From Verrucomicrobiales bacterium (GTDB taxonomy: Bacteria > Verrucomicrobiota > Verrucomicrobiia > Verrucomicrobiales > DEV007), in contig JARGPH010000011.1 of NCBI GenBank assembly GCA_029213065.1, positions 80,733-144,732 on the forward strand: a DNA stretch of 64,000 nt, in the 5' to 3' direction. Below are positions 1-64,000 of the stretch, one piece after another; within the stretch, counting starts at the first letter, position 1, and every line of letters begins with the position of its first letter. A program made the position numbers and the translations under genes. The notes below the pieces were generated by a model. The model saw only the letters and a list, made by a program, of their open reading frames with translations, was not told the origin of the DNA and searched no databases.

Positions 1-3000
1 TGTTGGCAACATTGAGCGTGAAGGTGCCGGGACCATTCTTGGTAAGATTTCCATCACCACTGATAATGGCATCAGCAGAGCCACCGGTTGCCGTAGTCAC
101 CGTCAGGTCTGAGGTTCCCAGGGCAACGGAATCTCTGAAGAATACATTGTCGCCATCCAGAGTGGCGCTCGCACTCAGTGTCACAGGACCGTTGAATGTC
201 TGCGTTCCACCACTGGTCAGGTTGGCTGCAATATCCGCAGAGTCAGATGCCACAGTGAGATCACCCTGAATTGAGGAAGCGGCAGTAAAATTGACCTGAT
301 CCGTTCCTCCAGCCACATCGATGATCACATCGTTGAAAAAATCCGTTCCAAGCGATCCTACCGAGAGAGTCTCCACATCCCCCGATCCGGTGATCAATAT
401 GTCGTGTTTACCATTGGCATTGGCGGGAGCTCCCGAGTTGTCGACACCGGCACCATTCGTGATCGCTGCATTCGGAATGGATCTCAGAAGAACGCCGTTC
501 ACAATGATGTCGAGATCGGTGCCATTCAACTGCACCGTCATGGTATCATCAACGGCATCACCGCCGGGATTAGCGGCTGCGCTCCCCGGAGTAAAATCCG
601 TTCCGGGAGCATAGTTGGGATTCGTATAACTGCCCGCATCAGCCGGCGGAAACACCTTGGTCATGTCGATCTCGATTGCCCCCTTACCGGTTACCGTAAT
701 TGACACGGTTCCGGTGTCAGTTCCGCCATCACCGTCTTCAACCGTGTAGGTGAAGGTATCTACGATGGTTTCGCCTTCCGCCAGAGTCTGCAATACCGCC
801 GAGTTGCTTGCGTCATAGGTGAAGCTGCCGTCAGCCATCATCACGACCGCTGCTCCAAAATCACTCAGGGCGCTGAATCCGCCGGAATTCTGAATCTGAG
901 AAACGACTAACTGATCCTGATGGTCAGTTCCGTTTTCCGCATCATTCGGATGCTGAGTTCCCGTGTTTGCCGGATCGGTGTCGTTGGCCAGAACGCCGTC
1001 AGCCCGGTCAATCGTCAGAAGGGTGTCCTCGTCCGCTCCGTAGGCATCAGCCACCGCCGTCGGGTCGACGTTATTGATGGTGATGGTGAAAGATTTTTCC
1101 ACACGGTTACCATCGTCATCAACCAGCTTTACGTTAACCGTGTAAACCCCATCGTCGGCAGCGAAGGTATGAGTATTGGAAAGCGTGATATCCGTTCCTG
1201 CAACGTTGCCGGGAGGACCCATTGGAGTTTCAACAACGACGCCATCTTCCGCCGGACTTCCATCACCCCAGTCGATGATCGCGGTGTGAATATCAAGTGT
1301 TCCGAGATCATTGAAAGCACCGGCGGGAAAAGTGAATGGCGCCCCTTCACCGAGATTTGAATCAACCAGATTCTTCACAGTGGGTGCCGCATTGTTCACC
1401 GTAACCTCGAACGTTTCAGTAGTGGATCCGCCGTCGTCATCGGACAGGTTCACCGTGACCGTGTAAACGCCGTTGTCCGCGTAGACGTGGCTGCCATCAA
1501 TCGCTCCACTGGTAGCCACGCCCGCTGAACCGTTCGCATCAATCGTTGCTGCACCTGTGTCCGCTGCCGAGCCGTCACCCCAGTCAATCGAGTAGCTGAA
1601 CGTCTCGTTGGCGCCAAATCCCGGATCGGTAAAGGTCGCGAGATCGCTCAACGTCAGCATCATCCCTTCTGTCGTGGTCTGATCAGCAACCACACTCAGA
1701 GTCGGTGCGACATTATTGACCGTTACCGTTTTAGTGAGAACCGCTGCACTTTGCCCCACCGCTGATACTGTGATCGTCAAATCATCCTGCCCTGTCCCGG
1801 TTGCGGGAAAATCGTCGGCGAAGGTATGAGTCGCGGTGAAAGTGGCTGCCTCAGTCAGACTCGCCGGCACCGTAACTGTTTCAGGAGCACTTCCATCCCC
1901 CCAATCGATCACGACATCAAATGGATCCGCTCCATTGTTCCCCCCGGAGCCGAGACCATTAATCGTCACAGTTCCGTTCTCATTGATTTCCGTTCTGTCG
2001 ACCGTGAAACTGGTAACCTGAGGATCTGCGTTCACTTCAAAAGCGCCGATGTCTGCACCATTAACCGTTTCAGTGAAACCTGAGTAGGTCACCGCGAGGT
2101 TATCAATCTGGGTCCTCTCGCCGGAGTTTCCAAGACGGGCGGAAAGAGTGAGCCCTTCAAATGGATTTAACACCGTGGTGGTCGATCCGGTTCCGGTCTC
2201 CCCCGTGCCGCGAGTCGCCGTCATCACTGTGCCGTTACTATTCAAAGTAAAGGCAAACTGAACCGACGCAGGCACGCCGTTGGCGGGCTCACCGGTCGTG
2301 ACAATGACTCCTCCATAATTGATGTCACCTCCACCGTTATCGACCATCGTCCAGGTTCGGTTGGTAGTGCCATCAGACAAGGTGAACACAAAATCCTGGT
2401 CAGTGGTGACCTTGGTGAAATCCAGATCGATCACCACCGTGGCCGGGTAGAAGGGCCCCACTTCACCGGCCGGCAGAACTTGATATGAGAACAGGTCATC
2501 GTCATTGGCCGAGCCCGCCGCGAAATTGAGTGAAGTGCCCACCACACTTGCAGCGCGATCCAACAGCGTAAAATTCGGATCGCTCAGCAGATCAGCCCCC
2601 GTGCGGTTCAAATCGGTCGGGGTCGCGGGGACGATCATTCCCACAGGCCGGCTGACACCCAGCTGATCCGTGACCGGGGAAACACCCACAGCTGAATCGA
2701 TCGCAAGGCTGCCCGCTCCAAGTGCATGCGTCTGAGAGAATCCTCCATTATTCTGCAACGGCCCGAGGAGTGGATCGATGTTAACCCGGGCCGTATTTTC
2801 ATTAGCCATGGTGCCGTCCCGACTTCCAACGATGTTAAGACCTTCGAGGGCAGTGTCGGAGCCGACATTATTATCAATGTCTGCAGCAGTCGCCGTGGTA
2901 ATCACATTCCGCAGATTCCCGTAAAAAATACTGTTTTTGATAGTGGTTTTGTTCCCTCCATTATCAAATCGAACCCCGCCACTTCCCGCAGTGTTCGATG

Positions 3001-6000
3001 TCGCACGGTTACCCGTTACAGTGACATGATTGAGCATACTTGTCCCCGCACTGATGGCCCAGAATCCACCTCCGACCCGACCGGCTTCAAAGTCTCCGGC
3101 ACTGAGGTCCCAACCCGCCAGGTTGTCACTCAGAGTCACATTGGTCATCTCCGTATGAGAATTGTTGTTCTGCTGAAAGACACCACCGCCGTGCCCGAAC
3201 GACCGGTTTCCACTGATGAGACCACGAGTGAGGAATAACTCACCACGGTCACTGTTCCAGATACCGCCGCCGCGCCCCTGACTCTCGCTGGAAGCTTGAT
3301 CCGTCGTATTGTTACTGATGTCAAAATCGGTGAAAGTGATCGTTCCGTCAGTATTGTAAATACCGCCACCCCTACCATGGGCAACATTATCGGTGACCCG
3401 AATCCGATCGATCTCAAGAGTGGCAAAAGACCCTACATTGTAAATTCCGCCTCCAACCCGATTGTTGTTGTTGTCGGTTGCCGCATCGAGATCATCTGCG
3501 CCGGCACGGTTACCGGTCACGACCACGTCCGCTCCGGTGACAATTCCGTTATTGCGAAATCCTCCACCGTGCTCGGTGAGAGATTCGTTGTTGGAGATCA
3601 CAACGTTGTTCAACGTCACCACGCTGAAAGAAGAGGTACTGTAAAAGCCTCCTCCATTATCTTCCGCGGTATTCCCATCGATAAGGACATTCCTCAATTC
3701 GACCCGGTTTCCATCGGAGGTCAGGTAGAATCCGCCACCTTCATCCGCAGCGTAGTTGTTCAAAATATCCAGACCGCTCAACCGCACCACACTACCTGCG
3801 TTGCCAGTCCAGAAACCGCCGCCATCCCGATCAGAAGCTGCTCCTGTCGTATTGTTGGAAATGCTGGATCGGAAACCCGATGACGAACTGAATTCAACGA
3901 TTCCGCCGCTGGCATTGTAAAAGCCACCACCGTGAGAACCGGCCACGTTGTCATCAACAATAACATCGATCAGAGTGATCTGACCAGTGGGGTTGTAAAT
4001 TCCCCCTCCCACTCCTGCGGCTGTATTGTTAGTGACAGTGACTTTCCCGCCGCTGATGATTCCGTTGTTGCGGAACCCACCGCCGTGCTCGGTCGTGGAT
4101 TCATTGCTGTCGATCAGGACCGTATCCATTTCCACAATCGATCCGTTTGACGCACTGTAGAATCCCCCTCCGCTGTCCTGCGCTTCGTTGTTTGTGATAT
4201 CAACCCGGGTCAAGCTGACCCGGCCGAAATTCGAGCTCTGGTAGAAGCCACCGCCTTCATCTGTAGCCGTGTTATCGGCGATGAGAACATCACTGAGGTC
4301 ACTGGTGCTGTTGGCCGAAGTCTGATAGAAGCCACCTCCATCGGCAGACGTCCCGTTGGTGACGCTGTTGTTGATAATCTTGGAGACAAAACTGCCCGGT
4401 GTTCCCGAAGTCGAGGCAACGCTTGATGAGATAACAACGTGACCGCCACCGGAGTTGTAGTAGCCACCACCACTGTTGCGCGCTTCATTGTCTCTTACGA
4501 CTACATCGGTCAGAGTCGTCGTCCCGTTGCCAGTAGTGTAAAAACCTCCCCCGACCGATCCGCGGCCCTCGTTGAAACGGATTTCGATCGGAGCCGCTGC
4601 CGTGCCCGTGATGTTAACGATTCCATCATTGCGAAATCCCCCTCCATTGGAAGTGGAGGAAAAGTTGTTCCGGATCACACTGAGTCCCGGAGCAGTCTGG
4701 CTGATGTTAACCGTCTCCGTGTTGTTGATGACCATAAAGCCGCCGCCGTCGTCATTGGCCTGGTTACCGATGATTCGGGTATCGACAAGATCATAGGTGT
4801 TGTGACGACCTTCGAGATAAAATCCGCCACCTTCATCTTCGGCAACATTGCCGTTCACCCGGGCCGTGCCGATTCCTGCTGCGTCCGCGCCGCCAGCCAA
4901 CTCGCCGCCGATGTCGACACCGGTAAAGGTAAACTGACTCCGTGTCCCGCCGGACCAGAGAGCACCTCCGTCGTTGTCACTTGTGCCGGTTCCACCGGGA
5001 TTGTCGCCCGCCTGATTGCGAAGAAACGATCCACCGATAATATCAATAGTGTGATCAGCACCGGTAATCGCGAGCCCCCCGCCGTCGTTTGCGTTGCGAC
5101 CAAGGGTTGCGTTATCAGAAACCGTAACATTATTGAGAACCAGCTTATTGCCGTCATCGGTCATGTAAAGTCCACCGCCGCGCTTGCTGTCGACATTCGA
5201 ATCCACCGATGCTGCGATATTCCCTGAGAGCGTCGTGTCCTTCATGTAGAGAAAGCTCTCCCCGACGTTATTGCCCTCGAAATAGATTCCGCCACCATTG
5301 CCCTCGGCTGAGTTGTCAGAAACACTGCCGCCGGTGATATAAGTCGCACTGGAATTCAAACCGGTGGACCGGAGATACAAAGCACCGCCTACAGCCGAGT
5401 TGTTGCTTTCAGAAGCGTGGTTATCGGTGATATCGACATTCTTGAAGACGGCAATACCTCCGTTGTTATACAGACCTCCACCCTGCCGATCACTCGTCGT
5501 GGTTTCCCCGCCGGTGATCGCCAATTCAGAGAAGAAAGCCGTTCCCCCGGAATGCAGATGGAAAACACGGTCAATCCGCTTGCCATCAATGATCGTATTC
5601 GCAGCGCCGTTTCCGACGATGCTGACGGCTCCGTTCGTTTTCGTAATGTCGAAGTCACCTCGCAGGTTTCCGTTTTCATTGTCAGTGCCGCTTGTTGGCG
5701 TGATCGACATTTCGATCGGCGTGCCATCAAGGGCGGCATCAAAGGTAATTACGAAAGTGCCCGCAGCGGACGCGTTGGCCATTTTGATTGCTTCCCGTAG
5801 GGAAATGTCACCGGCAGTGACATCACCGTCATCCTCGTCGGAAGCGACAGTGACAACGACACTGCCTGTTCCCGTCGTCGGCATTGCCTCCGGATCCACC
5901 ATGAGAATCTCTCGTGTCTGGATCTCGGTTTGCCCCGTCGTGGAATCCGTTGCAGTGATCCGAACTGTCAGCGTTTCCACCGGACTTGCCACCGAAGTAT

Positions 6001-9000
6001 TGTAGGTAAAAGAGGAATCTGCTCCAGCCGCAGGAGTCGCAACGACTGCACCGTCACTGTCTAAAACCTCCCAGGTGTAGGCAATCGGTCCAGCCCCGGT
6101 TGTCGTCGCCAAACCGCTGAGATCCACCGCCTCCCCGGAAATCCCATTCTGCGGAACCGTGATTTCATCCAGCTTCAAAGTCGTCGCTAGAGGATCGGTC
6201 TCAAACGCTCCGAGATCGGCGCCGCCTTCCTGACCGGCCAATGCCGAATAGCTCACTTTGATGTTGTCCAGCTGGGTACGCTCTCCCGCATTGCCGAGGC
6301 GAGCACTGAAAGTGAGACCTCCAAAAGTGCTCAACGCGGTTGTGCTCGATCCATTCCCCGTTTCTCCGGTTCCCCGCAGAGCCGTCATGTCCGTTCCGCT
6401 CTCATTCAACGTGAACGTAAACCGAACCGTCGAAGCCACTCCTATAGCGGGCTCACCTGCCGAAATGATTGCTGAACCTCCAAAATTGATGGCGCTACTG
6501 TTGTCCTGCATGGTCCAGGTCAGAGTTTCAACCCCGTCAGAAAGAGTGAAGACGTAGTCCTGATCGCCGGTAACCTTGGTAAAATCGTAATCGATCGTCA
6601 CCGTCGTCGGGTAAGTGGGAGGAAACTCGCCCGCAGGCAGAACCTGATAGGAAAACAGATCCTCGTTATCGGCTCCTCCGGCCGGAAAATTAAGGGAAGT
6701 GCCGACGACTGTGGGCACCCGGTCTGAATCAAGGATTGTGAAATCCGGATTGTTCAACAGATCCACCCCGGTGCTGTCAATATCAACCGCACTGGTCACC
6801 GTTCCCGATGCCGCCCGTCCCACTCCGGTCTGATCAGTGGCGATGGTCGAGTTCACTGCCGCTCCGGAGGCAGAGCTCCCCGGGAAAATTGCATGGGTCC
6901 GGCCGAAGCCACCATAGAAGTCCAGAGGCTGCAAATCAGGGTCCTCGGTAATGCGCAATTGAGTGTCTCCGCTCAAAGTTCCATTCGCCTGAACACCGAT
7001 GACGTTTCCTCCGACGAGGATCGCGCTCCCCCGCACATCAGATGCGTCCTCATTCCCCGGCGAATCAAAATCAGCGATGTTGCCGTATACGATGCTGTTC
7101 TGAAGCGTCACGGTTCCCCCGCTACGATAGAAACCGGCTCCTGCATCGGTTCCTCCGCGGGAAGCTTTATTATCAGTAATCGTAACGTGATTGAGATCGG
7201 CTACATTACCGCTGCTTTGTATCCATATTCCGCCGCCAACCGCGTTGGTCGAAGACGCACCGATATTTCCGCCATTCTTAGCTCTGAAGAACCCGGCGTA
7301 ATTGTCGCTGAAAGTGGTATTGTTCGCCACCAGCTGAGCGTTCGAGGCAAGACGCACCGCACCACCGTGGTTGTCGCCGACATTGCCGGAAACAGTGGTA
7401 CCGTTCAGGGTGATCAACGGCTCGTTCTCCGCATCAAAGCCACCGCCATAGCGAGCCGCCTCGTTGTCACTGAGCGTGGAATCGACTAAGGTGACCCGGG
7501 CCCGGCCGAGAGCGCGAAATCCCCCGCCTCGAAGATCAGCACCAATGCTGCCCGACTCACGCCGGGTCACTCCGTCGCTTTCGTATCCAGCGAGATTGCC
7601 ATCCACATGTGTTCGTGTCAGGGTCACTTTGGAATCATCAGTGACATAAAATCCACCGCCATGGTCGCGTGCGATGTTCCCGGTAACGGCGCTGTCCAGA
7701 CCGGTGAAAATCGATGATCCGGTAATCATGAGCCCACCACCCGAGTTTCGGCTGTAGTTATCCGAGATCTCCGTTCTTACCAGATTCAAAGTTGCGTTTT
7801 CAACGTAAAAGCCACCGCCGTTGTGGCTCGACTGGTTTTCAGTGACAAGACTGTCAGTGAGATCGACCACCGAGTAGGAGGAAATCCAGCCGCCGCCACC
7901 CTGCCGGTTACCGGAGGCGGCAGTGGTTTCGTTATTGCTGATCGTGACGTGGGAACCAACGATCTCGGCACCGTCTGCATAAAAGCCGCCACCGCGCTCT
8001 GTACCTACCGAATTGCTGTCAATCAAGACGTGTTCGAGATTCACGATGGTGTTACCGGTAGTGCGGAAGCCACCTCCCCGAACCCTCGCGGAATTGTTCT
8101 GAATCACGACTTCGGCAGCGGCCGTTCCAATGATATTCACAAGGCCACCAGTGGAAGTATTGTAGAACCCGCCACCTTCTTCAGCAACGTTACGAAGAAT
8201 GCTCGTAGTCCCGTCAATGTTCACGGTCGATCCGTCACCATTGTAAAAGCCGCCCCCGAAGGATTGTAATACCCCTGTCCCTGTCATCCGGGTTCGGTTG
8301 TCCTCCAAAGCGACACCGGTCAAAGTGACCACGCCATCGCTGTAGTTCGCGAACCCGCCTCCATGCCGATCGATTCTCCAATGGCTGCTTTCACCCGTAT
8401 CGGGATCCCAACCCAGGGTATTGTTCCGGATCGACGAATCGATCACCGTAACTTCTCCGCCACCGTTGTAGAAACCACCACCGTGCCCGAAGGCAAGATT
8501 GTCCTCCAACTGAGAACCACTCACGGTCACGATGCCGCCGCCATTGTAAAAGCCACCGCCATAACCGCTGATGCTGGCGTTCGCGACAACGCCTCCATCA
8601 GAACCCAAATCCTGCGACCCGCCATCTAAATCGAGCGTTTCGTTGCCGGTGATAGAAACGTTCGTCAGGGTGACGATGCCGCTATTGTAGAAACCACCAC
8701 CGTGCTCGTTGTTCGCAGTGTTGCCCTCGATCGTGGAATTTCTCAGGTCAACCTCAGCAAAGGTATTCGCGACGCGGAAGGCTCCGCCACGGGTCCCCGC
8801 CAGATTATTATTGAGACTGACATTGTCACCAATCACTTTGGTATGCGCATCGGAAATATAAAAAGCGCCGCCCTCATTGGCGGTATGATTGTTTATATTA
8901 ACGTTAGTGAGATTAACCACACTGGCGCCGATGGCATAAAAACCGCCCCCGACCCTGTTCGTTGGAAGCGTATTATTCACTAAATCGACATCTCTCAGGG

Positions 9001-12000
9001 TCGTAGTCCCCTTGTCCGAAGTCATGAAGCCCGCCCCGTGCACCGCTGACTGATTGTTCTGAATCAGAGTCCGGCTTCCGACAGCCCCTTCAATCGTTAC
9101 TTCGCCGCCGCGATTCCAGAATCCGCCGCCGTATCCGGTAGTCGTGTTACCCTGAATCGGACTGGTTCCGGTAATGGTGACGTCACCGAGACTGTTCATG
9201 AAACCTCCACCATAGTCACCGGTATTCACTCCGTTACTGTTGTTCTCAATCGCCGTGTTATGCAGAATCACAGTCCCGCTGTTGTAGAAGCCCCCGCCGT
9301 GCTCATTGGTGGCACTATTGCCGGAGATAACACTGTCGGTCAGGTCGACCGTGGATCGTGTCGTCGCATTCCGAAAACCGCCTCCACGGGTATTCGCAAG
9401 GTTGTCGGTGAGAGTAACGTTGGTTCCCGTAATACTCCCGTTCGAATCCGCCTGATAAAATCCACCGCCGTCATTCGCAGTGTTATTGGTGATCGTCACT
9501 CCATCGAGAATCGTGTCGCCTTCTTCCCGGTTGGAGAATCCGCCACCGGCACTGGCCTCGTTCAAAGTGATGATGCCTCCGGTGACAATAACATTTCCGT
9601 CGCTATTTCGGAATCCGGCGCCATCGCCGGAGGAAACGTTGTTTCGAATATTCGCTGTATTCACGTTAACGGTGCCATCATTAGCAAAGAAACCACCCCC
9701 TGAACCTGCGTAAGCCGTGTTCCCGTCAATCGCGGTGCCGTTCAAGGTCACCACCGTATTTTCAGAACTCACCCAGAACCCTCCACCAGCCCGGCCCCGG
9801 TTGGCTGTGATTGTCGTAGTATTATCCAGTGTAATCACTGCCCCTCCCGAAGCAAAGAAACCGCCACCGTATGCCTGGCGCCCATCGATTTCTGCAGATG
9901 AGCCGGTGCCACGTTCAGCGAGGTTGTCTTCTACATTCAGATTGATCCCGGTAATAGTGGCATTGTTAGCCCAGAAACCACCACCATGGCGGTCAGCATC
10001 CTGTTCGCCACTAATGTCCTGATCATCCAGCTCTGTCCGGACGACATTGTCGATGATCGTGACATTCTCAAGAATCACAGTCGTTCCCGATTCCGCATAA
10101 AGACCGGCACCATGGCTGTAGTTAATAGCGCCTCCGGTGATCGTGAGATTCTTCAAGGTCACCGTCGTGCCGCTACCGCGGATATTAAAAACCCGGTCGA
10201 GGTGCTGACCATCGATGATGGTGACGCCTTCGCCCGCACCGATAATGGTGAGGTCCTTGTTGATGTCAAAATCACCAGTGACGTTGTTGTTTTCGTTAGT
10301 GCCGTTGTCGTCCGTTGTATCAATCGCAGGAGTTGTTCCGGTCGCCGCAAAAATGGCGGCCTGCGCGGTCGCATCGATCACCGTGTTATTTCCGGCCTCC
10401 TGATCGTCGAGTTGCATCAGATACCTGCCAGATCCGAGCGTGATGGTATCCCCAGCGCCAGCCGCATTAATCATCCCCCGCAGCGAATCAGCGGCTCCGT
10501 TATCCAACAAATTCTGGGTGCTTGCGCCCCCGACTGTGATAACGACATCGTCGGTGTCTCCTCCGACACCGCCAAGGTAACTGATTGTGGCATCCATTCC
10601 GCTACCAAGGAAATTCGAAATCGTGGAACCTTCCGGATACCCACTGAAAGCACCCGTTCCACCGTTGCGACTGATGATTATGTATTGCTGCCCCGTCGCC
10701 GGAACAAGCGCACCGGGAATCAAACTGAGTGAAACACTGTTTCCGATATCAATGATGCCACTGGCATTGAGCTGATCATGAAATCCCGCCCCGTCACCTG
10801 CGGTCGCCCCATCAAACTCCACTTGAAAAATGCTGTTGTCCGCGAAGTCAAAATCCCCGATCACCGTAGTGATTCCCGGTGAAGCGCCCGGAGCAAGAGT
10901 TCCGTCAATCGTGACCCCTTCAGCAACAGTGAGGTCAGTTCCTGTTGCATCATGAATCTCGCCGGCGGTGACCAGAGTGAGGGGATCACTTACGCTTACG
11001 GTAGCGAGGTTGATGTCGCCCGCCGTATCACTGCCGATCGTTATGGAACTGAAGCCATCCTGAATTCTTGCCAACTCTCCGTCATTCAGATTCAGAGTCC
11101 CCGTGATACCACCCAGACCGATCGTGGTCGATGCCGTGCTCGCTTCAATGGTAAGACTTCCGCTGCCTGACAGATCACCTGAAATACCCATCTCATCTGA
11201 ACGGAGAGCGAGGTTTCCGCTACCCGAGTCGATCGCGGCGCTCACCTGTAAACTGTTGCCCCCTATCGTGATGTTACCTCCATTGGAGTTGATTGTTCCT
11301 GCTCCGGTGTTCACGAAACCTATTGGGTTCGAGGGATCCGTTCCCAGAGTCGTTCCATCGACCGTAATATTTCCACCTCCTGTTGAAGTAACAGGCGCAA
11401 AGAAAATCACGCCCTCATCACCGCCGCTTCCCGTGACCGTGATATCACCGGTATTCGAGGTAACTTGACCTCCCGTGACTAAGGCAATTCCGTCATTGGT
11501 TGCATTCGTAGTCGTTCCCTCGAGATCAATCGTTCCGGATCCGGTGCTCTGAATGATGCCGGTCGACTGGATTCCTTCACCACTCGCCGACGTTCCGGTC
11601 AGAGAAATAGCGCCGTTTACCGTTTCAATCAAAGTTGTCGACGAGGCAATTTGAATTCCGTCGCCATTCGCTCCGGAGTCAATCGCTGTGCCACTGATCG
11701 TAATATCACCAAAGCCAATGTTTGTGATAGCCGCACCTGATGTCACTAAGACACCTATATCTTGAACAGATGAACCCGTAATCGCAATATCACCACCCGA
11801 GGCTGAAACGAGTGTCCCCCCTGACGATAACACAACACCGAAAGATGTGCCGGCCGGCGTCCCCGTCGCAACGCCAGTTATTTCGATATTTCCACTTCCC
11901 GAGGCAACAAGCTGGAATCCGCTCACCACCACTACCGCATCATCCCCGGAAGACTGCCCCCCGATTGTGATGTCACCATCCACCGTGCTGATCCCCCCTC

Positions 12001-15000
12001 CTGAACTCCCTGACAAAACAATACCGACGTCATTTAAATCAGGGCCGGAGGTTCCCGATATTTCGACGCTCCCCGCCCCAATTGCATTGATGGATGATCC
12101 CGACGAAAGAATGACCCCCTCATTGGTTGATGAAATACCATCGATGACAACGTTGCCATCATCACTCAAGATTAAACCTGACAATATCGCGACACCATTA
12201 TCATTCACTCCAGTTCCCCCAACGCCTGTAAGCGTGACGCTTCCGGATCCGCTGACGACTATATCTCCGTTCACAGTCACAGCGGTTCCGGTTTCAGCTG
12301 AGTTATCAGCAACGATAGATACATCACCGACTGAAACAAGAGTCTCAGAGACCACAGCGAGGTTCGAGGATACTGTAAAATCGCCGACCTCACCGAGACT
12401 GCCCACGCTCGCGGTAAGGAGCACACTCCCGCTGGAGTTGACGTTTAAGTCATAGTTCGCGACCGCATTTGGAACTGTCACGGATACATCATCCAGAAAC
12501 CAGTCATCGAAGGGGCCCACTGTTGATGAATTGGAGAATCTAAATTTCACCGCTGAATGCAAAGCGCCGCCGGGCAAAAGAAGTGACCGCAATTCATACT
12601 CAGTCATATCCGGTCCATCGCCGGGTAACGTTTCAATCGCCACCCACGTCGTCCCGTCTGAAGCCAGATATTCAACGAGAAAATCATCTCCGGCTTCTGT
12701 CGAATTTCCACCGCCAGTGCGCTGATAGTGAAAGTTCAATGTTGCGGACAAAGTGGAACTCAAATCGATCTCAACGGACTCAATTTTATCACTTCCATCA
12801 GGTGTGCCGTTGAATCGGGCGGACAGGGTCGGGCTTGGCTCATTCAATCCCGCAGAGTCGATTGTTGCAGTCTCCACTAGCGACCATTTTGCTGGATCAA
12901 ACGCTGACGTTGGAAACGTATCATTAAACACCGGGACATCGGAGTAATCGGAATCAATTTCCCCGGAGAAGACAAAGTCCCCGCCTTCAAAAGTGACATC
13001 TTCTTTGAGGCGGACTTGACCGTTGTAGGTCTGATCTCCGGCTGTAGTCACATTGACTGCCGCTACAGCAATTACTTCCGCGTTAACGACAAAATTCCCC
13101 GGAAGAGTGGGCAACCCATCGATCGAAACAAAATCATCTCCGCCCAGTGTATTAATCGTGAAATCGCCTGTGAGGCTTGCCAACGAAATCCTGACTTCCG
13201 AATCGCTAACCTGCGTTCCGGCCCCGTCCAGTTCCAGACCTCCAAGAGAATCAACGATAACAATCTGATTGGCAGCTGAATCAAAGTTAATTGAAATGGC
13301 GTCGTCTTTTCCACCTGACAAAATATCATCGATTGTGAGGTTGCCGCCGCTCAACGTCACCATGGTTGTGGTCGTCGTCTTAACCCCCACATTTGCGGTT
13401 GCGACCACCGTGGTATTCAATCCCCCGGCACCATTGTCGCTATCCAGATAGGAGACTGTAATTACCTCACCAAAGCCAACTTCGACGCTCCCGTTGCCTG
13501 TGGCAGCAGGCCCATCATTGATCGGAACAAAGCCCCGGTAGGTTCCGACGCCGATAAGGTCGAGAGTTAACGTCTCGCTTTCACCGCCGTCAGAGGTCAG
13601 GGTGACAGTGTGTGTTGGCCCCGTGAGGTCGGCATCGACCACTGTTATAATTGCGGTCTCTCCGCGCAAATAGTCAGTTTTATCCAACTCGATCGTTCCA
13701 GTGGAAGTATTGCTTCCAGTCGCTGTCACTGAGGACATTTCAGAAAAACTAATCTGCCCCAGTCCATTGTCCCTCGTCAAAGTTCCATTTCCTACGTCTA
13801 CCGCTCCGGCACCCGTGTACTCAAGCTCGTCAATATCAGTATCGCCCGGGTCAATTCCCCCGCGAACTCGGATCACAGCCGCAATTCCCTTATCGATCAC
13901 AATCCGATCGGACCCGATGCCACCATCGATCAGAATTTCCCCCTCCGTGTCAGAATTGAGATCAATAGTGTACTCGACAGAGTCAGCCTCAGGGCTGCTA
14001 TGCGCAGCATCGGAAAAAGGTGAAACGGTTACCTTAACAATACCACCGCCCATATCAGCCAGAGTGATAACATCGTTCGCTCCGGTTCCGGTCACGTAGG
14101 CAAAATCTGCAGTGCCATCCCGGTTATCATCTCTCAATCCAATATCGGCATCATTGGCAAGCCTTTCGTAGTTATTGCTCTGCGCTGATTGCCCCGACGC
14201 ACGGTCCAAATCGAATCGGGTCACCATAAACGGTTGTTCACGAGTCACCGATCCCAACCTGATCACATCACCACTCGCAAGGAGTCCTGTGGAATGATGC
14301 AATGTCTGGGTATGCCCGGATTCGTGGATGGCAGTGTACGCGATTCGATAAGCAAGGGCGGCGTTGAACTCGGCGAGGTTTGTTGAAGTCAGACTGAACG
14401 AGACAGCATTGAGAAGAGTGTCCGCAAAGCTCAGCGTCGCTTCATCAAAATTATTACCCGTTTCCAAAGTCAAATCAGTGGCTGCCGCGACACCGAAAAG
14501 GCTCGTGTTATTGCCAACAGATCCCCCCGAGAATCGAGCAGAAGTAAATTCAGCGATGAAGTTGTAGGAATCGAACTCACCGGTTGGATCCCCGTCATTC
14601 AGACTCAGGTAATCTCTCACGTCCTGCTCATTAGCCGAAGAGGCGATCTGAACATCAAAATCAAAAGGTTCCAGAGCGCGGTCAGCGATCGCTTTCACCG
14701 CAGCTGAAAGTCCGGCAATGTCATCGCTGTCAACATCTCCATCGCCGTCCCAATCGTGATTCAACGCTGACGCAGTCAAATCATCTGTCGCCGTAAGGCC
14801 GTTACGCCCCTCCAGGCGGGAGCCCGTTCCCAGCCCGCCAACCCCCGAACCGTCAATATTCTTGAAGTCGTCAACCGTCGTGGTAAAACCGCTCTCCCCA
14901 AAATCGAGAAATACAGTAGAGATGAAGTGCTTCCCTTCTAAACTCCCGGCCTCATAATTCTCGGCCTGATGCTCTTCGATCAATCGTCGCTCTCCGGCTT

Positions 15001-15688
15001 CGAGATGAGCATACATGAGATCGCTCCTATCCACGGTAGTATCCAGCAACCCTAAAATGTGCCCAATTTCATGGCTTACCACCGTTAAGAGGTCCATTTG
15101 CCCTGAATCCCCTTCATCAAGGGTCAAAAGAATACCATCTGCATCGGTGAAATATTCAAAATCATCCCACGGTGTTGAATCCACGAACCAACCCTCGCCA
15201 GCCGCATCAATATCGATATAAATTGAATCATTCTCGGCGTAGCCCAAACCCAAACCGTCGATATCTGAGACAAAATATTTAATCGAATCAAGGAACTCGA
15301 CTTGCTCTTCATTTAACCCGGCTTCAATCCACCGCTGCTCAGCCGCATCAGCGATCATTTCCAGCTCACTCAAGCTGAGCCGCTCAGCCTCTGCTTCCTC
15401 CGTCTCCTCGTCCCCGGCTGTCCCGACATCCTCAGCCTGGCCAGCCTCCTGAGACTGCACAATACCCGCGTCTCCCCCCGCAGGAGGTTCCTCCTCTACA
15501 GGCGCTTCACTACCTACAGGCGCCGCTGAAAACAATACTCTCGGCTCCAACGCCTCTGCAAACAGCTCACGGCGTTTCTCCGTTACCACCCTGTTTCCTT
15601 TCCGTTTTTCCAACCATCTTTGAAAGGCTGAAACGCGACATCGGTAGAAAAACCAATTCCGGTGGCGGGAGGTTACAGTGCGCTTCAT
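1..15688 (-). CDS. Giant LEPR-XLL surface protein with metzincin-like and beta-helix domains (partial)
   Basis: One open frame begins at an ATG at 15688 and is still open at base 1, giving at least 5,229 codons. The frame at the left edge matches the start frame, and the lines I checked show no stop. The C-terminus lies outside the window. Residues 1-58 are basic and end in LEPRVLFSA (47-55), the LEPR-XLL leader known from large PVC exported proteins. HEIGHILGLLD (206-216) followed by SDLMY resembles a metzincin zinc site and Met-turn. A dockerin-like DWDGDGDVDSDD loop lies near 310. A second site, HESGHTQTLHH, is at 455-465. Then come a jelly-roll-like module (about 13.0-12.5 kb), beta-solenoid and LAPGxSPG segments, two GGGFY beta-helix arrays, PKD-like domains and autotransporter strand repeats. 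Probably secreted or surface-bound and Ca-stabilised; the role (adhesin, protease or both) is inferred. No clear ribosome binding site is visible. Confidence 0.88.
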   Translation of the reverse strand, partial: MKRTVTSRHRNWFFYRCRVSAFQRWLEKRKGNRVVTEKRRELFAEALEPRVLFSAAPVGSEAPVEEEPPAGGDAGIVQSQEAGQAEDVGTAGDEETEEAEAERLSLSELEMIADAAEQRWIEAGLNEEQVEFLDSIKYFVSDIDGLGLGYAENDSIYIDIDAAGEGWFVDSTPWDDFEYFTDADGILLTLDEGDSGQMDLLTVVSHEIGHILGLLDTTVDRSDLMYAHLEAGERRLIEEHQAENYEAGSLEGKHFISTVFLDFGESGFTTTVDDFKNIDGSGVGGLGTGSRLEGRNGLTATDDLTASALNHDWDGDGDVDSDDIAGLSAAVKAIADRALEPFDFDVQIASSANEQDVRDYLSLNDGDPTGEFDSYNFIAEFTSARFSGGSVGNNTSLFGVAAATDLTLETGNNFDEATLSFADTLLNAVSFSLTSTNLAEFNAALAYRIAYTAIHESGHTQTLHHSTGLLASGDVIRLGSVTREQPFMVTRFDLDRASGQSAQSNNYERLANDADIGLRDDNRDGTADFAYVTGTGANDVITLADMGGGIVKVTVSPFSDAAHSSPEADSVEYTIDLNSDTEGEILIDGGIGSDRIVIDKGIAAVIRVRGGIDPGDTDIDELEYTGAGAVDVGNGTLTRDNGLGQISFSEMSSVTATGSNTSTGTIELDKTDYLRGETAIITVVDADLTGPTHTVTLTSDGGESETLTLDLIGVGTYRGFVPINDGPAATGNGSVEVGFGEVITVSYLDSDNGAGGLNTTVVATANVGVKTTTTTMVTLSGGNLTIDDILSGGKDDAISINFDSAANQIVIVDSLGGLELDGAGTQVSDSEVRISLASLTGDFTINTLGGDDFVSIDGLPTLPGNFVVNAEVIAVAAVNVTTAGDQTYNGQVRLKEDVTFEGGDFVFSGEIDSDYSDVPVFNDTFPTSAFDPAKWSLVETATIDSAGLNEPSPTLSARFNGTPDGSDKIESVEIDLSSTLSATLNFHYQRTGGGNSTEAGDDFLVEYLASDGTTWVAIETLPGDGPDMTEYELRSLLLPGGALHSAVKFRFSNSSTVGPFDDWFLDDVSVTVPNAVANYDLNVNSSGSVLLTASVGSLGEVGDFTVSSNLAVVSETLVSVGDVSIVADNSAETGTAVTVNGDIVVSGSGSVTLTGVGGTGVNDNGVAILSGLILSDDGNVVIDGISSTNEGVILSSGSSINAIGAGSVEISGTSGPDLNDVGIVLSGSSGGGISTVDGDITIGGQSSGDDAVVVVSGFQLVASGSGNIEITGVATGTPAGTSFGVVLSSGGTLVSASGGDIAITGSSVQDIGVLVTSGAAITNIGFGDITISGTAIDSGANGDGIQIASSTTLIETVNGAISLTGTSASGEGIQSTGIIQSTGSGTIDLEGTTTNATNDGIALVTGGQVTSNTGDITVTGSGGDEGVIFFAPVTSTGGGNITVDGTTLGTDPSNPIGFVNTGAGTINSNGGNITIGGNSLQVSAAIDSGSGNLALRSDEMGISGDLSGSGSLTIEASTASTTIGLGGITGTLNLNDGELARIQDGFSSITIGSDTAGDINLATVSVSDPLTLVTAGEIHDATGTDLTVAEGVTIDGTLAPGASPGITTVIGDFDFADNSIFQVEFDGATAGDGAGFHDQLNASGIIDIGNSVSLSLIPGALVPATGQQYIIISRNGGTGAFSGYPEGSTISNFLGSGMDATISYLGGVGGDTDDVVITVGGASTQNLLDNGAADSLRGMINAAGAGDTITLGSGRYLMQLDDQEAGNNTVIDATAQAAIFAATGTTPAIDTTDDNGTNENNNVTGDFDINKDLTIIGAGEGVTIIDGQHLDRVFNIRGSGTTVTLKNLTITGGAINYSHGAGLYAESGTTVILENVTIIDNVVRTELDDQDISGEQDADRHGGGFWANNATITGINLNVEDNLAERGTGSSAEIDGRQAYGGGFFASGGAVITLDNTTTITANRGRAGGGFWVSSENTVVTLNGTAIDGNTAYAGSGGGFFANDGTVNVNTANIRNNVSSGDGAGFRNSDGNVIVTGGIITLNEASAGGGFSNREEGDTILDGVTITNNTANDGGGFYQADSNGSITGTNVTLTDNLANTRGGGFRNATTRSTVDLTDSVISGNSATNEHGGGFYNSGTVILHNTAIENNSNGVNTGDYGGGFMNSLGDVTITGTSPIQGNTTTGYGGGFWNRGGEVTIEGAVGSRTLIQNNQSAVHGAGFMTSDKGTTTLRDVDLVNNTLPTNRVGGGFYAIGASVVNLTNVNINNHTANEGGAFYISDAHTKVIGDNVSLNNNLAGTRGGAFRVANTFAEVDLRNSTIEGNTANNEHGGGFYNSGIVTLTNVSITGNETLDLDGGSQDLGSDGGVVANASISGYGGGFYNGGGIVTVSGSQLEDNLAFGHGGGFYNGGGEVTVIDSSIRNNTLGWDPDTGESSHWRIDRHGGGFANYSDGVVTLTGVALEDNRTRMTGTGVLQSFGGGFYNGDGSTVNIDGTTSILRNVAEEGGGFYNTSTGGLVNIIGTAAAEVVIQNNSARVRGGGFRTTGNTIVNLEHVLIDSNSVGTERGGGFYADGAEIVGSHVTISNNETTAASGNRQGGGGWISSYSVVDLTDSLVTENQSSHNGGGFYVENATLNLVRTEISDNYSRNSGGGLMITGSSIFTGLDSAVTGNIARDHGGGFYVTDDSKVTLTRTHVDGNLAGYESDGVTRRESGSIGADLRGGGFRALGRARVTLVDSTLSDNEAARYGGGFDAENEPLITLNGTTVSGNVGDNHGGAVRLASNAQLVANNTTFSDNYAGFFRAKNGGNIGASSTNAVGGGIWIQSSGNVADLNHVTITDNKASRGGTDAGAGFYRSGGTVTLQNSIVYGNIADFDSPGNEDASDVRGSAILVGGNVIGVQANGTLSGDTQLRITEDPDLQPLDFYGGFGRTHAIFPGSSASGAAVNSTIATDQTGVGRAASGTVTSAVDIDSTGVDLLNNPDFTILDSDRVPTVVGTSLNFPAGGADNEDLFSYQVLPAGEFPPTYPTTVTIDYDFTKVTGDQDYVFTLSDGVETLTWTMQDNSSAINFGGSAIISAGEPAIGVASTVRFTFTLNESGTDMTALRGTGETGNGSSTTALSTFGGLTFSARLGNAGERTQLDNIKVSYSALAGQEGGADLGAFETDPLATTLKLDEITVPQNGISGEAVDLSGLATTTGAGPIAYTWEVLDSDGAVVATPAAGADSSFTYNTSVASPVETLTVRITATDSTTGQTEIQTREILMVDPEAMPTTGTGSVVVTVASDEDDGDVTAGDISLREAIKMANASAAGTFVITFDAALDGTPIEMSITPTSGTDNENGNLRGDFDITKTNGAVSIVGNGAANTIIDGKRIDRVFHLHSGGTAFFSELAITGGETTTSDRQGGGLYNNGGIAVFKNVDITDNHASESNNSAVGGALYLRSTGLNSSATYITGGSVSDNSAEGNGGGIYFEGNNVGESFLYMKDTTLSGNIAASVDSNVDSKRGGGLYMTDDGNKLVLNNVTVSDNATLGRNANDGGGLAITGADHTIDIIGGSFLRNQAGDNPGGTGTSDNDGGALWSGGTRSQFTFTGVDIGGELAGGADAAGIGTARVNGNVAEDEGGGFYLEGRHNTYDLVDTRIIGNQANDDGGGFMVINNTETVNISQTAPGLSVIRNNFSSTSNGGGFRNDGIVNITGTAAAPIEIRFNEGRGSVGGGFYTTGNGTTTLTDVVVRDNEARNSGGGYYNSGGGHVVISSSVASTSGTPGSFVSKIINNSVTNGTSADGGGFYQTSANSTSDLSDVLIADNTATDEGGGFYQSSNFGRVSLTRVDITNNEAQDSGGGFYSASNGSIVEMDTVLIDSNESTTEHGGGFRNNGIISGGKVTVTNNTAAGVGGGIYNPTGQITLIDVIVDDNVAGSHGGGFYNASGGIVEFSSSSGFRSSISNNTTGAASDRDGGGFWTGNAGSVVRLSGLDILNNYAADEGGGFYLTSDGNRVELRNVLIDGNTAEDNGGGFYSTSSFSVVTLNNVVISNNESLTEHGGGFRNNGIVTGADVVVTGNRAGADDLDAATDNNNNRVGGGIYNVGSFATLEIDRIRVTDNVAHGRGGGIYNTDGTITFTDFDISNNTTDQASSESQGRGGGIWNSDRGELFLTRGLISGNRSFGHGGGVFQQNNNSHTEMTNVTLSDNLAGWDLSAGDFEAGRVGGGFWAISAGTSMLNHVTVTGNRATSNTAGSGGVRFDNGGNKTTIKNSIFYGNLRNVITTATAADIDNNVGSDTALEGLNIVGSRDGTMANENTARVNIDPLLGPLQNNGGFSQTHALGAGSLAIDSAVGVSPVTDQLGVSRPVGMIVPATPTDLNRTGADLLSDPNFTLLDRAASVVGTSLNFAAGSANDDDLFSYQVLPAGEVGPFYPATVVIDLDFTKVTTDQDFVFTLSDGTTNRTWTMVDNGGGDINYGGVIVTTGEPANGVPASVQFAFTLNSNGTVMTATRGTGETGTGSTTTVLNPFEGLTLSARLGNSGERTQIDNLAVTYSGFTETVNGADIGAFEVNADPQVTSFTVDRTEINENGTVTINGLGSGGNNGADPFDVVIDWGDGSAPETVTVPASLTEAATFTATHTFADDFPATGTGQDDLTITVSAVGQSAAVLTKTVTVNNVAPTLSVVADQTTTEGMMLTLSDLATFTDPGFGANETFSYSIDWGDGSAADTGAATIDANGSAGVATSGAIDGSHVYADNGVYTVTVNLSDDDGGSTTETFEVTVNNAAPTVKNLVDSNLGEGAPFTFPAGAFNDLGTLDIHTAIIDWGDGSPAEDGVVVETPMGPPGNVAGTDITLSNTHTFAADDGVYTVNVKLVDDDGNRVEKSFTITINNVDPTAVADAYGADEDTLLTIDRADGVLANDTDPANTGTQHPNDAENGTDHQDQLVVSQIQNSGGFSALSDFGAAVVMMADGSFTYDASNSAVLQTLAEGETIVDTFTYTVEDGDGGTDTGTVSITVTGKGAIEIDMTKVFPPADAGSYTNPNYAPGTDFTPGSAAANPGGDAVDDTMTVQLNGTDLDIIVNGVLLRSIPNAAITNGAGVDNSGAPANANGKHDILITGSGDVETLSVGSLGTDFFNDVIIDVAGGTDQVNFTAASSIQGDLTVASDSADIAANLTSGGTQTFNGPVTLSASATLDGDNVFFRDSVALGTSDLTVTTATGGSADAIISGDGNLTKNGPGTFTLNVAN
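2..330 (-). repeat. Autotransporter-associated beta-strand repeat at the left edge
   Basis: The last visible residues include GDGNLTKNGPGTFTLNVAN, which matches the consensus of passenger-domain autotransporter repeats (G.G.ltK.G.GtltL...n). More such repeats, and possibly an anchoring or translocation domain, are expected beyond base 1. Confidence 0.75.
2060..2740 (-). repeat. Closing module, copy 2 in the giant protein
   Basis: Second copy of the closing domain: DLFSYQVLPAGE, DFTKVTTDQDFVFTLSDG, RGTGETGTGS, LSARLGNSGERTQIDN, ending GADIGAFE. PKD-like repeats with DWGDGSAPET and DWGDGSAADT cores follow it at about 2.05-1.05 kb, then a cadherin/VCBS-like domain (DTFTYTVEDGDGG) at about 1.05-0.68 kb. 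Confidence 0.8.
2740..5800 (-). repeat. Second GGGFY beta-helix array of the giant protein
   Basis: A second run of about 25 beta-helix rungs with the same GGGF(Y/R) signature. It starts after a clear ISLREAIKMANAS (CSLREAI-like) cap near 5770-5810. It copies the architecture of the 6.9-10.5 kb array at lower identity. Boundaries are approximate. Confidence 0.8.
6210..6880 (-). repeat. Closing module, copy 1 (choice-of-anchor-like) in the giant protein
   Basis: A domain of about 220 residues ends the first beta-helix. It contains DLFSYQVLPAGE, DFTKVTGDQDYVFTLSDG, RGTGETGNGS, FSARLGNAGERTQLDN and ends in GADLGAFE. The same domain recurs at 2060-2740 with most residues conserved, so the two are tandem copies of one module about 4.15 kb apart. 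Confidence 0.8.
6900..10500 (-). repeat. First GGGFY beta-helix array of the giant protein
   Basis: Inside the giant gene, about 30 short units of the form 'NN.a...GGGFyn.g..v.l.nv.is.N' follow each other. This is the pattern of right-handed parallel beta-helix (polymorphic outer-membrane-protein type) rungs, each contributing GGGF(Y/W/R) and a following asparagine ladder. It is preceded by a SLRGMINAAG segment resembling the CSLREAI-type cap. Boundaries are approximate. Confidence 0.8.
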
Positions 15689-15986
15689 AGGACAAACAGG
15701 GGGCTTAAAGGGAGCCGTATCGGGTACGGAAACAGGCAAAAATGAAAAAAATTCCAATCTTGAGTATCAGTTTTCAGTCTCCAAACAAGAACAAAACGAC
15801 CTTTTTCCCCCATTTCACTTGACGCCGAAAATCCCGATTCAAATTGAATATTAAGGGTTTACACAGGCCCGAGAATCCCGACTCCGCCGCGAATGACGTC
15901 AAGAAAAAGATCTGCCCCTTGCCATTCACTTCTCGACAAAGACAGAGTCGCTCCGATAAGCTTCGCGCCTTTAAAATACCTACTTT
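15689..15986. promoter_or_regulatory. Divergent intergenic region with a 13-bp palindrome
   Basis: This 298-bp gap separates the divergently transcribed giant gene and methyltransferase gene, so it must hold both promoters. I see no confident -35/-10 pair. A perfect palindrome, ATTCAAATTGAAT, lies at 15837-15849 and could be an operator. Short frames here show no recognisable protein. Confidence 0.3.
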
Positions 15987-17516
15987 ATGTCCCATATCGA
16001 CATCGTTACTCCCGAGCCGCTCGCCCATCCTTCCAGCTTACTGGCTACAGCCCACCTCTTTGGACTGGGTACTCCGAGTCAATCCGAATTGAAGATACTT
16101 GAGTTCGATTGTGGCGATGGAGGAAACCTGATTTCGATCGCCGCGACCCTTCCCGACTCTGATTGCCTCGGGATAGCCGAGTCTGCAGATGCGATTGAGC
16201 ACGGATCGAGACTTGCGAAGGAAGCAGGACTCAAAAACGTGAAACTGACCACCGGTAACATTTCCTCAATCCCCCGGGACGGCGTTTACGACATCATCCT
16301 CCTGAAGAATATTTACTCCCGAACATCACCGGGCAAGAGAGCAGCCCTCTTAACGAGAGCATCGAGTCATCTCGGAGAAAACGGAATCATTCTCGTCGAT
16401 CAGATTTGTCTTCCCGGCTGGTCATTCAAAGAGCCCATCAGAAAGCAGATTCAATATCACCTCCGCAATGAAGAGGATTCCCTCCAAAGAGTTATTAAAG
16501 GAAGACAGTTCCTCCTCGCTCTCGCCGCCAGCGTGCCGGACCACCTCGGGCTTTACCAAACCCTCGTCCGAAGCGAAAAAGATATCTCCTCGCAGATTCC
16601 GGACCTTAATTTCTCAGTCGAGTATCTGAGCGATTCAATCCAGCCATCGCACTTCCACGAATTTGCTGAAGTGCTGGATGAAGCCGGCCTGCACTATGTC
16701 GCAGAGGCGGAGCTGGAAACCATGATGATCAATCGTTTCCCAGCAGCCATCGCAGCGATTCTTCCGGAGAATTCATCTCTCGTTGAAAGCGAGCAATACA
16801 TCGATTTCATCACAAACCGCTCACGGAGATTCTCTATCGTCTGCCCGAAAACGGAACCCGTTGAACGGCAACTTGAACCGGAACGCATCAAGTCCCTCTA
16901 CTTTTCGATGTATTCCGCCCCCGTCGATGCCGCAGCAGTGATGGCAGAATCGGAAACGTCCCTGACCGGTCCCACCGGAAGCATTGTCACCCTGACGACA
17001 AAATCGAGCAAAGCGGCCCTTCTCGTCCTCAGCGAGAACGCACCCGCAAGAATGAGCTTCGAAGAAATCACAACCAAGGTCAGTGACCGGACCGGCGACC
17101 TCACCGAAGCCGACATCAAGTCAATTGCAGAAGCACTCTCCGCCGGAGCCGTTTCAGGCATGGTCAAAATCAACTGCAACGAGGGAGCCTGGAGCAGGCT
17201 GACATCTGATTCCCCGACAGCCTCCAGTCTCGTCAGGGCGCAGGCTGCCGCCGCGATGCCCTACGTTTCGAGCCTTCAGCACCGGACCATCGAGATCGAT
17301 CAGGTAGCAGGGAGACTGCTTCAACTACTCGACGGCAAAAACGGGAAAGAAAAACTCATATCGACGCTTGTCGAAATGATCTCAATCGGCGAACTTTCGG
17401 CTGAAACTCCTGAAGGGGAAAAAATTGAAGACCCGGAGAAAGTCGAACAAATAGCAGCACAACAGGTAGACCTGTTCCTTGCTCGTTTTGCCACCAGCGG
17501 ACTTCTCATCGGGTAA
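15987..17516 (+). CDS. Class I SAM methyltransferase with methyltransferase-regulatory domain
   Basis: A 509-residue protein. Residues 38-47 read LEFDCGDGGN, the SAM-binding loop (motif I) of the bacterial class I family whose usual form is LELGCGDGGN. The following acidic strand and the DIILLKNIYS stretch match the rest of the Rossmann fold. The middle third (GWSFKEPIRKQIQYH, then GRQFLLALA) resembles the 'methyltransferase regulatory domain' found in these proteins, and the last ~200 residues resemble the winged-helix tail of the protein-lysine methyltransferase-like group. The substrate cannot be told from sequence. A short gap follows to an ATPase gene on the same strand. The start at 15987 has no obvious Shine-Dalgarno sequence but is the only start that includes the whole N-terminal PxxHPSSLL segment. 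Confidence 0.75.
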   Translation: MSHIDIVTPEPLAHPSSLLATAHLFGLGTPSQSELKILEFDCGDGGNLISIAATLPDSDCLGIAESADAIEHGSRLAKEAGLKNVKLTTGNISSIPRDGVYDIILLKNIYSRTSPGKRAALLTRASSHLGENGIILVDQICLPGWSFKEPIRKQIQYHLRNEEDSLQRVIKGRQFLLALAASVPDHLGLYQTLVRSEKDISSQIPDLNFSVEYLSDSIQPSHFHEFAEVLDEAGLHYVAEAELETMMINRFPAAIAAILPENSSLVESEQYIDFITNRSRRFSIVCPKTEPVERQLEPERIKSLYFSMYSAPVDAAAVMAESETSLTGPTGSIVTLTTKSSKAALLVLSENAPARMSFEEITTKVSDRTGDLTEADIKSIAEALSAGAVSGMVKINCNEGAWSRLTSDSPTASSLVRAQAAAAMPYVSSLQHRTIEIDQVAGRLLQLLDGKNGKEKLISTLVEMISIGELSAETPEGEKIEDPEKVEQIAAQQVDLFLARFATSGLLIG

Positions 17517-17619
17517 GATTACCAGAGGCGATTCAACTTCGCATTCAATCCCCGCAAGAAAACTAACACTTATACAAAAGGTCGAGGTGACTCCCGCCCG
17601 TTTCCTGACAAATCCCGCT

Positions 17620-18831
17620 ATGCCGGAAACTTATCAAATCCGCTCGATTGCCGTGCTGAAAACCCGTCCCGAAACCTCCCAGTGGATCAGCTTTCCTGTC
17701 GACGAAACGCTCTCGAATGGCGCGTGCATCAGCGGAGCCAACGGAACCGGAAAAACCACTTTACTTGAGGACCTCCATCAGCACTTCACCACAGATGGAG
17801 AAGCCGCCACCGGGGCTCCCCAGTCGCCGGAGCAGGTCATCATTACGACACTTTCAAAGGGAGAAGACGTCATCCATCGAATTACGATCGGCAATCCCGC
17901 GGGCGAGCACACCCTGATTACCTACCCGGACTCAGACTGGCTCCGCGAGCACCTCAACACCTGGGAAAACCAATCATCCACCGTCACCGAAATAGCAGAG
18001 ACTCTCACCGACGAAGATGCAGGAGAACCTCTCGACGAGAGCCTTGAGGCTTCCCGCCGGGACGTTCTCTATTTCTCGACGGAGAATGAATTCAGAGGAG
18101 TCGCCGTCCAGCCGGCGCTCCCCCGGAGGCTTGGGAAACACTTCTCTGATCGACGGGACCAATTTCTGCTCTTCCTCGCCGAAACAGCGACACAACAGAA
18201 AAAAGTAGCCGACGCGATCGCCGAATTCAGGGAGAAGACACCCAACCTCCTTGAAGAACTTTCCGCGATCTGGAATGATGCACTGGAAAACTCACCGGGA
18301 ATCACTTTCCTTTCCAACACCGCCACCTTCGCGCACACCGCAACCGGGGAACCGGCGAACTTTTCGTCCCTCAGCCCTTCACTGAAACGATTTCTCAGCC
18401 GCACCGGCTCACTCTTTCTCAATTTCCGACTGCCGGGCACCGCTCCCGCACTCGTTCTCATCGACGAGCCTGAACTGGGAATCACGCCCGAACTTTCACA
18501 ACACTTCCTGAGAATCGCGAAGGAGATCACAGCCGACAAGGCAACGCAGCTGATCATAAGCACAAAGTCCCCTGACATTGAGGCTTCATTTCCGGGGCCC
18601 GGTCGCATCACTCTGAAAATCGACGAAGCGGGAACACGCACCACCGTACCGCCAACCATCATCATTGAAGACAATTCCAAAGAGACTTCACCGGAAAAAA
18701 CCACATCAGGAATAACTCGCGGACACAACAAAATCGCGCTATCCAAGCTCAAGCGGGCCATCGAGGAAACCGATGACCAGGATGAACTGGCCAATCTTGT
18801 CGACGAGCTCATGAGCCTGCGTAAACTGTGA
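17620..18831 (+). CDS. AAA/ABC-type ATPase (RecF/SMC-like)
   Basis: A 403-residue predicted ATPase. Walker A is GANGTGKTT at residues 39-47 and Walker B is LVLIDEPE at 278-285, followed by a switch-like segment (LIISTKSPDI). NFSSLSPSLKRFLSR (about 247-261) sits where the ABC signature would be expected. There are no membrane segments, so it is a soluble ATPase of the OLD/RecF/AAA_21 kind. The frame is open upstream to 17479, but that extension overlaps the end of the preceding gene and is not protein-like; ATG 17620 starts directly before the conserved beta-strands. It lies between a methyltransferase and glycerate kinase. The role is unknown; anti-phage or repair roles are possible for this family but nothing here proves one. 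Confidence 0.7.
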   Translation: MPETYQIRSIAVLKTRPETSQWISFPVDETLSNGACISGANGTGKTTLLEDLHQHFTTDGEAATGAPQSPEQVIITTLSKGEDVIHRITIGNPAGEHTLITYPDSDWLREHLNTWENQSSTVTEIAETLTDEDAGEPLDESLEASRRDVLYFSTENEFRGVAVQPALPRRLGKHFSDRRDQFLLFLAETATQQKKVADAIAEFREKTPNLLEELSAIWNDALENSPGITFLSNTATFAHTATGEPANFSSLSPSLKRFLSRTGSLFLNFRLPGTAPALVLIDEPELGITPELSQHFLRIAKEITADKATQLIISTKSPDIEASFPGPGRITLKIDEAGTRTTVPPTIIIEDNSKETSPEKTTSGITRGHNKIALSKLKRAIEETDDQDELANLVDELMSLRKL

Positions 18832-18842
18832 CCGGAAACACA

Positions 18843-19958
18843 ATGCGCATTCTTATCGCGAGCGACAAATTCAAAGGCTCTCTCACCGCTGTCGAGGCAA
18901 ATACAGCGATTGCAGAGGGGATCAGGAAAGGCACCGAACAGGAGCCTGACATCACCTCAATACCGATCGCGGACGGAGGTGACGGACTCGTCGCCACCCT
19001 CGTCGCCGCCACCGGCGGAACCACTGAATCTCTCGAGGTAACCGGTCCACTGGGAGCGCCCACCAACGCCACAATCGGATTTCTACCCGACAACGAAACC
19101 ACCGTCATCGAAATGGCGGAAGCGTCCGGCATTGCCCTCATCCCGGCCGACCAACTCAATCCACAACTCGCTTCAACCTTCGGCACCGGGGAGATGATCC
19201 GGCACCTCATTTCGAGAGGCTGTAAAAAAATCATCATGGGGATCGGCGGCAGCGCCACCAACGACGGAGGCACCGGGATGGCCCGGGCCCTCGGCTTCCA
19301 ATTTCTCGACTCTCAATCGAGGCCGGTGGAGAATCTCCCCGCCGATCTGCTTGAAGTCACCACCATGATCGCACCGGATGACCTCGCCCTCCCGGAGATT
19401 CTCATCGCCTGCGACGTCACCAACCCGCTTCTCGGCCCTGACGGATGCACACGCATCTACGGGCCCCAGAAAGGAATCACGCCGGATCAATTCGAAGACC
19501 ACGAATCAAAACTCAGTCATCTCGTTTCCCTCTGCGGCGAAAAAGGGCGGAACGCCGCCCCTCTCCCCGGAGCAGGCGCAGCAGGCGGCCTCGGATTCGG
19601 AAGCATTGTTTTTCTGGGTGCGGACCTCACACCCGGATTCGACCTCGTCTCCGAACTTCTCAACCTCGAAGCCGCGGTTCAATCAGCCGACCTCGTCATC
19701 ACCGGGGAAGGAAGCCTCGATGCCCAGTCCCTTCTCGGGAAAGGCCCCGGCAGCCTCGCCCGACTCGCGAGAGAATACGGCAAGGAAGTCATCGCCGTTT
19801 GTGGACGAAGCGACGACCTTGGCGAGAGCAAGCTCTTCGACAAGATCATTGAAATCGGTGACCCCGCTCTAACACTGAAAGAAAACATGGATCGCGCTTT
19901 CGAACTGCTCGCCGCAAAATCGGAGGATTTCGCAAGAAAGTCCCTATCGAAGCCATAA
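18843..19958 (+). CDS. glxK: Glycerate kinase
   Basis: A 371-residue protein of the GlxK/GarK glycerate kinase family, which phosphorylates D-glycerate in the glycerate and glyoxylate pathways. The N-terminus MRILIASDKFKGSLTA matches the family's opening. IADGGDG (about 39-45), GIGGSATNDGG and GAGAAGGLGFG are the conserved glycine-rich active-site motifs, and the length is typical. A GTG at 18828 overlapping the previous stop could add five residues, but ATG 18843 aligns with the family start. Closely follows the ATPase gene and lies 4 bp ahead of the DNA methyltransferase, so co-transcription is likely. The symbol follows the family; glxK and garK cannot be separated here. Confidence 0.92.
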   Translation: MRILIASDKFKGSLTAVEANTAIAEGIRKGTEQEPDITSIPIADGGDGLVATLVAATGGTTESLEVTGPLGAPTNATIGFLPDNETTVIEMAEASGIALIPADQLNPQLASTFGTGEMIRHLISRGCKKIIMGIGGSATNDGGTGMARALGFQFLDSQSRPVENLPADLLEVTTMIAPDDLALPEILIACDVTNPLLGPDGCTRIYGPQKGITPDQFEDHESKLSHLVSLCGEKGRNAAPLPGAGAAGGLGFGSIVFLGADLTPGFDLVSELLNLEAAVQSADLVITGEGSLDAQSLLGKGPGSLARLAREYGKEVIAVCGRSDDLGESKLFDKIIEIGDPALTLKENMDRAFELLAAKSEDFARKSLSKP

Positions 19959-19962
19959 ATTA

Positions 19963-20787
19963 ATGGACGAACCGGAACACGCGACCGACTTCCAACTCCA
20001 CCTCGGCGACTGCATCGAGGGCATGAGGAAACTTGGAGCCGATTCAGTCGATCTCGTCGTCACCTCCCCTCCCTACAATCTCGGGATCGGATACGAATCC
20101 TATGAGGACAAACTCTCCTCTGAAGATTACCTCGCCTGGTCAAGAGAGTGGGTCAGCGAAGTGAAACGGGTCCTCAAACCGGACGGCTCCCTCTTCCTCA
20201 ATGTCGGGGCCAGCCCGAAGAATCCCTGGATGCCGCACGAACTCGCCCTCTCGATTCGGGATATTCTCGTGCTCCAGAACACAATCCACTGGATCAAATC
20301 CATCACCGTGGACGGACCGGACGGGGATCCTCATTCAGTCGGGCATTTCAAACCGATCAATTCGAAGCGCTTTATCAACGACTGTCACGAGTTCGTTTTC
20401 CATTTCACCAAGACCGGAAACATCCCCGTCGACCGGCTCGGAGTGGGCGTCCCCTACGCCGACAAGAGCAACATCAAGCGCTGGGGGCACACCGGAGGAC
20501 GCGACAAACGCTGCCGCGGAAACAACTGGTATATCCCCTACGAAACGATCAGCTCCCGGAACAAGGACCGCCCTCATCCCGCCACCTTCCCGACAGAACT
20601 GGCGAGCAGGTGCATCGCACTCCACGGCGGCCCGCCCGACAAACTCACGATGATGGATCCCTTTCTCGGCATCGGCCACGCCGGTGTCGCCGCGGGGAGG
20701 GAAAAGGTCAGCACCTTTATCGGTTTTGAAATCGACGAGCTTTACCTCAGCGAAGCCAAATCACGCCTTCTTGAGGAACCCGGTTAA
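19963..20787 (+). CDS. Site-specific DNA methyltransferase (beta class)
   Basis: A 274-residue DNA methyltransferase. The catalytic motif IV is TSPPYNLG at residues 34-41 and the SAM-binding motif I is DPFLGIGHAG at 232-241. The order IV before I marks the beta group, which contains both N4-cytosine and N6-adenine enzymes; TSPPY is more usual in N4-cytosine enzymes. No restriction endonuclease or specificity gene is adjacent, so it appears to be an orphan (solitary) methyltransferase that may act in regulation or be the remnant of a restriction system. The target sequence cannot be predicted. It starts 4 bp after the glycerate kinase stop. Confidence 0.85.
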   Translation: MDEPEHATDFQLHLGDCIEGMRKLGADSVDLVVTSPPYNLGIGYESYEDKLSSEDYLAWSREWVSEVKRVLKPDGSLFLNVGASPKNPWMPHELALSIRDILVLQNTIHWIKSITVDGPDGDPHSVGHFKPINSKRFINDCHEFVFHFTKTGNIPVDRLGVGVPYADKSNIKRWGHTGGRDKRCRGNNWYIPYETISSRNKDRPHPATFPTELASRCIALHGGPPDKLTMMDPFLGIGHAGVAAGREKVSTFIGFEIDELYLSEAKSRLLEEPG

Positions 20788-20797
20788 CGCACACCCG

Positions 20798-20876
20798 ACA
20801 GGGTCAGGTCAACGATCCAGGAGGGTTAACCCGCGGATCAAACAGGGTTGAACGATGCACCCAACAGGGTTGAATC
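20798..20876. repeat. Cluster of short direct repeats between convergent genes
   Basis: The gap between the convergent DNA methyltransferase and cytochrome genes holds AACAGGGTTGAACGATG (20841-20857), AACAGGGTTGAATC (20863-20876) and the related ACAGGGTCAGGTCAACGAT just upstream, with a GGGTTAACCC palindrome between. AGGGTCAGGTC (20800-20810) and a nearby ACGACCCGC recur at about 55.89-55.97 kb, so this may be a dispersed intergenic repeat. Confidence 0.5.
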
Positions 20877-20906
20877 CTGAAACGACCCGCTGCGGAGAGA
20901 GAGAAG

Positions 20907-21950
20907 CTATTCTTCCGACTTACTGAAGCGGGGTTTCAGATTGGCGATCATACTGTCGACACCGCCGAGATCACTTCCGTCGTTTTCTTCGCAGAAATTC
21001 GCGGAAAACCTCATGATCGATTCGGATGCCGCCTCGAACTCCTGACTGTTCCCCGTCTCGAGACTGAGCCCCCTCACAATCGCCAGTGCATCGGTGAACT
21101 GGGGAACGGATACCACTTTCAGAATCATGCGAATATCTTCTTTGAGGCGCTTCAGCTCGATCGTGTGCTGCACGCTGTAGGTGTAACGACCCGTTGAGAG
21201 ACGAATAAAATTCCCATCCTTATCGACCGGCGGATCCTGCGAAGAGGCAATCGCTTTCAAAGTGTATCCAAGGTGAAGCAACTTCCCGTTCAAAAAAAGC
21301 ATTCGCTGACGAGCCATGGGAATAGCCTGCATCACCTTGGAATGGCTCTTCCGCGCCCCGCCGTCATTGACGAGAAAGTTGTGCTTCACCTCGCCTGAAT
21401 ACCACGACAGGATCTCAAATCCGTCACTGATCGCAGGATGCCCCGCCATATTGACGAGCTGCTCGTCGTCGATGACATGGCATTCGTAGCAGGCCTTCGA
21501 ACTCAGGTGGATGTTCTCGGGGTGCAACATTCCCATCTTTGTCCCCGTCTCGACCCGGGCGCTTCGGGATAAACTTTTACGATTGTGTTCTTCAATCCAG
21601 TCAATCGCCGGTCCGTGACAGCTCTCACAGCTCACGGCAGCAGTCGTTTGAGGCACCGAAGCGAGAAACTCCTGTGTGTAGTGACAGCGAACACAACTGG
21701 CAGTCACCGGAATCTGAGCACGGTCCATTTTTAAAACAGCTGCCATTTCCGCCGCATTCGGTCGCTCGATGAGCTCCTCGAACGACTTGGCATGCGCCGA
21801 TTTGTTCCACGCATCAAACATTTCCTCGTGGCAGTCAGCACAGGTCTCAACGCCAACCACCCTTGTCATATCAAGGGGCGCACGCTGTGCATTAGCAACC
21901 GTCAGGCCCAGTGAACCCAAAATTAATAACAAGTTTTTAACGTTTAACAT
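20907..21950 (-). CDS. Periplasmic tetraheme cytochrome c
   Basis: A 347-residue exported protein. The first ~21 residues (MLNVKNLLLILGSLGLTVANA) form a signal peptide. Four CXXCH heme-attachment motifs follow: CADCH (37-41), CVRCH (86-90), CESCH (108-112) and CYECH (154-158), in the arrangement of cytochrome c554-type multiheme proteins. The C-terminal half has no heme motif. It is likely a periplasmic electron carrier. It diverges from the pentaheme cytochrome and outer-membrane barrel genes across a 99-bp AT-rich region, suggesting one functional module. The exact redox partner is unknown. Confidence 0.85.
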   Translation of the reverse strand: MLNVKNLLLILGSLGLTVANAQRAPLDMTRVVGVETCADCHEEMFDAWNKSAHAKSFEELIERPNAAEMAAVLKMDRAQIPVTASCVRCHYTQEFLASVPQTTAAVSCESCHGPAIDWIEEHNRKSLSRSARVETGTKMGMLHPENIHLSSKACYECHVIDDEQLVNMAGHPAISDGFEILSWYSGEVKHNFLVNDGGARKSHSKVMQAIPMARQRMLFLNGKLLHLGYTLKAIASSQDPPVDKDGNFIRLSTGRYTYSVQHTIELKRLKEDIRMILKVVSVPQFTDALAIVRGLSLETGNSQEFEAASESIMRFSANFCEENDGSDLGGVDSMIANLKPRFSKSEE

Positions 21951-22002
21951 GTTTTTAACAAATTTAAAAAATATTAGCTAAATTTAAAATAAACTTTTGC
22001 CT

Positions 22003-22031
22003 TTTACAATAATTTTTATATATTTTATAAT
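22003..22031 (+). promoter_or_regulatory. Probable sigma70-type promoter for the pentaheme cytochrome gene
   Basis: TTTACA at 22003-22008 and TATAAT at 22026-22031 are separated by exactly 17 bp, 18 bp before the ATG at 22050. The leader would be only about a dozen bases with no Shine-Dalgarno sequence. The whole 99-bp gap is strikingly AT-rich compared with its surroundings; the opposite promoter for the tetraheme gene should also lie here but is not clear. Confidence 0.6.
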
Positions 22032-22049
22032 TGTTAGAAATACGAACTT

Positions 22050-24473
22050 ATGGATTTTCTCCTGCATCTCCCGAAATTGAGACTGCCCGCATCGGCGTTA
22101 GCATTGCTACTGCTCTGTGCTGGAGGGAGTGTTGCAGCAGAGGGTGAGTCGAAAGCTGACAGAGCACACCGCTCGTATCTTGAGAGTCTCAGGAACGAAA
22201 ACCGGTTCCCCACCGCCGTGAGCTGCTCTCAGTGCCACCCCGATCATTTCGAAGAGTGGTCAGTCTCGCCGCACGCCTATGCGATGATGAGTCCGGTCTT
22301 CAACAGCATGCAGTCCTTCGTCACGAACCGGACCGAAGGAACGAACGGCGATTTCTGTATTCGCTGCCATACCGCGGTGGGAATGGAGCGTGAAGAATCC
22401 ACCTACGGAAGTATCCTTTTACGCTCTCCGGCAGTGCGGGAAGGCGTTACCTGCATTTCCTGTCACCGTGTTTCGAAGGATTTTGGGACGACCAGTGGCA
22501 GGTTTTCACTCGAAACAGGACCGCTTACGAATTCTGTTTACGGTCCGACCGGGAACGGAATCCTTGCGGACGCGATCGAATCCGGGGACTACGGACTCGT
22601 AACCGATCCTGAAGAACGGGGGAAACTCGTCCACGAAGAGGCCATCAAAAGCCCCGTCATCGCAAAATCAGGTCAGTGCGGATCCTGTCATGACGTCAAT
22701 TCCCCGACTGGTATTCGATTCGAGTCCGCCTTCACCGAATACAAACATTCCCCCGCTGCGGAGGAGGGGATCAGCTGCCAGGACTGCCACATGGGGGTGC
22801 GCCCCGGCTCATTCGTTCCTCACGAGGAGCGCTACGCTGAAGACGGACGGGATCTGAACTACGCTTTCGAACCCGCTGCAAAAGTTCGAAATTCCGCGAA
22901 AGATCCAGGCGAGGGAAAACCGACCGAAGCCCGCAAGCGAACCAACCACATGTTTATCGGGCCCGATTACAGCATCGTGCATCCCGGTATTTTCCCCCAT
23001 TCACTTCCCGCCGCCGAGTTCACCTACAGCAATCGATTCAGGGCGGTGCTGGCCGAACAATCCAAAGATCTTGTCGCCTACCTGAAAACACTCTCAACGA
23101 CACCGAATGATGAGGCAATCGAGGCGGCTGAAAATGAGGGGCTCGTCATCGCCGCCAACGCCGCCCGGAAACACGCCCTCACTGACTGGCTCGGATTTAA
23201 ATGGTGGCTCGGCTGGGGATCGGATCACTTTGAAACCTCGCTTTCAGAGACAGAAAAATCACGAAGACTCAAGGGAGTTGGCTTTCCCTGGGAGGATCCC
23301 GAAGAACCGATGCAGGCCGAAATGAGAAGACGCTCGGCGCGGCTCATTCTCGATCGCCAGTTCAATTTGCTCAACCGGGCCCACGTCGAGAGAACCCGAC
23401 TCATGCGCAGGGGGATTCAATTCGGTGAATTCCGCGTCGAGAAGAATAACAATCGGACTCTGGCTTTCGAGATCGACGTTCACAATGCTCACGCCGGACA
23501 CGCTGTGCCCACCGGATTCGACGCGGAGCGGGCCATGTTTGTCGCTCTGACCGTCTCAGATGCGAACGGACATGTCATTTTCAAATCAGGTGACCGCGAC
23601 CCGAATGGCGATGTTCGCGATCTCCACTCCGCCTATGTTCACGCTCAAGCCCCCAAAGAGGGTAAGTGGCTCGCGGAGACCAACTGGAAAGACGCGCTGG
23701 GACTTGCCCGCGTCAAAGAGGACCTTGAGTGGCGCCTCGATCCCTATTTGTTCTCCCTGCAATCGAAGTTTAAAAACAAAACCCTCGCCGGCGGCGAGCA
23801 CGAATCGGTTCTCCCGGTGAATGTTTCACTGGATCCACTCCCCTTCGTTCGCCCGCCGACCAGGGCCGAGATTCACAGCGGTCGCGACGGAGGCGCACGG
23901 AAACATTTCCAGACGATTCCCCCGCTCTCCCACAAAACGGCGGACTATCGCATCGACCGCAACCAACTGACGGGTGCTTTTCCCTACACGGTTCGCGTTC
24001 AATTCCAGTCGCAGATGGTTCCGGTGAACCTCGTGAAAAGAATCTCACCGGTAGGATTCGACATGAATTTTTCGGCAAAAGAAGTCGGTGCCCGCGTCGC
24101 CTTCGGTCACGAGGTCGACGCCAAAGGAACACGCAAAGGAGGCTCTCTCAAAGTGTGGGAAGAAGTTGTTTCGATCGAGCCTCATTCCAAAGGCGCTATC
24201 GCGAACTTCAGACCGGCTGAAGAAAAAATTATGCACGTGCCAGTGTCTGAATACCCCTTCCCGCACACCCCTGAAGCGGAATTGAAAGCACGGGAAAAAT
24301 CAATGAGCGGAAGCGGTGAAGCAAAGGAATTCATCATCAAACATCTCGGCCCGCTCCTCCCGGACCTCTGGCCCGGCGGCATCCCCGATGGACTCTCGCT
24401 CTTCCCCGAGAACCCCGTTCTGATTGACGAAAAAGCCGCCACACAACCCAACGGCGCGAGATCCGATTCATGA
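22050..24473 (+). CDS. Exported pentaheme cytochrome c, large
   Basis: An 807-residue protein with a signal peptide (hydrophobic 15-30, cleavage near VAA|EG). Five CXXCH motifs lie in the first third: CSQCH (59-63), CIRCH (103-107), CISCH (135-139), CGSCH (210-214) and CQDCH (243-247). The remaining ~550 residues carry no further CXXCH but include NAHAGHAVPTG near 475, a His-rich motif common in cytochrome c554-like proteins that may supply distal ligands. The gene ends in ATGA shared with the downstream barrel gene, so the two are translationally coupled. Likely a periplasmic or outer-membrane-associated electron carrier; the terminal acceptor is unknown. Confidence 0.82.
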   Translation: MDFLLHLPKLRLPASALALLLLCAGGSVAAEGESKADRAHRSYLESLRNENRFPTAVSCSQCHPDHFEEWSVSPHAYAMMSPVFNSMQSFVTNRTEGTNGDFCIRCHTAVGMEREESTYGSILLRSPAVREGVTCISCHRVSKDFGTTSGRFSLETGPLTNSVYGPTGNGILADAIESGDYGLVTDPEERGKLVHEEAIKSPVIAKSGQCGSCHDVNSPTGIRFESAFTEYKHSPAAEEGISCQDCHMGVRPGSFVPHEERYAEDGRDLNYAFEPAAKVRNSAKDPGEGKPTEARKRTNHMFIGPDYSIVHPGIFPHSLPAAEFTYSNRFRAVLAEQSKDLVAYLKTLSTTPNDEAIEAAENEGLVIAANAARKHALTDWLGFKWWLGWGSDHFETSLSETEKSRRLKGVGFPWEDPEEPMQAEMRRRSARLILDRQFNLLNRAHVERTRLMRRGIQFGEFRVEKNNNRTLAFEIDVHNAHAGHAVPTGFDAERAMFVALTVSDANGHVIFKSGDRDPNGDVRDLHSAYVHAQAPKEGKWLAETNWKDALGLARVKEDLEWRLDPYLFSLQSKFKNKTLAGGEHESVLPVNVSLDPLPFVRPPTRAEIHSGRDGGARKHFQTIPPLSHKTADYRIDRNQLTGAFPYTVRVQFQSQMVPVNLVKRISPVGFDMNFSAKEVGARVAFGHEVDAKGTRKGGSLKVWEEVVSIEPHSKGAIANFRPAEEKIMHVPVSEYPFPHTPEAELKAREKSMSGSGEAKEFIIKHLGPLLPDLWPGGIPDGLSLFPENPVLIDEKAATQPNGARSDS

Positions 24474-26539
24474 CGCTGAAGATAACAGCTCATCTCAACA
24501 CAATGACAACGCTCAGAACAAAAGGGATCATTCCCCTCTTCTTCGCAGCGTTGTCGATATCTTTCTGGAGCCTCCCGGGAATTGCGGACGAAGAAACTGC
24601 GTCCCCGGCAAATCCCGGGGTGATCTCATTCCGTCTCAATTCCCTGTCTCCCGCGAAGGCAGTTCCATCCGCTCCCGAAACGGATGCGGGAACGAGCGCC
24701 ACAACGGCTCAGCGCAGTCCCCGTGTCCCCAAACGCGAAAGCTTCAAGCTCAGCGCCAATGCTTCCACCGCTGACTCCGGGATAACTGAAACCTCAGCCG
24801 AACGCAAACCGCTCGAGGTGAAATCGCAAACCCTTCGATTGAGTTCACGTTCCCCCGGCATTGAGTTTCGCGGTCATAAGAAGACAGCGAATCCACCTGC
24901 TTCGCAGAAAACCCGCGGTCCCATCGCGACACTGTTGAATAACGTTGCTCCTCAAGAGAGCCCCGCGACCCGCCTCGGGGATTCTGTTTCTCCGGGGCTT
25001 TTCAAAGGCCACGGCAAGCGAAATCATCAAAGGAGCCGCCTCGAAGAACCTTCGAAACTCGACCAGAGTCCGTTCCGGGTTGAGAGCAAAAGCGACCTCG
25101 GGGAGTCACATGACGGGCACTCTCTCGGACTCAGCGAGGAAGTCATACCATTCACCGAATACGGGCTGGATCTCACAAAGAGAAAGAAAACCCTGACCGA
25201 AGTCATTGAGGACAAGCATTTCCCGGAGAACATCGAACGACTCGAGCAAATCGCGGAGCGCCCCCTCGACGACGTCGATATGGAGATCCCCGAAAGGAAA
25301 ACCCTCTTCGGCAATGACCGCTTCCTGAGCCCAGGACCGATTGACAAGGGCGTGACAGTCCCTTCCGGAGCCACCTGGCGCCCGTCATTCATGCTCTTTG
25401 GAGACCTTCGCACCGGTATTCAGTCCTACGAGTCAGCTGGCGGCGGGCGCATTAACGAGTGGGCCAACCGTCTCGATATTTACGGAAACCTCACTCTCAC
25501 AAGTACCGAACGCCTTCTCATCGGCTTTCGACCTCTCGACGAAGACGGGATCTACACCGGCGTGGCGGGAGGCTCAGGTCTCCGCAAAGACGGCTTTCAA
25601 AACGGGCTGGACCTCGAACCGCACACCTTCTTCTTCGAAGGTTACCTCGATGAACTTTTCCCCTTTCTCGATCCCGACGATTTCAAAGGCAATGACTACG
25701 GGTTTTCATTCGGTCGACAGCCGTTCTCGCTTCAGGATGGAATTATGGCAAACGACGACATCGATGCCTTCGCAATCACGAAGCACAATATGTTTTTGTT
25801 AGGGTCGTCCAACGCAAGAGTTTCAGCCTGGTTTGGATTCAATGAAATTAATCGCGGTGATAATCTTCGCGACTCCAGTGCCCGCCTCTTCGCACTGGAC
25901 GGGGCCTTCGACTATCCCAAAAACACAATCGAAGCGGACATCGCCTACGTCGACGGCTCAAGCGGCCACGGTGGTGACGGCCTCTACTTCGGCCTCGGGC
26001 ACATCACTCAACTCGGTTACTGGAATTCCACCTTCCGGGTGAACCGTTCCTTCGCGATGAATCGCAACACAGCCGCTATCGATGATGGATGGCTTTTGAC
26101 CCATCAGTTGGGAAGAGCGATGCGTCAGAGCGAGGACATTTTCACGATGAGCAGCTTCGCTGAATTCGGCAATTACACCTCCGTCGCCCGCGGGCCGGAG
26201 AACGGCGGATCTCTCGGCGGATTCAGCCTTCTTCATCGCGCCGTAGGGCTGGGCCACTACGGCAGTGCTCTCTCCGAAGAGTCAGGCGATCAGGCCGGGC
26301 AGATCTTTTCCTATCAGCACTACCTCGACGAAGACGCCCAGAGCCAGCTCCTTTATGCAGCGGGTTACAGTGCCGGGTTCGATGACAACACCGGCCCTGA
26401 TTTCACCGCCGCGCTCGGGATCCAGTATCAGAAAAACGTTTTCACCCACACCGTTTGGAGGATCGGTGGATTTGGAACGATCACCGATGAAGGCGACAAA
26501 GGATTCGGAATCAGAACCGAACTCCAGAGGAAATTCTAA
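24470..26539 (+). CDS. Outer-membrane beta-barrel protein coupled to the cytochrome
   Basis: A 689-residue protein beginning in the ATGA overlap with the cytochrome stop; an internal ATG at 24503 is an alternative start. A hydrophobic stretch (IIPLFFAALSISFWSLPGIA) serves as a signal peptide. The first ~290 residues are polar, low-complexity and probably disordered. The rest shows alternating strands rich in G, Y, F and W and ends in phenylalanine (LQRKF), typical of outer-membrane barrels. It could be the porin sheath of a porin-cytochrome conduit or a substrate channel. I do not recognise a named family, so the barrel call rests on composition and the C-terminal residue. Confidence 0.6.
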   Translation: MTLKITAHLNTMTTLRTKGIIPLFFAALSISFWSLPGIADEETASPANPGVISFRLNSLSPAKAVPSAPETDAGTSATTAQRSPRVPKRESFKLSANASTADSGITETSAERKPLEVKSQTLRLSSRSPGIEFRGHKKTANPPASQKTRGPIATLLNNVAPQESPATRLGDSVSPGLFKGHGKRNHQRSRLEEPSKLDQSPFRVESKSDLGESHDGHSLGLSEEVIPFTEYGLDLTKRKKTLTEVIEDKHFPENIERLEQIAERPLDDVDMEIPERKTLFGNDRFLSPGPIDKGVTVPSGATWRPSFMLFGDLRTGIQSYESAGGGRINEWANRLDIYGNLTLTSTERLLIGFRPLDEDGIYTGVAGGSGLRKDGFQNGLDLEPHTFFFEGYLDELFPFLDPDDFKGNDYGFSFGRQPFSLQDGIMANDDIDAFAITKHNMFLLGSSNARVSAWFGFNEINRGDNLRDSSARLFALDGAFDYPKNTIEADIAYVDGSSGHGGDGLYFGLGHITQLGYWNSTFRVNRSFAMNRNTAAIDDGWLLTHQLGRAMRQSEDIFTMSSFAEFGNYTSVARGPENGGSLGGFSLLHRAVGLGHYGSALSEESGDQAGQIFSYQHYLDEDAQSQLLYAAGYSAGFDDNTGPDFTAALGIQYQKNVFTHTVWRIGGFGTITDEGDKGFGIRTELQRKF

Positions 26540-26544
26540 ATTCC

Positions 26545-27549
26545 CTATTCCTTCCCGAGCTTCTTATTCAAATCCGCCTGAAAAGCATCGACGTTGTCTT
26601 TTCGAATCTGTCGACCTTCGATGTCAATCACACCGCCGGCGGGGATCACTGACTGATCACCGTTTGAGATCGCATTCATAATTCTCACCGACTGGTAGCC
26701 GTATTCGTAGGGATTCTGGACGACGGTCCCGTGAATGGTTCCCGCCTGCACTCCGGCGAGAGTCTGGGAATCTTCATCAAAACCGACCACCTTAACCTCG
26801 TTCAGCTTTCCGGCCTGTTCGAGGGCTTGCAGAATCGCCGGCGGGTTGTAGGCAAAGAGCCCCACCATGCCATCGATGTCCGGGTAGCGGGATAGGGCAT
26901 CTTCCGCGTTTGCTTTCGCCTTTGCGAGATCGAAGCCATCGGTGAGGGTGTCGAGAATTGTGAATTTATCCCCTTTCACCACCGTGCCCGGAGGGTCAAA
27001 GCGGCTTGAATCTTCGGGGCGGTCCAGGAGTGAGTCGATCACTCCCTGGCGGCGCTTCCGGGAATTGTCCTGCTCCATCCGCCCGATCAGAATCATAATC
27101 TCGCCGCCATCCGGAAGCGCTTCCTTGACGAGGTCTCCACAGAGTCTCCCCGCTTTGTAATTATCCATTCCGATGTAGGCGACCCGATCGGAATCAGGCG
27201 CATCCGAATCGTGTGTGATCAAAATCGCAGCCGCAGCGACTTTGTTCAGCATATCCGTCTGATTGGAGGAATCGATCGGGCTCACCGCGATTCCGTCGAC
27301 GCCGCGGGTAAGGGCGTCTTCCATCATCTGTTTCTGGTCGGAAAGAGATCCCGGCATTAAGACCGAGACCTCAACATCCAGATCTCCCGCCGCCTGTGAG
27401 GCACCCGACTCGGCCAGGGTCCAGAACTCCGCGACGCCGTTGGTAATGTAGGCGAAACGCTTCTTAGCGGGTCCTTTCTCCACGCAGGAATTCAGCCCCG
27501 CAGTAACCGCGAGAGCGGCACACACCAGAAAAATCCGATTCAATCTCAT
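26545..27549 (-). CDS. Sugar-binding-type periplasmic lipoprotein (RbsB-like)
   Basis: A 334-residue periplasmic-binding protein of the type 1 (ribose/galactose, LacI-like) fold. The chosen start at 27549 gives a lipoprotein signal MRLNRIFLVCAALAVTAGLNSC with the lipobox cysteine at 22; the longer frame to 27627 only adds non-signal residues. Family signatures include the FWTLAESGA opening, GVDGIAVSP, ITHDSDAPDSDRVAYIGMDN, GMVGLFAYNPPAI and VVGFDED. Such proteins bind sugars for an ABC transporter or chemoreceptor, but no permease or ATPase gene is adjacent, so its partner is elsewhere or it acts alone. It is convergent with the barrel gene, with only 5 bp between. Confidence 0.85.
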   Translation of the reverse strand: MRLNRIFLVCAALAVTAGLNSCVEKGPAKKRFAYITNGVAEFWTLAESGASQAAGDLDVEVSVLMPGSLSDQKQMMEDALTRGVDGIAVSPIDSSNQTDMLNKVAAAAILITHDSDAPDSDRVAYIGMDNYKAGRLCGDLVKEALPDGGEIMILIGRMEQDNSRKRRQGVIDSLLDRPEDSSRFDPPGTVVKGDKFTILDTLTDGFDLAKAKANAEDALSRYPDIDGMVGLFAYNPPAILQALEQAGKLNEVKVVGFDEDSQTLAGVQAGTIHGTVVQNPYEYGYQSVRIMNAISNGDQSVIPAGGVIDIEGRQIRKDNVDAFQADLNKKLGKE

Positions 27550-27650
27550 AGCGGAGACGCTAGAGAGAAATTCTTCTGCCGAAAAGCAATTTCCGGCCCT
27601 TTTGTTGGGGAAACCCGACGGGAGCACTGACTCCGGGAGACAACTCAGAC

Positions 27651-27935
27651 TCAGTCTGTCAGATTATCGATCTTCTTGGCCATCTCGAAGTCGATATCGG
27701 TAAGACCTCCTGCCTCGTGAGAGGTAAGGCGAACCGTGATCGTGCACCAGCGAATATCGATGTCGGGGTGATGTCCATCCTCCTCGGCAATCTCAGCAAC
27801 GCCGTCAACGAAGTCGATTCCGTCCATGAATTCATCGAACTCAATGATTCGAAAGATCTCTTTTCCTTCATGCTCCCACTCGGGAAGTTTTTTGAGAAGG
27901 ACCTCGATCTCTTCACTATCGACTAACTCTGACAT
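27651..27935 (-). CDS. phhB: Pterin-4a-carbinolamine dehydratase
   Basis: A 94-residue protein of the PCD/DCoH family, which dehydrates 4a-hydroxytetrahydropterin during pterin cofactor recycling. The family signature is complete: EEDGHHPDIDIRW (HHP at 55-57) followed by TSHEAGGLTDIDFEMAKKID. The length is normal. No phenylalanine hydroxylase gene is in view, so its role in pterin recycling or molybdopterin-related metabolism is not settled. Confidence 0.92.
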   Translation of the reverse strand: MSELVDSEEIEVLLKKLPEWEHEGKEIFRIIEFDEFMDGIDFVDGVAEIAEEDGHHPDIDIRWCTITVRLTSHEAGGLTDIDFEMAKKIDNLTD

Positions 27936-28141
27936 GACTGATTTGGATTACGCTCTTTGGGAGAATGATTCACGATGCGCACGGTTCACACATCATACGT
28001 AATGGCTAGAGGACAAAATTCATTGCGCAAGTGGCAATCTTCACTTTTTTACAGTCCCTCCTTACGACCATTCACGAGAGCGGGAACGTCAATATGGCAT
28101 TGCACCTCCTTCGAATTTTGGTATAGGAGCTATCTTGTTTC

Positions 28142-28150
28142 TGCTATAAT
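28142..28150 (+). promoter_or_regulatory. Extended -10 promoter ahead of cysteine synthase
   Basis: TGCTATAAT carries a perfect TATAAT (28145-28150) with the TGn extension, about 37 bp upstream of the ATG at 28188. No convincing -35 lies at 17 bp, which fits an extended -10 promoter. It falls inside the upstream open stretch, arguing that the shorter protein start is the real one. Confidence 0.5.
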
Positions 28151-28187
28151 AAGCAAAACTGTCTTTTTAATATCAAATTCTCTGAAC

Positions 28188-29177
28188 ATGGCCCACGGAA
28201 AAATCTTCAATAATATCGTCGAAACAGTAGGAAACACCCCGCTGGTAAAACTGAATCGCGTCGTAGGCGATCTCGAGGCGACGGTTGCGCTTAAGTGCGA
28301 ATTTTTCAATCCACTCGGGTCGGTGAAAGACCGTATCGGAATGGCCATGATCGAAGCCGCTGAGGCGGAAGGCAAAATTAACAGCGATTCGGTCATCGTT
28401 GAGCCAACAAGTGGAAACACCGGAATCGCCCTCGCCTTTGTCTGCGCGGCGAAAGGCTATAAACTGATCCTCACGATGCCCGAGACAATGAGCGTCGAGC
28501 GTCGCACCCTCCTCGCGCTCCTCGGAGCGGACCTCGTCCTCACTGAAGGTCCCAAGGGAATGAAAGGCGCCATCGAAAAAGCAGAAGAAATCGCTGCGAA
28601 GACACCGAATTCCTTTATTCCTCAGCAATTCTCCAACCCCGCGAACCCACAGGTTCATATCCGCACCACCGCCGAGGAAATCTGGGCAGACACCGAGGGT
28701 AAAGTCGACATCGTCATCAGCGCCGTGGGAACCGGAGGCACCGCAACCGGTTGTGTAGAAGGCCTCAAGGCAAAGAACCCCAATATCCAGGTCATCGTCG
28801 CAGAGCCGGAAGACTCTCCTGTAATCAGCCAAACCCTCGCCGGTGAAGCGCTCACCCCCGGCCCCCACAAGATTCAGGGAACCGGTGCCGGATTCATTCC
28901 TGACAACCTTCACCTCAAAACCGTCTCAGGCGACAGCTTGATCAGCGAATGTATCAAAGTGAGCAATGACGAGTCGTTCGCAATGGCCCGCCGTCTCGCC
29001 AAAGAAGAGGGAATTCTCGGCGGAATCAGCACCGGGGCAAACGTCTGCGCCGCGATCAAAGTCGCGAGCAGACCGGAAAACAAAGGCAAGCTCATCGTCA
29101 CGATCGGGTGCTCAACCGGAGAGCGTTATCTCTCGACTCCGCTCGCAGACGAGGCACGTGCCGCAGTTGGTAGCTGA
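28188..29177 (+). CDS. cysK: Cysteine synthase (O-acetylserine sulfhydrylase)
   Basis: A 329-residue PLP enzyme that makes L-cysteine from O-acetylserine and sulfide. The PLP lysine lies in [10 protein letters not shown] (K47), the substrate loop is PTSGNTGI (73-80), and the phosphate-binding GTGGT is present. The MSVERR segment after the substrate loop is conserved. The frame is open back to 27975, but those 71 extra residues have no family similarity and contain the extended -10 promoter; ATG 28188 begins at the family's normal N-terminus. CysK versus CysM specificity is assigned by overall similarity. Confidence 0.95.
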
Positions 29178-29263
29178 CAAATCCAAAATATCGATTACTT
29201 TTCGCGCCGCTGTGAATCTCTCACAGCGTAGTATCCTTGATACGCTATCCGAATTTTAGATCC

Positions 29264-30361
29264 ATGGCAGAAAAACCCAACACCCCGTCCGATTCACCAG
29301 TGGAAGAAGTGGAAGCACTTTCAGCAAGCGAAGCCGGAGGAGTCGTTGACGCGATTGACCGTCACCGCACGAAAATCCTCTTCGCCGTTCTTGCCGGAGC
29401 GATTGTATTCTGCGGCATTCTGGTTGCCGGCCAACTGAAGAAGCAGAAGCATCTCGAAGCCTCGGCCGCCTACACCGAAGCCGTATCGAAAGGTGAAATC
29501 GCGGGACTCGACGCTGTCACAGTCGAATACCCCGGTTCAATTCCCGCCGGTAACGCACTGCTCTCCAAAGCCGAGATCCAGATTCGTCAGGGTAAATCAG
29601 AGGACGCAGCGAAGACGTTCGAGACGTTCCTTGCCGACTACCCCCGTCACCCCCGCATTGCGCAGGGCCATTTTGCACTCGGCAATTTGTTTCACCAATC
29701 CGGTGACACAGCCAAAGCAAAGGAGCGCTACGACAAGACGATTGAAATCCAGCCCGACGGTGAACTGACGCCTCTTGCCCGCATTCGACTCGGCGACCTC
29801 GCTCTCGAGGCCGGTGACAAGAAAGCAGCTGACCAGCACTATCAGGAATCCTACACCCTCCACCCCGGCAATCCGTTTTTCGAATACGCCCAGGAGAAGA
29901 TCGAGCTTCTTAAAATCGGCACCCCTGCCGTTGTTGAACGCCCCAAACCTGAACCAAAGCCTGAGCCCAAGGCAGTTGAGAAGCCCTCCGAGCCAGCCAA
30001 GCCAAAGGCGCAGCCCAAGCCTGCTGAAACCAAACCCGCTCAGGCCCCGGCGCCAGCGAACGGTAAAGGTAAAGGCAAAGAAAACGCTGGAGCCAAAGGT
30101 AATGCAGGTGCCAAAGGCAACGGAAAAGCCAAGTCAGCTCCAAAAGGCAATCCTGACAAGAAGCCGGCCGCCAAGGCAAAAGCGAAAGCGCCTGAAGCGC
30201 CCGCGACTCCGGCAGAGCCAAAAGCAACAGACAAGCCCCCTGTCGCTCCAGCCAAACCTGCCGCAACGACACCGGCAAAGCCAGCTGCAAAGACTCCCGA
30301 AGCTCCCGCGACACCGGCAAAACCGGAAGCGACTCCTCCGGCCAAGCCTGAAGTGCAGTAA
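29264..30361 (+). CDS. Membrane-anchored TPR protein with Pro/Ala/Lys-rich tail
   Basis: A 365-residue protein. One membrane segment (ILFAVLAGAIVFCGILVAG, about residues 38-56) follows a short cytoplasmic N-terminus. It is followed by tetratricopeptide-like helices resembling the YfgM/BamD-type TPR group (FETFLADYPRHPRIAQGHFALGN and similar units, to about residue 220). The last ~145 residues are low-complexity, built from PKPEPKPEP, AKGNAGAKGNGKAK and PAKP units, probably an extended linker or cell-wall/nucleic-acid-binding tail. The start at 29264 (ATGGCAGAA) is preferred over 29237. The gene ends ahead of a strong terminator. No partner is evident. Confidence 0.7.
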   Translation: MAEKPNTPSDSPVEEVEALSASEAGGVVDAIDRHRTKILFAVLAGAIVFCGILVAGQLKKQKHLEASAAYTEAVSKGEIAGLDAVTVEYPGSIPAGNALLSKAEIQIRQGKSEDAAKTFETFLADYPRHPRIAQGHFALGNLFHQSGDTAKAKERYDKTIEIQPDGELTPLARIRLGDLALEAGDKKAADQHYQESYTLHPGNPFFEYAQEKIELLKIGTPAVVERPKPEPKPEPKAVEKPSEPAKPKAQPKPAETKPAQAPAPANGKGKGKENAGAKGNAGAKGNGKAKSAPKGNPDKKPAAKAKAKAPEAPATPAEPKATDKPPVAPAKPAATTPAKPAAKTPEAPATPAKPEATPPAKPEVQ

Positions 30362-30392
30362 TTAAGCTTTCTCTTCTCAGAGAAGAACATTC

Positions 30393-30427
30393 GCCTCGTT
30401 GAGACAACTTCTCAGCGGGGCTTTTTT
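30393..30427 (+). terminator. Rho-independent terminator after the TPR gene
   Basis: A 12-bp stem (GCCTCGTTGAGA with TCTCAGCGGGGC, two G-U pairs) with loop CAACT is followed by six T residues at 30422-30427. It lies 32 bp after the stop codon. Confidence 0.85.
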
Positions 30428-30482
30428 GTGTCCAGTGCTCCGCCGCCCACTTCTCCACCAACGGCCATTTAAGTTCGAAACG

Positions 30483-30524
30483 AAGAACCAAGAACCAAGA
30501 ACCAAGAACCAAGAACGAAGAACC
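30483..30524. repeat. Seven-base tandem repeat (AAGAACC)x6
   Basis: Six consecutive 7-bp units, five AAGAACC and one AAGAACG (30511-30517). They lie 7 bp downstream of the stop codon of the S2P-HlyD gene and past the opposite-strand terminator. The unit is non-coding here; variation in copy number would be expected by slippage. Confidence 0.9.
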
Positions 30525-30530
30525 AAAACC

Positions 30531-32783
30531 CTACGAAGCCGCTGCCCGTGCCTGCTGGATCTTCTCTTTCACGTAAGTGGAAACTTCGTTGTAGAGCCAT
30601 TTCCCGAGGCGCTCTTTCTCAGCATTGGCAAACCGGAGATACCCCCACTCCCCTTCACGAAGCTCCTGATCTCCGGCATCCGTAATTTTAGCCCTGCCCG
30701 CAAAGCGAGCCCGCGCAAGCTCCCGCCCGGGTTGCCTGTCACCGAGCCCCGAGAAGTAATCCAGATCAGAATCATACTCCCCTCCGCCACGGGCGATATC
30801 CCGCTCACGCTCAGCGACCGGATCGCTGGAAGTTCTCAAGGCAAGCGGCCCTCCGCTGGAGGCAGACATGACCTCGTGCGGCAAGGCACGGGTCGCGCGG
30901 CTCTCGATACGCTCGATCACCGCCTCAATCGTTTTAGAGCGCCCCCGAAGACGGACTTTGATCGCAGGGCTCTTCTGCGAGATGACCGACTCCACATCCT
31001 CCTGACGAAAAGAAACCAGCAGTTCCCGCTCATCACCGGCAATGACCGACAGTATCTCGTCCCCGGTATTCAACCATTGCCCTTCGAGCGTTTTCAACTG
31101 ACGCCCCGCAACAACCCCGTCTTTTGGCGCCACGACCTCAAGGGAGGCCAAATATTGACGGCTTTCCTCGAGCTTTCGCTCCAGACCGGTGATGGTCTCG
31201 AGCTCAGCCTGATGAGCCGGGAGATTCTCCTGCTGGTAATAGCTTCTCGCCCTGATGCGCGCGGTTCGCAGCTCCAGCACCAACTTGTCGCGCTCCGCTT
31301 CCTCATCCGGATTCGACAGCTTCAAGAGCAGATCCCCCTTTTTCACAAGGTCATCCTGCTCCACCAAAACTTCTGTGACTTTTCCACGAACACCGGCACG
31401 AATCACTTCACGCTCCGCGTACTCCACTACCGCAAGCGCTTTTCCGGTAGGATTGATACGCGCAAACCAGAAGACACCCAGAAGCAGCAAAACCGTAATC
31501 CCGAGACGGGGCAGCGCTCTTGATAACTTCGGCCCCGAACCGGATTTGAAGAGAAATTTGAAAAACTTCACCGCCGTGGCCCCAACCATCACTGCCACGG
31601 AAGCCAGCGCGAGAAACAAGCCGGCCCCCTTAAAGAGCAGGCTCACAATAATCATGATCCCGATCCAGATCAGGATTTTCCAAATCGCAGCGAGAACGCC
31701 GTAGAGGGGCACCGCAACAGGATGCTGTCGTGCCGCAATCGGCATGGGGAGATCTTCCATCCCGAGAAAGACCCGCTTCCCTACCCAGATCAGAAACTGC
31801 TGCCCCTTCGTCCCGAGATTCGGGATTCCCAGTGCATCCAGCAAAATGTAATAGCCATCAAACCGCATCAGCGGGTTGGCGTTGAAGAGCAAAGTCACAA
31901 AGGTCGCCGCAATAACGGCACTGTGAAGCGAGGTATTGAGGACTCCCGGGTCTGTGTGCAACCATCCGAGAAGACAAAAGCAGGCGATCGCAACTTCGAC
32001 ATACATCCCCGCCGCCGAAACGATGATTCGCTTCCACTTTGAAGGGAATTTCCAACTGGCCGAGGCATCGACAAAAGCCAACGGAGTCACAAAAGCCAAT
32101 AACTGCACGCCCCATTCCGGCACCGCTCCACCATATCGTTTCGTCGCCAATCCGTGCCCGTATTCGTGAAGAACCTTCAGCACTGTATAAATCAAAATCA
32201 CCCGAATCCAGTTACCGGGAGCAATCACCTGCCCCGTCGCTTTCACAAATTGATCCCAGTGCGGAGCCAATTGAAAACAGGTATAAAGAACGAGAGCGAG
32301 CCACATGAGAAGACCCGGGACCGCAAAGATCCAGCCGAAGAGATGCTTCGTACTTCCGATAAAGCGATCAGGGCACCCGAGAGGCACCTTGAAAAACATG
32401 ACCTTGCTGATCGGGTTTTTGGGCTTCTTATCCTGCTGCTTCGACCATTGCTCCATGCGGCGCTCCCCCTGCCCGCTTGTGTCGGATTCCAGCAAATCAT
32501 TATCGACGAGCCAGCGAAGCAACTGATCGCCCTGTTGCTCTGTCAGGGCCTCCTCCCCCTGAGTCGCCGCATTCCTTGCGAGCGCCTGGGAGATCGTAGT
32601 GCGACCGTCAAAGCACTGGATAAATTGATGCTCAGGAAAACCGACGTGGAAAAATTTCCCCTTCGAAGTGTCCTCGACGATATAGCTCGGCTCCCCCCTG
32701 TATTCCTGGTAGTGGGTCCGGACATCGCGCCGCAGCCGCGGCCTCGACGTGGAAATCTCGCTGATACGATGGTCGACTGACAT
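30531..32783 (-). CDS. PqqD-like / site-2 protease (M50) / HlyD fusion protein
   Basis: A 750-residue membrane protein joining three modules. Residues ~14-100 (RPRLRRDV to DNDLLE) resemble the PqqD-like RiPP-recognition domain. Residues ~147-445 are a multi-spanning S2P/M50 region: zinc motif HEYGHGLA (206-213) and the second motif NANPLMRFDG (301-310) supply the expected His, His and Asp ligands. From ~450 a biotinyl-lipoyl/HlyD adaptor follows (AGVRGKVTEVLVEQDDLVKKGD) with a coiled-coil hairpin to ~600. Start 32783 lies 2 bp after the stop of the GAF-HlyD gene; an upstream in-frame ATG at 32837 lies inside that gene. Likely an inner-membrane protease-linked export adaptor. The substrate is unknown. 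Confidence 0.8.
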   Translation of the reverse strand: MSVDHRISEISTSRPRLRRDVRTHYQEYRGEPSYIVEDTSKGKFFHVGFPEHQFIQCFDGRTTISQALARNAATQGEEALTEQQGDQLLRWLVDNDLLESDTSGQGERRMEQWSKQQDKKPKNPISKVMFFKVPLGCPDRFIGSTKHLFGWIFAVPGLLMWLALVLYTCFQLAPHWDQFVKATGQVIAPGNWIRVILIYTVLKVLHEYGHGLATKRYGGAVPEWGVQLLAFVTPLAFVDASASWKFPSKWKRIIVSAAGMYVEVAIACFCLLGWLHTDPGVLNTSLHSAVIAATFVTLLFNANPLMRFDGYYILLDALGIPNLGTKGQQFLIWVGKRVFLGMEDLPMPIAARQHPVAVPLYGVLAAIWKILIWIGIMIIVSLLFKGAGLFLALASVAVMVGATAVKFFKFLFKSGSGPKLSRALPRLGITVLLLLGVFWFARINPTGKALAVVEYAEREVIRAGVRGKVTEVLVEQDDLVKKGDLLLKLSNPDEEAERDKLVLELRTARIRARSYYQQENLPAHQAELETITGLERKLEESRQYLASLEVVAPKDGVVAGRQLKTLEGQWLNTGDEILSVIAGDERELLVSFRQEDVESVISQKSPAIKVRLRGRSKTIEAVIERIESRATRALPHEVMSASSGGPLALRTSSDPVAERERDIARGGGEYDSDLDYFSGLGDRQPGRELARARFAGRAKITDAGDQELREGEWGYLRFANAEKERLGKWLYNEVSTYVKEKIQQARAAAS

Positions 32784-32785
32784 AA

Positions 32786-34684
32786 TCACCAAAGCTTGAG
32801 ACGGAGATATTCCCAGAGTCCATGAAACAAAATCCATCCGATGGATTTTTTACCCGCTTCGATTCTCACACTCCCCTTCATCCCGGGTCGGAGCAGTTCA
32901 TTCTCGTTCTCGAGGAGCGCTTCCCCGGAGAATACGTTCTCCCCGTCTTCCACTTCGGAAACAGGATGAATCGTCTTGATCTCCGAAGTCCACTTGAGCG
33001 AGCTGTCGGAATCGAGCCTCATGAAAACTTCACTCCCCTCGGAAATGTGACGCAACTCGGTTTCAGGAATCGAAATTTCCATGAGCATCTCCTCCAGCGG
33101 GGCAATCTCGTAAAGTCGCTGACCGGTCGTAACCGGCACCCCTTCGGAACGCTCGAGGTTCCCCGTGAGGACGATGCCGGCAATCGGGGAACGAATAATG
33201 AGGTTGTCGCTGCGATACTGAAGGCGCTCCACTTCGAGAGCAAGCCGGTCCGACTCGAGTTGAGCCATTTGAAGGTCAGCCGGATCATCGAGCACCATCG
33301 CGTTGTCCCGTTTCTTTACGGCGGCACTGCGCGCTGCAATCGCCTCTGCCAGATTCACTCGGATTTCCCGCCCGTCGAGTTCGGCGAGAACCTGCCCCGC
33401 CTCCACTTCATCACCGGGCTTCACGTAGGTACGATACAATAGATTTTCAAAAGGTGCCGCGACGGTCCGTCGCATCACCGGCTGGATGCGGCAATCAGCC
33501 GGAACCCGATAGGAAATCGGCACTAACATCAAAATCAAAACGGCCACGACCACTCCAATCGTCGAAAAACGTTTCACCGCACTCTGCCTCCAGAATTTGG
33601 CAATCCCCCCGCGAAAGCTTCCGTGTTTTGATTTTTTAAGAAACCGCAGGAGCGAGGTCAAATGAGGCTGCGAAGCCGCAAGCAGTCGGCAGGTTCGGCG
33701 GGAAACATCCGGGGCGCCCGCAGGCCAGAGCAACGCAATCGCACCGGTAAAGCCGGACCCCTCGTGCTTCAGGGGTGCCACGAGAATTCGGCTCGCTTTA
33801 AACGAATGAAGCAAATCATCGTGATTCGCGGAAACGACGACATCTTTGATCAACATCTCCTGACCGGGCCACATCATGACCTCACCGAGAGCAATCGCCT
33901 CTTTCATCGCCGAACCCAATTGGGAAAAACCGAGGGTTCTTTTTTCCTCGCTGCTCATACCCGACATCGCGTGAACTTTGCAGGAGCGGCTCGATCCGGT
34001 TCCGATAGCAACCCGCTGGCAACCGAAGAACTTCTCCAACTCGGTCGCAAGGGTGAAAAGCGCCCGTCTGAAGGTATCCGCCTCACCGGTCCGCGTGAAC
34101 ATTTCCACAAGCATCGTCGCCTGATAGAAAGCCTGCTCACTCTCATGTGACTGGGCGAGAAGGTCACGCTGCACGATGAACTGTGTCGTGAGGTGGAGCA
34201 TCGCAAAGCAGGGATCCGAAAAGGCAATCCGCTCCGGTGGCAGATAAGCAGTGATACAAATGGGATCCTCACCCTCTTCGAAGAACGGCACCATGAGACG
34301 CGCGTGCTGCCTGCCATCGATAAGAACCTGTGTCTGGGTGCTCCGCTGCTCCGCGTACCGCTCCTCGACCACTTCAGCAGGGAGGAGCCATGATTTCCGA
34401 CCGTCTGCCGTGGTCGAAACCGAGGAAAATCCCACCAGTTTGATCCCGTTCTCACGGTTTTCATGGAGCAAGACAGAAGAAGCGCCCAGCAAAAGCTTCA
34501 CATAATCCGACAACAACTGGAGGAAATCCCCCCGGTTTCCCGCCCGTGAAAAAAGCTCACGCAGAGGGGCTAAACAGTCCTGCGGGCGCAGGGCGCGGGT
34601 CACAACCACTTCGGCAGGATTAGTCGCCCTGCCAATCGGGAGACCCGAAGCGTCTCGCATTTCACTAACCAAATCACTTGCCAT
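32786..34684 (-). CDS. GAF-domain HlyD-family membrane-fusion protein
   Basis: A 632-residue protein. The cytoplasmic half (1-370) contains one or two GAF-like domains, for example LLGASSVLLHENRENG at 65-80 and FFGCQRVAIG at 219-228. A single membrane helix (FSTIGVVVAVLILMLVPISY) spans 373-392, followed by an HlyD/RND adaptor: RRTVAAPFENLLYRTYVKPG, a helical hairpin (about 445-495), then RSPIAGIVLTGNLERSEG and a beta-barrel. This places a sensor domain in the cytoplasm and an adaptor in the periplasm. It is followed 2 bp later by the PqqD/S2P/HlyD gene, so the two are co-translated and probably form a complex. Its ligand is unknown; no outer-membrane TolC is nearby. Confidence 0.75.
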   Translation of the reverse strand: MASDLVSEMRDASGLPIGRATNPAEVVVTRALRPQDCLAPLRELFSRAGNRGDFLQLLSDYVKLLLGASSVLLHENRENGIKLVGFSSVSTTADGRKSWLLPAEVVEERYAEQRSTQTQVLIDGRQHARLMVPFFEEGEDPICITAYLPPERIAFSDPCFAMLHLTTQFIVQRDLLAQSHESEQAFYQATMLVEMFTRTGEADTFRRALFTLATELEKFFGCQRVAIGTGSSRSCKVHAMSGMSSEEKRTLGFSQLGSAMKEAIALGEVMMWPGQEMLIKDVVVSANHDDLLHSFKASRILVAPLKHEGSGFTGAIALLWPAGAPDVSRRTCRLLAASQPHLTSLLRFLKKSKHGSFRGGIAKFWRQSAVKRFSTIGVVVAVLILMLVPISYRVPADCRIQPVMRRTVAAPFENLLYRTYVKPGDEVEAGQVLAELDGREIRVNLAEAIAARSAAVKKRDNAMVLDDPADLQMAQLESDRLALEVERLQYRSDNLIIRSPIAGIVLTGNLERSEGVPVTTGQRLYEIAPLEEMLMEISIPETELRHISEGSEVFMRLDSDSSLKWTSEIKTIHPVSEVEDGENVFSGEALLENENELLRPGMKGSVRIEAGKKSIGWILFHGLWEYLRLKLW

Positions 34685-34777
34685 AAATTACCTTCCCGGA
34701 AGAGAAGTCTACAAGGATACCCCCTATGGAGTTACATGACAATTCGCGATTCGAGCTACTCGACCCGCAAAAAGCGC

Positions 34778-36259
34778 TCAGTGAGCTTCTTTTTCCGCCC
34801 TGTCCATGAATTGCGTGATTCGATCCTCACGCTGCGGCATCGCCTCCTCCTCAAGAATCCGCCTCATTTTGAGGTAATCGTCGAAGGCTCCACTCCGCTG
34901 CGGAGCCTGTGTTGCCTCGAAGTAGTTGAGATGATCCCGTGTCTTCGCCAGGGTCTCCCTGATCTTCTGTCTCATATTGGCAGCAACCTCGATCTCATCA
35001 TCGATCCCCTTTAATTTGCCTGCGATGAGTCGTTGCAGAACCGTCTCGTAACGCACAAAAACCGGCCGATAGAGTGGAAACCCGGTCAGTTTCACCCGCT
35101 GCAAACGCCGGAAGGCCTTTTCCAATTCCACCTCAGCGCCGGGCAATTTTAAAAACTCATTGTATTGCTCAATCCCCCCGGTAAAGGACCTGCCCTCTGA
35201 AGGGGCGGAAGGCGTCTCAGGCTTCCCTTTTTTCAAGCGCTGGAAAATTCCCAGAACGGGGTTCGATGATACCTCCCCCCCTTTCTGATTATCCACTGCC
35301 GGTTTGATATCAACAGTGAGCGCCTCAGTAAGCCACTTCTCCGTCTCTTCAGGAGTCAGGTATTCGAACCCCTGCTGAATTCCCATCGTCGCAATCTCCA
35401 GTGCCCACCACTTTTCAATTCCCCGATCCATCTCACGAAAGGCGGGGAAATGCTGTCGCAGAAGCGGCAGAGCACTGTCTCCGCTATCAGCCCCGAGATC
35501 GGCAAGAAAGGCACGAACACCGGCTTCTCCCCCCGGTTGGTTCAAAAGGGCCTCCACAAAAGCAGCCGATGAAGCTCGAAAGCCGGCGCGGGTAACCGGC
35601 TCCATCGATTCGAAATCTCCGATCTCAATGAGTTTTTCCGGAGCCAACATCTGTCCGCTCTCGAGAATGCCCCGGTAAAAAGCGCTCGGCTGCCCATCCT
35701 TTCGGTGCTGCAGCAACTCGTCGAAGCCATGCGCCAGCCACCCCGGAGCAACGACGCTGTTCTTTCGAAAAGCCGAAGGCCTTTCCGCGAACGGAGCGAC
35801 CATCTGCTCAATAAGCAGCGCTTTCACCAGTTCCAAACGAAACGCCTCTTCGCGGAAACGATCATGCACCTTTACACTCACGCGAATCAGAAAACGGTCA
35901 TCGGGTCCGATCTCGACACTTGTTTTCAAATCGGGCCCTTTATAGACCTCATTCGACTGCCCCCAGAGATCAATTCGAATAGGGATCTTCCAGTCGAGGC
36001 TCCGGTCAGCCTTTCCGGGGCGCCTCCGCAGGAGCACATTGCGGAAGTCATCCTGGACTTCACGGCAAAAAGAAAGAAAGAGGACCCGCTGAGTCGGCTC
36101 CCCTCCAAAAACCCTGATCTGGAAGTCTTCCCCCCAGTCCGCGGCCGGCTTCTGACCGACAGAGGACCGGGGAGCACTGAATTCGCCAACCTCCTGAGCG
36201 AGAGGGCTCCGCGCACTCAAGGATCCAATCCCAAGGGCCAGAGCAATTCTCACTGCCAT
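34778..36259 (-). CDS. Secreted protein of unknown function, first gene of the HlyD operon
   Basis: A 493-residue protein from ATG 36259, which opens with a signal peptide (MAVRIALALGIGSLSARSPLAQ). The longer frame to 36427 lacks a signal and is less likely. I do not recognise the family. WLAHGFDELLQ (about residues 174-184) resembles the W-x-x-H-G-x-x-E region of peptidase-MA-like proteins but has no second zinc histidine, so a catalytic site is not established. The C-terminal 80 residues are helical and charged. It lies 93 bp upstream of the GAF-HlyD gene on the same strand and is likely co-transcribed, so it may be a periplasmic component of that system. Confidence 0.6.
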   Translation of the reverse strand: MAVRIALALGIGSLSARSPLAQEVGEFSAPRSSVGQKPAADWGEDFQIRVFGGEPTQRVLFLSFCREVQDDFRNVLLRRRPGKADRSLDWKIPIRIDLWGQSNEVYKGPDLKTSVEIGPDDRFLIRVSVKVHDRFREEAFRLELVKALLIEQMVAPFAERPSAFRKNSVVAPGWLAHGFDELLQHRKDGQPSAFYRGILESGQMLAPEKLIEIGDFESMEPVTRAGFRASSAAFVEALLNQPGGEAGVRAFLADLGADSGDSALPLLRQHFPAFREMDRGIEKWWALEIATMGIQQGFEYLTPEETEKWLTEALTVDIKPAVDNQKGGEVSSNPVLGIFQRLKKGKPETPSAPSEGRSFTGGIEQYNEFLKLPGAEVELEKAFRRLQRVKLTGFPLYRPVFVRYETVLQRLIAGKLKGIDDEIEVAANMRQKIRETLAKTRDHLNYFEATQAPQRSGAFDDYLKMRRILEEEAMPQREDRITQFMDRAEKEAH

Positions 36260-36383
36260 CCCTTTTCTCTGAAACAAAAAATTCACTGCCCAATGGTAGC
36301 GAATGATCGAACCAAGTTCAACCACCATGGCAGGCCCGCAATATTCGGTCACAACAAAGGCAAACGGTGCGACGTCGACGCAG

Positions 36384-36413
36384 AAAAGGCCGCACCTCGG
36401 AAGAGATGCGGCC
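36384..36413 (-). terminator. Rho-independent terminator after the hsp20 pair
   Basis: Read on the minus strand, GGCCGCATCTC and GAGGTGCGGCC form an 11-bp stem (one G-U) with loop TTCC, followed by four T residues (36387-36384). It lies 32 bp after the stop of the second hsp20 gene and closes that operon. Confidence 0.75.
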
Positions 36414-36444
36414 CGTTTCACAACCAATACAGCGTCACCGGCCT

Positions 36445-36843
36445 TTAGGTCACCTCAATTGAGCGGGGTTTTACCTCATCTTTCAAAGGGAGACGCAGTG
36501 TGAGAATGCCATCGTGCAACGAGGCAACGATCCCCGCAGGGTCGACTTCAGGCCCCACATCGAGTCGAAGCCGGTACTGGAGCTCCGAAGGATAGTCACC
36601 AAGCGGCTTCCATTCTTCCGGAGCGGAGGAGAACCGCTTCGCTGCAATTTCAAGGATTTCACTCTCTACGGTTACGGACAGGTCCGGCTTACGAACCCCC
36701 GGCAGGCTCACCGATACCTCCCAGGATTCCTCGTCGTAGCGCGAGGAGTAATGGGGCTTAAAAGTGGCGACGGGTCTTGTCGCAAGTTCGGAGGAAGCAC
36801 CGCATCCGTCCGTATTCTTACAAATTTCGTTTTTATCGTTCAT
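36445..36843 (-). CDS. Small heat-shock protein Hsp20 (second copy)
   Basis: A 132-residue alpha-crystallin-domain chaperone that holds unfolding proteins. The domain runs from about 38 to 132 and ends in the strand signature GILTLRLPL followed by a basic tail. The beginning has a Cys-containing stretch (ICKNTDGCG). It is 33 bp downstream of another hsp20 gene on the same strand, and both are closed by one terminator, so it is the second gene of a two-gene heat-shock operon. The two differ enough to be distinct paralogues that may form mixed oligomers. Confidence 0.88.
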   Translation of the reverse strand: MNDKNEICKNTDGCGASSELATRPVATFKPHYSSRYDEESWEVSVSLPGVRKPDLSVTVESEILEIAAKRFSSAPEEWKPLGDYPSELQYRLRLDVGPEVDPAGIVASLHDGILTLRLPLKDEVKPRSIEVT

Positions 36844-36876
36844 GTTTTTTAATGGGTTCAGGGTTCTTCGGGAAGA

Positions 36877-37305
36877 CTAGTTGATCTCGATTCGAAGCGG
36901 CTTTTTCTCCTCCGCTTTTGGAAGCGTGAGTTGTAAAATGCCGTCCTCCAGTTTTGCTCTGGTCTCTTCGACCACGACCCCTTCGGGCGTTCTCAGAACG
37001 AACTCGAAACGCTTTTCCTCCGCACCGTCATCGACGGGCTGCTCATCGGTAAACGAGTAGCAAAGTCGGAGAAGCTCATTCTCGACGTCCACATTCAGAT
37101 TTTCCCGCTTCACTCCGGGCATCTCGACGAGAGCATAATAATTGGCTCCATCTTCATACCATTCCACCTGCCGGTTGAGGGAAGGCCGGAAAGATGAACT
37201 GAGAGAGGGGCGGAAAAGTGGCTCGAAGGCGCGAAAGGGATCAGCAAAAAAGCTCTCCCAGTCGTTCATTGAGTCAGAGGAGTGATTGTATCGCATTATT
37301 TTCAT
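36877..37305 (-). CDS. Small heat-shock protein Hsp20 (first copy)
   Basis: A 142-residue Hsp20-family chaperone. The alpha-crystallin domain starts near residue 46 (VEWYEDGANYYALVEMPGVK) and closes with EDGILQLTLPKAEEKKP, a strong match to the A-x-x-x-n-G-v-L-x-i-x-x-P signature. The N-terminus MKIMRYNHSSDSMNDWESFF is a usual variable arm. It is the first gene of the minus-strand hsp20 pair. Two inverted repeats 150-200 bp upstream could hold its regulation, but no CIRCE element (TTAGCACTC-N9-GAGTGCTAA) is present. Confidence 0.92.
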   Translation of the reverse strand: MKIMRYNHSSDSMNDWESFFADPFRAFEPLFRPSLSSSFRPSLNRQVEWYEDGANYYALVEMPGVKRENLNVDVENELLRLCYSFTDEQPVDDGAEEKRFEFVLRTPEGVVVEETRAKLEDGILQLTLPKAEEKKPLRIEIN

Positions 37306-37456
37306 AGGTTAATTAAGTGTTGGTTTGGTTTAACTACCGGCCAAACAAAGATGCAATCTCCATACCAAAAGCAATAACAACACCACAGTCGATTTAATAT
37401 CAGACAGTTACACAACCAACAGCCCGCGAACCACTCCTTAAAACAGGGCCAAAATG

Positions 37457-37502
37457 GCACTTTTAAATAAGTGCGAGAGACAAAACTTCGGGACATTTTG
37501 TC
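37457..37502. promoter_or_regulatory. Two inverted repeats between divergent hsp20 and HAD genes
   Basis: GCACTT-N6-AAGTGC (37457-37474) and GACAAAA-N10-TTTTGTC (37479-37502) are adjacent in the 254-bp divergent gap. They could be operators or hairpins for the hsp20 operon or the HAD gene. No clear -35/-10 pair is seen. Confidence 0.35.
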
Positions 37503-37559
37503 ACTCCAAAGACAGGCCGGCATTTGCCTTTTCTCCAAAGGCGTCGTTAGTTCAGCGCT

Positions 37560-38165
37560 ATGCCTAAAGCATTTTTATTCGATGTTGGTAACGTCATAAT
37601 CAGCTTTGATTTCACAATCACCGCTCAGAAACTGGCCCCTCAGTGCGACGTTTCTCCCGAAGAGGCATTCCGCCGCGTAGCGCTTCTGACAGACCGCCTC
37701 GAATCCGGTCATATCACTGCGGAAGAATTCATCGAAACCGCGATTGAACGCATCGGATACAAGGGCAGCCCACTCGAGCTCAGAACCGCGTTTGAAGATA
37801 TTTTCACCCTGAATCTCCCCATGGTGGACTTCATTGAATCACTTCATCGAGAACAGATTCCACTGCACCTTCTTTCGAACACCAATGCGATTCATGTTCC
37901 GTTTTTCGAAAAGACCTACCCTGTTTTCAAGTGCTTCTCCGGCCGGATCTACTCTCATGAGGTCGGCTGCATGAAGCCGAGTCCGGAAATCTACCGGATC
38001 GCGATCGAAACCCTTTCACTTGATCCGGAGGAAACCATCTACATCGATGATCTCGAGGCCAATTGCGCCGCCGGCAGGGAAGCAGGACTGCAAACGATAC
38101 GCTACGACAGGGAAGCGCATGAAGCGTTTCTCAGTGAGGTCGCCGGAGCCATCTCAGCGAAATAG
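37560..38165 (+). CDS. HAD-superfamily hydrolase (YihX-like)
   Basis: A 201-residue HAD-IA hydrolase. The nucleophile motif FDVGNVIISFDF has the DxGN form (D8) of the YihX/epoxide-hydrolase-like group rather than DxDGT. LLSNTNAIH (motif II), CMKPSPEIY (motif III lysine) and IYIDDLEANCAAG (motif IV acidic pair) are all present. YihX dephosphorylates glucose-1-phosphate in E. coli, but the substrate here cannot be told. It is divergent from the hsp20 operon and convergent with the Na/Pi cotransporter. Confidence 0.85.
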   Translation: MPKAFLFDVGNVIISFDFTITAQKLAPQCDVSPEEAFRRVALLTDRLESGHITAEEFIETAIERIGYKGSPLELRTAFEDIFTLNLPMVDFIESLHREQIPLHLLSNTNAIHVPFFEKTYPVFKCFSGRIYSHEVGCMKPSPEIYRIAIETLSLDPEETIYIDDLEANCAAGREAGLQTIRYDREAHEAFLSEVAGAISAK

Positions 38166-38215
38166 CCGCCAGGCTCGGTGACGCTGTCTCGCGCTCACCC
38201 AAACGAAATGAGAGA

Positions 38216-39964
38216 CTAGGAATCGTATTTCTCCGGAACTTCACCTTCGTGTTCGATGTAGAAAGCGGTCTGCACCACATTCAGTCCGTAGTTGGCAATC
38301 AATTCGAACTGGTTGTTCATGTCGATAGCGATCATTTCCACCTTCACGGAATCAGGCTCCGCACTCATCCGGCGCATCGCCCGTTTGTTAAACTGCTTCC
38401 GCATCTTGTCAGTTGTGTTCTCGATCTCCTCGGCAAGCCTCAGTTTCTCCTCGGACGCCCCGTTCGCGAGAGTATCCATGTAGAGATCGATCAGTTCGAC
38501 AATCTTTCCCGAAAACTCCATGATGCTGGCGAAGCCTTCATCGTTGAAGGACCGGTTCTTCGAATACTTTTTCTGCGTAATCTGAACAAGTCGATAGATG
38601 GCGTCGGATACCTCCTCGAGTTCGGAAACAATCCTCAGCATCCGGCTGACGGATCTCGCATTCTCGCCACTCAATTCAGCCGCTGAGGTTTTGACGAGGT
38701 ATTCCGTGATATCGTGAGTCATCACATCGGCGTCATCTTCGAGCTTCTTGAGTCGATTGACCTCTGCTCCAAGATCAGTCTCTGAATTCTGAAGAATGTT
38801 CAAATACCCGTTAAACATCTCTCGAGTGACCTCTCCCAACTGCAGGGTGGCTTTCTCCGCCTCCGGAATATTGAGCTCCCCGATATCCACCATACCTCCC
38901 GTCAGAAAGCGCAGTCGGGGAGCCTCGGATTCCTCCGTCGACTTGACCCATTTAGTAACGATGTTCGCAATTTGCGGAACAAACCAAATCAGAGCCAGAA
39001 TATTCAGGAAGTTGAAAAGGGAGTGAAAAATCGCCAGCTTAAAGCCCACATCCGAATCATGTTTCTCCGTCCGGAAGCCTTCCGGAAGCATATCCCCGAG
39101 GGCACCCACCATCCCGAGAAACGGGAAAAACAAAATCAAGACCCAGAGCACGCCTATGACGTTAAACAAGAAGTGCGCCCGGGCAGCTCGTTTCGCATTG
39201 GTCGAGGTCCCCACCGATGCCAGCCAGGCAGTCACGGTCGTGCCGATATTCTCACCGAGCACAATCGCCGCCGACTCTTCAAAACCAATCCAGCCCTGAA
39301 TAGCAAGGGTCACCGTGATTGCCATCGCTGCTGACGAAGACTGCACCACCAAAGTCAGGATAATCCCGACAACGAGAAACAAAAGAATCGAGAGATACCC
39401 CTTTCCTGAAATACTTGATACGAAATTCTGAATGCTCTCCGCCTGAGCCTGAACAGCAATGTCAGTGCTCGTGAGCATGCTCTGCACATCAGGCACCGAA
39501 TCCTTCAAGAGATGAAGACCATAGAAGAGAAGGCCGAAACCGATCAGCGTTTCACCGAAACTTTTTAACCGGTTCTTTCCGACAAAGAACAGGGGAAGTC
39601 CCACCCCGATAATGGGAAGAGCGACCTTCGAAAGAGAAAATTTTCCAACCGTGGCGATAATCCAGGCTGTCAGGGTGGTGCCCAGATTCGCCCCCATGAT
39701 CACTCCAATGGACTCAACCAGGGTAAGAAGACCGGCATTCACAAAGCTCACCACCATCACCGTCGTGGCCGACGAAGACTGAATCAGCCCCGTTGTCAGA
39801 ATCCCCGTTCCAACTCCCGCAACGCGATTTCGAGTCATGGTGGACATGATTCGCCGCATCCTGTCACCAGCGGTGCGCTGAATCCCCTCACTCATCACTT
39901 TCATCCCGTAGAGGAAAACGCCAAGTGCGCCGAGAATTTTCAGAATCAGAATCAGTGTAGCCAT
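38216..39964 (-). CDS. Na/Pi-cotransporter family protein with PhoU-like domain
   Basis: A 582-residue inner-membrane protein of the NptA/YjbB family, which couples phosphate movement to sodium. The two inverted-repeat signatures QSSSATT (62-68) and QSSSA (208-212) that form the transport core are both intact. Roughly eight membrane helices fill residues 1-330. The C-terminal ~230 residues (EKATLQLGEVTREMFNGY onward) form a PhoU-like helical domain. The direction of phosphate flux and any link to the Pho regulon are not visible. Confidence 0.9.
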   Translation of the reverse strand: MATLILILKILGALGVFLYGMKVMSEGIQRTAGDRMRRIMSTMTRNRVAGVGTGILTTGLIQSSSATTVMVVSFVNAGLLTLVESIGVIMGANLGTTLTAWIIATVGKFSLSKVALPIIGVGLPLFFVGKNRLKSFGETLIGFGLLFYGLHLLKDSVPDVQSMLTSTDIAVQAQAESIQNFVSSISGKGYLSILLFLVVGIILTLVVQSSSAAMAITVTLAIQGWIGFEESAAIVLGENIGTTVTAWLASVGTSTNAKRAARAHFLFNVIGVLWVLILFFPFLGMVGALGDMLPEGFRTEKHDSDVGFKLAIFHSLFNFLNILALIWFVPQIANIVTKWVKSTEESEAPRLRFLTGGMVDIGELNIPEAEKATLQLGEVTREMFNGYLNILQNSETDLGAEVNRLKKLEDDADVMTHDITEYLVKTSAAELSGENARSVSRMLRIVSELEEVSDAIYRLVQITQKKYSKNRSFNDEGFASIMEFSGKIVELIDLYMDTLANGASEEKLRLAEEIENTTDKMRKQFNKRAMRRMSAEPDSVKVEMIAIDMNNQFELIANYGLNVVQTAFYIEHEGEVPEKYDS

Positions 39965-40162
39965 GGTCTCAAAACAAGATTATCGACTCTGCCTTATGTG
40001 ACGTTTTTGTCACGCCTAAAATAATTCAGTTTTCAGTTATCTCGACCGGAACCGAAACCGCCCTCATGGACCCGGCAATGCTCCGACTCGGGATGCGGCA
40101 TCCGCACAAATTCGGCCCAACAAAGAACCAGCTGGCGGCCCCTCACCTCTGTATCAGACAAC

Positions 40163-40189
40163 AAAAAAGCGCCGAAAAATTTCGGCGCT
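40163..40189 (-). terminator. Rho-independent terminator of the two-partner secretion operon
   Basis: On the minus strand, AGCGCCGAA-ATTT-TTCGGCGCT forms a 9-bp GC-rich stem followed by a run of T residues (40168-40163). It lies 42 bp after the tpsB stop. Confidence 0.85.
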
Positions 40190-40230
40190 CATTTAACTTA
40201 CTCTGCCGATCGGCACCTGCTCCTACGCGA

Positions 40231-42750
40231 CTAGAACGTGGCGCGAGCTCCTACATGCCACCTACCGTCATTGCCATCATCGAAGCCATCTTCGGTGACC
40301 TGCAAGCCGTAGTCGACACGCAAAGTGAACCAATTCTCACGCTGGTATCGGAGACCCAACCCTACACTTCCCAGAGAGGTGTCCTGCTGGCCAATTGTCG
40401 GCTCGTGAAAACCAAGACTTCCAAAGTCATAGAAGACAAGACCATAGGCGCCATCCCGAACATTCGTGAATCCCGAGAATACAGAAGGATAAACAGTAGG
40501 GGTGCGAACCTCAACCGTTCCGACAACACCACGATCACCATTCACGATACGCTGCTCAAACCCACGGACGCTGTCGTAGCCACCCGCTCCAAGCGTTTCG
40601 CTTGAAAGAAGATTCGAATTAGACATCTGGAACTGCATCCGGCTGTAGAGCGACCAGCCCTCAGGAAGCCGCTGATCACGCTCAAGCATGACACGTCCAT
40701 AGGTGTAATTGGCAGTGGCTCCGGGTCTCTGACTTGCAAAAACAGCATCGGTATTTCCGTCAGTGTTATCTCCGGGGCTGGATACCACTTCCGAATCAAG
40801 ACTCCACACACCCGTCTGATCTTTAGCAATCATGTTGTATCCGAGGCTGTATTGAACAATCTCAGACGTGGTATCGAAGACGGAAACGTTACCAAACTCG
40901 AGAGCACTGTTGCTGGACTTGAAGTCCATTCCGAATTCGAGCTCGTGTGAAACCCGTCCGATGCTTGGAAGCGGAATTCCATAGCGACCACTAATCTGCT
41001 TGTTCACACCACCGGTTGTAATTGCGCCCCCGGGAGTGTTGATCAGAGATTCGCTGTCAACATACGCACCCAACAGGGTCACCTGGTGCCTCCATGGCAA
41101 ATAGGAGGCAAACACGCCGCTGTGTCCGAAGATGCTTGCATCACTGTCATCAAAATTCGTGGTGAATTGATAACTCAAGATCGTATCAAGACCGAAGAAA
41201 AGCGGTCCGGTGAGACTGGTGCCAAACAAGGCACGGCTTTCACCCAGAGCGGAGTTGCCCGAATTCTCATAAGCGACATAACCGGAAAGCTCGCGGAATG
41301 ACTGGCTTCGCAAAATCACGTCCGTCTCCCCGTAGCCCTCACCGGGACTGAAGATGAGATCCACCTGACGGGTGGGATGCTTGTTAATCCAGTCGAGATC
41401 TTCTGTCAGATCGCTTTCACGGATAACTTCACCACGCTCTGTCCGGATTTGGCTGGCAAGGGCACGTCCCTCAGAACTGCTGGCTCCCTCCACGACCACA
41501 TCGCCAAGACGACCTTCGATGATTACGAGCTGCAGAACACCACCAGTGATCTCCTGCTCGGGAACGAGAACGTCCACCACCGGAAAATCGCTCTTACGAT
41601 ACGCAACAATCGCCTCCCGAACCATCTGGTTCAGGCTGCCCAGTGTGAGTGAATCGCCGATTCTCGCCGCGAACACTCCGTAAACCTTAGGTGGAAGATC
41701 AACTCCTTCAGCGGAAACACCGGAAATACCGCTGGCCCGGGCGGAAACCTCTCTTGTTGAACGAACCACACGAATACCGCGAAGATTGGAAGTCAGAGGA
41801 GTCGCATCGAGAGAAGCACTGCCCCCTGAATAAGGCCCAGAGGCGTCGGGTGTCGTGTATGAGACTGGTTGAACATTGTCATTGGAATGAGCGAATGGGT
41901 TGCGCCACTCCGTCTTATGAGAACCGGGTTCGCCGCCGCCTGCTTCGCTCGTTCCGCGTTTCCACCAAACTTCGAACGGTTTCTCATTCTCACGTCCTTT
42001 GTAGACGAGATTGTTATCCTTGTAATAGGAAGAACCTGCGTCAAAGGGTTTCAGCGTTCCCTGACTCACAGTCTCCGGAGCTTCCTGATTCCCAATGTAA
42101 TTGGATCCGGCCATGCTCTGAGACTCGACCTGGATCAAAGCGGAATTCGGATCGGCCGGCGGACGATTCACCGTAGCGCGACGTTCCATTTCCTTCGCTT
42201 CACGCTTCGCTTCGTTCTCTTCCTTAATCGCTTCGTATTTAGCGATACGACGATCGCGCATGCGCTCCTTACGTGTAATCTGATCAGGAGTTCGCAAATC
42301 CGGAAGCGGCGGGAGGTCAATAAGAGACTCTTCCGGTGTCGGAGGAGGAAGCTCCCCCCAAAACTGGTCATCGCCAAATGGCTGGAGGCGACTGCCTGAT
42401 GCCGTGAGAGCGTTGTCGTTTGAGTTGATCGAATTTCGAACTGTCACCTCCTGTGAACGCTCCTTCATTTTCTGAGGGTCGTTCTTCACCACCTTCGCGA
42501 CGCGCTGTCCGAAGGTCGCGCTGCCTGTATCCGCGCCTGTCCGGGTATAACTGCGACTCTCCTCCTGAGCGTCCATGATCGCGCGGTTCTTTTCACGCTT
42601 CTCTCTCCATGAAAGCTTATGATCAGGATCACCGAGATCCAGATTAGGCATTGGAGGAAGAACACCAAGCTCGGAATCCTGAGCACTCACTTGCGTAAGG
42701 GACGCAATACCAACAACAAGGGCGACTAATGTGAGTGTGTAAAATTTCAT
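40231..42750 (-). CDS. TpsB/FhaC/ShlB-type two-partner secretion transporter
   Basis: An 839-residue outer-membrane transporter. Start 42750 gives a clean signal peptide (MKFYTLTLVALVVGIASLTQ, cleavage near VSA|QD); an upstream ATG at 42825 would hide it. POTRA domains occupy about 325-480, marked by LNQMVREAIVAYRKSDFPV and ITGGVLQLVIIEGRLG. The 16-stranded barrel follows from ~485 and ends in phenylalanine (ATF). Typical TpsB proteins are 550-600 residues; here ~300 residues precede the POTRAs, with a duplicated element (LPPMPNLDLGD at 31 and LPPLPDLRTPD at 146, each followed by a charged helix). It should secrete the two TpsA proteins encoded just upstream in the same operon. Confidence 0.9.
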   Translation of the reverse strand: MKFYTLTLVALVVGIASLTQVSAQDSELGVLPPMPNLDLGDPDHKLSWREKREKNRAIMDAQEESRSYTRTGADTGSATFGQRVAKVVKNDPQKMKERSQEVTVRNSINSNDNALTASGSRLQPFGDDQFWGELPPPTPEESLIDLPPLPDLRTPDQITRKERMRDRRIAKYEAIKEENEAKREAKEMERRATVNRPPADPNSALIQVESQSMAGSNYIGNQEAPETVSQGTLKPFDAGSSYYKDNNLVYKGRENEKPFEVWWKRGTSEAGGGEPGSHKTEWRNPFAHSNDNVQPVSYTTPDASGPYSGGSASLDATPLTSNLRGIRVVRSTREVSARASGISGVSAEGVDLPPKVYGVFAARIGDSLTLGSLNQMVREAIVAYRKSDFPVVDVLVPEQEITGGVLQLVIIEGRLGDVVVEGASSSEGRALASQIRTERGEVIRESDLTEDLDWINKHPTRQVDLIFSPGEGYGETDVILRSQSFRELSGYVAYENSGNSALGESRALFGTSLTGPLFFGLDTILSYQFTTNFDDSDASIFGHSGVFASYLPWRHQVTLLGAYVDSESLINTPGGAITTGGVNKQISGRYGIPLPSIGRVSHELEFGMDFKSSNSALEFGNVSVFDTTSEIVQYSLGYNMIAKDQTGVWSLDSEVVSSPGDNTDGNTDAVFASQRPGATANYTYGRVMLERDQRLPEGWSLYSRMQFQMSNSNLLSSETLGAGGYDSVRGFEQRIVNGDRGVVGTVEVRTPTVYPSVFSGFTNVRDGAYGLVFYDFGSLGFHEPTIGQQDTSLGSVGLGLRYQRENWFTLRVDYGLQVTEDGFDDGNDGRWHVGARATF

Positions 42751-42768
42751 CAACTTCTCAAATAGAAA

Positions 42769-42794
42769 AGGGTGAAGAGATAGCTCTTCACCCT
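42769..42794 (-). promoter_or_regulatory. Intercistronic hairpin between tpsA and tpsB
   Basis: A perfect 11-bp inverted repeat (AGGGTGAAGAG-ATAG-CTCTTCACCCT) is followed on the minus strand by TTTCTATTTG, 18 bp before the tpsB start. It may act as a partial terminator or an RNA-stabilising stem, making tpsB less abundant than tpsA. Confidence 0.65.
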
Positions 42795-42887
42795 CGATAT
42801 TGAAAGAGAACCACTTAATTCGCAAGAGGAATATTCAAAATTTTGAACGTTCTCTTATTTAGGAATTCTTAAGTAATCCTCTTTCTC

Positions 42888-45800
42888 TTAGTAATCGCGA
42901 ACCGGAGCTCCGAAAATCCGGAGGCTCGAATAGCGACTTGTACCGGGATAGTAAACGTAAGAGGCATTTCCGATCGGTCCAACCCCCCGCTGAGCGCGGT
43001 CACGTCGACGACGCTCTTCCTCATCCAGCTCCTCGTCGGAAAAGCGATCACGACGTGGCCCGAACACGGAGTCGAGAGCCTCTTCCGCGTTGCTTCCGCC
43101 TGACTCACTGTGTGCTTCCTCATCGGACTCGAACAACCCGAGACTTCCGTAAAGGTCGCTCTCACCGTCACCCTGGACGCCGTCTTCAGAATCTTCGTCA
43201 CCACGCCCGAAGACGTCGAAGAAGCCGGAGAAAACGAACGGATCGTAGTTAAAGTCGACTGGAGGAATAATGACTGGAGGCGGAACAAACACTGGAGGCG
43301 TCGGAAAGACAGACGCAACCGGCTCAATCGCATCGTAATAGAGCGTGTATCGCCCGCTGCCACTGACCGCGTTCCGATCACGATAGACAGAGGCTGATGA
43401 ACCGAGGGCTCCGGCAACCAGAGAATCGATGTTAAAGACTCCACCCGGCTCGTTCACGCTGGCAACGGAACCGCCTTGATCACCGGACGCATCGGTCGGG
43501 AATACCCCGGCCTGCTCGGAAAGACCGGCCGAGAACATGGCATCATCCCACCAGAGATCCGGAGTCAGGTAAACCTCGTCATCACGTCCCGCCAGCATTC
43601 CATCGCTATTGAAAGGAGCCGCAAAGTCAGCCGGTGCTTCAACAAATTCTCCTCCGCTCTTCTCATTCAAGCGGGTTGAGTCTTCGATAAGGTTCATTGA
43701 ACGGGACGGGGCATAAATCTCAAGGCGACTGTTCGCCCCGTATCCCCCACTCGTAAAGACACTGTCTACCGCGGTAAGACTTCCTGTCCCGCCGTAGAAT
43801 GGAAACTTGCGGCTTACCGCGATCTGAGTATTTCCGCTGGTCGACTGCGATGACACGTCCGGATCAGCATGACCGATCAGCACATCCGTGAAATCACCAC
43901 TACCACCAATCGCGACCGTAATGTTACCGCTACGCGCTCCGAAGGCTTCGGACTGGAACACTGAAGTGTTCGATCCACCCGGATCGATGATCCGATCCCC
44001 GTTACCGATCATTACGTAGTTATTCAGTCCGACAGCGAAAGTTCCGGGAATCACCGAATCGGGAGAGTTGTGAACACCTCCCGTGCCGGTGAGATTACCA
44101 CCTACGAGAACCGTAACATTGCCCTCAACATCACCGGTCACACCCGGGCCGCCGTTTCCGATCTGAGCAAAAGCGCCATAAACAGGTGCGTCAACCACTC
44201 CGGCAGCGGTCGTACCACCCTTAAGTTCAAGATCATTCGCTACGACAACTGTAACATCACCGGTGTGATCCGCGTTGATAACATCGCCACCGCCACTTTC
44301 GTTCTCGACTGCTACGTGACCGATCTTGGCGAAGTGAAATCCTGAACCGACTGCATTCTGATTGATCGCATTACCACTGACAATCGTCTGAGAATCGGTT
44401 CCGGGGTCACCCGGCGCGCCTTCTTCACGCTGTGATCCGGTAAGGCTGGCGCTGCCGCCCACATACACGGAGATATCCCCGCTTGAGGGAGCGTCCAACT
44501 GATAGCCACCGTTTCCGATTGCGGCAAAACCACCGACAGTTGAAGCACCCAGAACCGTATTTCCTCCGACCTCATACCAGGCATTCGGCGTAGCGAGGAG
44601 GGTGAGATTGCGGCCAACCGTGACACTGATATCACCGGCAAAGCCTACTGCGACGCCGCCAAATCGAGCCGGGTCATTGGCTGCGTCAGAAGCGTATCCG
44701 TGTCCAATCTGCGCTGAGGAAGCAAAGGCCCCTTTACCACCGAGCAACTCAAGGTCGCCACCGGCAACCACCGAAACATTTGAACTGGCACTACTGCCAT
44801 TAACATCCTCACCATTGCTCAAGGTGATAATGTCGAGGTTATTGCTGATACCACCATGCCCGATGACAACGGGATTCAAGGTGGAATTATCCGGAATTGA
44901 GAGAGCATTAAAGAAATTCTCAGGATTCCCGTACTCCGAAGCAGCATCCGCATTGAGGCTTACATTGCCACCTGCATTGACGGAGATATCGCCCATGAGA
45001 GTGATTCCATTCTGTGCGTAGGTAGCATTATTTCCGTCAGCGCGGTCACCATTACCAACTCCGTGCCCGATCCGGGTCCAGCGCTGTGTTCCATTGCCGT
45101 TCTCCAGGTTGATATCACCACCGGCATTGACTGTGATGTCACCAATCTTATCGCCGTCATCATAGGCCAGATTCTGATATCTTAGAATGTCAGTGTTAAT
45201 TCCGCCGTGACCAATCTGGACACCTACGTTACCAACACGGAAACCGCGAACATCAGACGAGGTGATCAACCCGTCGTCGATAAAGGAAATTCCACGGGCG
45301 TTCCAGAACAAACCTTCTTCGGAGTGCTTCAGGTTCACAGAACCGCCGGCATCAACCGTAATATCCGAAGTGGGGTTAGCGAGGTTATAAGTGATCGTCT
45401 TATTGATTCCCCCCGCGTAGGTGATCGTCGCTGTATTACCACTGATCGTCGTCGTAATATCGGTGCTTTCACCGTCGAAGTAGAAATTCTCAGCTCGATC
45501 AAAATCGCCCCCCGTCTGGCCCCAGTCGTCAGTGGTTTGGTGGCCGATTTTAGCGAGACCGTCCTCGTAGATACCGCCAACGACATTGATATCTCCGCCG
45601 GCATCAACGTCAATAGCTCCCGTGAAGGAGAGGAAGCCGGAGCGATATCCGCCATGCCCGATCAGAGCATAGTCACGTGTGTCCTCCCACTCGAACCGCG
45701 TTCCATTCCTGCGAGCGAAAGTAGCCCCTTCCTTAACACCCAGAATATTGATATCGCCACCTGCGTTGACTGTAATATCGCCGGCGATGAGGCTGGAAGT

Positions 45801-48800
45801 CTCATAGTCAGCCAACTCGTAGCCACCGTGTCCAATCTGGGCGAAATCGGCGATCCCGTTTCCTGCCTCGACATTTACGTCGCCTGCCACATCAACATCG
45901 ATGTTACCTGTCAAGGTCATGAAGGTAAGGGAACGGTTCAGGCTGGTGCCACGCTCACCGATAATGGTATTGGAACCACTATTTCCGACCAGCGGGTCGA
46001 TATCAGCATTGGAGAAGAACTCACTTTCGATTCGAAAATTAACCAGTTCCTGAAATCGGTCGGTCCGGTTCGGTGTGTAGCCGGCCTCCTCCGCCCAGAC
46101 AGCGAAAGAGGATCCACCGTGCCCGACCATCGCGAAGCGACGATCCCGACGTGATGCCAAACCGAGGTCGCCCGCTGCCCCGGATCCGTTCTCTGAAGTA
46201 TCTTCAGTCTCGTAGGCAATCACATTCAAACCGCCGGTAACGGATTTAATCGAAATATCCCCGTCGAAGTGGTTCACAACACTGCCGTCAAGAGCCTCTA
46301 CGGTAAGAACCCCTAAACTCGGATCGGAGAGTCCGTATCCCGAATTTCGTCTGTCGATTCCATTACTCGTAATGATGAACGTATCATCAGCAGCAGCTTG
46401 CGCAATGTTAGTAGTGCCGCTGAAGAGTTCGCCCCTTCTGAGAAGCGGGTCCCTGAAATCTTCCACTGATCCGAAAAAGCGAATTTGGGCATCTGCCGCG
46501 CTGGTTGGATCCCAGTAAGCATACCCAAGCGTCGCGTGGCCAATGATGGCGGCGTCGCGGGTCTGACTACCGGCGATCACATCAATATTCCCGTATGCCT
46601 GCACCTGAATATCACCGGAATAAGAGCCGAACTGTCCGCTGCCGCCATGACCGATATGAGCCGGAGCATTACCTCCTGAATTTTGCTCATCATTCCCGGG
46701 ATTGTTAGACGACCCGAGTCGCTGCAGGCCCTGCACAAGCACTCTACCCGCCTGGGTTGAGGTCGCGGTAATCACTCCGTCTTCCGAGTAATCGACAGAA
46801 GTGGGATCAACCCCCGCGAGAACGTTGATATTACCATAGACTCCGGCAAGGCGACCGATCGACATCGCAACTCGATCATTGCTGGAACCATTTGTGGACC
46901 ACGAACGGAGAAACTCGCCGTTCTCGACACCGCTGTTGTTAAGTGACCGGTTGTCAGCCCAACCGGTGGCGTCACCACCGTGTCCGATCTGTGCAGCCCC
47001 CTGTGAGCGTCCCCCACCATTCACCTCGACGTCTCTGGCCGCGATAATATTGATATCAGCAGTCTTCGCTGCTGTTCCCGCACCATTCTCCGGGCGAAGC
47101 CCACCCATGGTGTCTTCGCTGTAACCGGCAACATTGGCCTTGGAATGCTCGTGAATCTGTTGCCACCACCAGTTACCAACTCGTGAACTGTTGTAGTGAT
47201 TGGCATAAGGAATGAAAGTTCCATTCTGCTCTTCAGCAGTAATAGTAGAGTCACCATTGTGATCAACCGTCGTCGTTCCGGGAGCCGCCGTGCCGGAGTA
47301 GGCATCGTCCACGAGGACGCCAAAGGCATTGATCGCGTAGACGCCATCGACAAGGCCGTCTCCATCAATGTCACGCTCCTGACCAAATTCGTTACCGACG
47401 ATACCGACCGCAGGATTATCGTCCATACCGGTGAAAGCCTCATCGTCCAAATCTGCATCGAACTGATTGAGGTAATTATTCAAACGCGCGGCGAATACCT
47501 GACCTGAGTCATGGAATCCAATTTGCGCGTAAAGGCTCTCCGCATTGGTATCAGCCGCACTCAAAACAATGGAGTAGGCAGCGAGGCTGGTATCACCGAA
47601 GCGGGAGCCCACTTCGATGTGCCGGTTCATGTTTTTATTACCAACGTAGATCGAACCGAAATTCTCAGCGAAGTCGCCCCGTTCAACGTAATAGTTAAAT
47701 ACCTGCTGAGGGGTTACCGCCGCCGGATTTGTCGATGAACCACTCAAGCCGTCCACCGGCAGATCATAGACATTTCCAAAAGGCACCGCACCGAGATCAA
47801 AATCCGTTTCAGCCCCGCCCCAACCTCCAATGAGATTGATTGAACCGCCGCCGGAGGTTCTGATATGGTTCTCGATGATAATATCGCCACCCGCGAAGGC
47901 CGCGAAAGACGCCTTTGAATTGGTCCACTGCACCGCAAAGTTTCTCGGGTGATTTGGATCATTGTAGTTGTCGGAGAAGTTGGTAGAGTTCCAGGTTCCC
48001 AGAGAAGTAGCGGTCGTTCCGCCGCCTGCAGCCATATTGGCGAGGTCGACATCATCGAAGTAGATATCACTGCCCGCTCCTTCTGTCATGATGATGACAG
48101 AAGTGCCGCCTTCAAGAAGTTCATTCACTGTCGCGATCTCAATTTCGTTGAATCCTGCAGCGTTATTGAAATACCCCACATGAACCGTGCCGGGGTCAAA
48201 GAGGACCGTTCCCGCATCACCCGAAACAGCATTCGCTGAAACGCTGCCTCCGAGGGCGAGACGCTCTTTACCGGAAACCTCAACCAAACCACCTGAGCCG
48301 GTCGCTCCGAAAGCCGAAGCGCTGATCTCACCACGGAAGGTGGTGTCATGGTTCGCCCAGACGATGACAGATCCCGCATCGCCGAGTGTTGCATCAGAAG
48401 TCAATCTCGCACCCGCATTAACAACCGTAACATCGGCCTCGCGCAACCCAACGTCGGTTCCGCGGAATTCGCCACCAACCCGGATCCGTCCGCCGGTGGT
48501 GGTTCCGTTGACACTCAAATCGGCATTGCTTCCGATTTCGACTTCAGTGGCAGTCACGTCGATTTGACCACCGTCGCCGGTACTCGCCGTGGCAAACGCA
48601 CCACCATCAACAGAGGTAGTGGTCACCGCATCAATTGCAATCGAACCACCTTGAGTAACCCCGTTGGCCGAGAGCGTAGAATCACTCGTCTGCGAAACCG
48701 AATTTCCGGTCACGGCAATGGATCCACCACGGACCACACCGCTCGCGTTCAAATCGCCCGCTACTGTCACATCACCCGAGGTGGAGGTGACCTGAATATC

Positions 48801-49682
48801 TCCGCCTGAAGCACCACTCTGAGCAACAATCTGTGAGCCCTGCCCCAGGTTGATATTTCCGCTCCCGCCGGAAGCCATCAACCGAACCCGTCCGTTCGAA
48901 CGGGTTGCCCCGGTGGCGCGAACCGCTCCGGTGTTGTTGATCGCAAGTGCGTAAACGTTACCGTGCGCCTTCATTTCCACCGATGCACCGGTGACACCGC
49001 CTGCGTTGTTAATGCCGGTACCCTCATAGTCAGAGGCACCTTGAATCGTGATTTTAGCTTCGCCTGCCTGATTGAGAAGAATATCCCCACCTGACCCGAG
49101 AGCGATCGTTCCATTCAGTGCTCCGATCTGGCCCTCGTTATCAACAAAACCACCGAGAAGAATAACATCTCCGCCTGACGACGAGATCGTTCCGAAGTTC
49201 GAAACGCCAGTCGTGGAATCGCCGTAAAAACGATTCGTTCCACCGTTCATGAAATCATCATCATCGATATCGAGAGTCGAAATCACTGCGCTTCCGCCCA
49301 CATCAATCACACCCGTGCTGGTGATAACAATTCCGTTCGGGTTAACCACGAAGACATTTCCGTTACCCTGAAGCATACCGGCAATCTGAGAAACATTTCC
49401 CGTAACAACACGGTTCAGCACGGCTGAGTTAGCATCCGGCTGAACAAAATTAGTCAACTCACCGGCACCGATTGAGAAATCGTTCCAGTTGATAATCGCG
49501 AGAGGACTCTGCTGATGAATCTGAAGCTGATTCGCTGAAATGCTCTGGATGTCGGCAATACCCTGAACAACCACGCCCCCGCTGGGGTTGGCATGAACCG
49601 GGGCCCCGAACGCGGCGAACGCAAGGAGCAGGGCTGAGGCGACCAGGCGCTTGGCGCGATCGCTGAAAAATGTTGTATTCAT
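42888..49682 (-). CDS. TpsA exoprotein 1, filamentous-hemagglutinin type with IGHGG repeats
   Basis: A 2,264-residue exported protein. The signal peptide (about 1-31) ends near VHA|NPSGG. The TPS secretion domain follows with INWNDFSI (64-71) and the hallmark NPNGI (114-118). A glycine-rich beta-helix then runs to ~450, and from ~900 to ~1,940 some 16 units contain the core (A/V)xIGHGG. A DIDGDGLVDG/DHNGDST Ca-binding-like stretch lies in the middle. The C-terminal ~150 residues (DPFVFSGFFDVFGR, a charged segment, then SYVYYPGTSRYSSLRIFG) are shared with the neighbouring paralogue. It is secreted by the downstream TpsB and is probably an adhesin or matrix protein. 137 bp separate it from tpsB. 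Confidence 0.88.
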   Translation of the reverse strand: MNTTFFSDRAKRLVASALLLAFAAFGAPVHANPSGGVVVQGIADIQSISANQLQIHQQSPLAIINWNDFSIGAGELTNFVQPDANSAVLNRVVTGNVSQIAGMLQGNGNVFVVNPNGIVITSTGVIDVGGSAVISTLDIDDDDFMNGGTNRFYGDSTTGVSNFGTISSSGGDVILLGGFVDNEGQIGALNGTIALGSGGDILLNQAGEAKITIQGASDYEGTGINNAGGVTGASVEMKAHGNVYALAINNTGAVRATGATRSNGRVRLMASGGSGNINLGQGSQIVAQSGASGGDIQVTSTSGDVTVAGDLNASGVVRGGSIAVTGNSVSQTSDSTLSANGVTQGGSIAIDAVTTTSVDGGAFATASTGDGGQIDVTATEVEIGSNADLSVNGTTTGGRIRVGGEFRGTDVGLREADVTVVNAGARLTSDATLGDAGSVIVWANHDTTFRGEISASAFGATGSGGLVEVSGKERLALGGSVSANAVSGDAGTVLFDPGTVHVGYFNNAAGFNEIEIATVNELLEGGTSVIIMTEGAGSDIYFDDVDLANMAAGGGTTATSLGTWNSTNFSDNYNDPNHPRNFAVQWTNSKASFAAFAGGDIIIENHIRTSGGGSINLIGGWGGAETDFDLGAVPFGNVYDLPVDGLSGSSTNPAAVTPQQVFNYYVERGDFAENFGSIYVGNKNMNRHIEVGSRFGDTSLAAYSIVLSAADTNAESLYAQIGFHDSGQVFAARLNNYLNQFDADLDDEAFTGMDDNPAVGIVGNEFGQERDIDGDGLVDGVYAINAFGVLVDDAYSGTAAPGTTTVDHNGDSTITAEEQNGTFIPYANHYNSSRVGNWWWQQIHEHSKANVAGYSEDTMGGLRPENGAGTAAKTADINIIAARDVEVNGGGRSQGAAQIGHGGDATGWADNRSLNNSGVENGEFLRSWSTNGSSNDRVAMSIGRLAGVYGNINVLAGVDPTSVDYSEDGVITATSTQAGRVLVQGLQRLGSSNNPGNDEQNSGGNAPAHIGHGGSGQFGSYSGDIQVQAYGNIDVIAGSQTRDAAIIGHATLGYAYWDPTSAADAQIRFFGSVEDFRDPLLRRGELFSGTTNIAQAAADDTFIITSNGIDRRNSGYGLSDPSLGVLTVEALDGSVVNHFDGDISIKSVTGGLNVIAYETEDTSENGSGAAGDLGLASRRDRRFAMVGHGGSSFAVWAEEAGYTPNRTDRFQELVNFRIESEFFSNADIDPLVGNSGSNTIIGERGTSLNRSLTFMTLTGNIDVDVAGDVNVEAGNGIADFAQIGHGGYELADYETSSLIAGDITVNAGGDINILGVKEGATFARRNGTRFEWEDTRDYALIGHGGYRSGFLSFTGAIDVDAGGDINVVGGIYEDGLAKIGHQTTDDWGQTGGDFDRAENFYFDGESTDITTTISGNTATITYAGGINKTITYNLANPTSDITVDAGGSVNLKHSEEGLFWNARGISFIDDGLITSSDVRGFRVGNVGVQIGHGGINTDILRYQNLAYDDGDKIGDITVNAGGDINLENGNGTQRWTRIGHGVGNGDRADGNNATYAQNGITLMGDISVNAGGNVSLNADAASEYGNPENFFNALSIPDNSTLNPVVIGHGGISNNLDIITLSNGEDVNGSSASSNVSVVAGGDLELLGGKGAFASSAQIGHGYASDAANDPARFGGVAVGFAGDISVTVGRNLTLLATPNAWYEVGGNTVLGASTVGGFAAIGNGGYQLDAPSSGDISVYVGGSASLTGSQREEGAPGDPGTDSQTIVSGNAINQNAVGSGFHFAKIGHVAVENESGGGDVINADHTGDVTVVVANDLELKGGTTAAGVVDAPVYGAFAQIGNGGPGVTGDVEGNVTVLVGGNLTGTGGVHNSPDSVIPGTFAVGLNNYVMIGNGDRIIDPGGSNTSVFQSEAFGARSGNITVAIGGSGDFTDVLIGHADPDVSSQSTSGNTQIAVSRKFPFYGGTGSLTAVDSVFTSGGYGANSRLEIYAPSRSMNLIEDSTRLNEKSGGEFVEAPADFAAPFNSDGMLAGRDDEVYLTPDLWWDDAMFSAGLSEQAGVFPTDASGDQGGSVASVNEPGGVFNIDSLVAGALGSSASVYRDRNAVSGSGRYTLYYDAIEPVASVFPTPPVFVPPPVIIPPVDFNYDPFVFSGFFDVFGRGDEDSEDGVQGDGESDLYGSLGLFESDEEAHSESGGSNAEEALDSVFGPRRDRFSDEELDEEERRRRDRAQRGVGPIGNASYVYYPGTSRYSSLRIFGAPVRDY
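43868..46996 (-). repeat. IGHGG repeat region of TpsA exoprotein 1
   Basis: About 16 units of 50-90 residues, each with a core such as AQIGHGGYELADY, VQIGHGGINTD or AQIGNGGPGV, plus GDI.V.AGG strands. The spacing is irregular and the glycine/histidine core is the constant part. Limits are approximate. Confidence 0.8.
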
Positions 49683-49752
49683 AAAATGAGTGGGAAGGAG
49701 TTAGAGGTTCTTATCCAATATTGTCGTGGTCGGCGGAAGTGTGACGAGTTAA

Positions 49753-52700
49753 CTATCGAATATCGGAGCTTGGGACACCGAAGAGTCGCAAGCTGGAGTA
49801 ACGGTTCGTGCCGGGGTTATACACATAAATGGCATTCCCTCCGCGACCGACCTGATTGGTGGTACGGAGTAATCTCCGCTGGCGCTCCTCATCAGCTTCC
49901 TGAGCACTTGTCGTGTCGGAAGGATCATTGAAGCGACGGGCATTGCGGCTTCCGAAAGCACCGTCCAGCGCCTCCTCGAAAAACCATCCGCTCGATTCGA
50001 TAGGACGCTCGTCGTCGACACGCTCATCAGCAGAGAGTCCGGCGAGCAATCCATTCTCATATCCGTCGTATCCGTAGAGCTCCTCGTAGCGGCTGAATGC
50101 CTCGTAGAAGTCTTCAAACACGTAGGGGAGGAAATTGAATCCGAAAGTGGGGATGAAAACACTTCCACCACCGCTGCCACCACCGCCGGGAGTCACCACC
50201 GCCGGCACGATTTCAGCATAATAGATCTGGTAATTGCCGAAGGTGTTCCCGGGATAAGCCCCCTCGGGAGTGAAAGCACCCACAGGGAGTCCGTCCTCAT
50301 AGGTGAATGCAAACTCGGTTGTGAGCAACTCATCCGCGCGCGTCCCGTCCGGAGCCGGAGTTCGTGTGTATTCCGTTCCATTCAAAGTAGTCCCTTCAGC
50401 GATGAAGTTATCAACGTCGCCGATACCTGGCATATAGAGGCGCAATTCAGAACCGACACCGAGCTGAGAACTCGTGAAGACCGTATTTTCGTCAGTGATC
50501 AAATCACCGGCACCCGATGTTCCGGGATCGTTACGCCCCACCGCGATATAAGTGTTACCATCGCGGGACACGAGAGCGTCATCGCCGTTGGTGGGATCCG
50601 CGTGACCGACTACGCCGCCAACGCTGACGAGGTTATCGCCGACCATCACGTTGATGTCACCGTCCCACTGGCCCGTGCTCTTGGTCCGACCGATAGAATC
50701 TGTGTCACCATGACCGATCTTCACGTAGTTCCGCACTGAGACAATATCATCACCATCACGATCCTGACCAATGATCGTACCGGTCGTTTTTACGAGGGTT
50801 AAATTGCCACCAACCGACACGTCGATATCCCCGGAAAATTCGCCATCACCATTGTTCAGCGCCCCGTGTCCGATGTGCGCGTAGGCATCCCGGTTCCCGG
50901 CACCACCGGAAACGAAAAGATCCTGACCGGCAGAGACCGTGATGCTCTGATTATCAATCGTCAGCCCCATGTTTCCGGCGCCATGACCAATCTGAGCATA
51001 GTCAAATTGGCTGTCATCAAGCCTGGACAGCAGATTGGTGCTTCCGCCACCGACGAGGCTGATACTTCCAGCAGCGGCAACGTTGATCTCACCGACGACC
51101 GTGGTCGAATCAATATCATTCGGAGTAATCCCCGACTCGTAACCACCGTGGCCAATCCGGCCGAATTCGCGGAATCCCTTACCGGCCTGAATGTCGATAT
51201 CAGAACCGGCATTCACCGTGATATTTCCATCGTAGCTGGAGCGAAAGAATTCTCCACCGTGCCCGATCTGAGCATAATTGTATTCGACCCGGTTCCAGTC
51301 ACCTACGCCTGTGCCCTGAAAGGGATCGTCCTTCTGATTGATCCCTCCCGCCGAGAGACTGAGAGTACCTCCAACGTCTACGTTGATATCACCCGTCGTA
51401 ACCGAATCGAAATTCATCCGGCGATTTCCATCGTTATCTCCGTAGCCACCGTGACCAACCAGTGAATATCCGCGAATTGCACGCTCAACCACCGGACGTT
51501 CGACTGGAAGACTGAAAGTGCCTTCGAAATCAGTGGGAGTCCCCGTGATCGTATCCAACCTGAAGGTGTCATCATCAATGACCACAACCGTGTCGAAGGT
51601 ATCGTTAAAGGCGGCATCAAGATCACTCAATCGAACCGTATCGCCGGTAGCCAGTCCGTGACCAACCGCAGTGATCGTGAGAACGCCGTCGCCATCAATA
51701 TCCTGCACATTGGTAATAGTCCCCCCGGGAAGGAAATTGTTGATATCAAACTCCACCTGAGGGTTACCGTCAGCATCGAAGTGATCATTTCGATAAGCGC
51801 CCAGCACATCGGTCGCGATCATATCGAAATCACCACCGGCAGTGACGGTGATCGTTGAATCGCTGTAAACCCCGATTCCTTTACCAAGCGTATTGCCGTT
51901 AAAGTTATAGCCTGCGGTCCAGCGATTATCATTAGCGAGACCGTCGCCATCCAACTCAACCTGAGTGAAAGAGAGCGCCCTATAAAGAGTGGAAGCAAAG
52001 CCCCCGTGGCCGATTTGCGAAAAGTTATCAATACCGGTCTGGGAGCGGTCATACCGGTCATCGGTCGGATCATATTCTTCGTAACCTCCGAAGGAGGCCT
52101 GAAGCAGAATATCATCGGCCGCATTGACCGTCACTTTACCTGAGTGATCCCCTTTCGAACGATAGCCGCCGTGACCGATCATGGCGTAATTATTACTACC
52201 TGCAACCGTGGCACCGGCGCTTCCATCATCCTTTGGTTTTGAGGAAATGATAATCGACCCTCCCGAATCGACGAGGATGTCGCCGTTGTGACCGGCCCGG
52301 ACATCCTGAATAATGTTTCCGGCCGCATCGACACCATCAGCAGTGCGATAAAGCCCACCGTGACCGATTTGCGCGTAACCGTTACTGGAACCATCCAACG
52401 CGCCATACATGGATACATTTCCACCGGCTACGAGACTGATATCTCCGGAGAGAGTCGCGAAACCGTTGTTGTTGTTGAGATCAGGATAATCGAGTCTGTC
52501 CGAGTTCCAGTTACCGGCATCTGCGAATCCACCGTGACCGACCTGAGCGAAAGAATTACTGTGGCCCGCGTGCATCTCGAAATCGCCTCCGGCCTGAATG
52601 TCGATATCCCCGCTAAACCGTCCACCGGCGCGCAATCCACCCAATCCAATCTGAACAGGGGTATCACTGCTTCCGCGAACGACGGTAGGGTGATCCTTAC

Positions 52701-55605
52701 GGTCAAAGATGATGTCGCCTCCGGCGATCACGGTAATACCGTCCTTCAGCCCCGCTGTCAGAGCAGATGCGGTAGACCCCATGTCCAGGTTGTGATTACC
52801 GTGCGCTTCGCGCCCGCCATGTCCGATCATGGATGTGGCATTGCTGCGTGAACCCGCAAATACGTTGATGTCACCACCCGCTTCGACATAGATGGCACCG
52901 CTGTGCCCTTCGAGATCATAGGCGACGTGATTTTGGAGAACTGCCGCTGTCCCTGTGTTCGGCCCCTTAGGAGCCTCGCGCCAATCGCTCTCGAGAGTTT
53001 GATACTGAATCGCACCGGCCCGATAGCCCCCGTGACCGATCTGCCAATAGACCGCTCCGTTTCCGTTCGTAAGCGCGAAACCACTGTCACCGTAGATACT
53101 GGATTCGGATTTCACGTAAATATCACCGCTGAAACCGTTACCATTGCCGTGCGAATATCCCCCACCGTGACCAATTGAAGCCCCTGTAAAGGCAGAAGAG
53201 TCAGCACCACCACCGGGAAGGAACTGTCCTCGCATATCGATGACCTTGGCAATAACCGTAATATTGCCGTCCTTATCCCCTTCCAGATAGTAACCGCCGT
53301 GACCGATCCGTGAAAACGAGCGGTCATTACCGCCACGCATATATAAACCGCCATCCTCACTGATCACCGTGATATCCCCGGAGAGATCACCATTACCCGT
53401 TTGAGTTGCCGTATTGGTGGTATTCGAACCACCATGGCCAACGATCACGTGGGCGTCGTTTTGCGCATTTCCTGAAGTCGTCGTCCCGATCGCGGAGATC
53501 GTGATATCATCCTTCGCGTAGAGCAAAATATTACCCGTTGGATTCAAGGTCGCATCATGGAAACCAACCTGACCATGCCGACCTCCGTTTCCGGCACCAC
53601 CATTGACGCTGATTTTATCAGCGAAGAGAGCCGTCTCACCGTGAGCGCTGCCAACACTTACTTCATTGGCACCGCTTCCGTTGACAACGATGCTACCGCC
53701 ATTCTGTCCCCAGACGCCATAGTCACCCGCGAGAACGCTGGCTGAGGTAACCGCTGGATCAAGAGCCGTATCTAAAAGGAACCCGCCGGTATCATCGGGA
53801 TTGAGGCCAAAAGCGCCTTCACCTGTACCGTCCCAACCGGCAAACAGGATGATAGCTCCCCCTGCGACGCCAACACCGTCGTTCTGAATATTATCATTAA
53901 TCACAATGTCGCCGTGGGCGAAGAATGAGAGTGTGTTCAAAGAAGCGTAGCCATTGAGCGCATCGGCACCTGAAAGCACCGTGATATCACCGGGGTCACC
54001 GCCGGGGGAAGAAGTGTGAATGACGACATTGTTCGCAGCTAGTGCTGCAACCAGATCCGTATCAGAGATCGTGATCCCCGCAGCACCCGACGCACCGATC
54101 ACCACATCCGTGGGATCGAGAAGAAGGGTTCCGTTCAATCCGTTCGCGGAAAGCGTCGAGACCGTCCCGCGGAAGGAAAGCCTGTCTTTTCCGGAAACTT
54201 CCACAAAACCACCATTACCGGTAAGCCCCGTCGCCTGCGCGGAAATCTCACCGCCAAAGAAAGTATCGCCATCTGCCCAGAGGAAAATGTTACCACCGCT
54301 GCCATCAGCGCCGTCTGCAATCATCAAGGCGCCCTCCTCAACCGTGGTCGTCGTCGCGTTTACGATCTCAATATCATTGCCCTGGTAACCACCACCCGCG
54401 CGAATCGTTCCACCTTTTGTCGCTCCCGAAACATCGAGGCTGGCCGTGGATCCAACCGTGAGAGTTGCAGCGGTTGCATCAAAGGTACCGCCGGCACCGT
54501 TGTGGCCGGTCGCATCAATCGCACCGCCGACCACTGCCGTCTCAACGCCGGAAATGCTAACCGAACCACCGATCGCACCGCTCGCGTTCATCACCGCGGT
54601 ATCGGCAATCGCGACATTGGCGCCATTAACAGCAATCGAACCACCATTCAAACCGGCATCAACACCGGAAACATCTACGGACCCGCCAATGGTGACATTG
54701 CTTCCCGTCACCGAAACCTGTCCACCGGAGCCGTCTGAGTTTCTTGCGTAGAGCTGCCCTGTGTTAATCACGCGTCCCGTGCTGCCACCACTGAGGGTGA
54801 GACGACCGCCTTTAAAATTGTATCCGTTCGCGCGGACAACGCCGTCGTTCTTAATCGCGAGCGAGTAAACGTTGCCAGTCGCTTTCAGCTCAGCGGCTGC
54901 GCCGGAAATCTCACCTGAGTTCTCAATACTACCACTGCCACCGAGAACTGAAATGGTAGAACCATTCACGGTCTGCTCAACGAGCATGTCACCACCAGCG
55001 CCAAAGGCCACCACGCCCTTATTTGCGGTTACGGTGCCGCCCTGGGCGTTCTGGAGGAAACTACCGAGCATCACGACATCGCCGCCATCACTGGTGATCG
55101 CACCGTAGTTTTTAATTCCCGCAGTGCTTCCGCCTGAGAAGCGATTGCTCCCCTTATCGAGGAAATCTTCGTTCTTAATATCGAGGGTCGAGAGCGTGAG
55201 CATTCCGGCCACATCAATCGTTCCGCCTTTGTGAACGACGATTCCGTTCGGGTTGATCACCATAACGCCACCCTGAGCTGCCTGAAGTGCCCCGTAAATA
55301 GCCGTCGGATTCCCTGATGTGACCCGGTTCAGCGTCACCGCGTTAGCACCCTGATTAATACGGGTCACTTCGCCGTTCTGAATTGAGAAATTCTGCCAGT
55401 TAATAATAGCAGCCTGAGAAAGGTTGTTAATATCAAGACTCGCTGTGCCCAATCCCTGAAAGTTCACGTTTCCTGCAATAACTTGCTGTCCACTTGGATT
55501 GGCCTTCAACGGGACCGGAAAAAGGACAAGCCCCGGAAGAAGCACCAGCAGCATAAGCCATTGGAGCGCCAGGCTCTTACGTAGAGTAAGTGAGATCGTA
55601 TTCAT
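49753..55605 (-). CDS. TpsA exoprotein 2, filamentous-hemagglutinin type with IGHGG repeats
   Basis: A 1,950-residue paralogue of the next gene. A long signal region (to about 35, ending PLKANPSGQ) precedes the TPS domain with INWQNFSI (68-75) and NPNGI (119-123). A beta-helix region follows, then about 17 IGHGG units. Around 51.5-51.73 kb it carries an extra domain with ITAVGHGLATGDTVRLS, similar to the GHGL-x-x-GD domains of phage tail and E1-FCCH-like proteins. The C-terminal module ends YVYNPGTNRYSSLRLFGVP. It is the first gene of the minus-strand TPS operon, 70 bp ahead of the second tpsA. Secreted by TpsB; the function is probably surface attachment. Confidence 0.88.
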   Translation of the reverse strand: MNTISLTLRKSLALQWLMLLVLLPGLVLFPVPLKANPSGQQVIAGNVNFQGLGTASLDINNLSQAAIINWQNFSIQNGEVTRINQGANAVTLNRVTSGNPTAIYGALQAAQGGVMVINPNGIVVHKGGTIDVAGMLTLSTLDIKNEDFLDKGSNRFSGGSTAGIKNYGAITSDGGDVVMLGSFLQNAQGGTVTANKGVVAFGAGGDMLVEQTVNGSTISVLGGSGSIENSGEISGAAAELKATGNVYSLAIKNDGVVRANGYNFKGGRLTLSGGSTGRVINTGQLYARNSDGSGGQVSVTGSNVTIGGSVDVSGVDAGLNGGSIAVNGANVAIADTAVMNASGAIGGSVSISGVETAVVGGAIDATGHNGAGGTFDATAATLTVGSTASLDVSGATKGGTIRAGGGYQGNDIEIVNATTTTVEEGALMIADGADGSGGNIFLWADGDTFFGGEISAQATGLTGNGGFVEVSGKDRLSFRGTVSTLSANGLNGTLLLDPTDVVIGASGAAGITISDTDLVAALAANNVVIHTSSPGGDPGDITVLSGADALNGYASLNTLSFFAHGDIVINDNIQNDGVGVAGGAIILFAGWDGTGEGAFGLNPDDTGGFLLDTALDPAVTSASVLAGDYGVWGQNGGSIVVNGSGANEVSVGSAHGETALFADKISVNGGAGNGGRHGQVGFHDATLNPTGNILLYAKDDITISAIGTTTSGNAQNDAHVIVGHGGSNTTNTATQTGNGDLSGDITVISEDGGLYMRGGNDRSFSRIGHGGYYLEGDKDGNITVIAKVIDMRGQFLPGGGADSSAFTGASIGHGGGYSHGNGNGFSGDIYVKSESSIYGDSGFALTNGNGAVYWQIGHGGYRAGAIQYQTLESDWREAPKGPNTGTAAVLQNHVAYDLEGHSGAIYVEAGGDINVFAGSRSNATSMIGHGGREAHGNHNLDMGSTASALTAGLKDGITVIAGGDIIFDRKDHPTVVRGSSDTPVQIGLGGLRAGGRFSGDIDIQAGGDFEMHAGHSNSFAQVGHGGFADAGNWNSDRLDYPDLNNNNGFATLSGDISLVAGGNVSMYGALDGSSNGYAQIGHGGLYRTADGVDAAGNIIQDVRAGHNGDILVDSGGSIIISSKPKDDGSAGATVAGSNNYAMIGHGGYRSKGDHSGKVTVNAADDILLQASFGGYEEYDPTDDRYDRSQTGIDNFSQIGHGGFASTLYRALSFTQVELDGDGLANDNRWTAGYNFNGNTLGKGIGVYSDSTITVTAGGDFDMIATDVLGAYRNDHFDADGNPQVEFDINNFLPGGTITNVQDIDGDGVLTITAVGHGLATGDTVRLSDLDAAFNDTFDTVVVIDDDTFRLDTITGTPTDFEGTFSLPVERPVVERAIRGYSLVGHGGYGDNDGNRRMNFDSVTTGDINVDVGGTLSLSAGGINQKDDPFQGTGVGDWNRVEYNYAQIGHGGEFFRSSYDGNITVNAGSDIDIQAGKGFREFGRIGHGGYESGITPNDIDSTTVVGEINVAAAGSISLVGGGSTNLLSRLDDSQFDYAQIGHGAGNMGLTIDNQSITVSAGQDLFVSGGAGNRDAYAHIGHGALNNGDGEFSGDIDVSVGGNLTLVKTTGTIIGQDRDGDDIVSVRNYVKIGHGDTDSIGRTKSTGQWDGDINVMVGDNLVSVGGVVGHADPTNGDDALVSRDGNTYIAVGRNDPGTSGAGDLITDENTVFTSSQLGVGSELRLYMPGIGDVDNFIAEGTTLNGTEYTRTPAPDGTRADELLTTEFAFTYEDGLPVGAFTPEGAYPGNTFGNYQIYYAEIVPAVVTPGGGGSGGGSVFIPTFGFNFLPYVFEDFYEAFSRYEELYGYDGYENGLLAGLSADERVDDERPIESSGWFFEEALDGAFGSRNARRFNDPSDTTSAQEADEERQRRLLRTTNQVGRGGNAIYVYNPGTNRYSSLRLFGVPSSDIR
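50600..53450 (-). repeat. IGHGG repeat region of TpsA exoprotein 2
   Basis: About 17 units with cores such as SRIGHGGYYLEG, AMIGHGGYRSKGD, AQIGHGGLYRT and GRIGHGGYESG. The last (GVVGHADPTNG) is shared in position with VLIGHADPDVSS of the paralogue. Limits are approximate. Confidence 0.8.
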
Positions 55606-55993
55606 GATGTATAATAGTGTGGTGACTGGGTGAAGGGAATTCGGGCAAAATCCTTCTCCAGGCCATCAATCACAGGGAGTAAACCCTAATGGAATGACAG
55701 CATCGGAGGGGGTTGTAAATTCAAATTTCACGATTTTTTTCGTTATCTTCACTCAAGTTTGTCGCGGGCTCATCGAACGTGACATGAGAAATACCTCATT
55801 TTTGCGAAATATCACTGATAATTATCAAGGTATATTAGAGACCTTTTTCAGGGCTCAAAACGCCGCCTTTTTGATCCGAGAAACGACCTGATAGGGTCAG
55901 GTCGACGACGCTACCCTGTTCAATCAGGAAGAAACCTGATCCTGACGATGCCACGACCCGCAGCGAGTCCTCTTCGCCGCAGCTCTCGCGGTC
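55606..55993. promoter_or_regulatory. 388-bp region upstream of the TPS operon
   Basis: The gap between UbiE and tpsA should hold the TPS operon promoter, but no clear -35/-10 pair is seen. A perfect 12-bp palindrome TGATAATTATCA (55816-55827) resembles half of a Fur-type box and may be an operator. AGGGTCAGGTC and ACGACCCGC at 55.89-55.97 kb match the repeat cluster near 20.8 kb. The upstream leader has no Shine-Dalgarno sequence. Confidence 0.35.
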
Positions 55994-56689
55994 TTATTCG
56001 CGATCCGCGGAGTAGACACTGCTCACGCCACCCAGTTGAGGCCGCCACTTCGCAGCGGTGAATCCGTTCTTTTCGATGAGTGCCAGCATCTCGCTCCCTG
56101 CGGGAAACCGCTCGATGGAATCACCCAGATAGGCATAGGCCTCCCGGTTCCCTGTGAGCCACCCCGCCAGCAGCGGCAGAATTCGATGCAAATAAAACCG
56201 ATAGGGAATTCTCAGAACAGGAGCCGTGGGCAGCGAGAAATCGAGAACGACGAGGCGACCACCGGGGCGAAGGACGCGGGAAAATTCTGAAAGCGCCTTG
56301 TTCCAGTCCGCCATATTCCGGAGACCGTAGCCGATCGTAAGCGCATCGACGGAGTTATCGGGCAAGGGAAGGGCGAGCCCGTCCGAAACCGCGAGATTCT
56401 CGAGCCCCCGCTTTTTCGCCTCCATCAGCATGGGAGCGCAGAAATCCATTCCGATGACAGTCGCTTCAGGAATGGCCCGCTGCACCGTCATCGCGAGATC
56501 CCCGCTTCCGGTGGCGACGTCGAGGATAACTTTAGGATTCACCTCCGCCACGAGGGTTGCGACCAGTTTTCGCCAGATCACATCAATCCCCAGGCTGAGA
56601 ACATGGTTCGTGAGCACGTAGCGACTCGCGATCGAAGAGAAGGTCCGATGGACGAAGGCGGGGTTCTGATCTTGTGAATCGTGACTCAT
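55994..56689 (-). CDS. ubiE: Demethylmenaquinone/ubiquinone methyltransferase
   Basis: A 231-residue SAM methyltransferase of the UbiE/MenG/COQ5 family, which methylates the quinone ring late in respiratory quinone biosynthesis. It shows FSSIASRYVLTNHVLSLGID at the N-terminus, SAM motif LDVATGSGDLA, the family-specific IGYGLRNMADW, and RVLRPGGRLVVLDFSLP. Menaquinone use is likelier for a verrucomicrobial host, so menG may be the better name. Its start lies 57 bp downstream of the tRNA-Leu gene on the same strand. Confidence 0.93.
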   Translation of the reverse strand: MSHDSQDQNPAFVHRTFSSIASRYVLTNHVLSLGIDVIWRKLVATLVAEVNPKVILDVATGSGDLAMTVQRAIPEATVIGMDFCAPMLMEAKKRGLENLAVSDGLALPLPDNSVDALTIGYGLRNMADWNKALSEFSRVLRPGGRLVVLDFSLPTAPVLRIPYRFYLHRILPLLAGWLTGNREAYAYLGDSIERFPAGSEMLALIEKNGFTAAKWRPQLGGVSSVYSADRE

Positions 56690-56746
56690 GGCAAAGAACG
56701 ATTACTCCGGAGAGAGCCATACGGACGGACCGAACTGAAAAAAAAG

Positions 56747-56830
56747 TGCTCACGAGAGGACTCGAACCTCCACGGGTTTAACCCCACTAGAACCTGAATC
56801 TAGCGCGTCTACCAATTCCGCCACGTGAGC
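56747..56830 (-). tRNA. tRNA-Leu, anticodon CAG
   Basis: On the minus strand GCTCACG (56830-56824) pairs with CGTGAGC at the other end (7 bp), with discriminator A at 56747. The anticodon stem CTAGA/TCTAG encloses TTCAGGT with CAG at positions 34-36. A long variable arm (GGGTTTAACCC-type) marks class II Leu. TTCGAGT is the T loop. The CCA tail is not encoded. A run of T residues follows (minus strand), consistent with a terminator. Confidence 0.95.
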
Positions 56831-57125
56831 AAAGGAAAGGGGTCGCTAAGAAACATCTAAACGGCCGCATGACAAACGCTTTTCTACGGGGATGATAGAA
56901 TTTTCAGATTGAGAACAAAACAACATGGATCTCTGGACATTCATTACGCACCACAGGCTCACGCACATCCTGTAGGTGAGGGCCGCGACCTCGCTCTTCG
57001 AACCGTTCGGTCATCCCATACCATCCGTCCGCTCCCACGGGAAGCGGCTACAGTGCTCACACATATTACCATTCCCCCACCCTCCGCGCTGGAACAGCCA
57101 CGCCGCCTTTGCTAGAGTGCTCCCG

Positions 57126-57839
57126 ATGAAACTGGAACAAATAACGGGCTGGCGGGATACTGCCTTCAGAGGGCCTGCTCTCGAGATGGCGCTGGATCAT
57201 GCGCTTCTCGATCACGCTATCATAGAGGGAAAAGCCTTCGCCCGGTTTTACAGATGGAACACACCGGCGGTGACCGTCGGTTATTTCCACGAAATGGAAT
57301 CCGCGGTTCAAGAAGCCCCCGTTCCGGTGCGCCGCTATACCGGAGGCGGCACGGTCGAACACGGTGAGGACATCACCTTCGCCCTGATCTTTCCGCCCTC
57401 CTCTTCCGCAGCCAACGCTTCCAGCGCGACCCGCTACCGCTGGATCCATTTCGAATTGGCGAAGGCACTCGATGCATCGGGGTATAGAACAACACGTCAT
57501 TCGGAACCCTTTAAAAACAGCACGCGCCCCTGTTTCCAGCACGCCGTGAGCGAAGACCTCATCGATCCCGATACCGGAAAGAAGATTTGCGGAGGCGCTC
57601 AACGACGATGCAAAGGCGCCGTAATCCACCAGGGAAGCCTCCGTCTCCCGATCAGGCTGCGGACCCTGGAGGCAAACTGGATAGATCACTTTTTGAACGG
57701 CCTTTCCACGGCGCAAAATCCACTCGATGAAAATAGAAAAACCGAATTGATTGCTCGCGCTATTGAAATCGAGAGAGAACTCTATGGAACAACAAGCTGG
57801 AACGAACGGCGGGAAGCGAAGATGAAGATCAAATTTTGA
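57126..57839 (+). CDS. Lipoate-protein-ligase-A-like protein
   Basis: A 237-residue protein of the LplA/LipB (biotin/lipoate ligase) fold. RRYTGGGTVEHGED at 69-82 matches the lipoate-binding RRxSGGGxVxHxxD loop, and GKKICGGAQRR at 151-161 carries the catalytic-lysine region, followed by HQGSL. The length equals a catalytic domain without the C-terminal domain of E. coli LplA. The frame is open to 56976, but ATG 57126 is preferred because the extension has no similarity. It may attach lipoate or act as an octanoyl/lipoyl transferase; the substrate is not shown. It is followed by the molybdenum-hydroxylase-like genes. Confidence 0.82.
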   Translation: MKLEQITGWRDTAFRGPALEMALDHALLDHAIIEGKAFARFYRWNTPAVTVGYFHEMESAVQEAPVPVRRYTGGGTVEHGEDITFALIFPPSSSAANASSATRYRWIHFELAKALDASGYRTTRHSEPFKNSTRPCFQHAVSEDLIDPDTGKKICGGAQRRCKGAVIHQGSLRLPIRLRTLEANWIDHFLNGLSTAQNPLDENRKTELIARAIEIERELYGTTSWNERREAKMKIKF

Positions 57840-57870
57840 TCTGGGCGATTGGCGATAATGTGTTAAATAG

Positions 57871-57899
57871 GATACTTCAGTGATCTTAAGTATCTTCTT
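57871..57899 (+). terminator. Weak terminator-like hairpin after the lipoate-ligase gene
   Basis: GATACTT and AAGTATC form a 7-bp stem with a 10-base loop, followed by TTCTT. The stem is AT-rich and the T tract broken, so it is a weak candidate terminator. Confidence 0.3.
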
Positions 57900-57943
57900 A
57901 ACTCCCCCTTTTTCAGGAAAGGAGCGCCACTGATAAAGAGATA

Positions 57944-59530
57944 ATGCAGAGTTGGTTTACATTTCAATTGGATGGCGAAGAATGCCGGGTAAAGAGCGAG
58001 GATACGCACAAAAGTCTCGCTCTCTATTTGTCGAACCTTGATCCCTGTTTTGCTCACTACGCTGAACACGACCCGTGGAAACGAAGCCGCCTCGTCATCC
58101 TCGGAAGCCTTGAAGATGATTGTCACCGGTTTCGGGTCGTTGATTCCGGGCTGGTTTTACTGCCGATGCTGGCAGGGAAGCAAATCTGGACAGCTCAGGG
58201 AATTCAGCACGCTGAACCGGATCATCCCGCCCAGCTCGCGCTCCAGGGCTCCCATTTCGAATGCTCGGAAGAACGATTGCAGGCACTGCGGACCCTCATG
58301 TTTGAGGGCTACTATCGCCCCGACCTGAGAAGACAGGGACAGATCAACGATCAGTTCGACGCGATCATTACCCGGACCGCGAATGTTCCCATGATTCGCG
58401 AGGCCGCCGCGCAGGTCTTTGCCTCCACCGAACAGCTCAGACACGAAGCCGCGCTTCAGGCTGAAAAGACCGGGCAGGAGTCAACCGTCTGGACAGGGAG
58501 AAAGGATATTTTCGGAGACCGCTTCACGAGATCTTTATTCCAACTCAAAGCCCAAACCGCGGAGCACTACGTCGACGAGTCCAAGAAGCGATTCTTCCGA
58601 CCTTCGAATCTCGTCGAGCTGCTCAAACTGAAGCGGGAGTATCCGGACGCCCGGATCATCGCCGGGGGAACCCATCTCGGGATGAACATCAAAAATGTTT
58701 CGATCCCGAACCTCATCTCTGTGGAAGATGTGCGCGAACTCTCAAAACTCATCAAGACGGAGGAGAGTTGGGAAATTGGTGCGGCCACCCCCCTTACCCG
58801 CGTGGCCGAACAGATCGGCCGGGAATGCCCGCAGATCACAAAAATACTCCGCCGTTTTGCAACCCGGCCGATCCGCAACCGTGCCACATTGGGCGGCTAT
58901 CTCGCCACTGCCCGCGGAACCGGCCAATTCAGCCCGCTTCTCTTCGCTCTCAACGCCAGAGTGATCCTCCTTTCAGAAAATGGAGAGAGAGACGCTCCGA
59001 TCTCACAGTTCTACGACAGGAACTCCGGAACCATTATCACGCCGGGAGAAGTGATTCGCAGCATCATCATCCCCCGTCACAATCACATGACCCTCGCCGA
59101 TCGCGGCATCTCATCCCGGCTTTGCGACACCTACACATCAGGACGCCGACGCACCCTGACAGAGCCATACGTGAGCGCGGCATTCGCCTTTGAACTTCGT
59201 GACCGGACCGTCGCGAAAGCCTGGATCGCCTACTCGGGGATCGACGATATTCCCCTTCGCGTCAGGGAAGCCGAAGAGTTTATCACCGGGAAACCCTGGA
59301 AGGAATCAACGGTCTTCGAAACACTTCCGGTTCTCAAAGAATCCGTTACCGTCAAAGCCGGATCAGAAAACGCCGGCGAGGCAGAATATAAAATGCAACT
59401 CGTCGGAACGCTCTTCCAGAAATTCTACTATCAGCACCCTAAACCGGACAAAGTGCTTCCGGAACACCTCACTGCCACGAGCGAATTCGCAAAACTCGAC
59501 GAGCCGTTTTTTGATGCGCTCCCCGATTAA
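57944..59530 (+). CDS. Xanthine-dehydrogenase-like small subunit, FAD domain with degenerate ferredoxin domain
   Basis: A 528-residue protein. Residues ~205-500 are a normal molybdopterin-dehydrogenase FAD domain (RIIAGGTHLGMNIKN near 235; IRNRATLGGYLATA) with its C-terminal subdomain. The N-terminal ~165 residues align with the [2Fe-2S] part of XdhA (GLVLLPMLAGKQIWTAQGI, HPAQLALQGS), but every cluster-binding cysteine is missing: only C14, C35, C60 and C107 occur, none in CxxxxCxxC or CGxC patterns. It therefore cannot hold either Fe-S cluster in the usual way. It is transcribed with the large-subunit gene 37 bp downstream. FAD binding is likely; the electron route is unclear. Confidence 0.8.
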   Translation: MQSWFTFQLDGEECRVKSEDTHKSLALYLSNLDPCFAHYAEHDPWKRSRLVILGSLEDDCHRFRVVDSGLVLLPMLAGKQIWTAQGIQHAEPDHPAQLALQGSHFECSEERLQALRTLMFEGYYRPDLRRQGQINDQFDAIITRTANVPMIREAAAQVFASTEQLRHEAALQAEKTGQESTVWTGRKDIFGDRFTRSLFQLKAQTAEHYVDESKKRFFRPSNLVELLKLKREYPDARIIAGGTHLGMNIKNVSIPNLISVEDVRELSKLIKTEESWEIGAATPLTRVAEQIGRECPQITKILRRFATRPIRNRATLGGYLATARGTGQFSPLLFALNARVILLSENGERDAPISQFYDRNSGTIITPGEVIRSIIIPRHNHMTLADRGISSRLCDTYTSGRRRTLTEPYVSAAFAFELRDRTVAKAWIAYSGIDDIPLRVREAEEFITGKPWKESTVFETLPVLKESVTVKAGSENAGEAEYKMQLVGTLFQKFYYQHPKPDKVLPEHLTATSEFAKLDEPFFDALPD

Positions 59531-59567
59531 TTTCAGATACGATCCTCTTTTTTTTCCGCCGCTCTCT

Positions 59568-62012
59568 ATGAGTAAAGACGACGACAACATCACCCCTTTC
59601 CGTCTTCCCGAAGACACCCCGAAAACATCGAAGGAATCCTTCGGTGAGCGCCTTCGCCGTCGTCGCAACGAACTCACCTCCACCGGGAATGAGGCGCCCA
59701 CCACATCGTGGCAGTCACGCGCGCGGCACCTCACCGCTCTGGTCATTGAAAGCCCTCATCCCGCGGCCTCGATCATTCGAAAAGATGCCGCCGCAGCCCT
59801 CACCGTGGACGGCGTCGAAAACGTGATTTTCTCCGGCAACCTTCCCCCGTTTCAAAACTCGCTCGGTCGCGAATTTTCCAGTGAACCCCTCCTCGCGGAA
59901 GACGAAGTTTTCTACGCAGGTCAACCGGTCGCGATAGTGATCGGAAAGGACGAGAAAAGCTGCCGCCTCGGTGCCGCTGCGCTTCATATCGATTACCACC
60001 CCCAACCCGGCGTCCTCTCGATCGAGCACGCCGTCACGATGGAAAATTTTCACGGCACGAACCGGAGCTGCCAGCGGGGCAACCCGGAGAGCGAGATCCC
60101 CAACGCACCGATGAGCCTCGTCGGAACGTTCACGATCGCCTCTCAGGAGGCGGCTCTGTTAGGCCCCACAGAAGCCACTGTGAAACCCGTTTATGGAAGT
60201 GACGAATTCGAAGTCACCGTCCGCGCGCTTGAACCGACCGCAGTGCGAGCCGGAGTTGCCCGCGCCGCGGGAATTCCCGAGTCAGGCGTTCGCGTTGAAT
60301 GCATTCCCCTCAAAGGAATCACTGACGCACTCGAAGCCGAGCCGGTTCGACTCGCCATGCTCGCGACTCGCGCCTGCATGGCATCAGGCTCAAAAGTGAC
60401 GCTGATCGTGGATTCTGATCACTCCCCGCTGAACCGGGCTCAGCGTCACGCTGTCGACGCCACCTTCTCTGTCGGGTTTACGAAAGAGGGCCTCATCGAA
60501 GCCGCTGATATTCACTTCCACATGGACGGTGGATGGTTCGAATCGGACTCCTCCAATTCAATGGATCGGGCGATCCTCCATGCCGATTCTGTCTACCGGA
60601 TTCCCCACTTGCGAATCGGAGCCCAGCTCTGCAAAACCAATCACATCACCGCGTCCTGCCTCCCCGCGGAAGGTTCCGCGCAGGGAGCCTGGATCATGGA
60701 TGAAATCATTCAGAAGGTCGCTGCGAGAACCGGGCTGCCCCCTCACATCATTCGCGAAAAGAATTTCTATTCGGAGAACGACGAACTGAAGACAACGCCC
60801 TATGGACAGCCGGTTGATGCGTCCTCGATTCAGCGGGTTTGGAATCAGGCGCTCCGACGCAGCGAGTTCGAGAAGCGCTTAAAAACCGTTAACCAGTGGA
60901 ACCGCAGGAACCCCTGTTACAAACGGGGAATTTCCATCGTCCCTATCAAATTCGGCCTCGGCGACCCGAGACCGGAGCGCGACGCTGCCGCGGTCCTCAT
61001 TCAAATTTTAGCAGACGGCTCAGCTCATATCCGTGCGGGACTCGTCGACGTCAACGACGGTCTTCGCGGCCAGATCAAGGAGGAGGTTTCAAACAGCCTC
61101 GGAATCGAAGCTGACTCAATCGACGTCGTCCTCAACGACTTTGAGGTCCTCCCCCGCGCCACACCGGTCACCGGCACAGACGCAGCAGGTCTGGTCCTGC
61201 GCGCCCTCACCACTGCCTCCACCAACCTTCAGCACCGCCTCAGGGAAGTCGCGCTTCAGCTCTTTGCGGCCCGTGGTCAAACCGATATTGAACTGGAGGC
61301 GATCAGCTTTAATAATGGCCTTGTCAGGATTGAAACGGCACCCAACAGCATTTTACATTTTAACGAGGTGATCGATGCGGCCTGGAAGAAGCGGGTCAAT
61401 CTCATCGAAACCGGTTACCACCGGACACCCAATCTCTGGTGGGATCCTGAACTCGGCGCGGGCTGGCCTTTTTCCTCATTTACCTATGCTGCTGCGGTGA
61501 CCGAGATTCAGGTCGACGCGTTCACCGGCGAGATCCAAATTTTAAGAACCGATATTGCGCACGAGGGTTCTCCGTCAGCGAATCAGGGCGAGCGTGACTA
61601 TGCCCAACTCATGAGAGCCTACATGGTCGGTGCGGGCTGGATCCTTTCCGAGGAAGCAAGCTCAGAAGAAGATCCCGCGAGCGACTCGCGCGTATTCGGC
61701 GATGGCGTCCCCGGATTCACCGACGCACCTTTCGAAGTCATAACGGATCGTCTCAGACCGGCGGGAAACCCGCTCACGACTCCCGGCGCGCCCTGCAGCG
61801 AAGCCCCCGTTTTACTGGCCTCCTCAATCAGGGAAGCACTCCGGGATGCCCTCTCGGCCTTCGGCCTTGACTCTGAGCTTGAGATTAACCTGCCCCTCCC
61901 CGCAACACCTCCAAAAGTGCTCGCGACCTTCAAGGAGATCAGTCGACAGATTCAGGAGCGGGAGAAACTTTCCGTCGCTAAAATCAAAAAGTCACGCCCT
62001 CAGAGCTCGTAG
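59568..62012 (+). CDS. Molybdenum-hydroxylase (xanthine-dehydrogenase-like) large subunit, divergent
   Basis: An 814-residue protein from ATG 59568; the open frame back to 59190 overlaps the preceding gene and is not coding here. It has the aldehyde-oxidase/xanthine-dehydrogenase a/b-hammerhead and Moco-binding organisation (AGQPVAIVIGKDEKSC, then two long C-terminal domains). The pterin- and substrate-site motifs are altered: the usual RGFGGPQ appears as PAEGSAQG (about 364-372), and GEPP near the catalytic glutamate appears as SEAP (about 744-747), with E retained. It pairs with the adjacent small subunit that lacks Fe-S ligands. It could be an active variant or a repurposed protein; activity is not assured. 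Confidence 0.72.
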   Translation: MSKDDDNITPFRLPEDTPKTSKESFGERLRRRRNELTSTGNEAPTTSWQSRARHLTALVIESPHPAASIIRKDAAAALTVDGVENVIFSGNLPPFQNSLGREFSSEPLLAEDEVFYAGQPVAIVIGKDEKSCRLGAAALHIDYHPQPGVLSIEHAVTMENFHGTNRSCQRGNPESEIPNAPMSLVGTFTIASQEAALLGPTEATVKPVYGSDEFEVTVRALEPTAVRAGVARAAGIPESGVRVECIPLKGITDALEAEPVRLAMLATRACMASGSKVTLIVDSDHSPLNRAQRHAVDATFSVGFTKEGLIEAADIHFHMDGGWFESDSSNSMDRAILHADSVYRIPHLRIGAQLCKTNHITASCLPAEGSAQGAWIMDEIIQKVAARTGLPPHIIREKNFYSENDELKTTPYGQPVDASSIQRVWNQALRRSEFEKRLKTVNQWNRRNPCYKRGISIVPIKFGLGDPRPERDAAAVLIQILADGSAHIRAGLVDVNDGLRGQIKEEVSNSLGIEADSIDVVLNDFEVLPRATPVTGTDAAGLVLRALTTASTNLQHRLREVALQLFAARGQTDIELEAISFNNGLVRIETAPNSILHFNEVIDAAWKKRVNLIETGYHRTPNLWWDPELGAGWPFSSFTYAAAVTEIQVDAFTGEIQILRTDIAHEGSPSANQGERDYAQLMRAYMVGAGWILSEEASSEEDPASDSRVFGDGVPGFTDAPFEVITDRLRPAGNPLTTPGAPCSEAPVLLASSIREALRDALSAFGLDSELEINLPLPATPPKVLATFKEISRQIQEREKLSVAKIKKSRPQSS

Positions 62013-62099
62013 CCGATAAAGTTAAATCACGATTTTCTATTGAAAGATTAACGACAAAAAGCGGGGAACCCAAATGAAGCCCACCTCCACCGACCAGTC

Positions 62100-63806
62100 A
62101 TGATTCTAGCTGCCGCTGACGCCGCCCATTCAGGAGTCTGGGAGGTTCTTTTTCAACTCCTCGTTCTCCTCGCCGCCGCGCTCGTCATCGGCACGCTCTT
62201 CGAGCAGTTCAAACAGTCGGCGATTCTAGGCTACCTCATCGCCGGTATGCTCCTCGGTCCGCACCTCTTCGGGGTCGTCGATAATGAGTCCGGCGTTCCT
62301 GTGATTGCTGAGTTGGGAGTCTCTCTGCTCCTCTTTGCGATCGGGTTGGAATTCTCCGCGAAACGACTCATCCGACTCGGTCCCATCGCCGCCCTCGGGG
62401 GAAGCCTCCAGGTTTCAATCACCCTCGGCCTGGCGATGGGGGTGTGTCTCCTTCTCGGCCTTGAACTGAAAACCTCCATCGCGGTTGGCGCTGCTGTCGC
62501 CCTCTCATCAACAGCCTGTGTTCTCCGGCTACTCACAGACCGCGCCGAGATCGATTCGGTTCACGGTCGCACCGCTCTCGGTATGCTCCTCCTTCAGGAC
62601 ATTGCCGTTGTTCCCCTCGTGCTTTTAGTGACCATGTTAGGAGGCGAGGGAGGACTCGCCGAAATGGGCCTCGGCCTCATCAAGGCCTTCGGGCTCATCA
62701 TCGCTCTCGTCTCCGGCTTTCTGCTGCTTTCGAAGTTCATCCTCCCGCCACTCATGCGCCAACTCAGCCTGGCGCGGGATCGTGAGTTACTCATCCTTCT
62801 CGCGATCGTCCTCGCAATCGGGTCCGCCTGTGCCGCACACGCCCTTGAACTGTCACCGGCCCTCGGAGCGTTCATCGCCGGAATGATGCTTGCCGAATCC
62901 CCTTTTGCCACTCAAATCCGCGCGGACATCGGAGGTCTCCGCATCATTTTCATCACCCTGTTTTTTGGTTCTGTAGGGATGCTGGGAGATCCCGTCTGGA
63001 TCTTCGAAAACTTTCCACTCGTCATCGGAACAACCATTCTCATACTTCTGGGCAAGTCTTTCATTATCACCTGCATCGGACTTGGTTTCCGTCTCCCGGT
63101 CCGCCACGCCGTAGCGAGTGGACTTGTTCTCGCTCAGGTCGGTGAATTTGGAGTCGTCATTGCCGGAATCGCCCAGACAGACGAGCTCTTCGGCGAGGAC
63201 CTTTTCCGCCTCCTCGTCTCCTCGACTCTCCTGAGCCTCTTCATCACACCGCTCCTCATCAAAAAGGCTCTCAAGCTGGGGCTATTAGTGACAAAATTGC
63301 GCCCTGCTTCCACTGCCCCCGATAAAGAGTCCCGAATACCGGACGATCAACCGGCGACAGAAAAGTCAAAATCGCTCGTCATGGTCGTCGGATTCGGCCC
63401 CTCCGGCCAGAGAGTCGCGAGAGAGCTGATGGACACAGAGGACGTTGAAGTCGTCATCATCGATATCAGACCGCACAACATTGATCTCGCAAAATCGACG
63501 GGACTGAAAGCCTACCTTGGCGATGCCACGAACCTCGATTTCCTGATTCACTACGGAATCCTCAGAGCCCGCGCAATCGTCCTGACAGTACCGGATCACC
63601 GGGCTTCAATACGCATCGTGGAGTCAGTGAGAACACTGAACGCCGAAGTGGTCATCGTGGCACGGGCGCGTTACCACACCTTCATCAGTGAACTGGAAAC
63701 GGCGGGAGCTACCCTCGCGGTTGATGAGGAATACCTCACCGGCAAGCGCCTTGCCGAGGCGATGCACGACCTTTTCAAAGAGCGCCCCGAGCCTTTGCCA
63801 GATTGA
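62100..63806 (+). CDS. Cation:proton antiporter with TrkA-N domain (KefB/YbaL-type)
   Basis: A 568-residue inner-membrane protein of the monovalent cation:proton antiporter-2 family. About twelve helices fill residues 1-395, including LGYLIAGMLLGPHLFG, LSSTACVLRLLTDRAEID and ELSPALGAFIAGMMLAESPF (the conserved core). The C-terminus is a RCK/TrkA-N NAD-binding domain with GFGPSGQ and a following acidic strand (VVIIDIRPHN), to the end. It probably moves K+ or Na+ against protons, gated by NAD(H) or a ligand. Its partner subunit (KefG/F type) is not adjacent. Confidence 0.9.
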   Translation: MILAAADAAHSGVWEVLFQLLVLLAAALVIGTLFEQFKQSAILGYLIAGMLLGPHLFGVVDNESGVPVIAELGVSLLLFAIGLEFSAKRLIRLGPIAALGGSLQVSITLGLAMGVCLLLGLELKTSIAVGAAVALSSTACVLRLLTDRAEIDSVHGRTALGMLLLQDIAVVPLVLLVTMLGGEGGLAEMGLGLIKAFGLIIALVSGFLLLSKFILPPLMRQLSLARDRELLILLAIVLAIGSACAAHALELSPALGAFIAGMMLAESPFATQIRADIGGLRIIFITLFFGSVGMLGDPVWIFENFPLVIGTTILILLGKSFIITCIGLGFRLPVRHAVASGLVLAQVGEFGVVIAGIAQTDELFGEDLFRLLVSSTLLSLFITPLLIKKALKLGLLVTKLRPASTAPDKESRIPDDQPATEKSKSLVMVVGFGPSGQRVARELMDTEDVEVVIIDIRPHNIDLAKSTGLKAYLGDATNLDFLIHYGILRARAIVLTVPDHRASIRIVESVRTLNAEVVIVARARYHTFISELETAGATLAVDEEYLTGKRLAEAMHDLFKERPEPLPD

Positions 63807-63895
63807 CGAAATCGTAAGATTTCAATAATTGCAGGACACAGCGAAAAGAAGCTTACTCGTCTCTTACCAGACATATTTCGCCTACCACCTGTGCC

Positions 63896-64000
63896 ATGCA
63901 CTTTACTACTCTCGTTTCAATCGGCTTGTTCATTGTCCTCCTTGTGGCACTCAACTTTGTCAGCTATCGCATCATGGGCGGCATCATTCGCAACCGCCGC
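63896..64000 (+). CDS. Start of a membrane protein (partial)
   Basis: ATG at 63896 opens 35 in-frame codons running off the right edge: MHFTTLVSIGLFIVLLVALN then FVSYRIMGGIIRNRR. The opening is a single hydrophobic segment followed by a basic stretch, a membrane anchor or uncleaved signal. The family is not recognisable from this piece. It is the next plus-strand gene after the antiporter, about 90 bp downstream. Confidence 0.45.
   Translation, partial: MHFTTLVSIGLFIVLLVALNFVSYRIMGGIIRNRR

Follow-up and report, generated by a model that had tools for sequence, protein, structure and literature searches.

A fused RRE-M50-HlyD protein of a Verrucomicrobiales bacterium as a probable component of an exporter for giant LEPR-XLL proteins

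The closest described relative of the genes discussed here is the secondary SecA_DEAD, or type I-like, locus that Kamneva, Poudel and Ward reported in 2015 (PMC4452313), in which genes for SecA_DEAD, M50-HlyD, GAF-HlyD and HlyD proteins, and sometimes an OEP, lie together and in which no ABC transporter was found. Those authors proposed that the SecA protein is the ATPase and the M50 protein the pore, gave the substrate as unknown and termed the broader role completely unknown; PqqD/RRE and LEPR are not mentioned in their text. The module described below has the same gene set. What is new relative to that work is the link to LEPR-XLL cargo, the RRE domain, a SecA2 that has lost its SecY-engaging part, variants that lack SecA2, leader classes that match M50 classes, and an occurrence across a much larger number of phyla. 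Type I secretion (HlyB-HlyD-TolC, and LapBCE-type export of giant adhesins) shares with this module the HlyD adaptor, the TolC channel and a very large repetitive cargo, but the module has no ABC transporter, a SecA-like ATPase and an M50 domain stand in its place, and the leader motif is N-terminal. The accessory Sec systems of streptococci use SecA2 and SecY2 for serine-rich repeat adhesins, and the likeness is that giant repetitive adhesins have an additional SecA of their own; however, no SecY2 is among the conserved genes of the module, the module SecA2 is without the scaffold/wing, and the hosts are double-membrane bacteria with a TolC exit. In the PCAT/ABC transporters that carry a C39 peptidase and export bacteriocins, a leader-recognising protease is likewise built into the exporter, but there it is a cysteine peptidase with an ABC motor rather than an RRE, a metalloprotease and a SecA-like motor, and PCAT cargo is below ∼10 kDa (review PMC8277102). 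Finally, the model of the daptide M50 protease (NF041824; a further such protease is YydH/LiaK, NF058609) aligns with both the RRE and the M50 parts of the protein studied here, which nevertheless lies far under the curated cut-off and has an HlyD fusion and a giant cargo that are outside the model.

The window analysed is a 64,000-nucleotide stretch of contig JARGPH010000011.1 (positions 80,733 to 144,732) of a Verrucomicrobiales bacterium (genome G000). Its relevant features, all on the minus strand, are:

2..15757, minus strand, 5′ part of a LEPR-XLL giant gene, the proposed cargo (NF012209, 22.3 bits, cut-off 17)
15524..15550, minus strand, LEPRVLFSA core of the LEPR-XLL leader (motif, NF012209)
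30531..32783, minus strand, P0001, RRE(PqqD-like)-M50-HlyD fusion protein, 750 aa
30624..31451, minus strand, HlyD / membrane-fusion domain, P0001 residues 445-720 (Pfam HlyD_3 and HlyD_D23; structure search)
31464..32369, minus strand, M50 (S2P-type) membrane domain, residues 139-440 (daptide_HExxH profile, AlphaFold helices)
31854..31877, minus strand, second zinc motif NPLMRFDG, residues 303-310 (N303, P304 and D309 invariant in 52 homologues)
32154..32168, minus strand, zinc motif HEYGH, residues 206-210 (HExxH positions invariant in 52 homologues)
32484..32747, minus strand, RRE / PqqD-like domain, residues 13-100 (AlphaFold, Foldseek; orthologues pass Pfam PqqD)
32786..34684, minus strand, P0002, GAF-containing HlyD adaptor, first gene of the pair, 632 aa
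34778..36259, minus strand, P0003, secreted protein with order-wide conservation, adjacent to the pair but no part of the module

The reading frames, positions and 2 bp gap given for P0001 and P0002 in the original prediction were all confirmed from the sequence, in which the P0001 ATG starts two bases past the P0002 TGA (...TGG TGA TT ATG TCA); matches to consensus promoters in this region show no excess over chance. Related loci were found with the family alignment as query, P0001 alone having retrieved none. An M50-HlyD and a GAF-HlyD protein are encoded together in the window and as homologous pairs in most retrieved loci, and almost every locus with complete flanks has a GAF-HlyD homologue just upstream of the P0001 homologue. 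P0002, described as a GAF-sensor HlyD protein, has a GAF match below the Pfam cut-off (17.5 against 22.4 bits); the paralogue of P0002 on contig C74 passes that cut-off with 23.0 bits. P0003, which had been noted as preceding the pair, was rejected as a component because it is present in 73/76 genomes of the order, whether or not these encode the M50 protein, and is regarded here as a neighbour.

The proposed fusion of PqqD-like, M50 and HlyD parts in P0001 was borne out by profiles and by the AlphaFold fold. Because the HlyD part dominates a structure search with the whole chain, the N-terminus was folded and searched separately. It gives a β3-α3 RRE (winged-helix) fold with a pLDDT of 92.4, and its best Foldseek matches are TbiB1 with bound leader and a lasso-peptide B1 protein; it matches 5v1v with probability 1.00 and the PqqD structure 5sxy with Z 9.2 over 93/94 residues, so that this region is not an unrelated fold. 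The window copy has no Pfam PqqD (PF05402) match at the sequence level, and two orthologues exceed the cut-off of 23.4 (28.9 bits in locus L143 and 27.0 in L151). As predicted, the M50 domain has both zinc motifs, and H206, E207, H210, N303, P304 and D309 are invariant in an alignment of 52 homologues. Pfam Peptidase_M50 scores 22.5 bits in P0001, below its cut-off of 27.2, and 28.6 bits in the C74 paralogue; NCBIfam daptide_HExxH (NF041824) aligns to residues 16-409 (1.4e-43, 149.5 bits against a curated cut-off of 300). In the C-terminal part HlyD_3 (46 bits) and HlyD_D23 (32.8 bits) are both above the Pfam cut-off, and the structural neighbours are MacA, EmrA, HlyD and LipC folds (Z 11-15).

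P0001 and P0002 are one half of a probable secretion machine, and the genome encodes the remainder as a TolC-SecA2-HlyD cluster on contig C2 (OEP PF02321, 77 bits); the HlyD carriers of the module here are P0001, P0002 and the C2 HlyD protein. The original idea of an export system thus stands at its core, but not for the pair alone, since the SecA-like ATPase, TolC and the small HlyD are encoded elsewhere in the genome. In the congener locus L201 all five module genes lie in one 20 kb stretch beside a LEPR-XLL giant. Module parts in the window's genome are scattered over several places; its two secondary SecA_DEAD proteins, on C74 (979 bits) and C2 (644 bits), do not adjoin the window pair. 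SecA2 is a truncated SecA-like ATPase that retains the two motor domains and the preprotein-binding domain. According to Pfam, the scaffold/wing SecA_SW (PF07516) and SEC-C are absent from six SecA2 proteins, and the housekeeping SecA of the window's genome has both. Conserved with the module are TolC, which many of its loci encode, SecA-like proteins, and HlyD domains carried by two or three different proteins. No SecA2 was found in Marinobacter sp. F4216 or in two further genomes (G343 and G346), and no ABC transporter is encoded beside the window pair, on C2 or in L201; two other loci have ABC genes nearby that are not conserved.

The giant gene at the left end of the window is part of an 8435 aa frame in the genome, with Matrixin, PATR, cadherin-like and Ig-like domains. 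It is one of seven LEPR-XLL genes there, none of which touches the window pair (the nearest start is ∼15 kb off); this and all other LEPR counts are lower bounds, as the NCBIfam model misses variant leaders and gives only 12.1 bits for the giant on C74. Co-occurrence with LEPR-XLL proteins had been named as a check, and it is strong in several phyla, as is adjacency. Within Verrucomicrobiota 14/15 module genomes have LEPR-XLL genes, against 5/226 others (Fisher 1e-17); for 50 relatives the figures are 17/17 versus 1/33, and all 20 genomes of the window's family are concordant; within its genus four genomes have both and five have neither. A gammaproteobacterial order has the M50 protein in 32/33 LEPR genomes (5e-25), 20 of them with the genes within 20 kb, and in other phyla 41/50 module genomes have LEPR-XLL genes, the nine without a detectable one being mostly MAGs. 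A LEPR giant gene directly follows the module in L003, L048, L049, L052, L055, L082, L093, L107, L129, L143 and L154, and one likewise follows the window-type orthologues in L201 and L202. Among large neighbouring ORFs 35/69 have the motif within their first 150 aa, compared with 0/1380 internal windows (2e-51). Exceptions, with a LEPR match and no full M50 protein, are G438, G586 (83% complete), G119, G025 and G059, the matches in the last two being weak and short. A grouping of all M50-HlyD proteins in one class was tried and rejected; the Verrucomicrobiota genes of this type without the GAF/SecA2 module are not enriched in canonical LEPR-XLL (2/40 vs 3/186, p 0.2).

Analysis of secretion signals on the cargo covered the N-terminal leader. 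Its consensus is E-x-L-E-P-R-[VIL]-L-[LF]-S-[AG], with E at −2 in 40/48 leaders; as the search expression fixes motif positions 0-8, only the flanking conservation is independent. Most LEPR-XLL leaders do not have the hydrophobic core of the Sec signals with which they were compared, and a few approach signal-peptide hydropathy. Giants beside several non-module M50-HlyD genes have a variant leader, MY-x-LE[ED]RI-[LY]-FDG. On the M50 tree the two leader classes (S-A or D-G) are separated by one change, with 100/100 support; this is a single evolutionary contrast, and the D-G clade mixes Gammaproteobacteria with Verrucomicrobiota; the leader variant tracks the M50 subfamily and not the host phylum. 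The RRE fold and this match point to substrate recognition.

Since they share genomes, often as adjoining genes, the LEPR-XLL giants are very probably the cargo of the module; we put at roughly three in four the probability that they are and that P0001 and P0002 form the recognition and membrane half of a dedicated exporter. The original prediction of a system that recognises, processes and exports such a cargo thus has its genomic link, while recognition, cleavage and transport remain inferred. The cytosolic RRE/PqqD-like domain would bind the LEPR-XLL leader, as its fold, the co-occurrence and the matching leader classes suggest, and the truncated SecA-like ATPase, without a SecY-engaging scaffold/wing, would push the chain. 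Some gammaproteobacterial versions have no SecA-like motor and would therefore use another energy source. The M50 membrane domain would serve as the anchor of the machine and may also line the passage; to judge from its invariant zinc ligands, it probably makes a cut in the leader near L-[LF]-S-[AG]. The bridge to TolC would consist, on the model of type I secretion, of the small HlyD and the HlyD parts of P0001 and P0002, so that the giant might exit in one step. The GAF part may gate export, a speculative role that, like the cutting, is read from domain content.

It is unlikely, in comparison, that the module only matures LEPR-XLL proteins, its RRE binding and its M50 domain removing the leader, and that they are exported by another route such as Sec with an outer-membrane partner. 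The invariant zinc ligands, the naming of daptide and YydH-type M50 proteases for peptide maturation and the absence of SecA2 in some cases would fit such a role, but a pure protease would not account for two or three proteins with HlyD domains and for TolC in many loci, and most leaders lack the Sec-type core. Nor is a small RiPP precursor, matured and exported in the daptide or epipeptide manner, at all probable: the RRE fold and the NF041824 match recall such systems, but the score is half the curated cut-off, no maturation enzyme was recognised among the module's conserved neighbours, and the cargo-like proteins conserved beside it run to thousands of residues.

A sensor for regulated proteolysis, with GAF input, an S2P-type cut of a membrane-bound regulator and the giants as its downstream regulon, is suggested by the GAF and S2P-type domains; it is nonetheless very improbable, for no conserved regulator or anti-sigma neighbour accompanies the genes, whose conserved partners are TolC, HlyD and SecA-like proteins, and the RRE fold and leader-class match favour substrate recognition. 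Carriers in the window's family do average 6.0 Mb compared with 4.6 Mb for non-carriers, and large genomes might gather giant genes and adaptor operons alike. Such passive co-occurrence is hardly credible given direct adjacency in many phyla, concordance inside one genus, the match of leader and M50 classes, and the lack of canonical LEPR-XLL enrichment with M50-HlyD genes outside the module in Verrucomicrobiota.

A literature search, with subscription journals and preprints outside its scope, turned up no paper connecting LEPR-XLL with this machine and none on the export route of these giants, which are among the largest predicted bacterial proteins. Export of the giants by the module would join two orphan observations, a secretion-like locus without a known substrate since 2015 and the LEPR-XLL proteins themselves, and the link yields a cargo and a signal that can be tested, together with a simple genome-based prediction of giant exported proteins. 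The chances seem evenly balanced that this is a distinct one-step secretion route in many double-membrane phyla, in which a leader reader shared with RiPP systems selects LEPR-XLL-tagged proteins of up to ∼20,000 residues and a SecA-derived motor free of SecY contacts, together with an intramembrane protease, stands in for the ABC transporter in a TolC/HlyD exporter. If so, a RiPP-type leader reader would be used in bulk protein secretion, and a SecA-type motor that works with TolC is suggested.

Two adjoining genes of the window and the gene upstream of them are read in one direction:

30531-32783, minus strand: P0001, RRE (PqqD-like)-M50-HlyD protein
32786-34684, minus strand: P0002, GAF-HlyD protein
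34778-36259, minus strand: P0003, secreted protein of an uncharacterised family that almost all genomes of the order encode

The spacing of 2 bp originally predicted within the pair is as described, the P0002 TGA being followed by two bases and then the P0001 ATG. The domain composition assigned to P0001 also holds. Its HlyD domains score above the Pfam cut-off, and its M50 region has both zinc motifs, whose ligands do not vary across 52 homologues. The daptide intramembrane metalloprotease model matches broadly (residues 16-409, 1.4e-43). The N-terminal domain, folded in isolation (46 sequences, pLDDT 92.4), is a predicted beta3-alpha3 winged helix whose best Foldseek neighbours are leader-bound RiPP recognition elements (TbiB1, lasso peptide B1). 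The alignment with PqqD itself covers 93 of 94 residues (Z 9.2), and the region has the RRE/PqqD fold; two P0001 orthologues pass the Pfam PqqD cut-off on sequence. P0003, which has no Pfam or NCBIfam match and had been noted as preceding the pair, occurs in 73 of the 76 genomes of the order irrespective of the M50 protein and is thus a bystander. The window also contains a separate two-partner secretion set (40231-55605, minus strand; two TpsA-type exoproteins of 1950 and 2264 aa with TPS/filamentous haemagglutinin N-terminal domains, then a ShlB/POTRA_2 transporter) and a divergent pair of multihaem c-type cytochrome genes (20907-24473).

The same genome has a second copy, on contig C74, where GAF-HlyD, RRE-M50-HlyD and SecA-like ATPase (SecA2) genes form an operon that continues into a giant gene whose product begins ...FEVEQMEQRLLLTAN..., an LEPR-XLL-like leader. 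Many genomes repeat this arrangement, and a TolC gene and a small secreted HlyD frequently accompany it. An alignment search gave 80 named loci in Verrucomicrobiota, Planctomycetota, Nitrospirota, Desulfobacterota, Elusimicrobia, Spirochaetales, Fibrobacter, Omnitrophota, Rokubacteria and beta/gammaproteobacteria, and in most the SecA-like gene adjoins the M50 gene. A congener, L201, clearly has the window-type pair in complete form, with an M50 protein that shares 58% identity with P0001: HlyD, SecA2 and TolC lie on one strand, GAF-HlyD, RRE-M50-HlyD and an LEPR-XLL giant occupy the opposite strand, and all fit within 20 kb. The window's genome splits this set, with TolC-SecA2-HlyD on contig C2 and the window pair as the second half, and no LEPR gene abuts the pair there; in G218 the SecA2 gene is likewise apart, adjoining an LEPR-XLL giant.

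The SecA-like protein is truncated. It retains SecA_DEAD, the preprotein-binding domain and the second motor domain, and neither the scaffold/wing domain nor the SEC-C tail was found in six examples from different phyla; the same test found both in the housekeeping SecA of the window's genome. The two-helix finger through which canonical SecA acts with SecY belongs to the scaffold, and without that scaffold the SecA-like motor probably makes no conventional use of SecY. The housekeeping SecA is the sole SecA in some gammaproteobacterial genomes that carry the M50 module, and eleven gammaproteobacterial loci (L170-L176, L178, L179, L182, L183) contain GAF-HlyD, M50-HlyD, small HlyD and an LEPR giant and no SecA-like gene.

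The original prediction named LEPR-XLL giants as one candidate cargo, and the module is indeed linked to them, both across genomes and among neighbouring genes. In these surveys, which include possibly incomplete MAGs and handle kinship by within-family contrasts only, LEPR-XLL is present in 14/15 module genomes versus 5/226 others among 241 Verrucomicrobiota (Fisher 1e-17), and no such enrichment is seen there for M50-HlyD genes that lie outside the module (p 0.2). Split fragments in G180, later placed in the module class, bring the count to 15 of 16 strong LEPR genomes. In an independent gammaproteobacterial order (294 genomes) the M50 protein is present in 32/33 LEPR-XLL genomes versus 28/261 others (5e-25), with the two genes at most 20 kb apart in 20 genomes, and in other phyla 41 of 50 module genomes have LEPR-XLL. 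Five LEPR-positive genomes (G438, G586, G119, G025, G059) have no full-length M50 protein. Closer to the window, LEPR-XLL accompanies the module in 17/17 versus 1/33 of 50 close relatives, the two are concordant in all 20 genomes of the family, and within the genus four genomes have both and five neither. Genomes of carriers within the family are larger (6.0 Mb versus 4.6 Mb for non-carriers), but gene adjacency argues against genome size as the whole explanation: among 69 large ORFs that flank M50 genes and are not module components, 35 have the motif within their first 150 residues, and 1380 internal windows taken from these ORFs contain it in no case.

The 48 leaders give the consensus E-x-L-E-P-R-[VIL]-L-[LF]-S-[AG] with a basic stretch ahead of it (a median of 8 K/R over the last 60 residues), and most have low hydropathy (median 1.06 versus 1.8-2.9 for Sec signals of the same loci). 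When M50 proteins of leader-bearing loci are placed on a tree, endings in S-A (or similar) and in D-G are separated by a single change with 100/100 support. Leader class matches M50 class, and in this one contrast leader type tracks the machine rather than host phylum, because the D-G clade unites Gammaproteobacteria and Verrucomicrobiota. In the same tree the module of L107, recorded as an Akkermansia muciniphila MAG, clusters with Comamonadaceae/betaproteobacterial L104 and L108 with full support, explained by lateral transfer or else by misbinning of the contig. The 24-position LEPR-XLL profile misses leader variants. At L063, L064, L074, L075 and L077, M50-HlyD genes without GAF or SecA2 lie beside giants starting MY-x-LE[ED]RI-[LY]-FDG, which score below detection in the NCBIfam model; all three scanned have choice-of-anchor Q or POMP repeats.

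Export of the giants would proceed through HlyD/TolC, by analogy, with a judged probability of roughly 0.8. SecA2, where present, is a likely motor, and the RRE domain a reasonably good candidate for binding the leader. Whether M50 would cut the leader is an even call, and gating by GAF is a tentative suggestion. SecA/M50/HlyD/GAF loci were described by Kamneva, Poudel and Ward (2015; PMC4452313), whose text mentions neither PqqD nor LEPR. Their Methylobacterium extorquens locus, META1p2399-2402, lies about 10 locus tags away from META1_2412, which the genome paper (PMC2680597) records as a repeat protein of 15,831 residues.

The giants are repetitive and bear adhesin-like domains: PATR, cadherin-like, Ig-like and Matrixin in that of the window, and VCBS in one from gammaproteobacteria. 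The window giant is adjoined by AAA ATPase, glycerate kinase and DNA methylase genes (15987-20787), a neighbourhood conserved beside the LEPR-XLL giant of a congener (L212). No fewer than seven LEPR-XLL giants are encoded in the window's genome (reading frames of 4674-9787 aa; contigs C80, C52 and C71; L004, L164-L168), four of them on one strand of the window's contig. Most of these begin with a near-identical long leader, and they constitute an expanded family of possible surface proteins. Several giants of this genome and genus have a longer leader in common, WFFARSMARAYQEWLEKR ... RPLFAEALEPRVLFSG.
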